A stretch of DNA of 48,316 nt from a virus, in the IMG/VR virus record IMGVR_UViG_3300045131_001716, positions 1-48,316 of that record; one strand, written 5' to 3'. Shown here in pieces: positions 1 to 48,316 of this stretch; position 1 is the first letter of the stretch; every line of letters starts with the position of its first letter. Below the pieces are notes generated by a model. It did not search any database and was not told the origin of the DNA. It saw only the letters and a program-made list of their open reading frames with translations. The translations under genes and the position numbers were made by a program.

Positions 1-537
1 AACATTAATGTCTTTGTTATATAATGTTTCATATTTAATAACTGTTTTATCCTTCGGATGATTTAATAATAGACTAGGATTTGCAGTAAGTAAAACATCT
101 ATTGAATCCCAAAGCGAATTAATTGTTGATTCACTATAAAATTTAATAGATTCAACTAAACAACCAAATTTTGAAATGAAAAATAAAGACGCTGGTTTTG
201 ATTTACCCATTTCATCCGAAACAATTAAAATATCGTGAGAATCTCTCAAATCTAAATAAAAATCATTAAAATCCATCATACTAGAATGTTCAACTGAACC
301 TGCATGACCAAAAATTTCCATAGTATGTTCTTTATATAAAAAATTATATAATTCATCTTCATCTTTGAATTTAAGATGTTTTGATATATCTAAAGTTGTT
401 AAATCTGAAATTACCTCATATTCAGATTTTTCCTCATCTTCCTTAAAAGGATTCTCAAGGTACCATTTTTCATACTCTTGTTGTATTTTTTTTAAAGTAT
501 CTCTTAATACTCCGTTTAATTCTATCGCAATTTTCAT
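1..537 (-). CDS. HAD-like protein with degenerate active site (partial)
   Basis: The gene is open to the window edge, so its C-terminus is missing; 179 residues are visible. It opens with MKIAIELNGVLRDT, which matches HAD motif I in layout (beta strand, then DxDGVLxDT), but both catalytic Asp positions read Glu and Asn. A second strand with DILIVSDEMGKSKPAS resembles HAD motifs II/III. HAD phosphatases use the first Asp as nucleophile, so this copy is probably inactive or repurposed; that is inference. It is coupled to phoH by an ATGA overlap at 534-537, which also fixes the start. I am fairly sure it is a gene, less sure of the fold. Confidence 0.6.
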   Translation of the reverse strand, partial: MKIAIELNGVLRDTLKKIQQEYEKWYLENPFKEDEEKSEYEVISDLTTLDISKHLKFKDEDELYNFLYKEHTMEIFGHAGSVEHSSMMDFNDFYLDLRDSHDILIVSDEMGKSKPASLFFISKFGCLVESIKFYSESTINSLWDSIDVLLTANPSLLLNHPKDKTVIKYETLYNKDINV

Positions 538-1283
538 TCTGTTTCGTTATCGTATTTGTCTAAAATCTTACTAATCAAAGGATTTCTAACTATGTCTTTT
601 TTATCTTTAAATTCAAAAGTGGAAATGTGATTAGAATCTCTAAATTTTTCAATAGCATCCCATAAACCACTATGTGTTTTGTTTTTATATCTATCAGATT
701 GTTCAACATCACCAGAAATAAAGAACTTACTATTAAATCCAATCCTCGTTAATAGAAGTTTCATTTGACTTGGTGTTGCATTTTGACCTTCTTCAAATAT
801 TAATATTGAATTGTCAATATTCATACCCCTCATAAATGCCAAAGCAAAAACTTCAATAACTTCAATCTCTTTTAATTTTTCTCTGGTTTCTTTTCCAATA
901 ATTTTATTTAACAAATAATAAGATGGAAATATATAAGGGTCTAATTTTTCTTCTACATTTCCAGGTAAACTACCCAATTTTTCTTCAGCTTCAACTGCAG
1001 GTCTTACAATAATAATTTTCTCGTAAGGTGTATTTGGGTCCGCCAATAAATCAATCGCGGCTTTCATTGTGATATAACTTTTACCCACACCTGCTGGTCC
1101 TGAACAAATCGTCACTTCACTTGATATCAAAACGTCGTAATAACTTTTTTGAGTTTGTGTTAAAAACTTTTCTTTAGTTTTTCTTTTTATGATTGAACAA
1201 ATAATTTCTTTTTTTGTTCTTGTATTTCTTTCTTCTGATAGTGGTGTTGGTGTTGGGGATTTTCTAGTTGGTTTTGTTGCCAT
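534..1283 (-). CDS. phoH: PhoH-like ATPase
   Basis: A 249-residue protein with a PhoH/RecD-like P-loop core. Walker A is GPAGVGKS (about residues 62-69). The strand after it carries IIIVRPAVEAEEKLGSLPG, a PhoH signature, and Walker B is SILIFEEGQN (about 159-168), where many homologues read DEAQN. It ends in the sensor-like ISGDVEQSD. PhoH proteins are common in large phages; they hydrolyse ATP and have been linked to RNA handling, but the phage role is unsettled. The N-terminal 25 residues are Thr/Pro/Lys-rich and probably flexible. It lies 4 nt downstream of a possible 22-codon ORF and overlaps the HAD-like gene. Confidence 0.9.
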   Translation of the reverse strand: MATKPTRKSPTPTPLSEERNTRTKKEIICSIIKRKTKEKFLTQTQKSYYDVLISSEVTICSGPAGVGKSYITMKAAIDLLADPNTPYEKIIIVRPAVEAEEKLGSLPGNVEEKLDPYIFPSYYLLNKIIGKETREKLKEIEVIEVFALAFMRGMNIDNSILIFEEGQNATPSQMKLLLTRIGFNSKFFISGDVEQSDRYKNKTHSGLWDAIEKFRDSNHISTFEFKDKKDIVRNPLISKILDKYDNETE

Positions 1284-1287
1284 TATT

Positions 1288-1356
1288 TTATTTTTTCTTT
1301 TTTAGTATCGGACAGTTCTCGTCGATATACGCTTTCACCTTTATTGGGACTTTCAT
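1288..1356 (-). CDS. Possible 22-residue basic miniprotein
   Basis: A short ORF encodes MKVPIKVKAYIDENCPILKK plus two more lysines. Its ATG overlaps the stop of the epimerase gene in the ATGA arrangement used across this operon, and its stop lies 4 nt before the phoH start. It fills the 69-nt gap between the two genes. I recognise no family. It may be translated by coupling, or may simply be a leader for phoH. Confidence 0.35.
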   Translation of the reverse strand: MKVPIKVKAYIDENCPILKKKK

Positions 1357-2375
1357 AAATCCAAATTGTTTCTTTTTTTTAATTCTACTTGAGTTGAAAT
1401 CCACTCGTAGGTTTTTTGAAGACCTACTAACAATAGTTGATTAACTTCCCAACCAACCTTTTCTTTATAAAGTTTGTTGTCGGAATTACGACCTTTAACA
1501 CCTAACGGACATTTAAATCCATATTTTGAAACGAATTCATCCCCTTCAATGTTTTGAATATTAATGTCTTTACCTGAAATTTGTATTGCCATTGACGCTA
1601 ATTTATTAATAGTTACCATTTCTTCTGACCCAATATTTACAGGTCCTAAAAAGTCACTTTCCATCAATCTTAAAATCGCTTCCACGCATTCATCAATATA
1701 TAAGAATGAACGAGTTTGTTGACCATTACCCCAAACTTCAATAGTTCCACCATCTTCAGTTTCAGACGCTTTTCTACACATTGCGGCTGGTGATTTTTCT
1801 CTACCACCCATCCATGTACCTTGTGGTCCAAAAATGTTGTGGAATCTTGCAACTCTAACATCTAAACCATAGTTTCTATTAAATGCCAAGTATAATCTTT
1901 CTGAAAATAATTTTTCCCATCCATATTCAGAATCAGGATTTGCCGGGTATGCTGAAGATTCTTCACAGTTAGGATTTAATGGGTCTAACTGATTATGTTC
2001 AGGATACATACATGCGGATGATGAATAGAATACTTTTTTAACTTTTTTAATAACACATTCGTGAGCAACATTAAGATTTATTGTTGCAGAATTGTACATA
2101 ACATTTGCATCGTTTTCACCTGTAAAGATATACAATGCTCCCCCCATGTCCGCAGCCAATTGATAAACCTCATCAACACCTTCTTCAATCACTAACTTAA
2201 CCACATTAGGGTCAGTTAAATCACCTAAGATAAACTCATGACAAATCTCATCATGTGAAAAATACTCATGTTTTTTTATATCACATATTCTTACGTGATT
2301 ACCTTCTTCTTTTAATCGTTTTGCGAGGTGTCCACCTATGAACCCTCCACCACCTAAAATTACTACTCTTTTCAT
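1353..2375 (-). CDS. GDP-mannose 3,5-epimerase-like enzyme
   Basis: An extended short-chain dehydrogenase/reductase of 340 residues. The N-terminal Rossmann motif is GGGGFIGGHLA (about 8-18). The protein follows plant GDP-mannose 3,5-epimerase closely: YSSSACMYPE, FHNIFGPQGTWMGGREKSPA, GNGQQTRSFLYIDECVEA and GPVNIGSEEMVTI. Cys122, Tyr151, Lys155 and Lys194 fall where Arabidopsis GME has Cys145, Tyr174, Lys178 and Lys217, at a constant offset of 23. The family converts GDP-D-mannose to GDP-L-galactose (and GDP-L-gulose) using bound NAD. Here it probably feeds the neighbouring glycosyltransferases, including the two fucosyltransferase-like enzymes at 9146-10761. A different SDR sugar epimerase is possible but less likely. 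Confidence 0.85.
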   Translation of the reverse strand: MKRVVILGGGGFIGGHLAKRLKEEGNHVRICDIKKHEYFSHDEICHEFILGDLTDPNVVKLVIEEGVDEVYQLAADMGGALYIFTGENDANVMYNSATINLNVAHECVIKKVKKVFYSSSACMYPEHNQLDPLNPNCEESSAYPANPDSEYGWEKLFSERLYLAFNRNYGLDVRVARFHNIFGPQGTWMGGREKSPAAMCRKASETEDGGTIEVWGNGQQTRSFLYIDECVEAILRLMESDFLGPVNIGSEEMVTINKLASMAIQISGKDINIQNIEGDEFVSKYGFKCPLGVKGRNSDNKLYKEKVGWEVNQLLLVGLQKTYEWISTQVELKKRNNLDL

Positions 2376-3310
2376 TATTTAAAATATTTTTGGTATATGT
2401 CAAAATATTCGACAGTTTTATCAGGAAGTAAATCCCTGTAGTTATGTAAATTCTCCAATAAAGGTAATGTGCCTCTATAACCGATAACTTCGTTTTCTAA
2501 ATTTTTTACCAAGTCTTGTGGATTTCTTGCTTGGTAAACTGATGCTTTTGCAAAGATTACTGAATTAGGAAAGTGATGTTGCATCACATATGACCCCCAA
2601 ATATCATCCATTCTACCTGTATATGGGAATACTGTATAATATTTCAAAACACTTCTATGAATAAATGTATTTTGTGAATTGAATGGTGTTAATTGTTTTG
2701 TTGTAAATGGTTCAAATGGTTTGAATTTTACAATTGGTTTTTTACTTAATCGACAAATTGCATCAATATCAGGGTCTCCATCCCAAAACTCTGCTTGAAC
2801 CATAGGAGTGATTTTTGTTTTACCTTTGTATTCAATATTATTTTTAACTTGTAAATGTTCAATTGGAAATCCTCTATGCCATAAATCTTTATGTTCTGTT
2901 GTTGAGATTGCGTCAAAATAAGGACAAGACATATTCTCATATTCGTCAACTTCAATTGTTTGACCTAACATAATATTATCTCCCCAACTATCGTATGGGA
3001 TATTATCATCATCAACTGTTGCAACAATTTCAGCACCTTGTTGATATGCATAAACAAATCCAATGTTTCGTCTTTGAATGGTTTTCCATCCTATAATTTC
3101 CGATAACTCAGGGTACAATTCTATTTGTTTTTCAGGGTGTAGATATAAAACATTTTTAAAATCAGATTCTAACTGCCGATACATTTCATGAGGGGTTTTA
3201 GTATCTCCCACAATTACAAAAGTAAAATCTTTTTTATCTGCTATAGATGCGAACTTAAGAGTCGCCTCAGTTGGTTCATTAATTGTTGTTGTAATTATAA
3301 ATTTTTTCAT
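2375..3310 (-). CDS. STELLO/DUF288-like glycosyltransferase
   Basis: A 311-residue protein with FIITTTINEPTEATLKFA at the N-terminus, VIVGDTKTPHEMY, then KTIQRRNIGFVYAYQQGAE followed by ATVDDDNIP. This order (start strand, GDTKTP, RRNxGY, DDDN) matches the DUF288/STELLO and reversibly-glycosylated-polypeptide group, where the DDD cluster is the likely metal/nucleotide-sugar site. Function as a glycosyltransferase or sugar-nucleotide enzyme is inferred from that resemblance. It overlaps the epimerase by one base and the next upstream gene by an ATGA. The acceptor is unknown. Confidence 0.65.
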   Translation of the reverse strand: MKKFIITTTINEPTEATLKFASIADKKDFTFVIVGDTKTPHEMYRQLESDFKNVLYLHPEKQIELYPELSEIIGWKTIQRRNIGFVYAYQQGAEIVATVDDDNIPYDSWGDNIMLGQTIEVDEYENMSCPYFDAISTTEHKDLWHRGFPIEHLQVKNNIEYKGKTKITPMVQAEFWDGDPDIDAICRLSKKPIVKFKPFEPFTTKQLTPFNSQNTFIHRSVLKYYTVFPYTGRMDDIWGSYVMQHHFPNSVIFAKASVYQARNPQDLVKNLENEVIGYRGTLPLLENLHNYRDLLPDKTVEYFDIYQKYFK

Positions 3311-4041
3311 AATAATTCTGTTATTTGTCCGTTAAAGCTCATTCCATGTTTATTGTTTTCTGTTTTTTCGTTAGAACCATGATTATGGTAATTAGGGTAT
3401 TTTATTCCGGCTGCCTTTAGTGTATAACCAACTTTTCTAAATGCTGACATCATGCATTGTTCTGCCTGTGGATAACATTGAAAGCAGTCTTGGTGTGATT
3501 CTGATAAAGGTTTAATTGTTTTCCACCCCCAACTACAAACAGCATTTTGCCAATACCCAGTATTTAGTTCTGAATCTCTCATAAACCAATTAGGGTCTAA
3601 AATACCGTCTCGATTAAATAAAACCAAACCATCATTTTCTTCTCTAATATTAGTCTCGTGACCAATACCATTATTATAGTTAGGATTTCTTAAGGACCTA
3701 CTGTTAAATGTGTATATACAATCCTCTTCAACATCTAAATTTTTAAATTGGTCGGTATAAATCGCATCAATATTAGATAAAAATTTAATATCTTCAGGGT
3801 TTGAATTTTCATTAATATAGTTAAACATTTCTTTCATAGAAATAAGATGTGACCTATCTAAATTAACAACGTCAACAACATCCGATTGGAATTGTTTATA
3901 ATATTCATAATATTCCAAGTTTTCACATAAAATGTGAATCTTATCAAAAATTTTACTATTCCAATTAATAACGTTAGTTATTTCAATATTTCTTTCTTCC
4001 GTTTTATATTTAAAACCATCAACAATTTGTACTAAGCTCAT
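3307..4041 (-). CDS. Putative GT-A-like glycosyltransferase of unknown type
   Basis: I do not recognise a named family. The 244 residues start MSLVQIVDGFKYKTEERN and hold an alternating strand/helix N-terminal half with FLSNIDAIYTDQF, which looks like the metal-binding strand of GT-A enzymes (compare STNIDIV in the gene at 6809-7639). The C-terminal half is rich in Trp, Tyr, Cys and His, with CYPQAEQCM and YPNYHNHGSN near the end. The position inside a glycan operon supports a glycosyltransferase role. It is coupled by ATGA to the downstream DUF288-like gene and lies 2 nt after the alcohol dehydrogenase gene. Confidence 0.45.
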   Translation of the reverse strand: MSLVQIVDGFKYKTEERNIEITNVINWNSKIFDKIHILCENLEYYEYYKQFQSDVVDVVNLDRSHLISMKEMFNYINENSNPEDIKFLSNIDAIYTDQFKNLDVEEDCIYTFNSRSLRNPNYNNGIGHETNIREENDGLVLFNRDGILDPNWFMRDSELNTGYWQNAVCSWGWKTIKPLSESHQDCFQCYPQAEQCMMSAFRKVGYTLKAAGIKYPNYHNHGSNEKTENNKHGMSFNGQITELL

Positions 4042-4043
4042 GT

Positions 4044-5078
4044 TTAATTATTTGTTATAATACATTTTAATACTTGGTCACCATAATCAGCAACTAAATC
4101 AAATGCTTTTTGAATATCCTCAAATTTAAATTCGTGAGAAATTATTTTTTCAATATTTTTATCTCCCGTATAATGTTTAACACAATCATCTAATGTTTGA
4201 TTTGACCTTCTAACATTTTTAATGGTTAATTCTTTACTTCTCATTCTATGTGGGTTATAGTTAACAAAATCCGCTTCAGGAATACCAATCAAAGCAACTT
4301 TACCATTAACAGATGAAACATTGATACAACCATCAATTGATTCTACAGTTCCTCCAGTATCAATTGCCATTGTTGTTCCCATACCATTAGTCAATTCTTT
4401 AATCTTTTTATGATAATTATCCGATAATAAAAATGATTCTGATACTCCAAATTCTTTTGCAAATTTAACTCGATAAGGTAGTTTATCTACCATAAAAATA
4501 TCTTTAACCCCAGCCTTTTCTAAAATAGAATACATACAAAGTCCTATTGGCCCAGCACCAAATATTGTCGCGGATTCAGTAAATTTAGGTTCTATTAGAT
4601 TTGCTGTGTGAAGACATACCCCTAATGGTTCTAACAAACTTGCCAAGTTATATGACATATTATCAGGTATTTTAACAAGTTGTAATTCTTCAACTATTAC
4701 ATAATCAGAAAACGCACCTTGAGCGTTTGCTCCCATAAACGTTCCTTTATCACAAAGATTATGTTTACCTTTCATTGACCAGTATGATGTCACACACGGC
4801 ATACCAGGTTCTACGGCAACTCTGTCTCCTTCTTTAAATTTTTCTGACCCGTTTGAATCAACAATAATACCCGCAGGTTCATGACCCATATACATAGGTA
4901 AAGGATTTTTAAACGAACCTAATCCACCTTCTTTAAAATAATGCATATCGGAACCACAGATTCCGACAGATTTCATTGCGACTAATATTTGCCCCTTTTT
5001 AAGTTTTGAAATTTCTTCTTCAAAAATTTCAATTTTTCTAATTTGTGTTAGTTTTGCTACTCTGTTCTTCATAATCAA
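4044..5078 (-). CDS. Zinc-dependent medium-chain dehydrogenase
   Basis: A 344-residue MDR-family enzyme. Catalytic zinc ligands are seen in GICGSDMHYF (Cys41) and MGHEPAG (His66, Glu67), with Glu150 in LLEPLGVCLH. The coenzyme fold has FGAGPIGL (about 173-180), and Asp198 after the second strand favours NAD over NADP. Relatives include sorbitol, threonine and L-idonate dehydrogenases. The lobe that normally holds four structural-zinc cysteines keeps only Cys95 and Cys109, so the structural zinc is probably absent. The start overlaps the aminotransferase gene by 41 nt; an internal ATG at 5072 is equally plausible. I infer it oxidises a sugar or sugar nucleotide for the following steps. Confidence 0.8.
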   Translation of the reverse strand: MIMKNRVAKLTQIRKIEIFEEEISKLKKGQILVAMKSVGICGSDMHYFKEGGLGSFKNPLPMYMGHEPAGIIVDSNGSEKFKEGDRVAVEPGMPCVTSYWSMKGKHNLCDKGTFMGANAQGAFSDYVIVEELQLVKIPDNMSYNLASLLEPLGVCLHTANLIEPKFTESATIFGAGPIGLCMYSILEKAGVKDIFMVDKLPYRVKFAKEFGVSESFLLSDNYHKKIKELTNGMGTTMAIDTGGTVESIDGCINVSSVNGKVALIGIPEADFVNYNPHRMRSKELTIKNVRRSNQTLDDCVKHYTGDKNIEKIISHEFKFEDIQKAFDLVADYGDQVLKCIITNN

Positions 5079-6183
5079 TTATCGCTTGTTTTAATATATC
5101 ACAAATGTAATCCACCTCTGTAACCGTTAATTCGGGATATAATGGAGGACAGATATGATGATTACAATAGTAATCAGTATTTGGTAAATTTACATAGAAA
5201 AATTGTTCTTTATATAATGGTTGTAAATGAACGGGTATTTTATATACCTCACCAGTTAATGATATACCATTTTCTTTACAATATGTTTTTAACCAAGAAC
5301 TATCAATTGGGGTTGTAATAATTGCTTTATAATAAGAACAAACTCCTTCGCCTTTTTGTTTAATGACATTATATTTGGTGGATTTTAAATTATCATAATA
5401 TCTATCTAATAACATTGACCTTCTACCTATTCTAGACTCAACTCTATCACATTCAATACTACCTAATAAACCTGTAAATTCATTAATTTTAAAGTTATTA
5501 CCTTCATGGTTCACAATAATTCCCGCATCATTAATGTCCCTACCAAAATTTTTAAGGGATTTCATTTTTTCATAATAATTTTTATTGTTTGTTGTGACAA
5601 TTCCGCCTTCTCCAGTTGTCATTACTTTAGTTGGAAAAAAAGAAAAACAACCAATGTCTCCAATTGTTCCTGCTCTATATTTTCCACGATAAGATAGATG
5701 AGCGTGAGCAGCGTCCTCAATTAATGGAACATTCATCTTTTTACATAACTCAACAATTTTAGAAATCTTATGTGAAATTATACCGCCAATGTGAACAATA
5801 ATTACCGCTCCAACATCGGAAGTCAACTTTGATTCCAAATCCTTTGGACATAATGAAAAAGATTCATTTTCCATATCAACTAATTCAACAATACCCCCTG
5901 AATTAGTTACAGCAACACTGGTCGCAAAAAATGTATTTGACGGTATTAATACTTTTTTTCCATGAACATTAATTGCCTTTAATGCCAACTCAATTGCGGT
6001 GGTACCATTAGAGCATGCCATGGTATATTTGGATTTGACTAAGTCACCAAACTTAGATTCAAACTCAGTAACATATTTAGATTCTCCTAATGGTCGGTCT
6101 GAAGATAATATGTCCCAAGCACCCCTAAGGAATTTTAATTTTGATTTAAAATCGAATTTTAATTTAAAGATTGGAATTTTCAT
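5038..6183 (-). CDS. DegT/DnrJ/EryC1/StrS sugar aminotransferase
   Basis: A full-length (381-residue) PLP-dependent sugar aminotransferase. The PLP pocket is visible in CSNGTTAIELAL (57-68), IEDAAHAHLS (Asp157, ring-nitrogen contact) and FSFFPTKVMTTGEGG (Lys186, Schiff base). These enzymes transfer an amino group from glutamate to a keto-sugar nucleotide. The next gene (6183-6812) is a PglD-like acyltransferase, so the pair probably makes an N-acetylated amino sugar; the exact sugar cannot be read from sequence. Its start shares a base with the acyltransferase stop. No 4,6-dehydratase of the RmlB/PglF type is in the window, so the keto-sugar must come from elsewhere. Confidence 0.9.
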   Translation of the reverse strand: MKIPIFKLKFDFKSKLKFLRGAWDILSSDRPLGESKYVTEFESKFGDLVKSKYTMACSNGTTAIELALKAINVHGKKVLIPSNTFFATSVAVTNSGGIVELVDMENESFSLCPKDLESKLTSDVGAVIIVHIGGIISHKISKIVELCKKMNVPLIEDAAHAHLSYRGKYRAGTIGDIGCFSFFPTKVMTTGEGGIVTTNNKNYYEKMKSLKNFGRDINDAGIIVNHEGNNFKINEFTGLLGSIECDRVESRIGRRSMLLDRYYDNLKSTKYNVIKQKGEGVCSYYKAIITTPIDSSWLKTYCKENGISLTGEVYKIPVHLQPLYKEQFFYVNLPNTDYYCNHHICPPLYPELTVTEVDYICDILKQAIIDYEEQSSKTNTN

Positions 6184-6812
6184 TATTTATAATATTTTTT
6201 AATTTTTGATGGTACTCCCGCAACCATAACATTAGATGGGACATCTTCAATTACAACTGAACCAGCAGCGACCGTTGAATCATTCCCAACTTTGATGTTA
6301 GGGATAATAGTTGAGCTTGCACTAATAAAAGAAGACTCACCAATTTTTACATAACCACAAAGAGTTACATTTGGCGATATTTGTGAAAAACTATCAATAT
6401 GACAATCGTGTTCAACAATTGAACCTGTATTAATGATTGTACAATCTCCAATATAGGCATCAACATGGATTACCGCATTTGGACAAATTAAATTACCATT
6501 ACCGATTTTTTTTGTTGATATGATTGCAGATGGATGAATACAATTTATTGGTTCTTTTTTTGTATATGACTTAATTAGTTCATAATGTTTTTTTCTAATA
6601 AGGTTATCTCCTGTCGCAATAAAATAATCTACATTAGACTTTTTAATATATTCTAAAGATTTTTCAACTGTAGAGTATAATCTATTAATTTGGATTTCAT
6701 CTGCAAAACATTCAGCATAATAAAGTACGTGATGAGGGTGAGTCATTTTAAAAATGTTTGTTGCTATTTTAGCCCCTGATGAGCCTCCAACAATTAAGAT
6801 TGATTTACTCAT
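6183..6812 (-). CDS. PglD-like sugar N-acyltransferase (left-handed beta helix)
   Basis: A 209-residue protein with a Rossmann-like PglD N-terminal domain (ILIVGGSSGAKIA, about 5-17) followed by hexapeptide repeats from about residue 95 to 190 (for example IGNGNLICPNAVIHVDAYIG). His135 in VEHDCHI sits where PglD-type acetyltransferases carry the catalytic base. It likely acetylates the amino sugar produced by the adjacent DegT enzyme using acetyl-CoA. The ATGA overlap with the upstream gene and one-base overlap with the aminotransferase indicate coordinated translation. Confidence 0.85.
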   Translation of the reverse strand: MSKSILIVGGSSGAKIATNIFKMTHPHHVLYYAECFADEIQINRLYSTVEKSLEYIKKSNVDYFIATGDNLIRKKHYELIKSYTKKEPINCIHPSAIISTKKIGNGNLICPNAVIHVDAYIGDCTIINTGSIVEHDCHIDSFSQISPNVTLCGYVKIGESSFISASSTIIPNIKVGNDSTVAAGSVVIEDVPSNVMVAGVPSKIKKYYK

Positions 6813-7639
6813 ATTAATTCAATTGGCAAATTTTCATTATACATACCCCATTCATCTGAGTTAGATGTGTTTGTAAAATCTCGTATGATAGAATTTTGGT
6901 CAGACATTGGAGGTACAGATTCATCTTCATCTCTATCGCCACTCTTACCGTGATTTAAATGAAATATATAATGGTCTAATACTTGGATTTTAGAATAAAG
7001 TGATGCTTTTTTCATTACGTTTGTATCAATACCACATCCAAACAATATTGATTCTTCAAAACCTTTCATATGGTTCCATATGTTTTTGTGACCAATTTGA
7101 TAGTCACCACAACAATTAATCAGAGACCATTTATCTGTTTCACTTTCAAATCTTTCTTTAGTTCTATAACCATCACGATTATCCCATAAAGATTTGTATA
7201 AACTATTGTAATCGTTAAATGACAAATGATGTGATTCATCAACATCTCTTCTTGGAACTGTATAAAATACATTTTCCTTTAGGATTGAATCTTCAAGAGG
7301 TGTTGTTACAATATCAATATTAGTCGAAATAATATAATCATGAGATGCCCGTCTTAATCCAATATTTCTACCAATAGATTCAATCATACTATAGTTTGCA
7401 ATCTCAGGATATTTCTCTTTTAAAAATTCTTTAGGAACTTGAATATATTTTAATTTTCCTGTTTGAGGTAAATTATGTTTAATGTTAGAAATAACACCTT
7501 CACCATTCTTAGTTTTCCAATCTACAAAAATAACTTCATCATGATGTTCAATTAAGGATAATAATGCCATAGTAGTTCTTTTGTATAAGTTTCCACCATA
7601 GTTATCGTTTTTTGATGTTAGTATTACCGATTTTTTCAC
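6809..7639 (-). CDS. Putative GT-A-like glycosyltransferase
   Basis: A 276-residue protein beginning MKKSVILTSKNDNYGGNL, with IGRNIGLRRASHDYIISTNIDIV in the middle; I read the last part as the nucleotide-sugar and metal-binding strand (NID in place of DxD). Downstream are INCCGDYQIGHKNIW and FGCGIDTNVM, a layout common in GT2-like enzymes where late acidic and His residues bind the acceptor side, and a late IFHLNHG. Exact family unknown. It is coupled by ATGA to the PglD-like gene and by a one-base overlap to the FkbM gene. Confidence 0.55.
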   Translation of the reverse strand: MKKSVILTSKNDNYGGNLYKRTTMALLSLIEHHDEVIFVDWKTKNGEGVISNIKHNLPQTGKLKYIQVPKEFLKEKYPEIANYSMIESIGRNIGLRRASHDYIISTNIDIVTTPLEDSILKENVFYTVPRRDVDESHHLSFNDYNSLYKSLWDNRDGYRTKERFESETDKWSLINCCGDYQIGHKNIWNHMKGFEESILFGCGIDTNVMKKASLYSKIQVLDHYIFHLNHGKSGDRDEDESVPPMSDQNSIIRDFTNTSNSDEWGMYNENLPIELI

Positions 7640-8292
7640 TAAACTCTTTTATATAATTTATCGCAAAACATTTTACCATTAACAGAACTTCTATGTGTGG
7701 AGCTATCTTTAACATGAACAAATCCTTTAGATAGAATTGCTTCATTAACTTTAAAATCAAATTCAGAACCTAAATCGGTAACCTCAATGATTATATAGGT
7801 GAAATTTTTTAGTTCATCACCAATACCTTCAAGTACCTGTAATTCCGCCCCTTCAGTATCAATGTTCAATAAATCATAATTTGAAAACTCTAATCCTTCT
7901 CTTTCAAACAAGGTTTTAATTGTTATTGTTTTAGTCATAACAATATCACCATCTTGTTCTAACAAAGAACTTGAGTCCACATTAGATGGTGGACAGTATA
8001 ATTTCACATCCAAATCATCAACATTCCATGCGGCAAGATTGTAAACCTTTTGACCAAATTTTTCAATTTCCCCTTTAAAGATTTCGTAAGAGTTTGGATG
8101 AGCCTCTAAAAAAATAGAATTACTTCCACAATAATGTGCGTATTGTTTAGCCTCCCATGCATCCCATGCGCCAATATGTAAAACTCCTTTAGGTGTCCAA
8201 TCTAAATTGTAAAATAGACCTTTGTTGTTTCCAAAATTTACGGACCCAACGTCGTTTGGGTCTTTATCCCAAAATGCTCCAAATAAACTCAT
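7639..8292 (-). CDS. FkbM-family methyltransferase
   Basis: A 217-residue SAM-dependent methyltransferase of the FkbM type. Motif I is GVLHIGAWDAWEA (about 36-48, with HIGA rather than DVGA), the acidic strand is IFLEAHPNSYEIF, and the family hallmark LLNIDTEGAELQVLEGI follows. FkbM enzymes O-methylate sugars or polyketides; in a glycan operon a sugar O-methyltransferase is the simplest reading. The start at 8292 follows a very A-rich leader with no Shine-Dalgarno sequence. The upstream gap to the next gene contains a possible frameshift extension (see 8339-8470). Confidence 0.85.
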   Translation of the reverse strand: MSLFGAFWDKDPNDVGSVNFGNNKGLFYNLDWTPKGVLHIGAWDAWEAKQYAHYCGSNSIFLEAHPNSYEIFKGEIEKFGQKVYNLAAWNVDDLDVKLYCPPSNVDSSSLLEQDGDIVMTKTITIKTLFEREGLEFSNYDLLNIDTEGAELQVLEGIGDELKNFTYIIIEVTDLGSEFDFKVNEAILSKGFVHVKDSSTHRSSVNGKMFCDKLYKRV

Positions 8293-8338
8293 ATTATTTT
8301 TTTTTTTATTATTTTTTCTGTCCCAGATTCGACATTAT

Positions 8339-8470
8339 TTATTTGTAAAATTTCCTAATTATAGGTATTTTCACGTATCCTGTTTCCTTATCCAAATAAG
8401 TATTAGATTCAAAGTAATTTTTTAATTGTGTTTTAATATTTTCTATTATAATGTGTAGTCCCAATTTTTT
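8339..8470 (-). other. Open -1 frame after a slippery A6 run; possible C-terminal extension
   Basis: The upstream gene reads CCA AAA AAT TGG near its end, so A AAA AAT (8464-8470) is in the phase required for a -1 slip. After the slip the frame stays open for about 42 codons, through GLHIIIENIKTQLKNYFE and DKETGYVKIPIIRKFYK, to a TAA at 8339. The peptide has a helical, charged, coding-like look and no ATG of its own. It could reflect programmed frameshifting, a true one-base deletion, or a homopolymer sequencing/assembly error. Confidence 0.4.
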
Positions 8471-9153
8471 GGGAATAATTCCGAAACGTGAAAATAATTC
8501 GGAGGGTTATGTTTTGAATAAACAGTTACGTTGTTTAAGTTAAGTTTAGTTAAAAGATATAATAAAGATGTTTCGGCAGTATAAATATGTTTTGCATTTA
8601 ACATAATTCCAATCCAATCAAAAATACTAAAACCATCAATATATGTCATCTCTATAGAGTTTTCGTAATTACCCATATGAATACAATTTTGAGAGTTTGG
8701 AGGGGACCCAAATTGTCGATTTACAAAATTATATTCAGAATTGGTAATGTTTAATAGTTGAATTAATTCATTTTCTTTTTGAAAATTTCTCTCAAATTCA
8801 AAAAAGTTAGACCAGTCATGATAGTCCATACCCAAAGTATTGTATTTGGAATACATGACAGATTTATTTGGGTAATTCCTGTCAAAATTTTGTATTGGTA
8901 AATAAAGTAAAGAATCATCAATTTGAATTGGGTTTGAACCTCCTTGGAGATAAACATTTTTAAAGGGAAAATCATCATTTTCATTAACAAATGAAATTCC
9001 TTCAACTTTAATATAATCTTTTACAAATTCAAATTCTGATATTACAGGCCAAAGTATATCATATCCTTCAGAAATATAATGTTTAGCGATTTTTTGTAAG
9101 AAAAAAATGTCACCAAGACCAGCTGGTTGGCGAATTAAACAAGTTTTAGACAT
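8446..9153 (-). CDS. Putative GT-B-like (heptosyltransferase-like) protein
   Basis: A 235-residue protein starting MSKTCLIRQPAGLGDIFFLQKIA; the glycine-rich turn after the first strand recalls the GDxxxxxP start of GT9 heptosyltransferases. Near the end, IMLNAKHIYTAETSLLYLLTKL resembles the second GT-B domain, where a Thr/Ser-rich turn contacts the donor. It is shorter than typical GT9 enzymes (about 300 or more residues). The stop is followed at once by an open -1 frame that would add about 45 residues (8339-8470), so the annotated end may not be the real one. It overlaps the GT10 gene by 8 nt. Confidence 0.5.
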   Translation of the reverse strand: MSKTCLIRQPAGLGDIFFLQKIAKHYISEGYDILWPVISEFEFVKDYIKVEGISFVNENDDFPFKNVYLQGGSNPIQIDDSLLYLPIQNFDRNYPNKSVMYSKYNTLGMDYHDWSNFFEFERNFQKENELIQLLNITNSEYNFVNRQFGSPPNSQNCIHMGNYENSIEMTYIDGFSIFDWIGIMLNAKHIYTAETSLLYLLTKLNLNNVTVYSKHNPPNYFHVSELFPKNWDYTL

Positions 9154-9964
9154 AATTAATCAAATAGTTTTCAAAAATCCAATCATCAAGAACACTGTAT
9201 TTTTGTACTCTTTCATAATTATCTTTTATTGCGTTTATTTTTGAATTATATAATTCTTCTGTTAGTGTTGAAACATCAAATGTTCCATCAAAAAATATAA
9301 TTCCGTCAGAATTAAAGTAATCAACAACTTTCTTTGTCCCCATGTAAATTGGAATTGTTCCTGTTGCAAAACAATCTAAGATTTTTTCAGTAAAATATGT
9401 GTCATACGTGTCATTTTCAGCGCAAAAAGAAAAACGGTAATCATTCAATCCAATTTCTTTGTTTGGGATTTCTTGTATACCTCTTCCATACACATCAATT
9501 TTATCTTGATTTGCCATTGCAAAATCATGTCTAATTTCATGTTGTGTAGTCCATCGCTTGTTTGACGTAATCATGGACGCCATTTTTGTTTTTGGATGGA
9601 TTCCAAAGTCTTTAATATAACTACCATATGCTGGCGTCCATTTGAATTTAGAATGTAACGATAATAATTCATCATTATGAGTCCAAATCTGTTCAAAAGT
9701 ATTCAGTACATCATCTAAATTAGATTTAATATTCTCTACGGCACCTCCATCAAATTTCTTTGATTCTAATACCCATAAAAATTTTTTCCTATTTCCACCA
9801 TCTACTTTATGGTCTTCAATTCCTTTAAATAAATCATTATCTAAATAAACCGAAATTGGATTATCATAACTATTGAAACACCACTCAATATGAACTGGCG
9901 GTTTGTTTGCTGTTGACCCTTTGTCATGAGCAAAATTTCCTGATAACATGTTTAACTTAACCAT
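9146..9964 (-). CDS. GT10-family alpha-1,3/4-fucosyltransferase-like enzyme
   Basis: A 272-residue protein whose C-terminal half carries the GT10 donor-binding signature FSFCAENDTYDTYFTEKILD followed by CFATGTIPIYMG (about 178-209). In GT10 the FxxxxENS...YxTEK...G..P.Y.G pattern binds GDP-fucose. The N-terminal acceptor domain (WVLESKKFDGG, TPAYGSYI) fits. Known family members add L-fucose from GDP-L-fucose to GlcNAc-type acceptors. No GDP-fucose synthesis genes are in the window, but a GDP-L-galactose-forming epimerase is (1353-2375). It overlaps the GT11 gene by 13 nt. Confidence 0.8.
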   Translation of the reverse strand: MVKLNMLSGNFAHDKGSTANKPPVHIEWCFNSYDNPISVYLDNDLFKGIEDHKVDGGNRKKFLWVLESKKFDGGAVENIKSNLDDVLNTFEQIWTHNDELLSLHSKFKWTPAYGSYIKDFGIHPKTKMASMITSNKRWTTQHEIRHDFAMANQDKIDVYGRGIQEIPNKEIGLNDYRFSFCAENDTYDTYFTEKILDCFATGTIPIYMGTKKVVDYFNSDGIIFFDGTFDVSTLTEELYNSKINAIKDNYERVQKYSVLDDWIFENYLINYV

Positions 9965-10761
9965 CCGTCTTCATATTTTACATCTAATACCGTCCAATTT
10001 GACTCGTATATATCTTTATAGTTTTGAGGTCCTCTTGGTCCAAACCAAATTGAAGGAGCTACTATTTTTTTATTTGCGTTTGTATTTAAAAAAGTTGCCC
10101 ACCATGAAAAAGTAGAATTGACCATAATGTGATTCTTACATAAAGACATTAACCACATTTCTTTATAATCCTCATCTTCTACGTAAGTTACATTTTCAAA
10201 TTTAAGATTTTCTTTAACCCAATTTTTATCATCGCTAAATACAAATACGTGAGTATATTCCCCAATTTCATTCAACGCTCTTTCAACGTATTTTTCATTT
10301 GCAATTGGGTGAATATCAGGATTCATAAAACAATCACCTCTACGAATGTGAATTGATAAAGTATTTTCTTGTTTTAATTCAGGATATTTTTCATACACTT
10401 CAGTTATGAATTCCTCAGATGGGGAAAAAGTTTTTCTAATTTCATCATCAAACCCTAAAAAGTTTTTACTGCTTTGAAAGTAACCATCAAACACGGTATT
10501 ATGGTCTTTTGGAAAAACATCACTATATTCCCAAGGACCTTCCGTAACTTTTTCAAACCCATCAATACTATCAACAAATTTTAGGTTTCTAAAAACATTG
10601 TTGACATAATTAGAGGCTTGTCTACCTTGCATTGGCGTCCATGACTGAGGAACAAAAACAACTTCTCTATTGTATTTCATACCTTCTGCCAATGCGTGAG
10701 CCGCTTGAAATATTTGATTTCCCAAACCACCCATTAAATTACACGAAATTAGATTATTCAT
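9952..10761 (-). CDS. GT11-family alpha-1,2-fucosyltransferase-like enzyme
   Basis: A 269-residue GT-B enzyme of family GT11. It starts with GGLGNQIFQAAHALA (11-25), carries the donor-binding HIRRGD (138-143), then VFVFSDDKNWVKENL and NSTFSWWATFLN (215-226). All are standard GT11 landmarks, and the length is close to the bacterial family norm (about 280-300). The family transfers L-fucose alpha-1,2 to galactose from GDP-fucose. Pairing with a GT10 next door suggests a doubly substituted glycan. It is coupled to the GT2 gene by ATGA. Confidence 0.88.
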   Translation of the reverse strand: MNNLISCNLMGGLGNQIFQAAHALAEGMKYNREVVFVPQSWTPMQGRQASNYVNNVFRNLKFVDSIDGFEKVTEGPWEYSDVFPKDHNTVFDGYFQSSKNFLGFDDEIRKTFSPSEEFITEVYEKYPELKQENTLSIHIRRGDCFMNPDIHPIANEKYVERALNEIGEYTHVFVFSDDKNWVKENLKFENVTYVEDEDYKEMWLMSLCKNHIMVNSTFSWWATFLNTNANKKIVAPSIWFGPRGPQNYKDIYESNWTVLDVKYEDGWLS

Positions 10762-11486
10762 TTAATTAATTTATTTAATTTTTGTTTATTTCTTATGATA
10801 TTTGCGCATCTTGATTGTTCTGTTAATCCACCACCACTTGCACTTCCATCTTTATGGTCATTGTATGGTGAATTTCCGTTATAAATATATAATATTTTTG
10901 GATTAAATAAATAGTGTTCCTCACCTGATAATTCTAAAAGTGGTATGGTATATGCCACATCTGCAGCAGATTTAAAATAGGTTCCGTCTTCATGTTTAAA
11001 ATAATCTTTGGGTATTGATTTCCATAAGAATGATTTCCATGTTCTTAAATGTGAAAATGTAAAAACACTTGACCTAATCTTATTAACATCAGCTTTTGAT
11101 GAAAACCCACTCAAACCATTAGAGTACTTAAAAGAACCATTTGTCAACCAAACATTCTTATTGTTGTACATTTTACGAATATCACCAATAACTTCGTTAC
11201 CCAATAAAAAATCATCACCATCTAATTCAACAATAATATCGTCATCATTAAATGTTGAGATTAATTCATCTAAGTTTTTAAGTTTAAATTTTTTTTCGGT
11301 ATTTACTACCAAATGAAATCTATCATCATCCGAAATTAATGATTTAATAATAGAAACTGATTTATCATTCGACATATCGTCTATTAGATATACCTCAAAA
11401 TCTTTATCAATTTGGTTTTTTAATGTTCTAATACAATTTGTTATGTATAATTCCGCATTCCAAAAACAACTAACAACTTTAATCAT
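10758..11486 (-). CDS. GT2-family glycosyltransferase
   Basis: A 242-residue GT-A enzyme. The N-terminus VVSCFWNAELYITNCIRTL and DFEVYLIDDMSNDKSVSI are classic GT2 opening strands; VELDGDDFLLGNEV (about 88-101) carries the metal-binding DGDD. Later, YNGNSPYNDHK and a Gly-rich stretch probably shape the acceptor site. Donor and acceptor are unknown. It overlaps the UDP-glucose-dehydrogenase-like gene by one base and the GT11 gene by four. Confidence 0.85.
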   Translation of the reverse strand: MIKVVSCFWNAELYITNCIRTLKNQIDKDFEVYLIDDMSNDKSVSIIKSLISDDDRFHLVVNTEKKFKLKNLDELISTFNDDDIIVELDGDDFLLGNEVIGDIRKMYNNKNVWLTNGSFKYSNGLSGFSSKADVNKIRSSVFTFSHLRTWKSFLWKSIPKDYFKHEDGTYFKSAADVAYTIPLLELSGEEHYLFNPKILYIYNGNSPYNDHKDGSASGGGLTEQSRCANIIRNKQKLNKLIK

Positions 11487-12646
11487 TATTGTAAATTTAT
11501 TTTATAACCTTCAGGATTAGTGCCAACTTTAAAGAATTTTAATCTACCATTGTAAGATTCACTCAAAGAGTTCAATTCTTTTGAAACAGAGTCAATTTCA
11601 ATTACATTTAACATGTAACCTTCGTCAAGTAGGTCAATACATAATTGAAATTGTTGTGATTCCTCAGTAATATCAGTACCTTTTTTGTATGTGATATAAT
11701 TCATTACAAACGGAACAGTTTTGTCAGGATTTTTTCCAATATAATATTCTTTTAAGAAATTAGCGTGTTCCTTATTAAAATTATCTACTGTTAATGGTAA
11801 ATTAAGTTCCATCCCAAGATTTTTTGCATAATGACCTAAAGCTCGATTATCTCTTGGTAAACATGGTCCGCCAAATCCAAATCCATAATTCATATATTTT
11901 TTACCAACTCTAGTGTCCCCACCAATTGCGGATAATACCATACTAATTTCATTTTCTAATCCAGATTTAATCATAATATCACCCATCATATTCGCATAAC
12001 TTATTTTTGTGGTTAAAAAACAATTAATACCTATTTTAGTTAATTCCGCAGCTTTTGGGGACATAACGTAAGCATTAACTGTTGTAGTTTGGATTTTATT
12101 ATAAATGTCAATCAAATCATCACCTAATTCAGTATATTCTGTACCAATCAAAACAATGTCGGATTGTTCTAAACCTTTAACAATTTCACCTTGAGCGATA
12201 AACTCAGGATTGTATGCGACTTGTACATTAAACATGTTTAATCTTTGTTGTACCTGTTCTGTATCACCAGGGTTGGTAGTACATCCTACAATAACTTTTT
12301 TACCATACAATTGAATATCTTGACTATTTGCACTATAAAAGTCCGATACAACATCAAAAACTTTTGTAGTGTCATAATCACCAACTAATGTGGATGGGGT
12401 TGAAACAAAAATAAAAATAAGGTCAGAATTTTTAATAACCTCAATATTATTTGTTGTTGCACTAAATTTAGTTGTGTCTAACAACATTGATTGAATCAAT
12501 GGTTCATTTGTAATACAAATTTTTTGATTAAGATTAAATACATAATCTTCTCTTATATCAGATACAATTACGTCATAACCATTTTTTTCGCAAAGTAGGG
12601 CAAATGTTAAACCAAGCCTACCAGCACCTATAATACCTATTTTCAT
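11486..12646 (-). CDS. UDP-glucose 6-dehydrogenase-like nucleotide-sugar dehydrogenase
   Basis: A 386-residue NAD-dependent dehydrogenase of the UDP-glucose/GDP-mannose dehydrogenase family. The Rossmann motif is IGIIGAGRLGLTFA (3-16); the substrate-lid motif is NPEFIAQGEIVKG (146-158); the catalytic site is FGFGGPCLPRDNRAL with Cys262. These enzymes oxidise a nucleotide hexose twice to the uronic acid, for example UDP-glucuronate. It is slightly short at the C-terminus compared with the usual 400-450 residues. The next gene downstream of the promoter side is NAD synthetase, which would supply its cofactor. Start and stop are coupled to both neighbours. Confidence 0.85.
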   Translation of the reverse strand: MKIGIIGAGRLGLTFALLCEKNGYDVIVSDIREDYVFNLNQKICITNEPLIQSMLLDTTKFSATTNNIEVIKNSDLIFIFVSTPSTLVGDYDTTKVFDVVSDFYSANSQDIQLYGKKVIVGCTTNPGDTEQVQQRLNMFNVQVAYNPEFIAQGEIVKGLEQSDIVLIGTEYTELGDDLIDIYNKIQTTTVNAYVMSPKAAELTKIGINCFLTTKISYANMMGDIMIKSGLENEISMVLSAIGGDTRVGKKYMNYGFGFGGPCLPRDNRALGHYAKNLGMELNLPLTVDNFNKEHANFLKEYYIGKNPDKTVPFVMNYITYKKGTDITEESQQFQLCIDLLDEGYMLNVIEIDSVSKELNSLSESYNGRLKFFKVGTNPEGYKINLQ

Positions 12647-13422
12647 AAAATTTTATTTTTGTTTAAATCAAAAATTGGGATTGGGACCATTTTGTGTTTA
12701 TTTTTGTGATTAAGGATTTGATATATATTTACCACATCATGTTCTTTTTCAGTGTGAAATTCTTTATCTTCACCATATTCCATTGCCCACTCTAACTCTT
12801 CATAAGTTGCGCCAATTTGGGTCTCATCAACTCTATTGTCATCCCATAAACCATCTGTTGGTTCGGCATCAATAATTTCTTGAGGTATTCCTAAATGACG
12901 ACTAAGTTCTCTAACTTCAGTTTTATATAAATCTGCGATAGGTGAAATATCTACACCACCATCACCATATTTTGTAAAAAACCCAACTCCAAAATCTTCA
13001 ACTTTATTTCCAGTACCAACAACAATACCACCTTTACTTGCAGAAATTTGATATAATGTTATCATTCTTAATCTTGCTTTGGTGTTTGCAAATCCTAAGT
13101 CAGAAGGGTAATTTGAGGACATTAATTTATTGTATGAATTATAAATTAAACTTAAATCAATCTCTTCAGATTCAACTTTATATTGTTTTAAATATAATAA
13201 TTGTTTCTTTGATAATTCAGTATTATTAGAATTGGAATTAATTGGCATACCAATAGCAATTGTTGGAATTCCTGTTTTGGCACATAATGTGGATACCACC
13301 GCAGAATCAATACCACCTGAAACACCAACAACCAATGTTTTTATATTATGTTTATTCACATAATTAATAATCCAAGTTTGGATTTTTTCGGATAAATTTT
13401 CATAATCAATTATTCGATTCAT
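12643..13422 (-). CDS. nadE: Ammonia-dependent NAD+ synthetase
   Basis: A 259-residue NadE of the short, NH3-dependent type (no glutaminase domain). The ATP pyrophosphatase loop is VVGVSGGIDSAVVS (31-44), followed by NTKARLRMITLYQIS, GTGNKVEDFGVGFFTKYGDGGVD (in two conserved blocks) and DAEPTDGLWDDNRVDETQIGA; all are NadE hallmarks. It adenylates deamido-NAD and amidates it to NAD+. Three enzymes in this operon need NAD (the epimerase, the sugar dehydrogenase and probably the alcohol dehydrogenase). It could also help counter NAD-depleting host defences, but no partner NAD-salvage gene is visible here. Confidence 0.92.
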   Translation of the reverse strand: MNRIIDYENLSEKIQTWIINYVNKHNIKTLVVGVSGGIDSAVVSTLCAKTGIPTIAIGMPINSNSNNTELSKKQLLYLKQYKVESEEIDLSLIYNSYNKLMSSNYPSDLGFANTKARLRMITLYQISASKGGIVVGTGNKVEDFGVGFFTKYGDGGVDISPIADLYKTEVRELSRHLGIPQEIIDAEPTDGLWDDNRVDETQIGATYEELEWAMEYGEDKEFHTEKEHDVVNIYQILNHKNKHKMVPIPIFDLNKNKIL

Positions 13423-15047
13423 TCTAAAATTTTTATATATTCATCTTTTATTTTTTGTGCGACATTCATCGTATAATATTTCTCAATATCTGTTGGTGGT
13501 TCATGTTTTTCTTTAGATAAAATAAATCCACCAGAATCTACTTTATATATCCAACTTGATTTACCACACATCCAACTTTCAATTGTTGTTCTACCTAACT
13601 GAATACCTGCGGTTTCATATGATTTTAAAATAAAATCTTCAACTTTCCAAGTTGACGGGAAATATCTAACATGGTCTTCCAATAAAATATTTTCTAAATA
13701 ATTTCCATTATTTTCACCAACCAACCAAAGTTCTTTTCCAATTTCTTTAGTATATTCAATTAAATCTAAAATAGATTCTTTTCTCAAATAATCTATAGTA
13801 CCAACAAATAATACGTAATTTTCCTCTGACGCATTTTTTAATTGGAATTTTTCATTATCAACAGGGTTATAAATTACCTCAATCATTTCTTCAGGTATTT
13901 CAAAATTGTTCATCATGTGTTCCTTAATTTCAGGACGAATTGCAACATATTTTTTAATTGTTGGGTCAACAACAGGGTCTTCTAATGAAATTACTTCTGA
14001 ATGTATTGCACATATTTTAGGTAATTCAGGGTACATGTTAAGGATTCTTTCGGCAACTGGTTTGTGCTGGAAATGAACGATATCATAATCTACTTCGGAT
14101 ACACGATATAATGCGTTTGGTGTTGATGGTTTAAACCCTTCAGGTGTATTTGTTCCCCATTGTCCATCACCAAGTTTGAAACCTGGCGCGTTTTCAAATG
14201 ACACACATTTAATTCCAAGTTTTTTTGCCATGTCAGTTACAGGTCCACCAATTTGTGAAAGAACCGTAACACTACAGTTTAATTTAATTAAACTTTTAGC
14301 TAACTCAAAAACATATAACTCAGAACCTGTAAAGTTTCTAAAGGAAATACAAGATAATAAAACCTTTAATCGTTTATTAACATCAAACGGAATTTTTGAT
14401 GGTAAGTTCCCCCCATATTTTTTAACAAAAAATTCTCTATTATCTTCCCATTGTTGATTGGTCTGACCAATTGACTTGTGAGTGATTCTAACGTTTGTGA
14501 TAACACCAACCTTAACATCTTCTATATAATTCCTATAACAAAATGCAATGTCATAAAAATGAAACCCTTCAAACTCCTCGTCAAAAGTATATTTAATTCT
14601 TGATTTACTTAACGCAATAAACACACCATCAACAATAACAGTCGGTTTAATTGATTTACCTAAATCATCAGAGTATTTTGATGTCCATTTTTTTCCTTCA
14701 CTCTCATGGTTAACAATACCAATCATGGTATTTCTTGAATCCCACCATCTACCTGTTTCTGGCATATTGGTAGTGCCCGCAACACCTAAGATACCGTAAT
14801 CAGTTTTTTCAAAATGAGTTTTAATTTTGTGGAACCAACTTGATGTATCAAAGTAAATGTCATCATGACAAAGAACCACTATGTCAGTTTTTGATTCCTC
14901 AAGAATTTCATTATAAACTTGAGATAATGATTTCTCTCCGTTATTAATCTTTTCAATAACTTCTATTTTTTTAAACCCCGAACTTTTTTTTAAGTACTCG
15001 ATAAATTGGGGGTTATGTTCTCTTGTTGAATATCCTACTGTAATCAT
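13419..15047 (-). CDS. Two-domain glycosyltransferase: StrF/GT2-like plus GT4-like
   Basis: A 542-residue fusion. Residues 1-220 look like the StrF-type GT2 variant: VGYSTREHNPQFIEYLKKS, then VVLCHDDIYFDTSSW (57-71) as the metal site and GVAGTTNMPETGRWWDSR. From about residue 228 a GT-B fold of the GT4 type begins: VLLSCISFRNFTGSELYVFE, IVHFQHKPVAERIL, EVIYNPVDNEKFQ and LFVGTIDYLRKESIL, with LGRTTIESWMCGK at the donor site. A two-active-site enzyme probably adds two sugars in sequence. It is coupled to nadE by ATGA; the gap to the dUTPase gene is 10 nt. Confidence 0.75.
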   Translation of the reverse strand: MITVGYSTREHNPQFIEYLKKSSGFKKIEVIEKINNGEKSLSQVYNEILEESKTDIVVLCHDDIYFDTSSWFHKIKTHFEKTDYGILGVAGTTNMPETGRWWDSRNTMIGIVNHESEGKKWTSKYSDDLGKSIKPTVIVDGVFIALSKSRIKYTFDEEFEGFHFYDIAFCYRNYIEDVKVGVITNVRITHKSIGQTNQQWEDNREFFVKKYGGNLPSKIPFDVNKRLKVLLSCISFRNFTGSELYVFELAKSLIKLNCSVTVLSQIGGPVTDMAKKLGIKCVSFENAPGFKLGDGQWGTNTPEGFKPSTPNALYRVSEVDYDIVHFQHKPVAERILNMYPELPKICAIHSEVISLEDPVVDPTIKKYVAIRPEIKEHMMNNFEIPEEMIEVIYNPVDNEKFQLKNASEENYVLFVGTIDYLRKESILDLIEYTKEIGKELWLVGENNGNYLENILLEDHVRYFPSTWKVEDFILKSYETAGIQLGRTTIESWMCGKSSWIYKVDSGGFILSKEKHEPPTDIEKYYTMNVAQKIKDEYIKILE

Positions 15048-15057
15048 TATTTAATAT

Positions 15058-15687
15058 TTAAATTCCCGTACTTCCAAATCCATTATCACCTCTATCTTTT
15101 TCATCAAGTTGGTCAACTTTTTCAAATCTAACATATTCCCCATTTATGACAGGACATAGAACTGCTTGTCCAACTTTCATTCCTTTTGAAATCATTACGG
15201 AATGGTTATTTGTATTAAACACAATTACTTGTATTTCACCTGTATATCCTTGGTCTACAGTTCCTGGTGTATTAAGAACGGTTAATCCTTGTTTAATTGC
15301 TAAACCGCTTTTAGGTCTAATTTGAAGTTCATAACCTTTCTCAAAAGAAACTTTAATCCCTGTTGGAACTAAAATTCTACCAAATGGTTTAATTTCTAAA
15401 TCTTGTGTTGAGTGTAAATCAAATCCTGAATCGGATAGGTATGCATATTTTGGGAAAACGGCATCTTTGTGAATTAATTCAACTTCAATAGTTCGTGTCT
15501 GAGAATTTTTAAAAAACTCATCATCTAAATCTTCAAAACCCTCTAAATCAACTCCAAAAAGTTCTTCAAGTTCTTTTTGAGATTCTTCATCTGGTTCTAT
15601 TCCAGAGTCAGATTTAATTTTTTCAAATTTTTCAAGAATGTCATTATAAATTTTTGGGTCAAATCCCATATTATTTAAATTTTTCAT
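15058..15687 (-). CDS. dut: dUTPase with acidic N-terminal extension
   Basis: A homotrimer-type dUTPase with all five motifs: DSGFDLHS (86-93), RPKSGLA (124-130), GTVDQGYTGEIQV (142-154), KGMKVGQAV (168-176) and RGDNGFGSTG (199-208). It hydrolyses dUTP to dUMP, keeping uracil out of phage DNA. At 209 residues it is about 60 longer than usual: residues 1-63 form an extra Glu/Asp-rich helical segment with no recognised domain, perhaps a partner-binding arm. The start shares a base with the stop of the exonuclease gene. The gene sits among glycan genes, which suggests that the operon is expressed with early nucleotide metabolism. Confidence 0.93.
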   Translation of the reverse strand: MKNLNNMGFDPKIYNDILEKFEKIKSDSGIEPDEESQKELEELFGVDLEGFEDLDDEFFKNSQTRTIEVELIHKDAVFPKYAYLSDSGFDLHSTQDLEIKPFGRILVPTGIKVSFEKGYELQIRPKSGLAIKQGLTVLNTPGTVDQGYTGEIQVIVFNTNNHSVMISKGMKVGQAVLCPVINGEYVRFEKVDQLDEKDRGDNGFGSTGI

Positions 15688-16388
15688 TATTTTAAATCTA
15701 TTAATTTTTTTATTACTTCAATTAATACGGACACATCCTTTTCACAATACTTTACAATTCCCTCAATATCCTTTTTAATCCAAAAAGCTTCATGTACTTT
15801 ATTCCCTGTTATCTCCATTGTTTTTGATGACTCAACACCCAAACAAACACACATAAGTTCAAGAGACGCAATAGAACCATATCCACCGTATTGCCAAACT
15901 TCTTTTGTGTCTAAAGCTTTAATTTCCCACGGTTTAGTGTCGTGACCAGGTAAAATTTTTGGTGGCATAATTCCATTCATAATCATTCGTTTTGCTAACA
16001 TAGGGATGTCAAATCCCTTTACATTATGTCCACATAAAAAAAATCCTAGTTCTCCAACTCTATGTAAAAGTTTTTGAACATCTAATAACATTTTTTTCTC
16101 ATCAGTATCACTAAATGATTGCATTTTTATTTCGCCACTTTCAGTTACAAATGCAACACTAATACAAGCAATTCTTGCAAATTCGGGAACTAAGGCAGAA
16201 CGATTGACAAACATTTGAGAGACTCCATTAGCCCCATCTTCAGGAAATCTTTTTTGAAACCAATCAAAATAGTGTTCAAATTGAAATGAAAGGGATTCGT
16301 TATTTTTAACTAATGAATCCCAATCAGGTTGTATTCCGACAGTTTCAATGTCTAAAAATAAAATTTTGGTTAATGGTATGTTAATCAT
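15687..16388 (-). CDS. DEDD-type 3'-5' exonuclease (PolB-exonuclease-like)
   Basis: A 233-residue DnaQ-superfamily nuclease. Exo I is ILFLDIETVG (8-17), Exo II is CGHNVKGFDIPMLAKRM and Exo III is YCEKDVSVLIEV near the C-terminus, giving the D-E-D-D metal ligands. The arrangement matches the predicted 3'-5' exonucleases related to the proofreading domain of DNA polymerase II. The substrate could be DNA or RNA ends. It is one base overlapped with dut. The phage polymerase at 33270-35999 has its own exonuclease domain, so this is an additional nuclease. Confidence 0.85.
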   Translation of the reverse strand: MINIPLTKILFLDIETVGIQPDWDSLVKNNESLSFQFEHYFDWFQKRFPEDGANGVSQMFVNRSALVPEFARIACISVAFVTESGEIKMQSFSDTDEKKMLLDVQKLLHRVGELGFFLCGHNVKGFDIPMLAKRMIMNGIMPPKILPGHDTKPWEIKALDTKEVWQYGGYGSIASLELMCVCLGVESSKTMEITGNKVHEAFWIKKDIEGIVKYCEKDVSVLIEVIKKLIDLK

Positions 16389-16394
16389 ATTATA

Positions 16395-17612
16395 TTATTT
16401 AATTATTGATAAATAAAAAGCTCTTCTATCTTTTGTTACGTTATTTAAATCATACTTGTCTTTAACAGTTTCATATAATCTTTCCCCCATATCTTTTACC
16501 ATGTTAGGGTTCTCAACTAATTTTTTAATATGTTTCGCCCAATCAGAGTGATTTCTATTTTCATCAACTAACATTGCGTTTCCATCAACAAAGTTACCGT
16601 GATTTAAACAATGTTTTAAATCTATTGTATATGGACCTAAATCAGATGCAATAAGAGCTTTTTTATAAAATCCCGCTTCAATTACTTTTAATTGTGATTT
16701 CATTCTATTAAACATTGTATTTTTAATAGGTGATAAAGATACATCAAATTTTGAATAATTTTTGGCGTAAGATGTTACAGGTTGAGTCCAAACTCTTACA
16801 TATGATTCGTCATATTGATTTGGGTAAACCTCTTGAGTATAGTTTAATAAATACTTTTTGTAGTCTTCTGACACCAATACATGGTTTTGGGTAAATATTT
16901 TTTCGTACTGAGCCCAAACAGTCTCATGTGGCAAAATATCTCTTTTATTATGTTCTCCTGTTTGGTTATTAATTTCCGTTACGGTTCCTCTTGTATCAAA
17001 ACCACATAAAACAAATTGTAATTTATCTTTAAGATTAATAATCTTATTAAAAGATTGGTCTAATAATTGAATGTCATGTAAATGAGAAGAACCTCCTAAC
17101 CAACCAATTCTTAATCGGTCTGATTCTAATGTTGGTTCTTTAAATTGTGTTTCATTTGGATTAATTGCATTTGGAAAAACAAAAACGTTTTTATTAAATT
17201 TTCTAATTTCAGTTGCAAATATTTCAGTTGTTGTTGTAATATATGTTGCGACTTTAAGATTTGCAACAATTTTTTCATTAATCTTATTAAATTTAATAAT
17301 ATCATGAATTGGGTGTTCTTTACCTGGCATCCAATAATCATCAATATCAGCAACAGTGATTATCCCTAATAAATTTAATTTTTGAATTAATTCATGGGCT
17401 TTTTCAAAATCAGAACCAATACTTCTATGGAATACCACTATTTGATATTTAGACCAAAAGACCATATCATCATACTGTGGGTCAAATATAATATCAACAT
17501 GAAATTCATCTGAATATAAATTTTGTAAAAAAATATGAGGGTCTATTGAACGAAATTTTCCAACACCAGTTTTATCACTAGGGATAACTAAAACATTAAT
17601 TTTTTTTTCCAT
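16395..17612 (-). CDS. GT4-like glycosyltransferase
   Basis: A 405-residue GT-B protein, first gene of the long minus-strand operon. The N-terminal domain has INVLVIPSDKTGVGKFRSID and VVFHRSIGSD; the second domain begins near FVFPNAINPNETQF and LRIGWLGGSSHLHDIQLL, as in GT4 enzymes. The late KVIEAGFYKKALIASDLGPY matches the E(x7)E donor-binding region. Acceptor and donor are unknown. The start at 17612 follows an A/T leader of about 34 nt downstream of a sigma70-like promoter; there is no Shine-Dalgarno sequence. Confidence 0.8.
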   Translation of the reverse strand: MEKKINVLVIPSDKTGVGKFRSIDPHIFLQNLYSDEFHVDIIFDPQYDDMVFWSKYQIVVFHRSIGSDFEKAHELIQKLNLLGIITVADIDDYWMPGKEHPIHDIIKFNKINEKIVANLKVATYITTTTEIFATEIRKFNKNVFVFPNAINPNETQFKEPTLESDRLRIGWLGGSSHLHDIQLLDQSFNKIINLKDKLQFVLCGFDTRGTVTEINNQTGEHNKRDILPHETVWAQYEKIFTQNHVLVSEDYKKYLLNYTQEVYPNQYDESYVRVWTQPVTSYAKNYSKFDVSLSPIKNTMFNRMKSQLKVIEAGFYKKALIASDLGPYTIDLKHCLNHGNFVDGNAMLVDENRNHSDWAKHIKKLVENPNMVKDMGERLYETVKDKYDLNNVTKDRRAFYLSIIK

Positions 17613-17645
17613 ATTTTTTAATAACTTTTTAAGACTATTTAGTTT

Positions 17646-17681
17646 GTTATAAATTATAACAATATTCTTTTATATTATCAA
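17646..17681 (-). promoter_or_regulatory. Sigma70-like promoter of the glycan operon, with overlapping palindrome
   Basis: On the minus strand TTGATA (17676-17681) and TATAAT (17653-17658) are separated by exactly 17 nt, one mismatch from the canonical promoter. The -10 box lies inside the 15-nt palindrome GTTATAATTTATAAC (17646-17660), a possible operator. The transcript would begin around 17646 and run into the GT4 gene. Bacteroidota hosts usually use a different consensus, which tempers this call. Confidence 0.5.
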
Positions 17682-17731
17682 CTATTAAAAAATATAAATT
17701 AGTGTTGTGTGGGTGGTATATATTAGAGCAC

Positions 17732-17762
17732 AAAAAAACCCTAAACTTTTTAATTTAGGGTT
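17732..17762 (-). terminator. Rho-independent terminator after the 17775-20398 operon
   Basis: Nine-base inverted repeat AACCCTAAA / TTTAGGGTT (17737-17745 with 17754-17762), loop of 8 nt, followed on the minus strand by a run of T (17732-17736). It lies just downstream of the minus-strand gene ending at 17775 and upstream of the glycan-operon promoter, separating two transcription units. Confidence 0.8.
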
Positions 17763-17774
17763 AACATATCTTGG

Positions 17775-18419
17775 TTAAGATACTTTTTTAATTTTTGTAA
17801 TTTTACCTTCAAAAATATGTTTTCCAACTTTAAAATTAAAATTTTCATTAGATTTTTCAGAACTTTCAGTTATTAACCCATTTTCAGCAAATGCGTTTTT
17901 AATCGCTTCATTAATCATTTTTTGTATTAATTTATAATTAACGGTTCCATTTGTTGATGTCGATTGTTCTGTTTGTTGTATTTGTTGTGTTTGTTTTGCG
18001 GATTCAGGAATATATCCACTATTATCTTGTTTCATTAACCTTGTTGCTCTTTCAATAACTTCGTTAGAAATTGTGGTAGATTGTTGTTGAGGTTGAGCAA
18101 TTGGATGCTCCATCATTAATCTTTTAATTTCGTCAGGTAATTTAGAATTTTTAATTGCATCTACAGTTGGAATTCCGACTGGAGTAGTATTTTCTCTTGG
18201 TATGTGAGATAGGTAAGGTTGTTGCGATATGTTAGATTCCTGCAAAAATTCTTCAGGGATATTATACTTTGCCGTTGGGACATTAAATGATTCAGGTAAA
18301 TTCATTTGCTGTAATGATGTTAGTGGTAGCCCACCATTCATAGAATTTGTATTTTTAATTCTATCCGCTTTATCCATAATTGCCTTTGATAATGCTAATT
18401 TTTCTGTTAATCTATCCAT
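17775..18419 (-). CDS. Hypothetical Gln/Thr-rich protein
   Basis: I do not recognise a family. The 214 residues begin with a basic helix (MDRLTEKLALSKAIMDKADR), then a Pro/Asn/Gln-rich middle with little predicted order, a Gln/Thr stretch (about 140-155), and a C-terminal part with the helix YKLIQKMINEAIKNAFAENG and the strands NFKVGKHIFEGKITKIKKV. The layout of a disordered linker between two small folded ends suits a scaffold or virion accessory protein, but that is inference. It is the last gene of a five-gene unit and is followed by a terminator. Confidence 0.6.
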   Translation of the reverse strand: MDRLTEKLALSKAIMDKADRIKNTNSMNGGLPLTSLQQMNLPESFNVPTAKYNIPEEFLQESNISQQPYLSHIPRENTTPVGIPTVDAIKNSKLPDEIKRLMMEHPIAQPQQQSTTISNEVIERATRLMKQDNSGYIPESAKQTQQIQQTEQSTSTNGTVNYKLIQKMINEAIKNAFAENGLITESSEKSNENFNFKVGKHIFEGKITKIKKVS

Positions 18420-18426
18420 ATTATGT

Positions 18427-18828
18427 TTATTGTATTAATGGGTTATCATTAAATGTTGCGTTTATAATCACACTAACCATACTTTTGTCTCCATTAAAAT
18501 TATAACCAGGCTTAGGTTCATTGTAAACCTCACCAGTTGGTTTGTTTGATAATATTTTATCTAGTCTAAATAATCTCCAACCTGGTAATGGTTGTTCACC
18601 ATTATAACTTGTATGAGACGCTCCCTCACTATCCCAAGCTCTTAAAACTTTATTTCCCGATTTACTAACACCTAAACAGACAGGTTCAATTTGTCGTATA
18701 CCTGTACCACCTGGCTCATCACCATTATAATTAATAATAATAATTTTTCGTTTTTTAATCGCATCAACTATACTATCTAAAGAAGCGATTTCACAAATTA
18801 AACCTTTTAAAGTTCCATGAAGTTTCAT
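18427..18828 (-). CDS. WYL-like domain protein
   Basis: A 133-residue protein. IVDAIKKRKIIIINYNGD followed by IRQIEPVCLGVSKSGNKVLRAW and LPGWRLFRLDKI matches the WYL domain pattern (helix, R-x-I-x-P, yL/aw strand, R-x-F-R-x-x-r-I). WYL domains bind nucleic acids or nucleotides and usually sit in transcription factors or defence-linked regulators behind a DNA-binding domain; none is present here. A stand-alone WYL-like protein could be a ligand sensor or partner of a phage protein. It overlaps its upstream neighbour by one base. Confidence 0.6.
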   Translation of the reverse strand: MKLHGTLKGLICEIASLDSIVDAIKKRKIIIINYNGDEPGGTGIRQIEPVCLGVSKSGNKVLRAWDSEGASHTSYNGEQPLPGWRLFRLDKILSNKPTGEVYNEPKPGYNFNGDKSMVSVIINATFNDNPLIQ

Positions 18829-19121
18829 TAGAAATTTGGGTATGTTTTTACTGCACTATATTGATTAATTTTTACTTCGCTTTTTCTTTCGGATACGTCT
18901 TCTATTGTTCCTGCAGTTGCATTATATACATCTAAGAAAATCCCCGTACCTCTACCTTTAGAATCTCCGTCAGCGATTGCATCTTTATTAACTGATGAAT
19001 ATTCATTTCCCGATTTAGTATAATTATTTTTAGGAATTAATTTTCCTCTCTCTAGTTCAGCAATAGATGAAAGAGTGTTTGGTTCTGTTTGATTTAAATC
19101 TACCGTAATTTGAGTTGCCAT
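18828..19121 (-). CDS. Hypothetical 97-residue protein
   Basis: No family recognised. The protein is polar, begins MATQITVDLNQTEPNTLSS, is rich in Asn, Ser, Thr, Lys and Gly, and has no membrane segment, signal peptide or cysteine. The end, EVKINQYSAVKTYPNF, may form a beta strand. A small virion or baseplate component would fit the surroundings, but there is no direct evidence. The start is supported by the tight fit after the upstream gene, with a 4-nt gap. Confidence 0.6.
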   Translation of the reverse strand: MATQITVDLNQTEPNTLSSIAELERGKLIPKNNYTKSGNEYSSVNKDAIADGDSKGRGTGIFLDVYNATAGTIEDVSERKSEVKINQYSAVKTYPNF

Positions 19122-19125
19122 AATT

Positions 19126-19593
19126 TTATATTTTTGATATTATTTCGTTTATTCTCATAACATTTTCATTAACTGATGGCGTATATTTGTCCACAGTCTT
19201 TAAGTGTTCTTGAGATGTTCTTACATTTGTAAAATTTTTTTTTTCATGCGGGTCAATAAATTGATTCATCATGCCGGCATTCATCTTATTAGTTTTTGTA
19301 TTGGCGATGTAATCCCTCATTTTTCTTAATTCATTGTTAACCCAATTTTTAATTTCAACACCACCATTTAAAATAAATGACGGCTCTTTGTGACTACCTT
19401 TAAAATTATCAAAAAAATTTTTAATTCTTTTAAGTTGTTTATATGTAATAAATTTTTGATTTTGAAGTTCTTTATTTCTTTTAAATCCTTCAGTATTCTC
19501 ATCCGCATTTTTAACCATATGAAAAAATTTTTTCATATGTTCCCGTTTGTCAGATGGGAATTCAATTTCGTTATCGTATAAACTTTTATTCAT
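19126..19593 (-). CDS. Hypothetical basic helical protein
   Basis: No family recognised. The 155 residues are Lys/Asn-rich and mostly helical by appearance (EHMKKFFHMVKNADENTEGF, KQLKRIKNFFDNFKG), with no motifs, cysteines or membrane segments. A phage packaging, scaffold or DNA-associated role would be a guess. It overlaps the upstream gene by 8 nt, which supports real translation in this frame. Confidence 0.6.
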   Translation of the reverse strand: MNKSLYDNEIEFPSDKREHMKKFFHMVKNADENTEGFKRNKELQNQKFITYKQLKRIKNFFDNFKGSHKEPSFILNGGVEIKNWVNNELRKMRDYIANTKTNKMNAGMMNQFIDPHEKKNFTNVRTSQEHLKTVDKYTPSVNENVMRINEIISKI

Positions 19594-20398
19594 TTTTAAA
19601 CATCTTTAATAATTCAGAAAGAGAAACTCCTTGTTTTTCCGCTTGTTTTTTTAACGATAAAATATTTTTCTTTAAAATATTTGGTATATCTAATTCTTTT
19701 TTACCTATTTCAAGATTATCATATTTTTTTTTACCCATTAAAATATCTTCAACAACTTTAATCATCTTTTGTTTTTGTATTTCAGATATAGTTGCTTTTG
19801 TTATAAAATTTTTATCATCATAGTAAGGCGAATTTTCATCTTTTTTACCTGTTGGGTCTTGTCCTTTTTGTTTTGTTCTTTTTTTTGCCTCATCAGGAGT
19901 CATACCCATTTTCTTAACTAAAAATTTAAAAGTTTCTTTTCCATCCATATCTTTAGTTTCTTCATAACCAAAAGCTCCTGACATATCAACTTCATCAATC
20001 TCTTTAACTGATTCTCTAAAATATGTTCTATATCCTCTTGAAATTGGGTCATTTGTAATACTAGCGGCAGAAACCGTTTGGTCCATAGTTTTTTTTGGGT
20101 GAAGTTTTGGGTCAACAATTGGGATTTTTGAGTTAGATAATGTCCCATCTAAATTTACCAATTCTTCTAAATCTTTTTTAAGACTTTTTGTTGTTTTAAC
20201 TTTTTTATCTTTGGCAACTTTTTTAAGATGGTTTTTAACCATTTCACCTTTACTTTTTTTAAAGTGAATTACCTCATCTTTTTTACGAGCTTCGTTTAAA
20301 TTTTCTTCCACAGAAAAGTATAAGGAGTATTTATCCCCCTTATCTCTTAATAAAAAATAATATGGAGAAGAATAAAATTCTTTGTTTATAGTAATCAT
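19586..20398 (-). CDS. Hypothetical charged protein
   Basis: No family recognised. The 270 residues open with strands (INKEFYSSPYYFLLRDKGDK), then a highly charged Lys/Glu region (about 45-80) and a middle with YRTYFRESVKEIDEVDMSGA. MGMTPDEAKKRTKQKGQDPTG in two parts reads like a helix-loop module. The C-terminus has KKQAEKQGVSLSELLKMF, a short amphipathic helix. First gene of the minus-strand unit; it starts 15 nt downstream of a minus-strand (A)TATTTAT element. Confidence 0.6.
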   Translation of the reverse strand: MITINKEFYSSPYYFLLRDKGDKYSLYFSVEENLNEARKKDEVIHFKKSKGEMVKNHLKKVAKDKKVKTTKSLKKDLEELVNLDGTLSNSKIPIVDPKLHPKKTMDQTVSAASITNDPISRGYRTYFRESVKEIDEVDMSGAFGYEETKDMDGKETFKFLVKKMGMTPDEAKKRTKQKGQDPTGKKDENSPYYDDKNFITKATISEIQKQKMIKVVEDILMGKKKYDNLEIGKKELDIPNILKKNILSLKKQAEKQGVSLSELLKMFKNE

Positions 20399-20413
20399 CT
20401 TTCTTTTTTATCT

Positions 20414-20421
20414 ATAAATAT
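20414..20421 (-). promoter_or_regulatory. ATATTTAT element, minus-strand copy of divergent pair
   Basis: Minus strand reads TAATATTTATAG, 15 nt upstream of the ATG at 20398. Together with the plus-strand copy at 20433-20440 it flanks the palindromic ACCTCATAAGGT, forming a symmetric divergent promoter region between two late-type gene units. Confidence 0.5.
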
Positions 20422-20432
20422 TACCTCATAAG

Positions 20433-20440
20433 GTATTTAT
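20433..20440 (+). promoter_or_regulatory. GTATTTAT element upstream of fibre gene
   Basis: AGGTATTTATCA lies 9 nt before the ATG of the 1078-residue fibre gene. The same octamer, with G or A first, recurs shortly upstream of many structural genes on both strands and is read here as a phage late-promoter element. Confidence 0.5.
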
Positions 20441-20449
20441 CATTAGTAT

Positions 20450-23400
20450 ATGGCATATCAAAACATTAATCAGTATAATTTTCGTAAATGGGGAATAAAA
20501 CCTGTCAACGAAATCACCGACATTTGCTTAGCATCGGACGAGAGAGATTATGACCAAGAAGTCGTTTTTTCACCTTTATTAATTGGTGAATTGGATGGAA
20601 ACAGAATGCCATTTAAATTTGACTTCAATAGTTCAGGGACAACATTATGTCAAACATCAGCATGTTCTTTTGATTACCAAACAATTGTTTCAGAGAATTA
20701 TTGGAACCCTGATGACATTGAACCCAACTTTTGTCCAATTGTCACACAATTATGTGATATTGGTTTAACAGGAATTGACAACGGACTGGTTCAAAACATG
20801 TCGGGAGAAACAATAGAAATTACAACAGGATTATATTCAGGTACAACGGATAAGTTTAGTCGATACAAATATGACAGGAGAATGAAACTTCATCCTATCA
20901 CAGGTTTTACTACAACTCAAAACAGATTATGGAATGATAACTCATACACTTATGATTTAAATTATCAAAATGTTGGTGGAGATATTGGATATGTTGCAAA
21001 CTTACAAGGTGGATTCTTCCAAGGGTTTTACAAAATACCGGGGTATGATTACCAAGTTTTTCCTCAAAGAGTTCCATTAGGTTGGACTGCTGAATTTATG
21101 TTAAAATATAGATGGACTGGTGATACATCAGGAGGACTTAACAATAGATATCCCGACAATAAGGGTACGTTCTTTTACATGGGGGCAAGAGCCGAGAATA
21201 AATTTTATCATTATGCCGATGGTAGTCCAAAACAAGATTCAGGATATACAAGAGTTACATCAGGTTTAACTTGTATGCACACTTGTGGTTGTGCAAGTAG
21301 TGCCAATACATCATCACAATGTCTTCAAGTATATCAACCATCAGGTGGTACGATTACAAATTGTACTTGTGGATGTGAGTGTGATTGTACAACAACGGCA
21401 GAATATCCGGAAAAAGACCCATTATATGATGAGGTTTCAAATGCGTTGTCTTTAAGATTAAGCGGTGACACGGGTAGTCCAAGATTATGTGTTAAGACAT
21501 ATAGAATAACAGGTGGGTGTGAAAGCACGGGAACTTGTTTAACAGGGATTACTTATGTAACGGGAACTTCATTAACTGAATGGTGTTCAACAAGAGGTAT
21601 CTTTGACGATTGCTCAGGGACAACATATCAAAATGTTGAACATTGGGTTCAGATTGATGCCGTATTCCAAAGATATGAATGGTTGGATATCTGTGACCTT
21701 TACGATAAAGGTGGGCTTGGTCTGCTTGTTAAAGACGTATATTATGCAACAATCGAAGGTAGAAGTGTTACTTTAATTGAGCCTCCAATAACCCATGAGC
21801 AACCTTATGACCCAGCATCGACTGAAGTTGTGACATTCACAGATATGTGGACTGAAGAACAAAAGTTTAGATTGGGAACACTTAAGTTTTATGTGAATGG
21901 AAAGTTATTCATGGTTACCGAAAACTTTGAAGAAATCATTCCAAGATTGTTAAACACTCCAAAAGAAAAACAAATTGGAGTTGGATATAACATTTCAATT
22001 GGTGGTGGTACTCAAGGACTTCACGATAACTTAACATTCTCAGGTGGTTGTCCCACAACTATAAACGAAATCGTTTATCAACAAGACCCTGAAAGTTTAA
22101 CAACTTATGACTTAGACCATACAATTTATTCTGGTTTAACAACTCATATTAAATTGGAAGAATATTTTGGAGGTAGCATGATTGGTGATATCAGTGCATT
22201 TAGAATGTATACTGAACCATTAAATGCTTCCCAAATTAAACACAACTTTAGAATATTAAAATTTAAATATAATTTATTAGACCCTGATTGTTTAAATTGT
22301 AGAATAACAATTCCAGGAAATGATTTAACTTATATTTTAATTCCTAATAATGATTTATATTATTTGAGTATACCTGCAAATGATTTGTATTATGAAATAA
22401 TTGAACCAACACCTACACCAACTGTAACTCAAACTCCATCTGAGACACCAACAAACACACCCACAGGGACTCCTACCAACACACCAACATTAACGGCAAC
22501 AGTAACACCAACCAATACTGTAACACCAACTAATACTCCAACTGTTACACCAACTTCAACACCAACAAATACTCCAAGTAACACCGCAACGCCAACTAAT
22601 ACAATTACCCCTACGGTAACGACAACTAACACTGCGACACCAACACAAACTTCTACCGTAACTCCTACCAATACTTTAACACCAACAAATACTCCAACTG
22701 AAACTCCAACAAACACTCCAACTCCAACATTAACCCAAACTCCAACATCAACACCAAATCTATTTACATCAACTTGGACAACAACAAGTGCAAGTGAAAC
22801 AATTACTTTACCTTACGATATTGCTGGTACTTATTCGGGGTTTATTGATTGGGGAGATGGCGGTGCGACAAGTATTAATAGTTATGCAAATAGAACTCAT
22901 ACCTACGCAATTGAGGGGACATATACAATAGTAATAGATGGAGACTGTATAGGGTGGAATTTTGGTTCTTATGGAGGTTCAACTAACATTACTTCCGTAG
23001 TACATTGGGGACAACTTCAATTAGGTAGTAATATAGGTTCTTATTTTGCCGCTTGTAATAACTTAAATTTATCTTCAGTTCAAGGCACTTTAAATTTGAC
23101 AGGAATAACTACTTTAGAAGGTTTGTTTAGTTCATGTTCTTCTTTAACTACAATTAATAATATAAATTCTTGGAACACTTCATTAATTACTAATATGAAG
23201 GATATGTTTTCTTCTTGCCAAAGTTTTAATCAAGCATTATCTTTTAACACTTCAGCAGTTACTACTATGCAAGGTATGTTTACACAAACAACAAACTTTA
23301 ATAGTGCATTGAATTTGAATACAATATCAGTTACAAATATGAGAAATATGTTTACTAGTGCAAGAGCGTTTAATCAACCATTATCATTCAATACGATATC

Positions 23401-23686
23401 AGTTACAAATATGAGTTTTATGTTTCAAAGTGCTACCGCATTTAATCAAAACATAGGTGCGTGGAATGTAGCAAATGTTACACTTTTCACAGGTTTTATG
23501 TCAAACAAAACACCTGCAACATTCTCTACTACAAATTTAGATGCTATCTATAATGGATGGGTGACAGTTCAAACAAGTATAAATATATCATTTGGAACCG
23601 CAAAATATTCAGCAGCAGGAGTTGCAGGAAGAAATTATTTAACAGGAACAAAATTATGGACAATAACAGACGGAGGACAAGTATAA
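20450..23686 (+). CDS. Large tail fibre/adhesin with Thr-Pro linker, PKD-like and DUF285 repeats
   Basis: A 1078-residue multi-domain protein. Residues 1-640 form the virion-proximal part with a jellyroll/lectin-like look ([34 protein letters not shown]) and a Cys cluster CTCGCECDC near 300-320. About 635-652 three IPxNDLxY repeats follow. Residues about 653-768 are a mucin-like Thr/Pro linker. Then comes a PKD-like module ([11 protein letters not shown] ... [19 protein letters not shown]), and the C-terminus carries DUF285/BspA-type repeats ([20 protein letters not shown] and similar, about 900-1020). DUF285 domains are found on bacterial surface proteins and probably bind the host surface. 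Start chosen by the upstream element; no Shine-Dalgarno sequence. Confidence 0.85.
22405..22760 (+). repeat. Thr-Pro-coding low-complexity tract (first of several)
   Basis: DNA built from ACNCCAACNAAYACN-type units encodes the mucin-like linker of the 1078-residue fibre. Related tracts lie at about 24350-24460, 24955-25195, 25970-26272, 26517-26595, 26840-27048 and 27285-27393. A 50-nt stretch at 22481-22530 is identical to 26854-26903 in a different gene, showing exchange between fibre genes. Confidence 0.85.
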
Positions 23687-23874
23687 TGAGCAAAATAAAA
23701 TACCCTACAGAAACTACTTACTTTATATCTTACACTAATACTAATGTCTTTGGATATGGAGTAGTGACACCAGAACAAGTTATGGACTCAGGACAGCCTT
23801 ATCTCTACACTACATTAAGTGAAGAGGACTGGCTTAAAGAGTTACTAACAAAGTTCAACACAATACCTGAATAA
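23686..23874 (+). CDS. Small fibre-associated protein
   Basis: A 62-residue protein starting [20 protein letters not shown]; its ATG overlaps the fibre gene's stop (TAATG), so the two are translationally coupled. The frame is also open upstream, inside the fibre gene, but the ATG at 23686 fits the coupling. The middle (VFGYGVVTPEQVMDSGQPYL) and the acidic end (SEEDWLKELLTKF) resemble small proteins often found directly behind phage fibre genes, possibly chaperones or tip proteins. That role is inferred from position only. Confidence 0.65.
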   Translation: MSKIKYPTETTYFISYTNTNVFGYGVVTPEQVMDSGQPYLYTTLSEEDWLKELLTKFNTIPE

Positions 23875-23875
23875 T

Positions 23876-23923
23876 ATGCAAACACCAACACATACTCCGA
23901 CAAGAACTAGAATACCAACATAA
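23876..23923 (+). pseudogene. Thr-Pro linker remnant
   Basis: A 15-codon ORF, MQTPTHTPTRTRIPT, directly after the small fibre-associated gene. It has the same Thr-Pro character as the fibre linkers and no folded domain. It is most simply the stub of a lost fibre gene left by recombination. Confidence 0.4.
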
Positions 23924-23966
23924 AAGAATTAATTATTCGCATTAGTTTCCAATATGATAATTTTGT

Positions 23967-23974
23967 GTATTTAT
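23967..23974 (+). promoter_or_regulatory. GTATTTAT element
   Basis: TGTGTATTTATAG ends 7 nt before the ATG of the 52-residue ORF at 23982. Same octamer and similar spacing as upstream of the main fibre genes. Confidence 0.45.
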
Positions 23975-23981
23975 AGTTGAA

Positions 23982-24140
23982 ATGGAAATTACAATTGGTC
24001 AGAATTTAAGTTTACCTGTTTTAAAACTTCAAGTTCCATTCAAGGGAACTGTCGAAATTATAAGAATGTACAACACATCATTAACAGTATTTCAAGTCCT
24101 ACAAAACTTCAATGCGGATAAATCTAAATACGCACTATAA
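23982..24140 (+). CDS. Truncated paralogue of the 32803-33180 protein
   Basis: A 52-residue ORF beginning MEITIGQNLSLPVLKLQV. This aligns with MEFFIKQNSTLPVLKMQV at the start of the 125-residue gene at 32803-33180, and IIRMYNTSLTVFQV aligns with the following LELMQDLEVSTIFF. The rest of the family is missing. Both copies sit behind a TATTTAT element. It is either a minimal functional N-terminal module or a decaying duplicate. The stop is 2 nt before the next ATG. Confidence 0.5.
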   Translation: MEITIGQNLSLPVLKLQVPFKGTVEIIRMYNTSLTVFQVLQNFNADKSKYAL

Positions 24141-24142
24141 AA

Positions 24143-24709
24143 ATGTACACCACAGATTGTAATTACTATAGAATAACAAATTATAATAATGTCCAAACAG
24201 GATATTATAGATGGACGGGTTGTACTGATATTATTAGTGTTAATCCTGTAGAACCATTACAAACAAGTTATGTCTGTGCAAAAGATTTATATGTTGAGGA
24301 TTATGCGGCACCTTTAGATGTTGTTAATATGGGATTATGTCCTTCCACAACCCCTACGCCAACTGTAACACCAACACCAACCCAAACATCCGTCACTCCA
24401 ACACCAACCCAAACATCCGTCACTCCAACTCAAACGCCAACACCAACTCAAACCCCATTAGTTATTTACCAATATAATTTATGGACGGGAGGTTATTATC
24501 AAAATGTTTGTGAATCAACTCATGTCGGTACACCATCAAATGTAACAATTTATACAACAAAACCGTTTGAACTTTTGGTGCCAGGAGATAATGCCTTCGG
24601 TAATTCATTATTAACCATTCCACCTGTGAACGCAAATTTCACAATTTCAAATGGTAATAGATTTATACAAATGAGCGGAACATTAATTCTTAATGCTGGA
24701 TTGTGTTGA
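24143..24709 (+). CDS. Small fibre/adhesin with Thr-Pro linker
   Basis: A 188-residue protein in three parts: a Cys-containing N-terminal module of about 68 residues (MYTTDCNYYRITNYNNVQTG), a Thr-Pro linker (about 70-105) with two tandem copies of TPTPTQTSV, and a C-terminal beta-rich domain (IYQYNLWTGGYYQNVC ... NGNRFIQMSGTLIL). The C-terminal opening resembles TYNLG in the repeated modules of the 796-residue fibre. I infer an accessory fibre or decoration protein. No signal peptide. Confidence 0.7.
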   Translation: MYTTDCNYYRITNYNNVQTGYYRWTGCTDIISVNPVEPLQTSYVCAKDLYVEDYAAPLDVVNMGLCPSTTPTPTVTPTPTQTSVTPTPTQTSVTPTQTPTPTQTPLVIYQYNLWTGGYYQNVCESTHVGTPSNVTIYTTKPFELLVPGDNAFGNSLLTIPPVNANFTISNGNRFIQMSGTLILNAGLC

Positions 24710-24746
24710 TAAAAACTAATTAATATGTCTAAAACAAAAAGAATAA

Positions 24747-24754
24747 GTATTTAT
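24747..24754 (+). promoter_or_regulatory. GTATTTAT element
   Basis: AAGTATTTATTAAC with only 4 nt between the octamer and the ATG at 24759. If the octamer is a -10 type element, the transcript would be leaderless or nearly so. Confidence 0.5.
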
Positions 24755-24758
24755 TAAC

Positions 24759-25463
24759 ATGGCAATAGGTGTAAGAATTTTAAGTGATAATTTGAGTGGT
24801 CAAACCACAAATGTTACGTATTTACCAGATACAGGTGGGACTATTGATTTAGGGTCTAAAGTTTTTCCATTTAATTATATTTCAAGTTATTATTATGGTA
24901 TGTACGATTGTTATGTTCCAACATATGGTTATACATATTCTTTAAATGTTCCAGGCCCAACACCAACAAATACTGTTACACCAACACCAACACCAACAAA
25001 TACTGTAACACCAACAAATACTATAACACCGACAAATACTGTAACACCAACAAATACTGCAACACCTACTAACACACCTACGGTAACAAAAACTCCAACA
25101 GGAACACCATCGGTAACACCAACAAATACTCCAACGCCAAATGAAACTCCAACTCCAACTCCGACAAATATACCAACTGTGCCGCCTGTTAATACGACAC
25201 CTCCTTTAATTACGGGGACTAATATGCCAAATCCTTTTGTCGGAACCACAATTACAACTTCAAACGGAACATGGGATAATTCTCCAACATCATTTACTTA
25301 TCAATGGTCTAGAGGACTTTTCGCAATAGTAGATGCAGTGTTATCTACTTATGTACTAGAACCAGGAGACATTGGACAAGAAGTAAAATGTACTGTAACA
25401 GCAACAAACGAAGTAGGCTCAACATCTGAACCAACTTCAAATAGTGCTTATTCTCTTGGATAA
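24759..25463 (+). CDS. Fibre/adhesin with Thr-Pro linker and Ig-like domain
   Basis: A 234-residue protein. Residues 1-67 form a small beta domain (MAIGVRILSDNLSGQTTNVT ... YSLNVPGP). Residues about 68-145 are a Thr/Pro/Asn linker. Residues about 146-232 look like a bacterial Ig-like domain: GTTITTSNGTWDNSPTSFTY followed by QWSRG and GDIGQEVKCTVTATNEVGST. Such domains are common on phage virion surfaces and bind carbohydrate weakly. It is likely a fibre or decoration protein. Confidence 0.75.
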   Translation: MAIGVRILSDNLSGQTTNVTYLPDTGGTIDLGSKVFPFNYISSYYYGMYDCYVPTYGYTYSLNVPGPTPTNTVTPTPTPTNTVTPTNTITPTNTVTPTNTATPTNTPTVTKTPTGTPSVTPTNTPTPNETPTPTPTNIPTVPPVNTTPPLITGTNMPNPFVGTTITTSNGTWDNSPTSFTYQWSRGLFAIVDAVLSTYVLEPGDIGQEVKCTVTATNEVGSTSEPTSNSAYSLG

Positions 25464-25539
25464 CAGAAACCGGTAATTGTAATTAATCTTTGAGTGATAG
25501 AGACCACAAATTAAAACTTTAAACTATTTATTAAAATAA

Positions 25540-25653
25540 AAAAGATTATCAAGTTTACGAGTAACAATAGGAACATACTATTATACATGGGGTAGTGGGG
25601 AAACATTAGGAACTTACTATTCCAAGTTGAGTAATACTCCGACAAATAAATAA
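25540..25653 (+). pseudogene. Start-less fibre-domain remnant
   Basis: A frame with no usable start codon reads LSSLRVTIGTYYYTWGSGET, LGTYYSKLSN and ends TPTNK. The terminal TPTN and the aromatic, Gly-rich beta-like peptide resemble the end of a fibre module entering a Thr-Pro linker. It lies in the 292-nt gap between two fibre genes; the rest of that gap is AT-rich with two TATTTAT elements. Confidence 0.35.
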
Positions 25654-25705
25654 ATTGTACTATAAAAATTTTATTAAGTATTAAAAATTATTAAAGAATA
25701 AAAAA

Positions 25706-25740
25706 ATATTTATAATAATATAAAATAACGTAGTATTTAT
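25706..25740 (+). promoter_or_regulatory. Two TATTTAT elements upstream of the 796-residue fibre
   Basis: ATATTTAT at 25706-25713 and GTATTTAT at 25733-25740, the latter 15 nt before the ATG at 25756. The 27-nt step between them may allow tandem starts. Confidence 0.45.
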
Positions 25741-25755
25741 AATAAAATATCTAAA

Positions 25756-28146
25756 ATGGCTTGTAGCAAATATACCTTAACAAATACTGGCTCAACTATA
25801 GTAAATTTTAACTATAGACGATGCGACGATTCTATGTGGGAGTACCAAACGGAATTGACACAAAATGAAACTAAAACAATTTGGTTAATTGATAATACTT
25901 ACTCAACCGCACCTTTATTTTATTCTAGTATTGTTTTAATTAATAATGGTGTTTTTCCACCTCTTTTCCCAACTCCAACCCCAACTTCAACACCAACACA
26001 AACGCCTACAAATACTCCAACACCAACAAATACTTCTACTCAAACTCCAACTCCAACAAATACTTCCACTCAAACTCCAACACCAACAAATACTTCTACT
26101 CAAACGCCGACTAACACCTCAACTCAAACGCCGACTAACACCTCAACTCAAACGCCGACTAACACCTCAACACCGACAAATACTGTAACACCAACAAATA
26201 CTGTTACACCAACAAATACACCAACAAATACACCAACAAATACTCAAACACCAACTGTTACTCCAACAAAAAATAGATTTAGTTTTGTAGTTTCAACAGG
26301 TACAACAGCTTATGATTCATGTAATGGTATTAACACACCAACAATAACAATATATGGTGATGAGGTAATTTTTGACCAAAATGTATTATTTTATGATTCG
26401 TTATTTGGTCCAATCACAACTAACATGTCAGGATACTATACAAATTCAGGTCAAGTTGTTCAATTACTTTCAACAGGATATGAAACCGGAGGATTCTCAC
26501 TTTGTTCGATGATAATTACAAATACTCCTACACCAACAAATACTGTAACACCAACTAACACACCAACCGTAACTACAACACCAACGGCAACATTTGCATA
26601 TTATACATATAATTTAGGAAGTGGTACATCAATATATGATGCATGTTTCGCAGTTCCATCTTTAGTTTATGGTAGTGTTGCTGCAGGACCTGGTCCAAAC
26701 GTAGGAGAAATTTTATATTCTAATACATCATTAACAACTCCAATTCCGGATGGTTTTTATTCTAAAAATGGACTTGCTTGGTATAACGTTACTGGTGGTC
26801 TTGGACAAGTTACTACATCAGACCCTAACGGATGTTTATCAATTCCAACATCAACACCAACATTAACGGCAACAGTAACACCAACCAATACTGTAACACC
26901 AACAAATACACCAACTAATACTGTAACACCAACTAATACACCAACTAATACTGTAACACCAACTAAAACTGCAACACCAACTGTAACACCAACTAAAACT
27001 GCAACACCAACCGTAACTACAACACCAACGATTACTCCAACAAAAACTAGATTTCCTTTTGTAGTTTCAACAGGTACAACAGCTTATAATTCATGTAATG
27101 GTATTAATACAATAACAATATATGGTGATGAGGTAATTTTTGATGAAAATGTATTATTTTACGATTCATCATTAGGACCAGTTACAACTGACATGTCAGG
27201 ATACTATACAAATTCAGGACAAGTAGTTCAATTACTTTCAACAGGAGTGGAAACCGGAGGATTCTCATCTTGTTCATTAATCCCAACTAATACACCAACC
27301 GTAACTCAAACTTCAACACCAACAAATACTCCTACCGTAACTAAAACACCAACAAATACACCAACCATAACTTCAACACCAACAGCAACATTGGCGTATT
27401 ATACATATAATTTAGGATATGATGGATTTGCGGCAATTGACGCATGTACAGCATATGACCCAGGAACACCAGTTTATGTTTATGGTAGTGTTGCTGCAGG
27501 ACCTGGTCCAAACGTAGGAGAAATTTTATATGATGATACCGCATTAACAACACCAGCATCAAATGGTTATTATTCTAACGGAATTGCTTGGTATAACATT
27601 ACTGGCGGTCTTGGACAAGTTACCACATCAGACCCTAATGGATGTAATTATACCATAGGTGACAATGCTTTAGGTGGTTATATCGCTTACATATTACAAC
27701 CTGGAGATTCAGGATATGACGCAAATGTTCAACACGGTTTAGTTGCTACAACAACAAATGTTTCAAGTTCTGCATCATGGGGTTGTCCGGGTACTCTATT
27801 AACAGGAGCTAGTGGAACTACAATTGGGACAGGTAATCAAAACACCATAGATATAGTAAATGGATGTGCTAATGCGGGAATTGCGGCTAGATTGTGTTCA
27901 GATTTATCACTAAATGGATATAATGATTGGTATCTACCAAGTATAGATGAGTTAAATAAAGTATGGGATTTTAGAAATGCTTTTGGAGGATTTACAGAAG
28001 GAGAATATTTAAGTTCTACTCAAATTGGAGCTGACGAAATAAATTATATCTTCTTTAATATGGGTATTACTCCAGAACATCTTCCATTAATAGAGACTAC
28101 TGGTAAGGGTCAACTTATGAACGTTAGAGCGATTAGGTCTTATTAA
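25756..28146 (+). CDS. Modular fibre/adhesin with duplicated domains and DUF1566-like tip
   Basis: A 796-residue protein. The N-terminal domain (1-72) is followed by alternating Thr-Pro linkers and two kinds of module, each present twice: module A (about 173-253 and 431-510; [16 protein letters not shown] ... [17 protein letters not shown]) and module B (about 280-362 and 546-632; [17 protein letters not shown] ... TTSDPNGC). The tip (633-796) matches DUF1566/Lcl_[30 protein letters not shown] and MNVRAIRSY. In Legionella Lcl this C-terminal domain binds sugar polymers. I infer receptor or glycan binding. The order A-B-A-B shows tandem duplication of a two-module unit. Confidence 0.85.
26273..27650 (+). 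repeat. Tandem duplication of an A-B domain unit
   Basis: Module A DNA at about 26273-26516 recurs at about 27049-27286, and module B at about 26596-26835 recurs at about 27394-27646, with long stretches nearly identical at DNA level. Copies differ by small substitutions and an in-frame insertion in the second B module. The repeats are joined by Thr-Pro-coding DNA. Confidence 0.85.
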
Positions 28147-28182
28147 CAATTTATTTAAAATATAATATAAATTATTATAGAT

Positions 28183-28212
28183 AAAACCCTTCAGTTTTTT
28201 GAAGGGTTTTTT
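28183..28212 (+). terminator. Rho-independent terminator after the fibre genes
   Basis: Eleven-base inverted repeat AAAACCCTTCA / TGAAGGGTTTT (28183-28193 with 28200-28210), loop GTTTTT, then a T-rich tail. It closes the fibre gene unit 37 nt after the last stop. Confidence 0.85.
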
Positions 28213-28227
28213 ATTTTTAGGTATAAA
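28199..28227 (+). promoter_or_regulatory. Possible sigma70-like promoter overlapping the terminator
   Basis: TTGAAG (28199-28204) and TATAAA (28222-28227) are 17 nt apart, so the -35 box lies within the terminator's right arm. Transcription would start close to the ATG at 28238, giving little or no leader. The match to consensus is moderate. Confidence 0.3.
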
Positions 28228-28237
28228 ATAATATTAT

Positions 28238-29503
28238 ATGAAAATTTTCGTTCAAATCGCCTCTTATAGAGACCCTCAGTTAATTCCAACAATTAAAGAC
28301 ATGTTGGCAAACGCCAAAAAACCAAATAACCTTGTCATAGGTATTGCAAGACAATATAGTGATGAGGATGGTTTTGATAATTTAGATGAATACAAAGACG
28401 ACAAAAGATTTAGAATCTTAGATATTCCTTATCAAGACGCCAAAGGTGTATGTTGGGCGAGACACCAAGTTCAACAACTTTATAAAGGTGAAACTTACAC
28501 CCTACAAATTGACTCTCACATGAGATTTGTAAAGGATTGGGATGATATCCTTATCAAAATGATAAAGGGGTTACAGAAGGACGGATACAAAAAACCTCTA
28601 CTTACGGGTTATGTTCCTTCTTTTGACCCCGAAAATGAACCAGCAGGAAGAGCTCAAGAAGCTTGGAGAATGGTTTTTGACCGATTTATTCCTGAAGGAG
28701 CAGTGTTTTTCTTACCTGAAACAATTCCAGGATGGAAAGAAATGAAGAAACCTGTGACCTCAAGATTCTATTCGGCTCACTTTTGTTTTACATTAGGACA
28801 ATTCTCAACGGAAGTCCAACATAACCCTGAATATTATTTTCACGGTGAAGAAATTTCAATTGCCGCAAGAGCTTACACTTGGGGTTATGATTTATTTCAC
28901 ACTCATATTCCTGTTGTTTATCACGAATATACTCGTAAGGGTAGAACAAAACAATGGGATGATGACAAAACTTGGGGACAAAAGAATAGTCACTCTCACT
29001 TAACAAATAGAAAGTTATTTGGTATGGACGGTGAAAAACAAGAAGGTCATGATGGTCCTTATGGTTTTGGTCCTGTTAGGACTTTAACGGAATATGAAAA
29101 ATATGCTGGTATTTTGTTTTCAAAGAGAGCGATTGACAAACATACCTTAGATAAAAATTATCCACCAAATCCATATAATTTTGAAACAGAACAAGAATGG
29201 AAAGATAGTTTCTGTATGATGTTCAAACATTGTATTGATATCGGATATTCACAAGTTACTGAAACTGATTATGATTTTTGGGTTGTTGCATTCCATAATG
29301 ATAAAGATGAGACTTTATTTAGAAAAGATGCCGACAAAAACGAAATTGCAGGTTTTATGATAGACCCTGACAAATACTGTAAAGTATGGAGAGAGTTCCA
29401 AACTGATGAAATGCCTTCTCATTGGGTTGTTTGGCCTCACTCAGAATCAAAAGGATGGTGTGATAGAATCACAGGTAGATTAACCAATAACCAAGTTAGT
29501 TAA
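28238..29503 (+). CDS. Skp1-type GlcNAc-transferase-like glycosyltransferase (PF11397-like)
   Basis: A 421-residue GT-A enzyme. IFVQIASYRDPQLIPTIKD (3-21), ARHQVQQLY, YTLQIDSHMRFVKDWD (87-102) with a DxH metal motif, and YFHGEEISIAARAYTWGYDL are all hallmarks of the GlcNAc-transferase family that includes the Dictyostelium enzyme modifying hydroxyproline on Skp1. Bacterial and viral members are uncharacterised. It is the first gene after the Thr-Pro-rich fibre genes and starts a run of four glycosyltransferases. I infer that it could initiate glycosylation of the fibres, but host-surface modification is equally possible. Confidence 0.8.
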   Translation: MKIFVQIASYRDPQLIPTIKDMLANAKKPNNLVIGIARQYSDEDGFDNLDEYKDDKRFRILDIPYQDAKGVCWARHQVQQLYKGETYTLQIDSHMRFVKDWDDILIKMIKGLQKDGYKKPLLTGYVPSFDPENEPAGRAQEAWRMVFDRFIPEGAVFFLPETIPGWKEMKKPVTSRFYSAHFCFTLGQFSTEVQHNPEYYFHGEEISIAARAYTWGYDLFHTHIPVVYHEYTRKGRTKQWDDDKTWGQKNSHSHLTNRKLFGMDGEKQEGHDGPYGFGPVRTLTEYEKYAGILFSKRAIDKHTLDKNYPPNPYNFETEQEWKDSFCMMFKHCIDIGYSQVTETDYDFWVVAFHNDKDETLFRKDADKNEIAGFMIDPDKYCKVWREFQTDEMPSHWVVWPHSESKGWCDRITGRLTNNQVS

Positions 29504-30246
29504 TGAAATTTAATGAAATACCTAAATTTGTTGTTAATTTAGAAAGACGACCTGACCGATTGGAACATATCAAAAAAGAGATGGAATATATTGGTTGGGA
29601 TTATGAAATATTCAAAGCGATAGATACTAATTCTTATATGGGTATTACTCGTTCTATTTTGGAAATAATTAAAATTGCAAAAGAACAAAAATATCCTCGT
29701 GTAATGGTAATTGAAGATGATTGTTCCTTCATGCCATACGCTAAAAATTTCTTAGAAAAATTAGAAAATAAATGTGATGGATTAACGTTTGGGGTTTTTA
29801 ATTTATCACCAACTTTAAATAGATTTATTAATAGAAGTCAGGATAATGAAATGTTATTAGATATGACTAATTTACCTGAGAAAGAAGAACATTTACGAGA
29901 CATTTACGCTTGTAATATGATTATATTTGACGAATCAATTTATGATGAATTGTTTAACATTAAAGATACGGCATTTCAAAGTGGTGAATATTTCTATGCA
30001 ATTGATGATTATATCTTTAAGTATATAATAACAAAACATCAAAGTTATTGTCCAATTTTACCTGTTGCACCACAAGGTAATGATTTATCCAATATTTCTG
30101 ACGGTGTTTATAATAACTTTTATTTACAAACATATAATTGGAATTTATTTAGTCCTATAAAAATTCCAAATGAATTTATGGACCAATATAAAAATCAAGA
30201 AATAAAAAATAACAAAGAATATAAAGAAGTTTATTATGTCGGTTAA
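29503..30246 (+). CDS. GT25-like glycosyltransferase
   Basis: A 247-residue protein with the GT25 opening FVVNLERRPDRLEHIKKEM (9-27), a conserved-looking YEIFKAIDT, and VMVIEDDCSFMPYAKNFL carrying the EDD metal site. Later IYACNMIIFDESIYDEL and AIDDYIFKY fit the acceptor region of the LPS glycosyltransferase family GT25. The ATG shares a base with the upstream stop (TAATG). Donor and acceptor unknown. Confidence 0.8.
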   Translation: MKFNEIPKFVVNLERRPDRLEHIKKEMEYIGWDYEIFKAIDTNSYMGITRSILEIIKIAKEQKYPRVMVIEDDCSFMPYAKNFLEKLENKCDGLTFGVFNLSPTLNRFINRSQDNEMLLDMTNLPEKEEHLRDIYACNMIIFDESIYDELFNIKDTAFQSGEYFYAIDDYIFKYIITKHQSYCPILPVAPQGNDLSNISDGVYNNFYLQTYNWNLFSPIKIPNEFMDQYKNQEIKNNKEYKEVYYVG

Positions 30247-31117
30247 AATTATCACATCAATTTATAGTGATTTACATGGTACAGAGTTTGGTGGTCGAGT
30301 TGGTAGAGGAGGTCATTACAGATTTAGTCTATTGTCGTTATTAAAAATAACAGACGCCGATTTTTTATGTTACACTTCAGACAGAGAAATTAAATCCTTA
30401 GAATCATTTTTTTACGACGAAAACGGAGTGTCTCCCGAAAAATTACAATTTCAAGTTTTTGACATTGCAAACACAAAATTCAAAGATTTAATTAACCAAT
30501 ATAAAAATATTGAAGGAACTAAGAAATCGGATAGATGTATTGAAATACAATATTCAAAATTTCATTGGTGGTCAAATGAAGATAAATCTTACGATTATTA
30601 TTATTGGATTGACGCTGGTCTTTCTCATTGTGGTTTAATACCTTTGAAATATCTAACAAGTACTCACCCGCAAGGTAGATATTATGAAAGTAACCTGTTT
30701 AATAATGATTTTATTAAAAATGTTATTGAGGATACTGGTGATAAATTTTTACTTTTGGGTAAAGAAAATGACCGAAATTATTGGTCTGGAACTGTAAAAA
30801 GAAAATGGTATACTGAATACGATAGAAGTATTCATATTATTGGTGGAATGTTTGGTGGTCATAGAGATAAGTGGGATGAGATAGTTAATATATTTGAAGG
30901 ATACACTAAAAATATTATTGAGGAAGATAAAGGATTACCACATGAAGAAGAGGTAATGTCATTAATGTATGTAAACCATAAAGAATTATTTGAAAGAAAA
31001 CATTTTGATATTTGGTGGTGTAGGGATAATGCACCTACAGGGGTAACAGATGAAATGTTTACATTAAACAAAAGTTTTTATAAAATTTTAGAAGAATTCA
31101 ATAGAATATATGAGTAA
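30236..31117 (+). CDS. HtrL/YibB-like glycosyltransferase
   Basis: A 293-residue protein with IITSIYSDLHGTEFGGR at the start, YYWIDAGLSHCGLIP (122-136), IHIIGGMFGGHRDKWDE and LPHEEEVMSLMYV. The spacing and the WIDxGL, GGxFGG and EE landmarks match the N-terminal half of the following gene, which is clearly HtrL/YibB-like. The two are probably paralogues. The family is tied to surface-polysaccharide genes and has a GT-A look. It overlaps the upstream gene by 11 nt and the downstream one by 8. Confidence 0.65.
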   Translation: MSVKIITSIYSDLHGTEFGGRVGRGGHYRFSLLSLLKITDADFLCYTSDREIKSLESFFYDENGVSPEKLQFQVFDIANTKFKDLINQYKNIEGTKKSDRCIEIQYSKFHWWSNEDKSYDYYYWIDAGLSHCGLIPLKYLTSTHPQGRYYESNLFNNDFIKNVIEDTGDKFLLLGKENDRNYWSGTVKRKWYTEYDRSIHIIGGMFGGHRDKWDEIVNIFEGYTKNIIEEDKGLPHEEEVMSLMYVNHKELFERKHFDIWWCRDNAPTGVTDEMFTLNKSFYKILEEFNRIYE

Positions 31118-32786
31118 TATAACGTTAGTAACAGGAATATGGGATATCGGTCGAGAAGAATTAACCGAAGGTTGGTCAAGACCCTACCAACATTATTTAG
31201 ATAAGTTTGAACAACTTTTAAAGTGTGATGAGAACATGATTATTTTTGGGGACGAAGAACTTCAAAAATTTGTTTTCGAAAGAAGAAGTCATGACAATAC
31301 ACAATTTATTCTTAGACCAATGTCTTGGTTTAGAGAATCTGAATTTTTTAACAAAGTTCAGAAAATTAGAACTGATGAAAATTGGCAAAATTTATCTGGT
31401 TGGTTAAAAGAATCAACACAATGTAGATTAGAAAATTATAATCCATTAGTTATGTCCAAGGTATTCTTATTACACGATGCTAAGATTATGGACAGATTTG
31501 ACTCTGAATATATGTTTTGGATTGATGGTGGTTTAACAAATACCGTTCATCAAGGTTATTTTACTCATGATAAAGTTTTAAATAACTTGTCAAAATACAT
31601 TTCAAAATTTTCATTTATTTGTTTTCAATATGACGCTGAAACTGAAATTCATGGTTTTGAATATAATAAGTTAAATTCTATTGCGGGTTCAAAAGTTAAT
31701 AAAGTCGCGAGAGGTGGATTTTTTGGTGGCCCAAAGCATACCATTAGTGATATTAATGGAATATATTATAATTTGTTACAAACAACTTTAGATGAAGGTT
31801 ATATGGGTACCGAAGAATCAATCTTCAGTATTATGTGTTATAAACACTCAGATATGGTTAATTATTTTGAAATTGAATCTAATGGTTTGGTTGGTAAGTT
31901 TTTTGAAGATTTAAAGAATAATGAATTGAAACCTAAATCTGAAAATATTCATAAAGAAACAAACACATTAGATGTTAATAAAGTTGGTTTATATGTGATT
32001 ACATTTAATAGCCCAAAACAATTTTCAACTTTAATTGAATCCATGAATGCTTACGATAAAGATTATTTATTAAAAACTAAAAAGTTTTTGTTAGATAATT
32101 CAAGTGATACTTCAACATTTGATGACTATGCTAAATTGTGTGAAGAAAATGGGTTTGAACACATTAAGAAAGATAATTTAGGGATTTGTGGTGGTCGTCA
32201 ATGGATTGCCGAACATTTTCAAAATGAAACAGATTTAGATTTTTATTTGTTTTTTGAAGATGATATGTTCTTTTATCCAAAAGAGGGAGATGTATGTAGA
32301 AATGGTTTTAACCGATATGTTCCAAATTTATATTCAAAAACATTACAAATTGTTAAAAAAGAAAACTTTGACTTTTTAAAACTCAATTATAGTGAATTCT
32401 TTGGAGACAATGGCACTCAATGGTCATGGTATAACGTACCTCAAGATGTTAGACAAAAGTATTGGCCAGGTAAAGACAGATTACCTGTTCAAGGATTAGA
32501 CCCAAATGCTCCAAGAACGGTATATGATTCAGTTAATTCATTTCAAGGAGTTCCTTATGTAACAGGTGATGTTTATTATTGTAATTGGCCTCAAATTGTT
32601 ACAAGAACAGGAAATCAAAAAATGTTCTTAGATGTAACATGGGGACATCCATTTGAACAAACTTGGATGAGCCATATGTATCAGTTGGTTAAGAAAGGTG
32701 AGTTGTATCCTGGATTATTACTTATGACACCAACAGAACATGATAGATTTGAACATTATGAAAGAAGTTTAAGAAAAGAGTCATAA
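31110..32786 (+). CDS. HtrL/YibB-like plus GT2-like two-domain glycosyltransferase
   Basis: A 558-residue fusion. Residues 1-280 match HtrL/YibB: LVTGIWDIGREELTEGWSR (6-24), MFWIDGGLTNTVHQGYF (135-151), RGGFFGGPKH and GTEESIFSIM. Residues about 290-558 form a GT2-like domain: VGLYVITFNSPKQFSTLIES, DNLGICGGRQWIAEHF and YLFFEDDMFFYP (379-390; EDD metal site). Two active sites suggest sequential addition of two sugars. Last gene of the four-gene glycosyltransferase run; followed by a TATTTAT element and an unrelated small gene. Confidence 0.75.
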   Translation: MSNITLVTGIWDIGREELTEGWSRPYQHYLDKFEQLLKCDENMIIFGDEELQKFVFERRSHDNTQFILRPMSWFRESEFFNKVQKIRTDENWQNLSGWLKESTQCRLENYNPLVMSKVFLLHDAKIMDRFDSEYMFWIDGGLTNTVHQGYFTHDKVLNNLSKYISKFSFICFQYDAETEIHGFEYNKLNSIAGSKVNKVARGGFFGGPKHTISDINGIYYNLLQTTLDEGYMGTEESIFSIMCYKHSDMVNYFEIESNGLVGKFFEDLKNNELKPKSENIHKETNTLDVNKVGLYVITFNSPKQFSTLIESMNAYDKDYLLKTKKFLLDNSSDTSTFDDYAKLCEENGFEHIKKDNLGICGGRQWIAEHFQNETDLDFYLFFEDDMFFYPKEGDVCRNGFNRYVPNLYSKTLQIVKKENFDFLKLNYSEFFGDNGTQWSWYNVPQDVRQKYWPGKDRLPVQGLDPNAPRTVYDSVNSFQGVPYVTGDVYYCNWPQIVTRTGNQKMFLDVTWGHPFEQTWMSHMYQLVKKGELYPGLLLMTPTEHDRFEHYERSLRKES

Positions 32787-32790
32787 CAAT

Positions 32791-32798
32791 ATATTTAT
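32791..32798 (+). promoter_or_regulatory. ATATTTAT element
   Basis: AATATATTTATTG, 4 nt before the ATG at 32803. Same position relative to the start codon as at 24747-24754. Confidence 0.45.
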
Positions 32799-32802
32799 TG
32801 TT

Positions 32803-33180
32803 ATGGAATTCTTTATTAAACAAAACTCGACGTTACCTGTATTAAAAATGCAAGTAGTAAAAGATGGTAGAGCGGGTTACTTGGAACTGATGCAGGACTT
32901 GGAAGTTTCTACTATTTTTTTTACAATGATTGATGTTGAGACCGAAATCCCTAAAATTGTGTCTGCCCCTTGTGAAATTGTTTCACTTATCTTACCTTTA
33001 GGTGCGACACCTGAATATTATATCTATTACAAATTCACTTCAAGAGACACAAACACACCAGGTAGGTATGTTGGTCAGTTCTTAATTAAGAATGACGAGG
33101 GAAATTTAATTCTTCCAATCAGAGAGGAATTATATATTAATATTCAACCAAGTTTTATTTCGGAAACTGCTTGTTGTTAA
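32803..33180 (+). CDS. Hypothetical protein, full-length paralogue of the 23982 ORF
   Basis: No named family recognised. The 125 residues open MEFFIKQNSTLPVLKMQVVK and appear beta-rich (FFTMIDVETEIPKIVSAPCE, EYYIYYKFTSRDTNTPGRY, GQFLIKNDEGNLILPI), ending in ETACC. The shape suggests a small Ig-like or jellyroll virion protein. A shortened copy of its N-terminus occurs at 23982-24140 among the fibre genes. Its own TATTTAT element suggests late expression despite lying between glycosyltransferase and polymerase genes. Confidence 0.65.
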   Translation: MEFFIKQNSTLPVLKMQVVKDGRAGYLELMQDLEVSTIFFTMIDVETEIPKIVSAPCEIVSLILPLGATPEYYIYYKFTSRDTNTPGRYVGQFLIKNDEGNLILPIREELYINIQPSFISETACC

Positions 33181-33181
33181 T

Positions 33182-33209
33182 TTGATTAATCCAATTTTTT
33201 ATTTATATT
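33182..33209 (+). promoter_or_regulatory. Possible sigma70-like promoter of DNA polymerase
   Basis: TTGATT (33182-33187) and TATATT (33204-33209) are separated by 16 nt. Transcription would start near 33216, giving a leader of about 54 nt that holds a hairpin before the polymerase ATG. Confidence 0.35.
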
Positions 33210-33225
33210 TATTTACGAAGGTAAA

Positions 33226-33243
33226 TTTCACGACGGTGTGAAA
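33226..33243 (+). promoter_or_regulatory. Hairpin in the polymerase leader
   Basis: TTTCAC / GTGAAA inverted repeat with loop GACGGT, 26 nt before the polymerase ATG and not followed by a T run, so it is not a terminator. In T4, DNA polymerase represses its own translation by binding an operator hairpin in its leader; a similar role here is a hypothesis from position only. Confidence 0.4.
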
Positions 33244-33269
33244 GCTAATGAACCAAAGAAATAAGTATT

Positions 33270-35999
33270 ATGATATCTAACGAAGAAATTGAATCTTTCT
33301 TGCACGGCAACGACCCTGAAGAATTTATTGTGGCAATTGAATTTGACTACGCATCCAACTCCATTTACAAAATAAAAGAAATTCCTGGCAAAGGAAAAGA
33401 AATACGTAAAGACACATTTACCCCATTTGCTTGGGTTGGTGATTTACGAAATATTAACTTTTACGGTGGTTCTAAATCCGCCCAAAAAGTTGCCATGACC
33501 AAACATGGTATTATGATTGATAAATTAGAAACTCATGGTGATGAACGATTAGAAAAAGGTATGACTTTTATGGTTAAATCTCTTAAAGGTTATCGTGAAC
33601 TAATCCAATTCTTTAGAGAAGGTGGGTGTGACCCGTGGGGAGAAAAGACAAAGGATAAAATTATTGTTTTACCACCTGTAGAACAATATCTTATTTCAAA
33701 AGAAAAACGATTATTTAAAGGTTTTGAAAATTATAATGAAGTCACCCGACTTGTATATGACTTAGAGACAACCTCTCTTGAACCACAACACGGTCGTATT
33801 TTTATGATTGGAATTAAAACAAATAAAGGATACCACAAAGTTATTGAATGTATTGATGAATCTGAAGAGCGAGGAGCAATCATCGAATTCTTTAATATTA
33901 TCGACGAGTTAAAACCAAGTATTATTGGTGGATATAATTCTGCAAACTTTGACTGGCATTGGATTTTTGAACGTTGTAAAATCTTGGGTCTTGACCCAAA
34001 AAAGATTTGTAAATCATTGCACCCCAAACATTCATTCACAAGAAAAGACGGAATGTTAAAACTTGCAAATGATGTGGAAATATTTACTCAAACTTCAATT
34101 TGGGGTTATAATGTCATTGATATTATCCACGCAGTTCGTAGAGCTCAGGCAATCAATTCTAGTATTAAAGCCGCTGGATTAAAATACATTACCAAATATA
34201 TCAATGCTGAGTCACCGAGTCGTGTGTATATTGACCACGATAATATCGGTAAGATGTTCCTTAACAAAGAGGAATATTGGTTAAACACACAGAATGGTAA
34301 TTACAAAAAGTCCAACAATCCTGCATATAATGATTTAGACACAAAGTTTCCTAACGTATACAAAAAGATTACAGGTGATAAGATTGTAGAGATGTATCTT
34401 GATGATGACTTAGATGAAACCTTAAAGGTTGACCAAGAGTTTAATCAGGGGTCGTTCCTACTTGCAGCGATGATTCCAACAACATACGAGAGAGTATCTA
34501 CAATGGGTACCGCAACTCTATGGAAAATGTTAATGTTAGCTTGGTCTTATAAACATGGACTTGCAATCCCCGCCAAACAAGGTAAAACAGACTTCGTAGG
34601 AGGTCTCTCACGACTACTTAAGGTTGGGTATAGTAAGAATGTACTTAAACTAGATTTTTCTTCGTTATATCCATCTATTCAGTTAGTACACGATGTATTC
34701 CCTAAGTGTGATGTAACGGGGGCAATGAAAGGAATGTTAAAATACTTCCGTGACACTCGTATCAAATACAAACAACTTGCCGAAAAATACTATGAAACCG
34801 ACCGTAATAAGTCAGAATCATATGGTAATAAACAATTACCAATTAAGATTTTCATTAACTCGATGTTTGGGGCGTTGTCAGCGCCACAAGTGTTTGCTTG
34901 GGGAGATATGTACATGGGAGAACAGATTACTTGTACAGGTAGACAATACCTTCGTCAGATGATTAAGTTCTTTATGACTAAAGGTTATGTTCCTTTGGTA
35001 ATGGATACTGACGGTGTAAACTTTTCAACTCCTGATGATTCAAAAGACAGGGTTTATGTTGGTCGTGGATTAAATTGGAAAGTTAAGTTGGGTAAAGAAT
35101 ATTATGGTCCTGAGGCTGATGTTGCCGAGTATAATGATATTTTCATGAGAGGCGAAATGGCACTTGATACGGATGGGGTTTGGCCTTCATGTATTAACTT
35201 GGCTCGTAAGAACTATGCGGTTATGGATGACAAAGGTAAAATCAAATTGACAGGTAACAGTATCAAGTCAAAGAAACTTCCATTATATATTGAGGAGTTT
35301 TTAGATAAAGGGATAAAGATGTTATTGGAAGGTAATGGTCAAGCATTTGTCGAATATTATTATGAATACCTACAAAAGATTTTCGACAAACAAATACCGT
35401 TAAGTAAGATTGCTCAACGAGCAAAAGTTAAACTATCTGTAGATGACTATAAGAAAAGATTAACAACTAAAACTAAATCGGGTAATAGTATGAGCCGAAT
35501 GGCTCACATGGAACTTGCAATACAAGAAAATCTTGCGGTAAATCTTGGTGATGTTATTATGTATGTGAATAACGGATTAAGAGCTTCACATGGTGATGTT
35601 CAGAAAAAAGGAGACGGAGTTCAAATCAATTGTTATATGTTACACAAAGACATTTTGGAAAATGACCCTAATTTAACAGGTGATTATAATATACCAAGAG
35701 CAATTACTACATTTAACAAAAGAATGGAACCATTGATGGTTGTATTTCAAGACGAGGTTAGAAATAACTTAATTGTTAATGACCCTGAAAATAGGGGTAT
35801 TTTTACAAAATCACAATGTGAACTTATCAATGGACATCCATTAGGTAATGGTGACCAAGATAGATTACAAGAAGACGTACTTGATATAACAGAACAAGAA
35901 TTAAATTATTGGGAAAGAAGAGGTTTAAGTTGTGATTATATCTATGATTTTGCTGAAGAGGATTGGAAAGAAAAATTAGGAATTCTTGAGACCGTCTGA
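33270..35999 (+). CDS. Family B DNA polymerase (T4 gp43-like)
   Basis: A 909-residue replicative polymerase with both domains intact. Exonuclease: Exo I YDLETTSLEP (163-172), Exo II GGYNSANFDWHW (220-231), Exo III GYNVIDIIH (279-287). Polymerase: motif A LDFSSLYPSIQ (461-471), motif B KIFINSMFGAL (526-536), motif C VMDTDGVNF (577-585) with the catalytic Asp pair. Length matches T4 gp43 (898). The C-terminus lacks an obvious clamp-binding motif that I can identify. Its 3' end overlaps the convergent gene at 35976-36311 by 24 nt. The start follows an A/T-rich leader without a Shine-Dalgarno sequence. Confidence 0.95.
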   Translation: MISNEEIESFLHGNDPEEFIVAIEFDYASNSIYKIKEIPGKGKEIRKDTFTPFAWVGDLRNINFYGGSKSAQKVAMTKHGIMIDKLETHGDERLEKGMTFMVKSLKGYRELIQFFREGGCDPWGEKTKDKIIVLPPVEQYLISKEKRLFKGFENYNEVTRLVYDLETTSLEPQHGRIFMIGIKTNKGYHKVIECIDESEERGAIIEFFNIIDELKPSIIGGYNSANFDWHWIFERCKILGLDPKKICKSLHPKHSFTRKDGMLKLANDVEIFTQTSIWGYNVIDIIHAVRRAQAINSSIKAAGLKYITKYINAESPSRVYIDHDNIGKMFLNKEEYWLNTQNGNYKKSNNPAYNDLDTKFPNVYKKITGDKIVEMYLDDDLDETLKVDQEFNQGSFLLAAMIPTTYERVSTMGTATLWKMLMLAWSYKHGLAIPAKQGKTDFVGGLSRLLKVGYSKNVLKLDFSSLYPSIQLVHDVFPKCDVTGAMKGMLKYFRDTRIKYKQLAEKYYETDRNKSESYGNKQLPIKIFINSMFGALSAPQVFAWGDMYMGEQITCTGRQYLRQMIKFFMTKGYVPLVMDTDGVNFSTPDDSKDRVYVGRGLNWKVKLGKEYYGPEADVAEYNDIFMRGEMALDTDGVWPSCINLARKNYAVMDDKGKIKLTGNSIKSKKLPLYIEEFLDKGIKMLLEGNGQAFVEYYYEYLQKIFDKQIPLSKIAQRAKVKLSVDDYKKRLTTKTKSGNSMSRMAHMELAIQENLAVNLGDVIMYVNNGLRASHGDVQKKGDGVQINCYMLHKDILENDPNLTGDYNIPRAITTFNKRMEPLMVVFQDEVRNNLIVNDPENRGIFTKSQCELINGHPLGNGDQDRLQEDVLDITEQELNYWERRGLSCDYIYDFAEEDWKEKLGILETV

Positions 36000-36311
36000 C
36001 GACAAGATATACCAGTTACCAACACAAAATCTAAATTCAATACATGAGTATCTATCAGCAATTACTTCATCATACTCTTCATCAATTTTACCAATATCTG
36101 GTTTAATTTTTAAATAAGTCATAGATTTTATAACTACATGGTCTGTTGTTTTTGAATCTAATATGATTGTTGACTCTTGTACATTTCTAACGATAACACA
36201 CTCTTCACCATTTGTTCTATATTCTTTTTCAGATACTATTGAAATTTCAGAAGTTTCAATAACTTCACCATTAATTAATCTTGTTGATGGTATTGTTTTA
36301 ATAATTGCCAT
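35976..36311 (-). CDS. Hypothetical small beta-rich protein
   Basis: No family recognised. The 111 residues (MAIIKTIPSTRLINGEVIET) alternate short strands and charged turns, as in small virion head or tail decoration proteins (CVIVRNVQESTIILDSKTTD, YSCIEFRFCVGNWYILSSDG). It lies 3 nt after the gp13-like neck gene, so it probably belongs to the same transcript, and its end overlaps the polymerase gene tail to tail. Confidence 0.6.
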   Translation of the reverse strand: MAIIKTIPSTRLINGEVIETSEISIVSEKEYRTNGEECVIVRNVQESTIILDSKTTDHVVIKSMTYLKIKPDIGKIDEEYDEVIADRYSCIEFRFCVGNWYILSSDGLKNS

Positions 36312-36314
36312 AAT

Positions 36315-37430
36315 TTAAATTACATATATTTGACGAGGCATTGCTCTGAATTTCATTTGTTTATTTAGATTTTCAGCGAGTAACGCTTCTTTTTCCATTA
36401 CTTTTTCAGGACGTAATCTTGTTAACCAACCTTCAGCCCCTGTCAATTCTTCAATCAACTTTGTCTTTTCGTCTTTACCTTCAGTTAATAAACTTGTGTA
36501 GTCCATTGTTAATTCTGAATCAGGAGCCTTTAAATTTCCACTGTATTTTCCTCTAACTCGACCTAACGTTTCTTTAACATATGCGGTGAACCATCTTCTT
36601 ACCCATTGTTGTGCGGGAACATTTAAGTCAACCCAATTCATTTCTTCTAAAGGAACTTCGTTTGGCATTTTAATTACGTCAGGATTATTTTTTAAACAAT
36701 CAGCTCTACTATCAGGTGTTACATCGTAGTACCAATACCAAACAGCATTACCAACGTATTGACTATAATTACTCCAATTAAATCGACTACCAGGTGCATT
36801 GTATAACTGTAAATCTTTTTTACCATCAGGTAATGCAGTAATTCTATAAGTTAAAGAACCACCAAGGATTCTTTTTATAATATTCGCTTCTTGCATTCTT
36901 ATCAAGTAATCAAACCCTGACATCATATAATAAGAACCCTGATTACCCACTTGGGCAAAACCAGATTCATTTGCACCAAGACCTGCTCCAGCACCAATAC
37001 CTCCCATACCAAATGCAGTAATAGGTCGATTACTAAACCATAGTACTTCATTTATTTCACGACCTGCAGGGATTTCGTAGTTTTGTTTGTTTTTTTCAAG
37101 AACAATATAATCTTTTTTTAATACCCAAGGACCTTCAGCTTGAAGACCCACAATTTTTGAGTATGAATATGAGAATTGTTTTTCAAAATCCATTGTTCTT
37201 GTGATTAACGCTTGAGCAACAGATTTTTCACTCATATTAAGATTAACCAAGTTAACCCATTGACTATCAATTAGCCAATTTAAGATATACTGTTCGTAAT
37301 CTTGAATGGATAATTCCATTAACGAATCCATCATTTCATCAGTGACTTCAACACTTCTTAATGGTGCACCCAATAGATGTTTTATTCTCGTATAAATTTT
37401 TGACCTTTCTGGTTCTGGTATAACTGACAT
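36315..37430 (-). CDS. gp13-like neck/head-completion protein
   Basis: A 371-residue protein. RIKHLLGAPLRSVEVTDEMM followed by DSLMELSIQDYEQYI matches the opening of T4-like neck proteins and related connectors (LGAP...VEVTDEQ...A...Y). The C-terminal half has a Trp-rich helix, FTAYVKETLGRVRGKYSGNL and a late charged helix, again as in that group. A Gly-rich loop (FGMGGIGAGAGLGANESG) near residue 140-160 is unusual. T4 gp13 is 309 residues; this copy is longer. It acts in joining the filled head to the tail. The call rests on motif memory, not a search. Confidence 0.6.
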   Translation of the reverse strand: MSVIPEPERSKIYTRIKHLLGAPLRSVEVTDEMMDSLMELSIQDYEQYILNWLIDSQWVNLVNLNMSEKSVAQALITRTMDFEKQFSYSYSKIVGLQAEGPWVLKKDYIVLEKNKQNYEIPAGREINEVLWFSNRPITAFGMGGIGAGAGLGANESGFAQVGNQGSYYMMSGFDYLIRMQEANIIKRILGGSLTYRITALPDGKKDLQLYNAPGSRFNWSNYSQYVGNAVWYWYYDVTPDSRADCLKNNPDVIKMPNEVPLEEMNWVDLNVPAQQWVRRWFTAYVKETLGRVRGKYSGNLKAPDSELTMDYTSLLTEGKDEKTKLIEELTGAEGWLTRLRPEKVMEKEALLAENLNKQMKFRAMPRQIYVI

Positions 37431-37435
37431 ATCTA

Positions 37436-37443
37436 ATAAATAT
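37436..37443 (-). promoter_or_regulatory. ATATTTAT element, minus strand
   Basis: Minus strand reads CGATATTTATTAG, ending 5 nt before the ATG at 37430 of the gp13-like gene. Same position as in the plus-strand structural genes. Confidence 0.45.
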
Positions 37444-37454
37444 CGTTTAGTTTA

Positions 37455-38984
37455 TTATATACTATATAAAAGTGAATCAAGTGGAAAAACAAAATTACCA
37501 CCAACAATTTTTGGTTTTTTATCAAACACTAAAACATTCTTTCCTCGTTGAAAAACCATCCAATCCGTTTTATATAATTTAACACTTGCGGTACCCTCCA
37601 ATTCAATTCCACTTTCAGTTTTTTTCATTTCTCTAAATGGTTTAACTTGTGCGGTGTGTAACTTACCATCTTTAAATATTTCTAAATCAACACCTTGAAT
37701 TGCATCTTTTTTATTTCCTAACTCACCAACCAACTCAACTTTTGCATTTTGACCAAAAAATCTTTTAAGGATTGATAACGTAATTTGTTCTCTTTTATCA
37801 CCTGCATTATTTTTTTCTGTTAAGGTTCTTAATAAATTAATAAATGTTGAACTTTGTTTATCAAATATTCTATATTTAAAATGTCCTAACGCATTTACAA
37901 ATCTCTCAACTTCTTTTTTCTGTTCTGCGGGAGTTTTATCGGTAAAAACGATTGGTTTTTTATTTGGTATAGTTGTAATAACTTGATTTAAATCTTTTAA
38001 TAAAATACAAAATGCTGTGTAATTTGTGTTGAGTTTATTAATTACTGACCTACCAGGTCCCTCAATATCATAAATACCCGGTAATTGATTATTTGGAGGA
38101 ATTTCAATATAATTTTCATTAAAAACTTCTTTGAGGATTCTATTGATACCATTCATGTAAGTCCATTTAATATCTTGATTTACGTTGAATAACATTCTGT
38201 AAAATTCGTTATCAGATTTTGAACACATTTCAGATTTACCTTCACTTAATATTTGTTTCATTTTGGTAGATTCTGTTATTTTGGTTTCAACTCTCATTTC
38301 GTACATTTTAGTTACAAATTCCCAATTAACAACTTTCCAAAAGTTTGTTATGTATTCGTCTCTTTTATTTCGGTACTTCAAATAATAAGCGTGTTCCCAT
38401 AAATCTAACCCCAACAATGGAAACCCACCACCTTCAATCACATTCATTAATGGATTATCTTGGTTTGGAGTTGACATAATCTTTAAAGTGTTATTAGAGG
38501 TTAGAATTAACCACGACCAACCTGAACCAAAACGGTCTTTGGATTGTTTTTCAAATTCTTTTTTAAAGTTTGTAAATGTTCCCCACTGTTTGGTGATTTT
38601 TGTATAAAGTTCACCAGTTAGTTTTTTTGGTTCGGGAGTTAACATATTCCAAAACAAAGCGTGGTTAAATGCTCCACCTGCGTTATTTCGAATTGTTTTA
38701 TCAAAACGATTAATAGTTTTGATTATTTTTTCTAAATCTAAATCTCCGTATTTTTTCTTTGATAATGCGTCGTTTAGTTTATCGACATACCCTTTGTAAT
38801 GTTTATTGTAATGGAAACTCATGGTTTCGGGGTCAATAAACTGTTTGAGGGCTGAGTAGGAATAAGGTAGTTTCTCTATTCCGATTTTTTTCATTTCTGT
38901 AATCAACAACTCTTTTTCTTTGGTTACGTGATTTTCAAGTATCTGTAATTCTAGTTGTTGGATTTTCTCTTGTGTTTTTTTCAT
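37455..38984 (-). CDS. Mn-type superoxide dismutase fused to a putative PD-(D/E)xK nuclease domain
   Basis: A 509-residue fusion. Residues about 38-230 are a complete Fe/Mn superoxide dismutase: MSFHYNKHYKGYV (ligand His58), NNAGGAFNHALFW (His108), then LGLDLWEHAYYLKYRNKRD (Asp194, His198). GG before the second ligand and Gln175 in TPNQDNPL are Mn-type features. Residues about 235-390 are a helical region of unknown type. The C-terminus has DKREQITLSILKRFFG (Glu399), AIQGVDLEIFKDG (Asp433, Glu435) and LHTAQVKPF (Gln446-x-Lys448), the order expected for an Mrr-like PD-(D/E)xK nuclease. The dismutase call is firm; the nuclease call is by motif only. An N-terminal coiled-coil-like helix (1-30) precedes the enzyme. 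Confidence 0.8.
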   Translation of the reverse strand: MKKTQEKIQQLELQILENHVTKEKELLITEMKKIGIEKLPYSYSALKQFIDPETMSFHYNKHYKGYVDKLNDALSKKKYGDLDLEKIIKTINRFDKTIRNNAGGAFNHALFWNMLTPEPKKLTGELYTKITKQWGTFTNFKKEFEKQSKDRFGSGWSWLILTSNNTLKIMSTPNQDNPLMNVIEGGGFPLLGLDLWEHAYYLKYRNKRDEYITNFWKVVNWEFVTKMYEMRVETKITESTKMKQILSEGKSEMCSKSDNEFYRMLFNVNQDIKWTYMNGINRILKEVFNENYIEIPPNNQLPGIYDIEGPGRSVINKLNTNYTAFCILLKDLNQVITTIPNKKPIVFTDKTPAEQKKEVERFVNALGHFKYRIFDKQSSTFINLLRTLTEKNNAGDKREQITLSILKRFFGQNAKVELVGELGNKKDAIQGVDLEIFKDGKLHTAQVKPFREMKKTESGIELEGTASVKLYKTDWMVFQRGKNVLVFDKKPKIVGGNFVFPLDSLLYSI

Positions 38985-38989
38985 AGTAT

Positions 38990-39016
38990 TGGATTATCCG
39001 TTATATATAAATAATC
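38990..39016. repeat. Inverted repeat upstream of the SOD fusion gene
   Basis: GGATTAT and ATAATCC arms flank an AT-rich centre that includes TTATTTAT read on the minus strand; ATCCGTT also occurs twice directly. It lies between the helicase stop and the fusion-gene start and could be an operator or promoter element. Confidence 0.4.
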
Positions 39017-39025
39017 CGTTCTTTG

Positions 39026-40780
39026 TTAATATCTCAATTCATTAATTCTTTGTAGGATTTCTTCTGCAGCATCTGCTGGATGTTGGTTGTCTCCCATTAC
39101 AGTTGCAATGACTTGTTTTTTGTTGTTTAGGATATCGTAGATGATACCTTCGATTGTATTTTCGAATATTGGATAATAAACCAAAACGTTATTTTTTTGA
39201 CCGTAACGATAAGCTCGGTCTTCAGCTTGGGCGTGGTCTGATGGAAGGAATGATAAGTCATTCATAATAACAGCTTCAGCAGCAGTTAATGTTATACCGA
39301 CACCAGCAGCTTTAATATTACCTACAAAGACTTTAATCTTGGGGTTATCTTGGAATTGGTCAACGGAGTTTTGTCTGTTGGGTTTTGACATAGAACCATC
39401 AAGTTTAACCGCGGCTTTACCAAAATGTTCTGCAATTTTATTTAACGAATCGGTGAAATTACAGAAAATGATTACTTTCTTATCTTGTTCAAGAATATTT
39501 TCCGCTAGTTCAATAGTTTGTTCAATTTTTTCATCGGCAATAATTTGTCTAATTTTTGTTAACTTTGAAAATTGAACGGTTAATGATTTGGATTCGTCAG
39601 GGTTCTTGTCATACCAATCATAGTATTCTCCCATAACATTTTCATATAATTTTGATTTTAATCTTAGGTAAACAGGTGTGATAATCTTATCGGGTAAATC
39701 AAGAACATTTTCTTTTAATCTTCTTAATGTTAAACCTAAGGTTCGGTCTCTTAACTCTTCCAAGTTTGACGCCCCTGTTACATTCCAAATCTTTCTTCCC
39801 CCAACATTAAATTGGTATCCAGAACAATAACGGATAGCGTATGCCATCCAATTCTTTGCAACAGGAGAATCAATTATACTTAATAAATTAAAATAATCGA
39901 TTGGCCGTGATGTCATTGGTGTACCCGTTAACAACCAAAGTCTTTCGGTATTTTTGACAATATCATTGATTAGTTTCGTCCTCTGCGCCGTACCATTCTT
40001 AATATAATGGGCTTCATCGATAATAACTAAATCAAAGTTGGACGCAAGGACTTGAGATTCGTTTTTCTTTTTAGGGTCATGGAAATTTTTAATTATGTCG
40101 TAGTTTATGATTACAAAATCAGCTTCGGTACTGAAATTTTTACTTTCTGCAATGTAGATTGATTTGTCTGAGTAATTTTCAATCTCACGTTTCCAGTTAA
40201 TTTTTAATGTTGCAGGACAAATGATTAATACTTTTTTTGAGTTTGATTCTAACGCAGCAATAATTGTTGAGGTTGTTTTACCAAGACCCATATCGTCGGC
40301 AAGGATAAACTTTTTATTCTCAACCAATTTTTGTATTGCTTCTTTTTGGTGTTCAAGTGGTGGACGATGTGAATACTTCGAGTAATCAATTACCACATCT
40401 TTAACTGAATTGTCTTTGATAATTGCGGCCTTTGGTAACCAAAAATCGTGAAGTTCTTCATTTTCAAAAACTCTACCCCAAATGTGGTAAGCCTTTTCTT
40501 TATCCGCCAATAACTTCTCAACCCAAACTTTTTGTGGAATTTCAGTATATAATTTGTCGTCGGCTAATTTCTGAGCAAAGTATGTGTCAAGGATTACCCA
40601 TTTTTTTGCGACTTTTGGTTGTTTATTGTGAAAATTAATAATGTATTCTGATTGGCTCCTTGTTGGATAAAATTTTCTATTAACCTGTGATTTACGTTTT
40701 AATTCCAAGATATAGTTATTGCCACCCTCATATGACTCAAGAATGGACATTGCCTTTGATTCTAAACTAACGTTACTCAT
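39026..40780 (-). CDS. SNF2-family DNA helicase/translocase (SMARCAL1-like)
   Basis: A 584-residue superfamily 2 protein. Motif I ADDMGLGKTTSTIIA (161-175), Ia LIICPATLKINWKRE, II VIIDEAHYIKNG (252-263), III WLLTGTPMTSRPIDYFNL, IV VIIFCNFTDSLNKI, V GNIKAAGVGITLTAA and VI QAEDRAYRYGQKNNV are all present. SNF2 enzymes move on duplex DNA; the compact SMARCAL1-like form anneals or remodels forks. A T4 analogue by role would be UvsW. The N-terminal 135 residues carry a family-specific extension. It is preceded by a sigma70-like promoter. Confidence 0.92.
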   Translation of the reverse strand: MSNVSLESKAMSILESYEGGNNYILELKRKSQVNRKFYPTRSQSEYIINFHNKQPKVAKKWVILDTYFAQKLADDKLYTEIPQKVWVEKLLADKEKAYHIWGRVFENEELHDFWLPKAAIIKDNSVKDVVIDYSKYSHRPPLEHQKEAIQKLVENKKFILADDMGLGKTTSTIIAALESNSKKVLIICPATLKINWKREIENYSDKSIYIAESKNFSTEADFVIINYDIIKNFHDPKKKNESQVLASNFDLVIIDEAHYIKNGTAQRTKLINDIVKNTERLWLLTGTPMTSRPIDYFNLLSIIDSPVAKNWMAYAIRYCSGYQFNVGGRKIWNVTGASNLEELRDRTLGLTLRRLKENVLDLPDKIITPVYLRLKSKLYENVMGEYYDWYDKNPDESKSLTVQFSKLTKIRQIIADEKIEQTIELAENILEQDKKVIIFCNFTDSLNKIAEHFGKAAVKLDGSMSKPNRQNSVDQFQDNPKIKVFVGNIKAAGVGITLTAAEAVIMNDLSFLPSDHAQAEDRAYRYGQKNNVLVYYPIFENTIEGIIYDILNNKKQVIATVMGDNQHPADAAEEILQRINELRY

Positions 40781-40803
40781 TTAATATTAATAAACTTATT
40801 TAA

Positions 40804-40832
40804 AATATAATAAAACTTTAAGTATTTATCAA
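40804..40832 (-). promoter_or_regulatory. Sigma70-like promoter of the helicase gene
   Basis: On the minus strand TTGATA (40827-40832) and TATATT (40804-40809) are exactly 17 nt apart. The -35 box shares bases with the plus-strand GTATTTAT element at 40822-40829, so the two opposed promoters overlap and may exclude each other. Confidence 0.5.
40822..40829 (+). promoter_or_regulatory. GTATTTAT element upstream of neck gene
   Basis: AAGTATTTATCAATAT, 6 nt before the ATG at 40836. It overlaps the helicase -35 box on the other strand. Confidence 0.5.
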
Positions 40833-40835
40833 TAT

Positions 40836-41360
40836 ATGAAACGGACATTAGAAAAGTTAGTTCCAGTTACAAGATTAGGTAAATTTTTTGGTAATGAAGA
40901 TTTTGACCTTGATATTGATATGGGACAAGAATGGCTTGAGGGTGATATGAATTTTACCGTTGTGTTGTATCGTATTGATAGGTACAAAACAAAAAAAGAC
41001 GATGTTTACGGTGAAGTTTTAGAAGATGGGATACAATTTATGGCCCCTATTGAATTAAAAGGTTTAGTTCAAGTTATGGCACCAACTAATAAGTTATACG
41101 GTAGTTCTAAAGTTGAAATACAAGAACCTGGAAATTTAAAGTTCTCAATTTATCAAAAACAACTTGATGACTTAGGTGTTGAGATTTTTATGGGGGATTA
41201 CCTTGGATATTATGAAACAGAATCTAAAGTCAGATACTATTCCATTAGTGATGACGGATATGTTGTGTCTGACAGTAAACACACTTACGGTGGATATAAA
41301 CCATTCTATAGAACAATTGTTGCAACATATGTAAGTCCTGATGAATTTACAGGATTATAA
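40836..41360 (+). CDS. gp14-like neck protein (putative)
   Basis: A 174-residue protein. DDVYGEVLEDGIQFMAP and NLKFSIYQKQLDDLGVEIFM followed by GDYLGYYETESKVRYYSISD resemble the layout of T4-like neck protein gp14 in marine T4-like phages (DD.FGE, then a structural strand pair and GDL...). It is shorter than T4 gp14 (256). Position ahead of a tail-completion-like gene and the sheath fits. No search was possible, so this is a moderate call. Confidence 0.5.
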   Translation: MKRTLEKLVPVTRLGKFFGNEDFDLDIDMGQEWLEGDMNFTVVLYRIDRYKTKKDDVYGEVLEDGIQFMAPIELKGLVQVMAPTNKLYGSSKVEIQEPGNLKFSIYQKQLDDLGVEIFMGDYLGYYETESKVRYYSISDDGYVVSDSKHTYGGYKPFYRTIVATYVSPDEFTGL

Positions 41361-41383
41361 TAAAATTATTATTAAATAATAAC

Positions 41384-42427
41384 ATGCCACTACCAAGAAC
41401 AATAGTTAAACCAACATTACCTTTAGTACCAAAAAAAATTTTATCTGAAAGGAGAGAACAACTTTTAGAATATATTAAAGATGATGGAACTTATTTACCC
41501 AAATCAGTATTACATGCGGATTTGGATAAGGGTATGCTTGAATTTGTTAAAGACAAACTTAAAGTTGTTACCTCAGGTAAAATAGTTCCATTATTAGATA
41601 TTATAATCACAACTCAAAATTGGTCACAATATTTAGAAACTTGGAAATTTGTGGATGTTGACTATAATCCAACCCCCCCATTTATTACTGTTGTTAGGAC
41701 TCCTGAAGTTAAGTATGGCACAAATCCATCACTTCAATATACAATACCAAACAGAAAACAATTTTATTACGCATCGGTACCAACTTGGAATGGAAACGAA
41801 CAAGGAATGGATATTTATACAATTCCACAACCAGTTCCTGTAGATATTACATATAATGTAAAAATTATTTGTAATAGAATGAGAGAGTTAAATCAACTTA
41901 ATAAAATTGTGATGCAAACATTTTCATCAAAACAAGCATATACCTTCATTAAAGGTCAATATATACCAATAATATTAGCCAACATTTCCGACGAATCTCA
42001 ATTAAGTATGGAATCTAGAAAATATTACGTCCAAAATTATGAGTTTACTATGTTGGGTTATTTAATAGATGAAGAAGAATTTGAAGTAAAACCAGCAATT
42101 CAAAGAGTGACTCAATTAATTGAAATGGACACAGCACCAAGAAAAAAAAGAATAAACAAATATCCTAAAAACCCTGATAATTTTGAAACTCCGTTTTTAT
42201 TTGTTTCAGGTAATACAAGTTTAACAGATGTAATTGAATTTAGCTCAAATATGAATTTACTTTCAACAAGTAATGTTGATACTTTTGATGTATATATTAA
42301 TAATGATTATTATGGGAGCGACCTTCAAAAAATTGAGATTACAACAAACGATATTTTAACTATAGAAGTCACAAAAAATGACAATACTAAAGAATCAAAC
42401 ATACTATATGAAAATAAATTAATTTAA
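41384..42427 (+). CDS. gp15-like tail completion/sheath terminator protein (putative)
   Basis: A 347-residue protein. The central region has VDITYNVKIICNRMRELNQL, KIVMQTFSSKQAYTFIKG and YYVQNYEFTMLGYLIDEEEF, which read like the beta/helix core of T4-like tail completion or sheath-stabilising proteins that cap the tube and sheath. It lies directly upstream of the sheath gene, the order seen in T4-like genomes. The C-terminal 85 residues (ETPFLFVSGNTSLTDVIEFS) look like an added small beta domain; T4 gp15 is 272 residues. Confidence 0.5.
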   Translation: MPLPRTIVKPTLPLVPKKILSERREQLLEYIKDDGTYLPKSVLHADLDKGMLEFVKDKLKVVTSGKIVPLLDIIITTQNWSQYLETWKFVDVDYNPTPPFITVVRTPEVKYGTNPSLQYTIPNRKQFYYASVPTWNGNEQGMDIYTIPQPVPVDITYNVKIICNRMRELNQLNKIVMQTFSSKQAYTFIKGQYIPIILANISDESQLSMESRKYYVQNYEFTMLGYLIDEEEFEVKPAIQRVTQLIEMDTAPRKKRINKYPKNPDNFETPFLFVSGNTSLTDVIEFSSNMNLLSTSNVDTFDVYINNDYYGSDLQKIEITTNDILTIEVTKNDNTKESNILYENKLI

Positions 42428-42585
42428 TTTTCCCCATAAATGTCTTTCTTTTCTTTACATTTTTCTATAATTAAATTTTCTAAAAATTTGTAAATTTTTA
42501 TTCCCCGTTTATCACAATATTTTTTTAAAATATCGTGTGATTCAGGAGATATTTTGATGTTTTTTATTTCTTTTTTAGGGTTCAT
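42424..42585 (-). CDS. Small ribbon-helix-helix (CopG/Arc-like) protein
   Basis: A 53-residue ORF on the strand opposite its neighbours. IKNIKISPESHDILKKYCDK followed by RGIKIYKFLENLIIEKC has the typical ribbon-helix-helix pattern: one strand with alternating residues, then two helices separated by a Gly turn. Such proteins are dimeric DNA-binding repressors. The gene lies in the 278-nt gap before the sheath gene, overlaps the end of the upstream gene by 4 nt, and is preceded on its own strand by a GTATTTAT element (42621-42628). I infer autoregulation or control of the divergent sheath promoter. Confidence 0.65.
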   Translation of the reverse strand: MNPKKEIKNIKISPESHDILKKYCDKRGIKIYKFLENLIIEKCKEKKDIYGEN

Positions 42586-42601
42586 AGGTAGAAAAAAAGC
42601 A

Positions 42602-42628
42602 GTATTTATTCATACTCTTTATAAATAC
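42602..42628. promoter_or_regulatory. Inverted pair of GTATTTAT elements
   Basis: AGTATTTAT on the plus strand (octamer 42602-42609) and the same sequence on the minus strand (42621-42628), separated by 11 nt. The minus copy serves the ribbon-helix-helix gene 35 nt away; the plus copy points toward the sheath gene. The inverted repeat could also be an operator. Confidence 0.5.
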
Positions 42629-42663
42629 TTATCTAAAAGTAAAGTTTTTTCATAAAAACTCTA

Positions 42664-42671
42664 ATATTTAT
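42664..42671 (+). promoter_or_regulatory. ATATTTAT element upstream of tail sheath gene
   Basis: CTAATATTTATCAAT, 34 nt before the sheath ATG. This gives a short untranslated leader, unlike most other copies. Confidence 0.45.
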
Positions 42672-42705
42672 CAATAAAATAAATCTGTAACAGAATAATT
42701 TAATA

Positions 42706-45700
42706 ATGGCAGCACAAGCAAATCAAAAAGTATTTGTATCACCTGGAGTGTACACATCGGAAACCGACTTATCATTTATCGCCCAAAGTGTGGGGGTAAC
42801 AACTTTAGGCCTTGTTGGAGAAACTTTAAAAGGTCCAGCATTTGAACCAGTATTCATAACGAATTTTGACGAATTCCAATCATATTTTGGTGGTTCAGAG
42901 CCCGTTAAATTTTATGGTACTCAGATACCAAAATATGAGGCGGCATATATTGCCAAATCATATTTACAACAATCAAATCAATTATTTGTAACAAGAATTT
43001 TAGGATTGTCCGGATATGATGCAGGACCGTCTTGGAGTCTTTCATTAGTTGCTAATGTTGACCCAACAACTATTTCTGCACCATCAAATCCTGTGGCTTT
43101 TACTGCAACGTTTACCGGTACATCATCTGGAGGCACATTTAACCTTATAAGTGGGACATTACCAAATCAAGTTGAACTAAATAAACAATATAAATTACAA
43201 GACGGTTCAGTATCTACAATACAAACCGATTTTAACAATTATTTAAGCGAGATTGTAAATACAACATCACTTTCAGCAACAACGTCAGTTATATATGGCT
43301 CAATACTTTATGATGACAATTATTCTCTTACATATGGAAGACCTAATGTAAAAACTCCATATGATTGTGTACCTATTTTAGAAGAAAATAATTTATCTGC
43401 GTCGTCAAACGACCCTTGGCTTTATGCTAATTTTAATATTTCTTCAGGAAATAATTATTCGGGTTATTCTTTTTATTATGTTATTGATAATATAATTTCT
43501 AATGTGGATTCTAATTTTACGGTTACTATTTCTGGAGCTTCCGTTAATTTTACAGGTATGGCGTACACCGACTTCAATAATATGGTTGTTGGTACTATTC
43601 GTTCACGAGGTATTTGTAATTATGTTAATAGTGCCGGAAGTAATGACCATGGTCCAGTTTATGAGGTTGGTATTGATTACAACAATAATAATACTTGGGT
43701 TCCAAATAATTTACAAATAGTTTGTACTGGACAATATTCAGGTATTACAGAATCACCTTATTCATCTTTTTTATTATCGGGTTTAACAAATGATAATAAA
43801 ACATTTTCATTTGAAACGTCATTAAGTGCATCTTCGTCAAAATATATTACAAAAGTATTAGGTGTTGATAATTTTGGTAAATCAAGGTATGAAGTTCCTA
43901 TTTACGTTGAAGAGATTTATCAAGGAAGTTTGAATTATGCTTATAGTCAAAATTATATCCGTGGATTAAGTTGTGATTTAATTGCTTTACCTGATGCAAG
44001 AAGTCAATCAAGTCAATCAATTGCTTGGAATTTAGAACAATACCAATCACCTGAAACACCTTATTTGGTTTCTGAATTAAGAGGTAACCAAGTTTATAAT
44101 TTATTTAAATTTATATCAATTTCCGATGGAAATGATGCAAATACTGAAGTTAAAATTTCAATCGCTAACTTATCATATAATAATATGTCGTTTGATGTTT
44201 TTATTAGAAATTTTTATGACTCTGACTCAAATCCAGTTGTAATTGAAAAATTCACAAATTGTAATATGGACCCAGCATCAAATAACTTTGTTGGAAAAAA
44301 AATAGGTTCATCTAATGGCGAATTTGCGTTAATTTCAAGATATGTTATGGTTGAAATGGCGGATGAATACCCAATTGACTCACTACCTTGTGGTTTCCGT
44401 GGTTACACACAAAGAGAATATGAAGACGCTTCGGTTTACCCATCACCATATCCAAAATATAAAATAAAATATGATTACCCTGGAGAAGTTATTGCTAACC
44501 CACCATTTGGAACACCTATTGGTGGCTCAAATACTGTTGAATCTCCTGGAGATGTTATAAGAAGAACATATTTAGGATTCTCAACACAGTATGGAATTGA
44601 TGAATCATTTTTAACTTATAAAGGAAAACAAAACCCTCAATCAAATTGGGCTTTGGCAACTGACTCATTTAAATGGAACTACACTAGTAAAGGTTTCCAT
44701 ATGGACTCAGGAGCAACTGTTGTATCAATTGCTAACACATCAATGACAAGTGGTCAAACAGCTTTTGAATGTGGTACTGCTGAATTTAGAAGTGACCCAG
44801 AAACACAAGAAAATCCGTATTATTTCATATATTCAAGAAAATACACACTATGTTTTGCTGGTGGGTTTGATGGTTGGGACATTTATAGAGAGTGGAGAAC
44901 TAACGAAGATAGATTTCAATTAGGAGCTGCGGGTTATTTAGCTGGTAGTGCACCTTCATCAAGATATCCAACCGCAACAGGTGATGGATTGTTTAAAAGA
45001 ATTGTGGTTCAGAACAATACTCAAGATTTTGCAAATACTGACTACTACGCATATTTACTTGGTATTCTATCATTTGCAAATCCAGAATCAACTAACATTA
45101 ATATATTTGCAAGTGCAAGCATTGACTACGTAAATAACTCAAACCTTGTTGAGGAAGCGATAGACATGATTCAATTTTCAAGAGCGGATTCGGTTTATAT
45201 TTGTACAACACCTGATTATAAAATGTATACTCCAGACGGAACAAGTTCTTTGGACGTTATTTATCCTCAAGAATCAGTTGACAATTTAAATAATACAGGA
45301 ATTGACTCTAACTATACAGCAACTTATTTCCCTTGGATTTTAACAAGGGATACTGTTAATAACACACAAATTTATTTACCTCCGACAGGTGAGGTTTGTA
45401 GAAACTTAGCTTTAACCGATAACATTTCATTCCCTTGGTTTGCATCTGCGGGTTATACTAGAGGACTTGTAAACTCTATTAAGGCTAGACAAAAACTTAC
45501 ACAAACCGACAGAGATGTACTATATCAAGGTAGAATAAATCCTATCGCAACTTTCTCTGATGTTGGAACTGTAATTTGGGGTAATAAAACATTACAAATT
45601 GCTGACTCAGCACTTAATAGATTGAATGTAAGAAGATTGTTACTTCAAGCTCGTAAGTTAATTTCCGCAGTAGCTGTAAGATTATTATTTGAACAAAACG

Positions 45701-45927
45701 ACCAAGTTGTTAGACAACAATTCTTGGATAGTGTTAATCCTATTTTGGATTCAATTAGAAGAGATAGAGGTTTATATGATTTCCGTGTAACAGTTTCATC
45801 TTCACCTGAAGATTTAGACAGAAACACATTAACAGGTAAAATTTATTTAAAACCTACAAGGGCGTTAGAATTTATAGATATTGAATTCTTAATTACACCA
45901 ACAGGGGCTTCATTTGAAAATATTTAA
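42706..45927 (+). CDS. Tail sheath protein (T4 gp18-like), enlarged
   Basis: A 1073-residue sheath protein. The N-terminus KVFVSPGVYTSETDLSF (9-25) and GVTTLGLVGETLKGPAFEPV match gp18, and the C-terminal sheath domain is clear: NPIATFSDVGTVIWGNKTLQ, LNVRRLLLQARKLISAVAVR, QQFLDSVNPILDSIRRDRGL and ALEFIDIEFLITPTGA. T4 gp18 is 659 residues, so about 400 are added, mostly in the middle (roughly 130-650), where beta-rich, Asn/Ser-rich segments probably form outward-facing insertions. The sheath contracts to drive the tube through the envelope. Confidence 0.93.
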   Translation: MAAQANQKVFVSPGVYTSETDLSFIAQSVGVTTLGLVGETLKGPAFEPVFITNFDEFQSYFGGSEPVKFYGTQIPKYEAAYIAKSYLQQSNQLFVTRILGLSGYDAGPSWSLSLVANVDPTTISAPSNPVAFTATFTGTSSGGTFNLISGTLPNQVELNKQYKLQDGSVSTIQTDFNNYLSEIVNTTSLSATTSVIYGSILYDDNYSLTYGRPNVKTPYDCVPILEENNLSASSNDPWLYANFNISSGNNYSGYSFYYVIDNIISNVDSNFTVTISGASVNFTGMAYTDFNNMVVGTIRSRGICNYVNSAGSNDHGPVYEVGIDYNNNNTWVPNNLQIVCTGQYSGITESPYSSFLLSGLTNDNKTFSFETSLSASSSKYITKVLGVDNFGKSRYEVPIYVEEIYQGSLNYAYSQNYIRGLSCDLIALPDARSQSSQSIAWNLEQYQSPETPYLVSELRGNQVYNLFKFISISDGNDANTEVKISIANLSYNNMSFDVFIRNFYDSDSNPVVIEKFTNCNMDPASNNFVGKKIGSSNGEFALISRYVMVEMADEYPIDSLPCGFRGYTQREYEDASVYPSPYPKYKIKYDYPGEVIANPPFGTPIGGSNTVESPGDVIRRTYLGFSTQYGIDESFLTYKGKQNPQSNWALATDSFKWNYTSKGFHMDSGATVVSIANTSMTSGQTAFECGTAEFRSDPETQENPYYFIYSRKYTLCFAGGFDGWDIYREWRTNEDRFQLGAAGYLAGSAPSSRYPTATGDGLFKRIVVQNNTQDFANTDYYAYLLGILSFANPESTNINIFASASIDYVNNSNLVEEAIDMIQFSRADSVYICTTPDYKMYTPDGTSSLDVIYPQESVDNLNNTGIDSNYTATYFPWILTRDTVNNTQIYLPPTGEVCRNLALTDNISFPWFASAGYTRGLVNSIKARQKLTQTDRDVLYQGRINPIATFSDVGTVIWGNKTLQIADSALNRLNVRRLLLQARKLISAVAVRLLFEQNDQVVRQQFLDSVNPILDSIRRDRGLYDFRVTVSSSPEDLDRNTLTGKIYLKPTRALEFIDIEFLITPTGASFENI

Positions 45928-45935
45928 CAAAATTA

Positions 45936-45960
45936 ACGGGGTATATAACTGCCCCGTATT
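45936..45960 (+). terminator. Weak hairpin after the sheath gene
   Basis: Inverted repeat ACGGGG / CCCCGT (45936-45941 with 45952-45957), 10-nt loop, then ATTAT rather than a clear T run. It sits 9 nt past the sheath stop and 9 nt before the next start, so it may attenuate rather than stop transcription. Confidence 0.45.
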
Positions 45961-45968
45961 ATCTAATT

Positions 45969-46799
45969 ATGAAAGGACAACTTAGAGAAGGATTTAAAGA
46001 AGAAGGAACTCCAGACATGAAATATTACGCGTTTGATTGGGATGACAATATTGTCCACATGCCAACAGAAATAATAATAAAAACTGAAGACGGTGACGAA
46101 ATTGGTATGAATACTAATGATTTTGCAAAACATAGGGAGAAAATTGGAAAAAAAAATTTTAAATATAATGGAGAAATTATTGTTGGGTTTGGTAAAAATC
46201 CATTTAAAAATTTTCGAACCGAAGGTGATAAAGATTTTTTAGTTGACGCTATGATGGCAAATGTTGGACCAGCTTTCGATGATTTTAAAGAAGCCATTAA
46301 TAATGGTTCAATTTTTTCAATAATTACTGCAAGAGGTCATAACCCAAATATTTTAAAACAAGCTGTTTATAATTATATTATCAACGGATTTAATGGGATT
46401 GATAAAAATCAACTAGTTAAAAACCTTAAAAAATACAGGACGTTTGTCGGTGAAAATGATATAAGTGATGATGAATTAATTAAGTCGTATTTGAACCTAA
46501 ATAAGTACTATCCAGTGTCTTTTGGTGATGAGTCAGGTGCGGTTAATCCTGAAGAGGCTAAAGTTCGTGATATGGAAAAATTTGTTTCCTATATTAGAAA
46601 AATGGCTAATAAGTTAAATAAAAGAGCGTTTATTAAAAATGATATATCAAATAACTTTATACCAGAGCAACCAACTATTGGATTTTCAGATGACGACATT
46701 AAAAATGTAGAAGTAATGAATAAACATTTTATAAATAAACCAAATAACATAATTAAGACTTATTCTACTGCTAGTGGCATTAAAAATAAATATAACTAG
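45969..46799 (+). CDS. HAD-superfamily phosphatase
   Basis: A 276-residue HAD protein with intact catalytic motifs: motif I YYAFDWDDNIVH (Asp23, Asp25), motif II SIITARGHNP (Thr120) and motif IV IGFSDDDIKNVE (Asp241-Asp243). A helical cap lies between motifs I and II. The first 16 residues (MKGQLREGFKEEGTPD) form a separate charged lead; a second Met at residue 17 could be the true start. It lies between the sheath and tube genes, which are normally adjacent in T4-like phages. The substrate is unknown; nucleotides, sugar phosphates or RNA/DNA ends are possible. Confidence 0.8.
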   Translation: MKGQLREGFKEEGTPDMKYYAFDWDDNIVHMPTEIIIKTEDGDEIGMNTNDFAKHREKIGKKNFKYNGEIIVGFGKNPFKNFRTEGDKDFLVDAMMANVGPAFDDFKEAINNGSIFSIITARGHNPNILKQAVYNYIINGFNGIDKNQLVKNLKKYRTFVGENDISDDELIKSYLNLNKYYPVSFGDESGAVNPEEAKVRDMEKFVSYIRKMANKLNKRAFIKNDISNNFIPEQPTIGFSDDDIKNVEVMNKHFINKPNNIIKTYSTASGIKNKYN

Positions 46800-46850
46800 A
46801 TTATAATTTTGATAAAATAAAAGTAAATAGAAAAAAATTTTAACAAGGAT

Positions 46851-46858
46851 ATATTTAT
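46851..46858 (+). promoter_or_regulatory. ATATTTAT element upstream of tail tube gene
   Basis: GGATATATTTATACA, 43 nt before the tube ATG in an otherwise empty, A/T-rich 102-nt gap. Confidence 0.4.
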
Positions 46859-46901
46859 ACATATAGAATATAAACAACTAAAACAAAAAAAATAAAATAA
46901 C

Positions 46902-47390
46902 ATGGCTGATTTATTAATGAAAATGCCGATACCTTATGAACCAAAACGACAAAATCGTTTTATTTTAAGGTTTCCATCAAGTTTAGGTATTAACGAATGG
47001 TTTGTTGAAAGTGCTTCAAGACCATCAATTAAAATTGGGGCAACTGAAATACAATTCTTAAACACATCAACATTTGTTGCGGGTAGATTTAATTGGGACC
47101 CAATTAGTGTTAAGTTTCGTGACCCTATTGGTCCATCAGCCGCTCAAGCACTTATGGAGTGGGTTCGTTTACACGCTGAATCCGTGACAGGTCGTATGGG
47201 TTATGCTGCGGGATACAAAAAAGACATTGACCTTGAAATGTTGGACCCAACAGGAGTTGTTGTTGAAAAATGGATTCTTTATGGGACATTCTTAACCGAT
47301 GTAAATTTTGGAACTTTATCTTATAGTCAAGATGCTTTAGCCGAAATTACCGCTTCTTTAAGAATGGATAGATGTGTGTTGGTTTATTAA
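46902..47390 (+). CDS. Tail tube protein (T4 gp19-like)
   Basis: A 162-residue protein, close to T4 gp19 (163). RQNRFILRFPSSLGINEWFV (16-35), SASRPSIKIGATEIQFLN, VKFRDPIGPSAAQALMEWV and GYAAGYKKDIDLEMLDPTG all follow the tube-protein pattern. It stacks as hexamers inside the sheath. The gene follows the HAD phosphatase and ends 80 nt before a strong terminator. Confidence 0.92.
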   Translation: MADLLMKMPIPYEPKRQNRFILRFPSSLGINEWFVESASRPSIKIGATEIQFLNTSTFVAGRFNWDPISVKFRDPIGPSAAQALMEWVRLHAESVTGRMGYAAGYKKDIDLEMLDPTGVVVEKWILYGTFLTDVNFGTLSYSQDALAEITASLRMDRCVLVY

Positions 47391-47470
47391 TAATACAATA
47401 CTTCTATTCATTTACTATAAATCATAATTAAATAAGAATTATGTTTATAATTAAAAAAATCTAATTATAT

Positions 47471-47508
47471 TTAACCGTAAAGACAATAAACTTTACGGTT
47501 AATTTTTT
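47471..47508 (+). terminator. Rho-independent terminator after the tail tube gene
   Basis: Twelve-base inverted repeat TTAACCGTAAAG / CTTTACGGTTAA (47471-47482 with 47491-47502), 8-nt loop, then six T. It ends only 2 nt before the ATG of the next gene, so that gene must depend on read-through or on a promoter within the same DNA. Confidence 0.85.
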
Positions 47509-47510
47509 AT

Positions 47511-48254
47511 ATGGATACTCAATCAATGGACTACGGTCAAGAAAACTTCACATTACCACATGATGTGGTACAATTACCTTCACAAGGAATTTTTTATAAA
47601 AATAAAAAAAAATCAATTAAAGTTGGTTATCTTACCGCCTCAGACGAAAACATTTTAATGGGTGGCGCAAATGATTTAACGATGACTTTATTACGAGCAA
47701 AAATTTACGAACCTGATATTAAAGTTGAGGAATTACTTGAAGGTGATGTTGAAGCAATCCTAATATTTTTAAGAAATACAGGATTTGGGCCTGAAATAAC
47801 ATTAAATGTTACTGACCCTGTCACTAAAAAACCATTTAAATCAAACGTATTATTAGACCAATTAAATATTATTAATGGTCAACAACCAAATGAGGATGGT
47901 TCATTTACAACGCTTTTACCAAAATCACAATCTACAATTAAACTTAAACCATTAAGTTATGGTGAAATTATTGAGATTGGTAAATTAGCAGAAACATATC
48001 CTCAAGGTAGGGTTGTTCCAAAGGTAACTTGGAGAATGCAAAAAGAAATTATTGAAGTTGACGGGTCAACCGATAAAGCATCAATTGCAAAGTTTGTTGA
48101 GTCGATGCCAATTTCAGACTCAAAGTTCATAAGAAAATTTATGAATGAAAATGAACCAAGATTAGATATGACTAAAACAATTATAGCCCCGTCAGGAGAA
48201 AAGCTAACAGTGAATGTTGGTTTTGGGGTTGACTTTTTTCTCCCTTTCTTCTGA
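47511..48254 (+). CDS. T4-type baseplate/hub-assembly protein (gp26-like)
   Basis: A 247-residue protein of the T4 baseplate family: FTLPHDVVQLPSQGIFYKN, KSIKVGYLTASDENILMGG, LLEGDVEAILIFLRNTGFG and KLKPLSYGEIIEIGKLAETY are typical of gp26-like baseplate-hub assembly proteins in T4-like phages. It ends GVDFFLPFF. Within the last 40 nt a second frame opens that reads like the start of the partner normally encoded next (48214 onward). Start at 47511 lies directly behind the terminator. Confidence 0.8.
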   Translation: MDTQSMDYGQENFTLPHDVVQLPSQGIFYKNKKKSIKVGYLTASDENILMGGANDLTMTLLRAKIYEPDIKVEELLEGDVEAILIFLRNTGFGPEITLNVTDPVTKKPFKSNVLLDQLNIINGQQPNEDGSFTTLLPKSQSTIKLKPLSYGEIIEIGKLAETYPQGRVVPKVTWRMQKEIIEVDGSTDKASIAKFVESMPISDSKFIRKFMNENEPRLDMTKTIIAPSGEKLTVNVGFGVDFFLPFF

Positions 48255-48316
48255 TTATAGAAAAGTTCAAATCGACGAATTTTATTATTTAACAACACTA
48301 ATGAAGATTTCTTATC
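48214..48316 (+). CDS. Downstream partner of the gp26-like protein, possible frameshift product (partial)
   Basis: In the +1 (equivalently -2) frame relative to the gp26-like gene, an ORF runs off the window: MLVLGLTFFSLSSDYRKVQI, then DEFYYLTTLMKISY. It has its own ATG at 48214, overlapping the upstream gene by 41 nt, but the first residues before FFSLSSDYRK are hydrophobic and not obviously a real N-terminus. A run of six T (48234-48239) within the overlap could permit a -2 slip, joining GVDFF to SLSSDYRK. The peptide resembles the gp51-like partner found in other T4-like phages. Confidence 0.55.
   Translation, partial: MLVLGLTFFSLSSDYRKVQIDEFYYLTTLMKISY

Follow-up and report, generated by a model that had tools for sequence, protein, structure and literature searches.

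A superoxide dismutase inserted into a putative branched-DNA nuclease recurs in T4-like phages

We describe a phage protein in which a complete Mn-type superoxide dismutase (SOD) and a predicted PD-(D/E)xK nuclease share one polypeptide, a fusion that is real, recurrent and apparently overlooked, and for whose mechanism we put forward a hypothesis. The protein is encoded by a 509-aa open reading frame (ORF) with an ATG start, located at 37455-38984 on the minus strand of a 48-kb IMG/VR virus record, which as a whole is referred to here as the window. The reading that we favour, with a probability of roughly 0.45, is that of a bifunctional recombination enzyme of T4-like phages carrying a DNA-tethered protective SOD, both of whose activities we infer.

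The same pair of domains is found in many phage contigs. A scan of IMG/VR with the whole protein gave 589 confirmed relatives, a number that is not a tally of fusions because some of the search patterns fall within the SOD; the best 80 of them were taken, and in all 80 loci the SOD and the C-terminal domain lie in one ORF, at 74-100 percent identity, with four ending at a contig edge. When residues 229-509 alone were used for the scan, 53 loci were retrieved, the most distant at about 42 percent identity, and in every one of them the ORF also contains the SOD. Both counts agree with the sequence-only reading that dismutase and nuclease form a single polypeptide, and an assembly artefact was rejected, since the same one-ORF fusion stands on many independent contigs. 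All scans taken together with two huge-phage records yielded at least 344 loci with an ORF containing the C-terminal domain; a search for other genomes with the same domain pair, proposed earlier as a check, thus found the fusion in 275 of these fetched loci (on contigs that are partly repeated), the remaining 69 having no SOD in that ORF, and neither figure is a frequency because contigs recur between scans and only the best matches were taken. Included in the 69 SOD-less loci are the two huge-phage homologs (L187 and L268) and locus L209. The removal of L187, L268, incomplete nuclease matches and identical proteins left 149 distinct proteins, with the L209 nuclease ORF among the 25 SOD-less ones. 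In L209 (3255-4817), SOD and nuclease occupy two ORFs in different frames, which may be due to a frameshift in sequencing or to a genuine split. A cellular origin of the fusion was also tried and rejected, as 140 stretches matched in genome contigs contained no relative. The L268 protein, used as a query, had no relative among viral contigs.

All parts of the gene are given here by their minus-strand coordinates. The protein opens with a helix (residues 1-37, 38874-38984) that we assign to the nuclease family, a similar helix opening many of the SOD-less relatives; a start of the type MKN.ENK(I/V)..I.E.I is present in the fused proteins and in many, not all, of the SOD-less ones. In the full-length AF2 model, which is middling overall (pLDDT 80.9, pTM 0.56), this helix spans residues 2-37, and residues 30-44 fall below pLDDT 50. 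The SOD domain follows (residues 38-226, 38307-38873), and after it comes the junction with the core of the nuclease family (residues 227-254, 38223-38306), represented in the models by a low-confidence helix that covers residues 221-248 in the full-length model, the model of the C-terminal part scoring below pLDDT 50 at residues 229-238 and 240-250. The rest of the protein consists of a helical domain (residues 255-390, 37815-38222), conserved within the nuclease family and recognised from the C-terminal model and its invariant positions, and of a PD-(D/E)xK (REase-fold) nuclease domain (residues 391-509, 37458-37814), assigned from its predicted fold and the invariant residues E399, D433, Q446 and K448. 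PHROGs places the fused protein in no family, and gives matches only at E > 0.05 for the SOD-less and C-terminal forms.

The assignment of the SOD half comes from its pair of Pfam domains, from profile and structural matches, and from an invariant active site. Sod_Fe_N (PF00081) matches residues 36-115 with an E-value of 7e-22 (78.1 bits against a cut-off of 27), and Sod_Fe_C (PF02777) matches residues 123-226 with an E-value of 1.2e-38 (131.7 bits against a cut-off of 20.9). A profile built from 27 full-length relatives matches solved SODs over residues 38-231 approximately (best E 1.6e-70), and the SOD part of the full-length model aligns to solved SODs with Z-scores of 15-16 (up to 16.2) over 177 residues at an rmsd of 3.6. 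The four metal ligands H58, H108, D194 and H198 are kept in all 124 distinct SOD-bearing proteins, so that the complete Mn-type dismutase domain read earlier from the letters is upheld. Equally kept in 124/124 are G103, G104 and Q175, which we take to be markers of the Mn type, H62 and Y66, presumably the gateway residues, and E197 and Y200, presumably part of the dimer interface, according to the roles of these residues in MnSODs. Compared with the Mn/Fe SOD family (PF00081/PF02777), for example that of Bacteroidota, the phage domain is alike in its full domain pair, ligands, Mn-type markers and dimer-interface residues; unlike the bacterial SODs, it has an N-terminal helix before it and a nuclease after it in the same protein, and a long stem sets it apart.

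Selection on the two halves was estimated by a counting method from pairs with dS between 0.1 and 1.2. Among 148 usable pairs of 2500 sampled, the median omega was 0.042 for the SOD and 0.107 for the nuclease, and the median for SOD-less nucleases was 0.186 (207 pairs). By these estimates, both domains are under purifying selection, stronger on the SOD. MnSODs are dimers and Hjc-type resolvases work as dimers, and these facts, along with the invariance of E197 and Y200, would accord with a SOD fold that acts as a dimerisation and DNA-docking scaffold pairing two nuclease domains at a junction, with catalysis being secondary. We regard this as very unlikely, since the metal ligands, the gateway pair and Q175 are just as invariant as the interface, the omega of the SOD is that low, and the SOD-less relatives manage without it.

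The SOD-less proteins show, at the level of sequence, that the nuclease is the core and the SOD the insert. Many of those encoded at the same locus begin with a similar N-terminal helix and pass directly into sequence of the nuclease family, so the SOD is an insert behind that helix; in some SOD-less lineages the N-terminus is shorter still. The fusion had previously been read as a dismutase joined end to end with a nuclease, of which the single polypeptide stands and the end-to-end arrangement does not. In a tree, 59 phage SODs group in a single clade with a support of 100/100, and a stem of 0.62 separates them from 41 bacterial SODs, which are mostly from Bacteroidota and were taken as about every second of 83 BLAST rows among the best matches of the query itself. 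The 83 matched bacterial ORFs end 1-20 residues past the SOD.

The SOD was probably gained once and lost twice. A root placed by two diverged paralogs falls among SOD-bearing sequences, with a 14-member SOD-less clade nested inside them, an order of gain before loss that is likely, not proven, because the outgroup branch is very long; L187 and L268, from phage records of 635 kb and 735 kb, had been left out before rooting because of their branch lengths of 9-10 in the tree. The recent loss is the clear one as judged from the alignments: nine contigs (L304-L312) share an ORF length of 322 aa, in which the stretch that precedes the SOD joins directly the stretch that follows it, and the nuclease of L307 is 93 percent identical to that of the SOD-bearing L326 (the same contig as L246), the DNA of the two differing by an in-frame loss of 609 bp with a 3-bp overlap at the junction. 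The older 14-member clade would probably represent the second loss. A search with PF02777 found no SOD at all in the nine SOD-less records and exactly one in each of 12 SOD-bearing records, always in the fused ORF (512-530 aa). Since the SOD-less lineages hold no other SOD (9/9 records), the enzyme is dispensable.

This pattern bears on an alternative according to which the SOD is an ordinary auxiliary metabolic gene serving the cytoplasm of the infected cell and its fusion to a nuclease is merely convenient for co-expression. Loss in some lineages fits an accessory trait, and a viral Fe/Mn SOD has been listed with auxiliary genes that may buffer ROS (PMC12542629). We consider it rather unlikely nonetheless, because the fusion, of single origin, has been kept while the C-terminal halves have drifted to only about 42 percent identity, because no second SOD occurs in any of the 12 SOD-bearing records, and because useful expression levels would presumably be reached more easily from a free gene.

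The C-terminal half is, on its predicted fold, a PD-(D/E)xK-like nuclease. Pfam gave no match over the cut-off in this half, and weak matches in family members to DUF6602 (10 of 18) and ABC-3C MC4 (6 of 18). Modelled alone with AF2 from 53 rows, the C-terminal 281 residues reach a pLDDT of 89.0 and a pTM of 0.83. A Foldseek search of this model against the PDB gave no match at E <= 0.001, the top one being the homing endonuclease I-Ssp6803I (E 1.7e-3, probability 1.00), with Hjc resolvases scattered among many chance-level chains, and a profile search of PDB sequences with this half returned a single chance match (E 0.44). Upon structural re-alignment of the matches listed, the top row was the Hjc of Archaeoglobus (Z 8.3 over 99 residues, rmsd 3.4, 14 percent identity), and the top 17 rows were Hjc-type resolvases, I-Ssp6803I, NhoI and SPARDA complexes; TnsA/gp4 and Mrr were absent among the re-aligned rows listed. 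The restriction-endonuclease fold, on whose refutation the sequence-only reading would have fallen, is therefore not refuted, and of the Mrr-like nuclease that it named, the PD-(D/E)xK fold is retained, while the nearest solved folds among the matches listed are of the Hjc type.

Residues E399, D427, D433, Q446 and K448 are kept in all 149 distinct proteins, 124 with and 25 without SOD. At position 435, glutamate is found in 81 of the 124 SOD-bearing and 22 of the 25 SOD-less proteins, and mostly lysine otherwise. Because Glu435, earlier thought to be catalytic, is not conserved, the invariant set of the nuclease comprises E399, D433, Q446 and K448. Archaeal Hjc, the best solved fold listed for residues 395-509 or so, presumably presents its residues in the same E...D...xK order; in contrast to Hjc, with which it is about 14 percent identical, the phage nuclease has a glutamine where the third motif has its acidic residue, carries an extra helical domain and the SOD, and is unmatched by the Pfam model of Hjc. 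Such glutamine variants have been described for the PD-(D/E)xK superfamily (PMC1189080).

The region of residues 255-390, approximately, was first taken for a linker of some 155 helical residues, a view that has to be abandoned. The region is instead one of the domains that make up the nuclease family: its helices are predicted with high confidence in the C-terminal model, the motif GRS..N.LNTN within it is invariant in 53/53 rows, and it occurs in the SOD-less relatives, with a partial match in diverged paralogs of two related records, G010 and G004. These diverged second copies of the nuclease family (L426, 3030-4106, minus strand, 359 aa, in G010; L427, 2806-3930, plus strand, 375 aa, in G004) differ in their N-terminal part, and the family seems to be modular. 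In BFVD, the nuclease half also matches a protein of 1113 aa from an uncultured marine phage (A0A8D9CCA0; E 1.3e-16, TM 0.78), which suggests another fusion partner.

The gene has an almost fixed position. Upstream of it in the window lies a UvsW-like SNF2/SF2 DNA helicase of 584 aa (39026-40780, minus strand; PF00176, phrog_62), and downstream a gp13-like neck protein, or head-tail adaptor Ad2, of 371 aa (36315-37430, minus strand; phrog_211, E 2e-10), the three genes being on one strand with gaps of 41 bp to the helicase and 24 bp to the neck gene. The location between a helicase and a neck-protein gene had been recognised from the sequence, and it recurs in the relatives: among SOD-bearing loci with room, 226 of 233 have the helicase at most 600 b upstream and 245 of 245 have the neck gene downstream. 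For SOD-less loci with room, L209 being counted as one of them, the figures are 57 of 62 for the helicase and 59 of 63 for the neck gene. In seven SOD-bearing loci the upstream helicase was not recognised, and in two SOD-less contigs, each fetched twice, neither neighbour was.

With a neck gene directly downstream, it is conceivable that the protein serves in the virion or in packaging; the nuclease would then act in the neck or in head completion and the SOD would protect packaged or ejected DNA. The neck gene follows directly in every SOD-bearing locus with room, and T4 gp4, a head-completion protein, has a REase-fold nuclease domain according to a jumbo-phage survey (PMC7824862). This alternative is distinctly unlikely in our view, since the linkage to UvsW is nearly as tight and the best folds among the matches listed are those of Hjc resolvases. 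As to the SOD, protection of DNA, which the sequence-only reading had suggested for packaged DNA, is retained as the best reading, and the protected DNA would putatively be intracellular, recombining DNA rather than packaged DNA.

A recombination role would fit what else was found in these phages. The nuclease family is present in all 21 large related records, as is expected because these records were chosen through the nuclease. No Pfam match over the cut-off to endonuclease VII, RuvC, RusA or T7 endonuclease I was found in the 21 related records, and the Hjc model (PF01870) matched none of 22 records, 21 of them holding the nuclease; as controls, the endonuclease VII search recovers its match in phage T4 and PF01870 matches in 4 of 14 control genomes. 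Below the cut-off, an endonuclease VII-like match was seen in G020 and a T7 endonuclease I-like one in G003. The absence of these five families over the cut-off from 21 records would make the nuclease probably the junction-resolving enzyme of the phage, an absence that weighs little because many records are fragments. Together with the Hjc-like fold and the linkage to UvsW, it makes a Holliday-junction or branched-DNA resolving enzyme the most likely identity of the nuclease, a specificity that we infer, because the structural matches are of middling strength and restriction and homing enzymes share this fold. In G004 and G010, the rival second copies could be the resolvase instead.

The idea raised earlier from the sequence, a conflict nuclease that degrades the DNA of the host or of rival phages and is possibly redox-gated through the SOD, could draw on the homing endonuclease at the top of the Foldseek PDB matches, on the restriction enzymes among the re-aligned rows, and on the weak Pfam matches to DUF6602 and ABC-3C MC4. 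It is nevertheless highly improbable, given that a near-fixed locus and conservation in 149/149 proteins are unlike a rapidly exchanged weapon and that no sign of redox gating was seen. Its nearly fixed position next to UvsW, its Hjc-like fold and the absence, over the cut-off, of the five Pfam resolvase families from 21 related records point instead to a housekeeping branched-DNA nuclease.

The mechanism that we propose for the bifunctional recombination enzyme is the following. The nuclease, with its own helical domain, would work with the UvsW-type helicase encoded next to it, resolving junctions or other branched DNA while recombination-dependent replication proceeds and ahead of packaging. 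Behind the N-terminal helix, a complete Mn-type SOD was probably inserted on a single occasion. Each half probably acts as a dimer, which would place a SOD dimer on the same DNA-bound assembly, where it may clear superoxide at the replication and recombination complex of the phage, and in this way DNA and oxidant-sensitive replication enzymes would be spared during infection. A bolder version, possible but doubtful, would see in this protein an enzyme class of its own: a junction-resolving nuclease that keeps a SOD permanently tethered to DNA, so that local control of superoxide would be integral to phage recombination and superoxide or the bound metal might couple both activities.

We know of no earlier case of a covalent union between an antioxidant enzyme and a DNA nuclease, and the protein, if rightly interpreted, would be to our knowledge the first antioxidant enzyme built covalently into one. 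It would allow tests of whether phage recombination and packaging are limited by oxidative stress in the infected cell, and of whether SOD on DNA matters more than SOD in the cytoplasm. It also offers a candidate resolvase for those T4-like phages without a match to five known resolvase families, and the SOD-bearing and SOD-less versions, among them one close pair with a clean deletion, represent a natural experiment.

Partial precedents exist for a SOD near nucleic acids. The iron SODs PAP4 and PAP9 of the plastid RNA polymerase, PAP9 chains being among the structural matches of the SOD part, resemble the phage protein in that a SOD is attached to a nucleic-acid machine, whereas they are separate subunits, belong to plant plastids, and come without a nuclease; their proximity has been proposed to protect the machine (PMC8278866). 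The MnSOD of E. coli associates with DNA (Steinman 1994, cited in PMC3211030), and MnSOD has been reported by the latter paper to be associated with DNA in mitochondrial nucleoids as well. The jumbo-phage survey mentioned above describes some phages without a recognised junction resolvase, and several T4-type and other phages whose REase-fold proteins are uncharacterised and bring archaeal resolvases to mind (PMC7824862).

In the open PMC literature, covered by titles and starts of abstracts among the papers listed and with subscription papers mostly outside it, no description of a SOD-nuclease fusion was found; the main text of the Far-T4 paper does not mention superoxide, SOD, UvsW, gp13, nuclease or synteny, and the SOD passages of the Lac Pavin paper concern bacterial SODs. 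In the databases, the nuclease half has a match (E 1.1e-22, TM 0.82, 33 percent identity) in the BFVD model of UniProt A0A6J5L953, a protein of 501 aa named 'superoxide dismutase [uncultured Caudovirales phage]'. Its name and length make it very probable that this is the fused protein, deposited earlier under a name that covers the superoxide dismutase alone and leaves the nuclease half unnamed, which suggests that 'superoxide dismutase' entries can hide a nuclease. Other SOD-like genes were met in phage records. Those of PA5oct-like Pseudomonas phages and Vibrio phage 2.275.O are diverged (28-29 percent identity), and are annotated as 'hypothetical protein' in the PA5oct records. Several OR84/OR85 records and AFYI01000005/AGRM01000004, filed as phage, contain SOD genes of ordinary bacterial appearance and are possibly DNA of bacteria.

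The phages themselves can be described as T4-like on the following grounds. The window encodes a tail sheath, a UvsW-like helicase and a family B polymerase (PolB), and a T4-type portal (Portal_T4) is found in 11 of 21 related records, the other 10 being all under 160 kb and likely fragments; five related records measure 270-320 kb. The window has a GC content of 31 percent, and a Shine-Dalgarno-like motif precedes none of 42 chosen genes (of 57 mechanical ORFs). Scarcity of such motifs is a general feature of Bacteroidota, and its combination with the affinity of the SOD to that phylum suggests a Bacteroidota host. Counts of late-promoter motifs gave no support for an excess, with 14 of TATAAATA against 11 expected and 114 of TAAATA against 126. 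Two further features of the window deserve mention. About 16 kb on the minus strand (1353-17612) form a run with genes for sugar nucleotides and glycans, namely an epimerase, a DegT aminotransferase, a UDP-glucose dehydrogenase, and fucosyltransferase-like and other glycosyltransferases among unassigned ORFs. The tail sheath (42706-45927, plus strand) is a protein of 1073 aa whose best sheath match is limited to residues 854-1071, its N-terminal part being very large.
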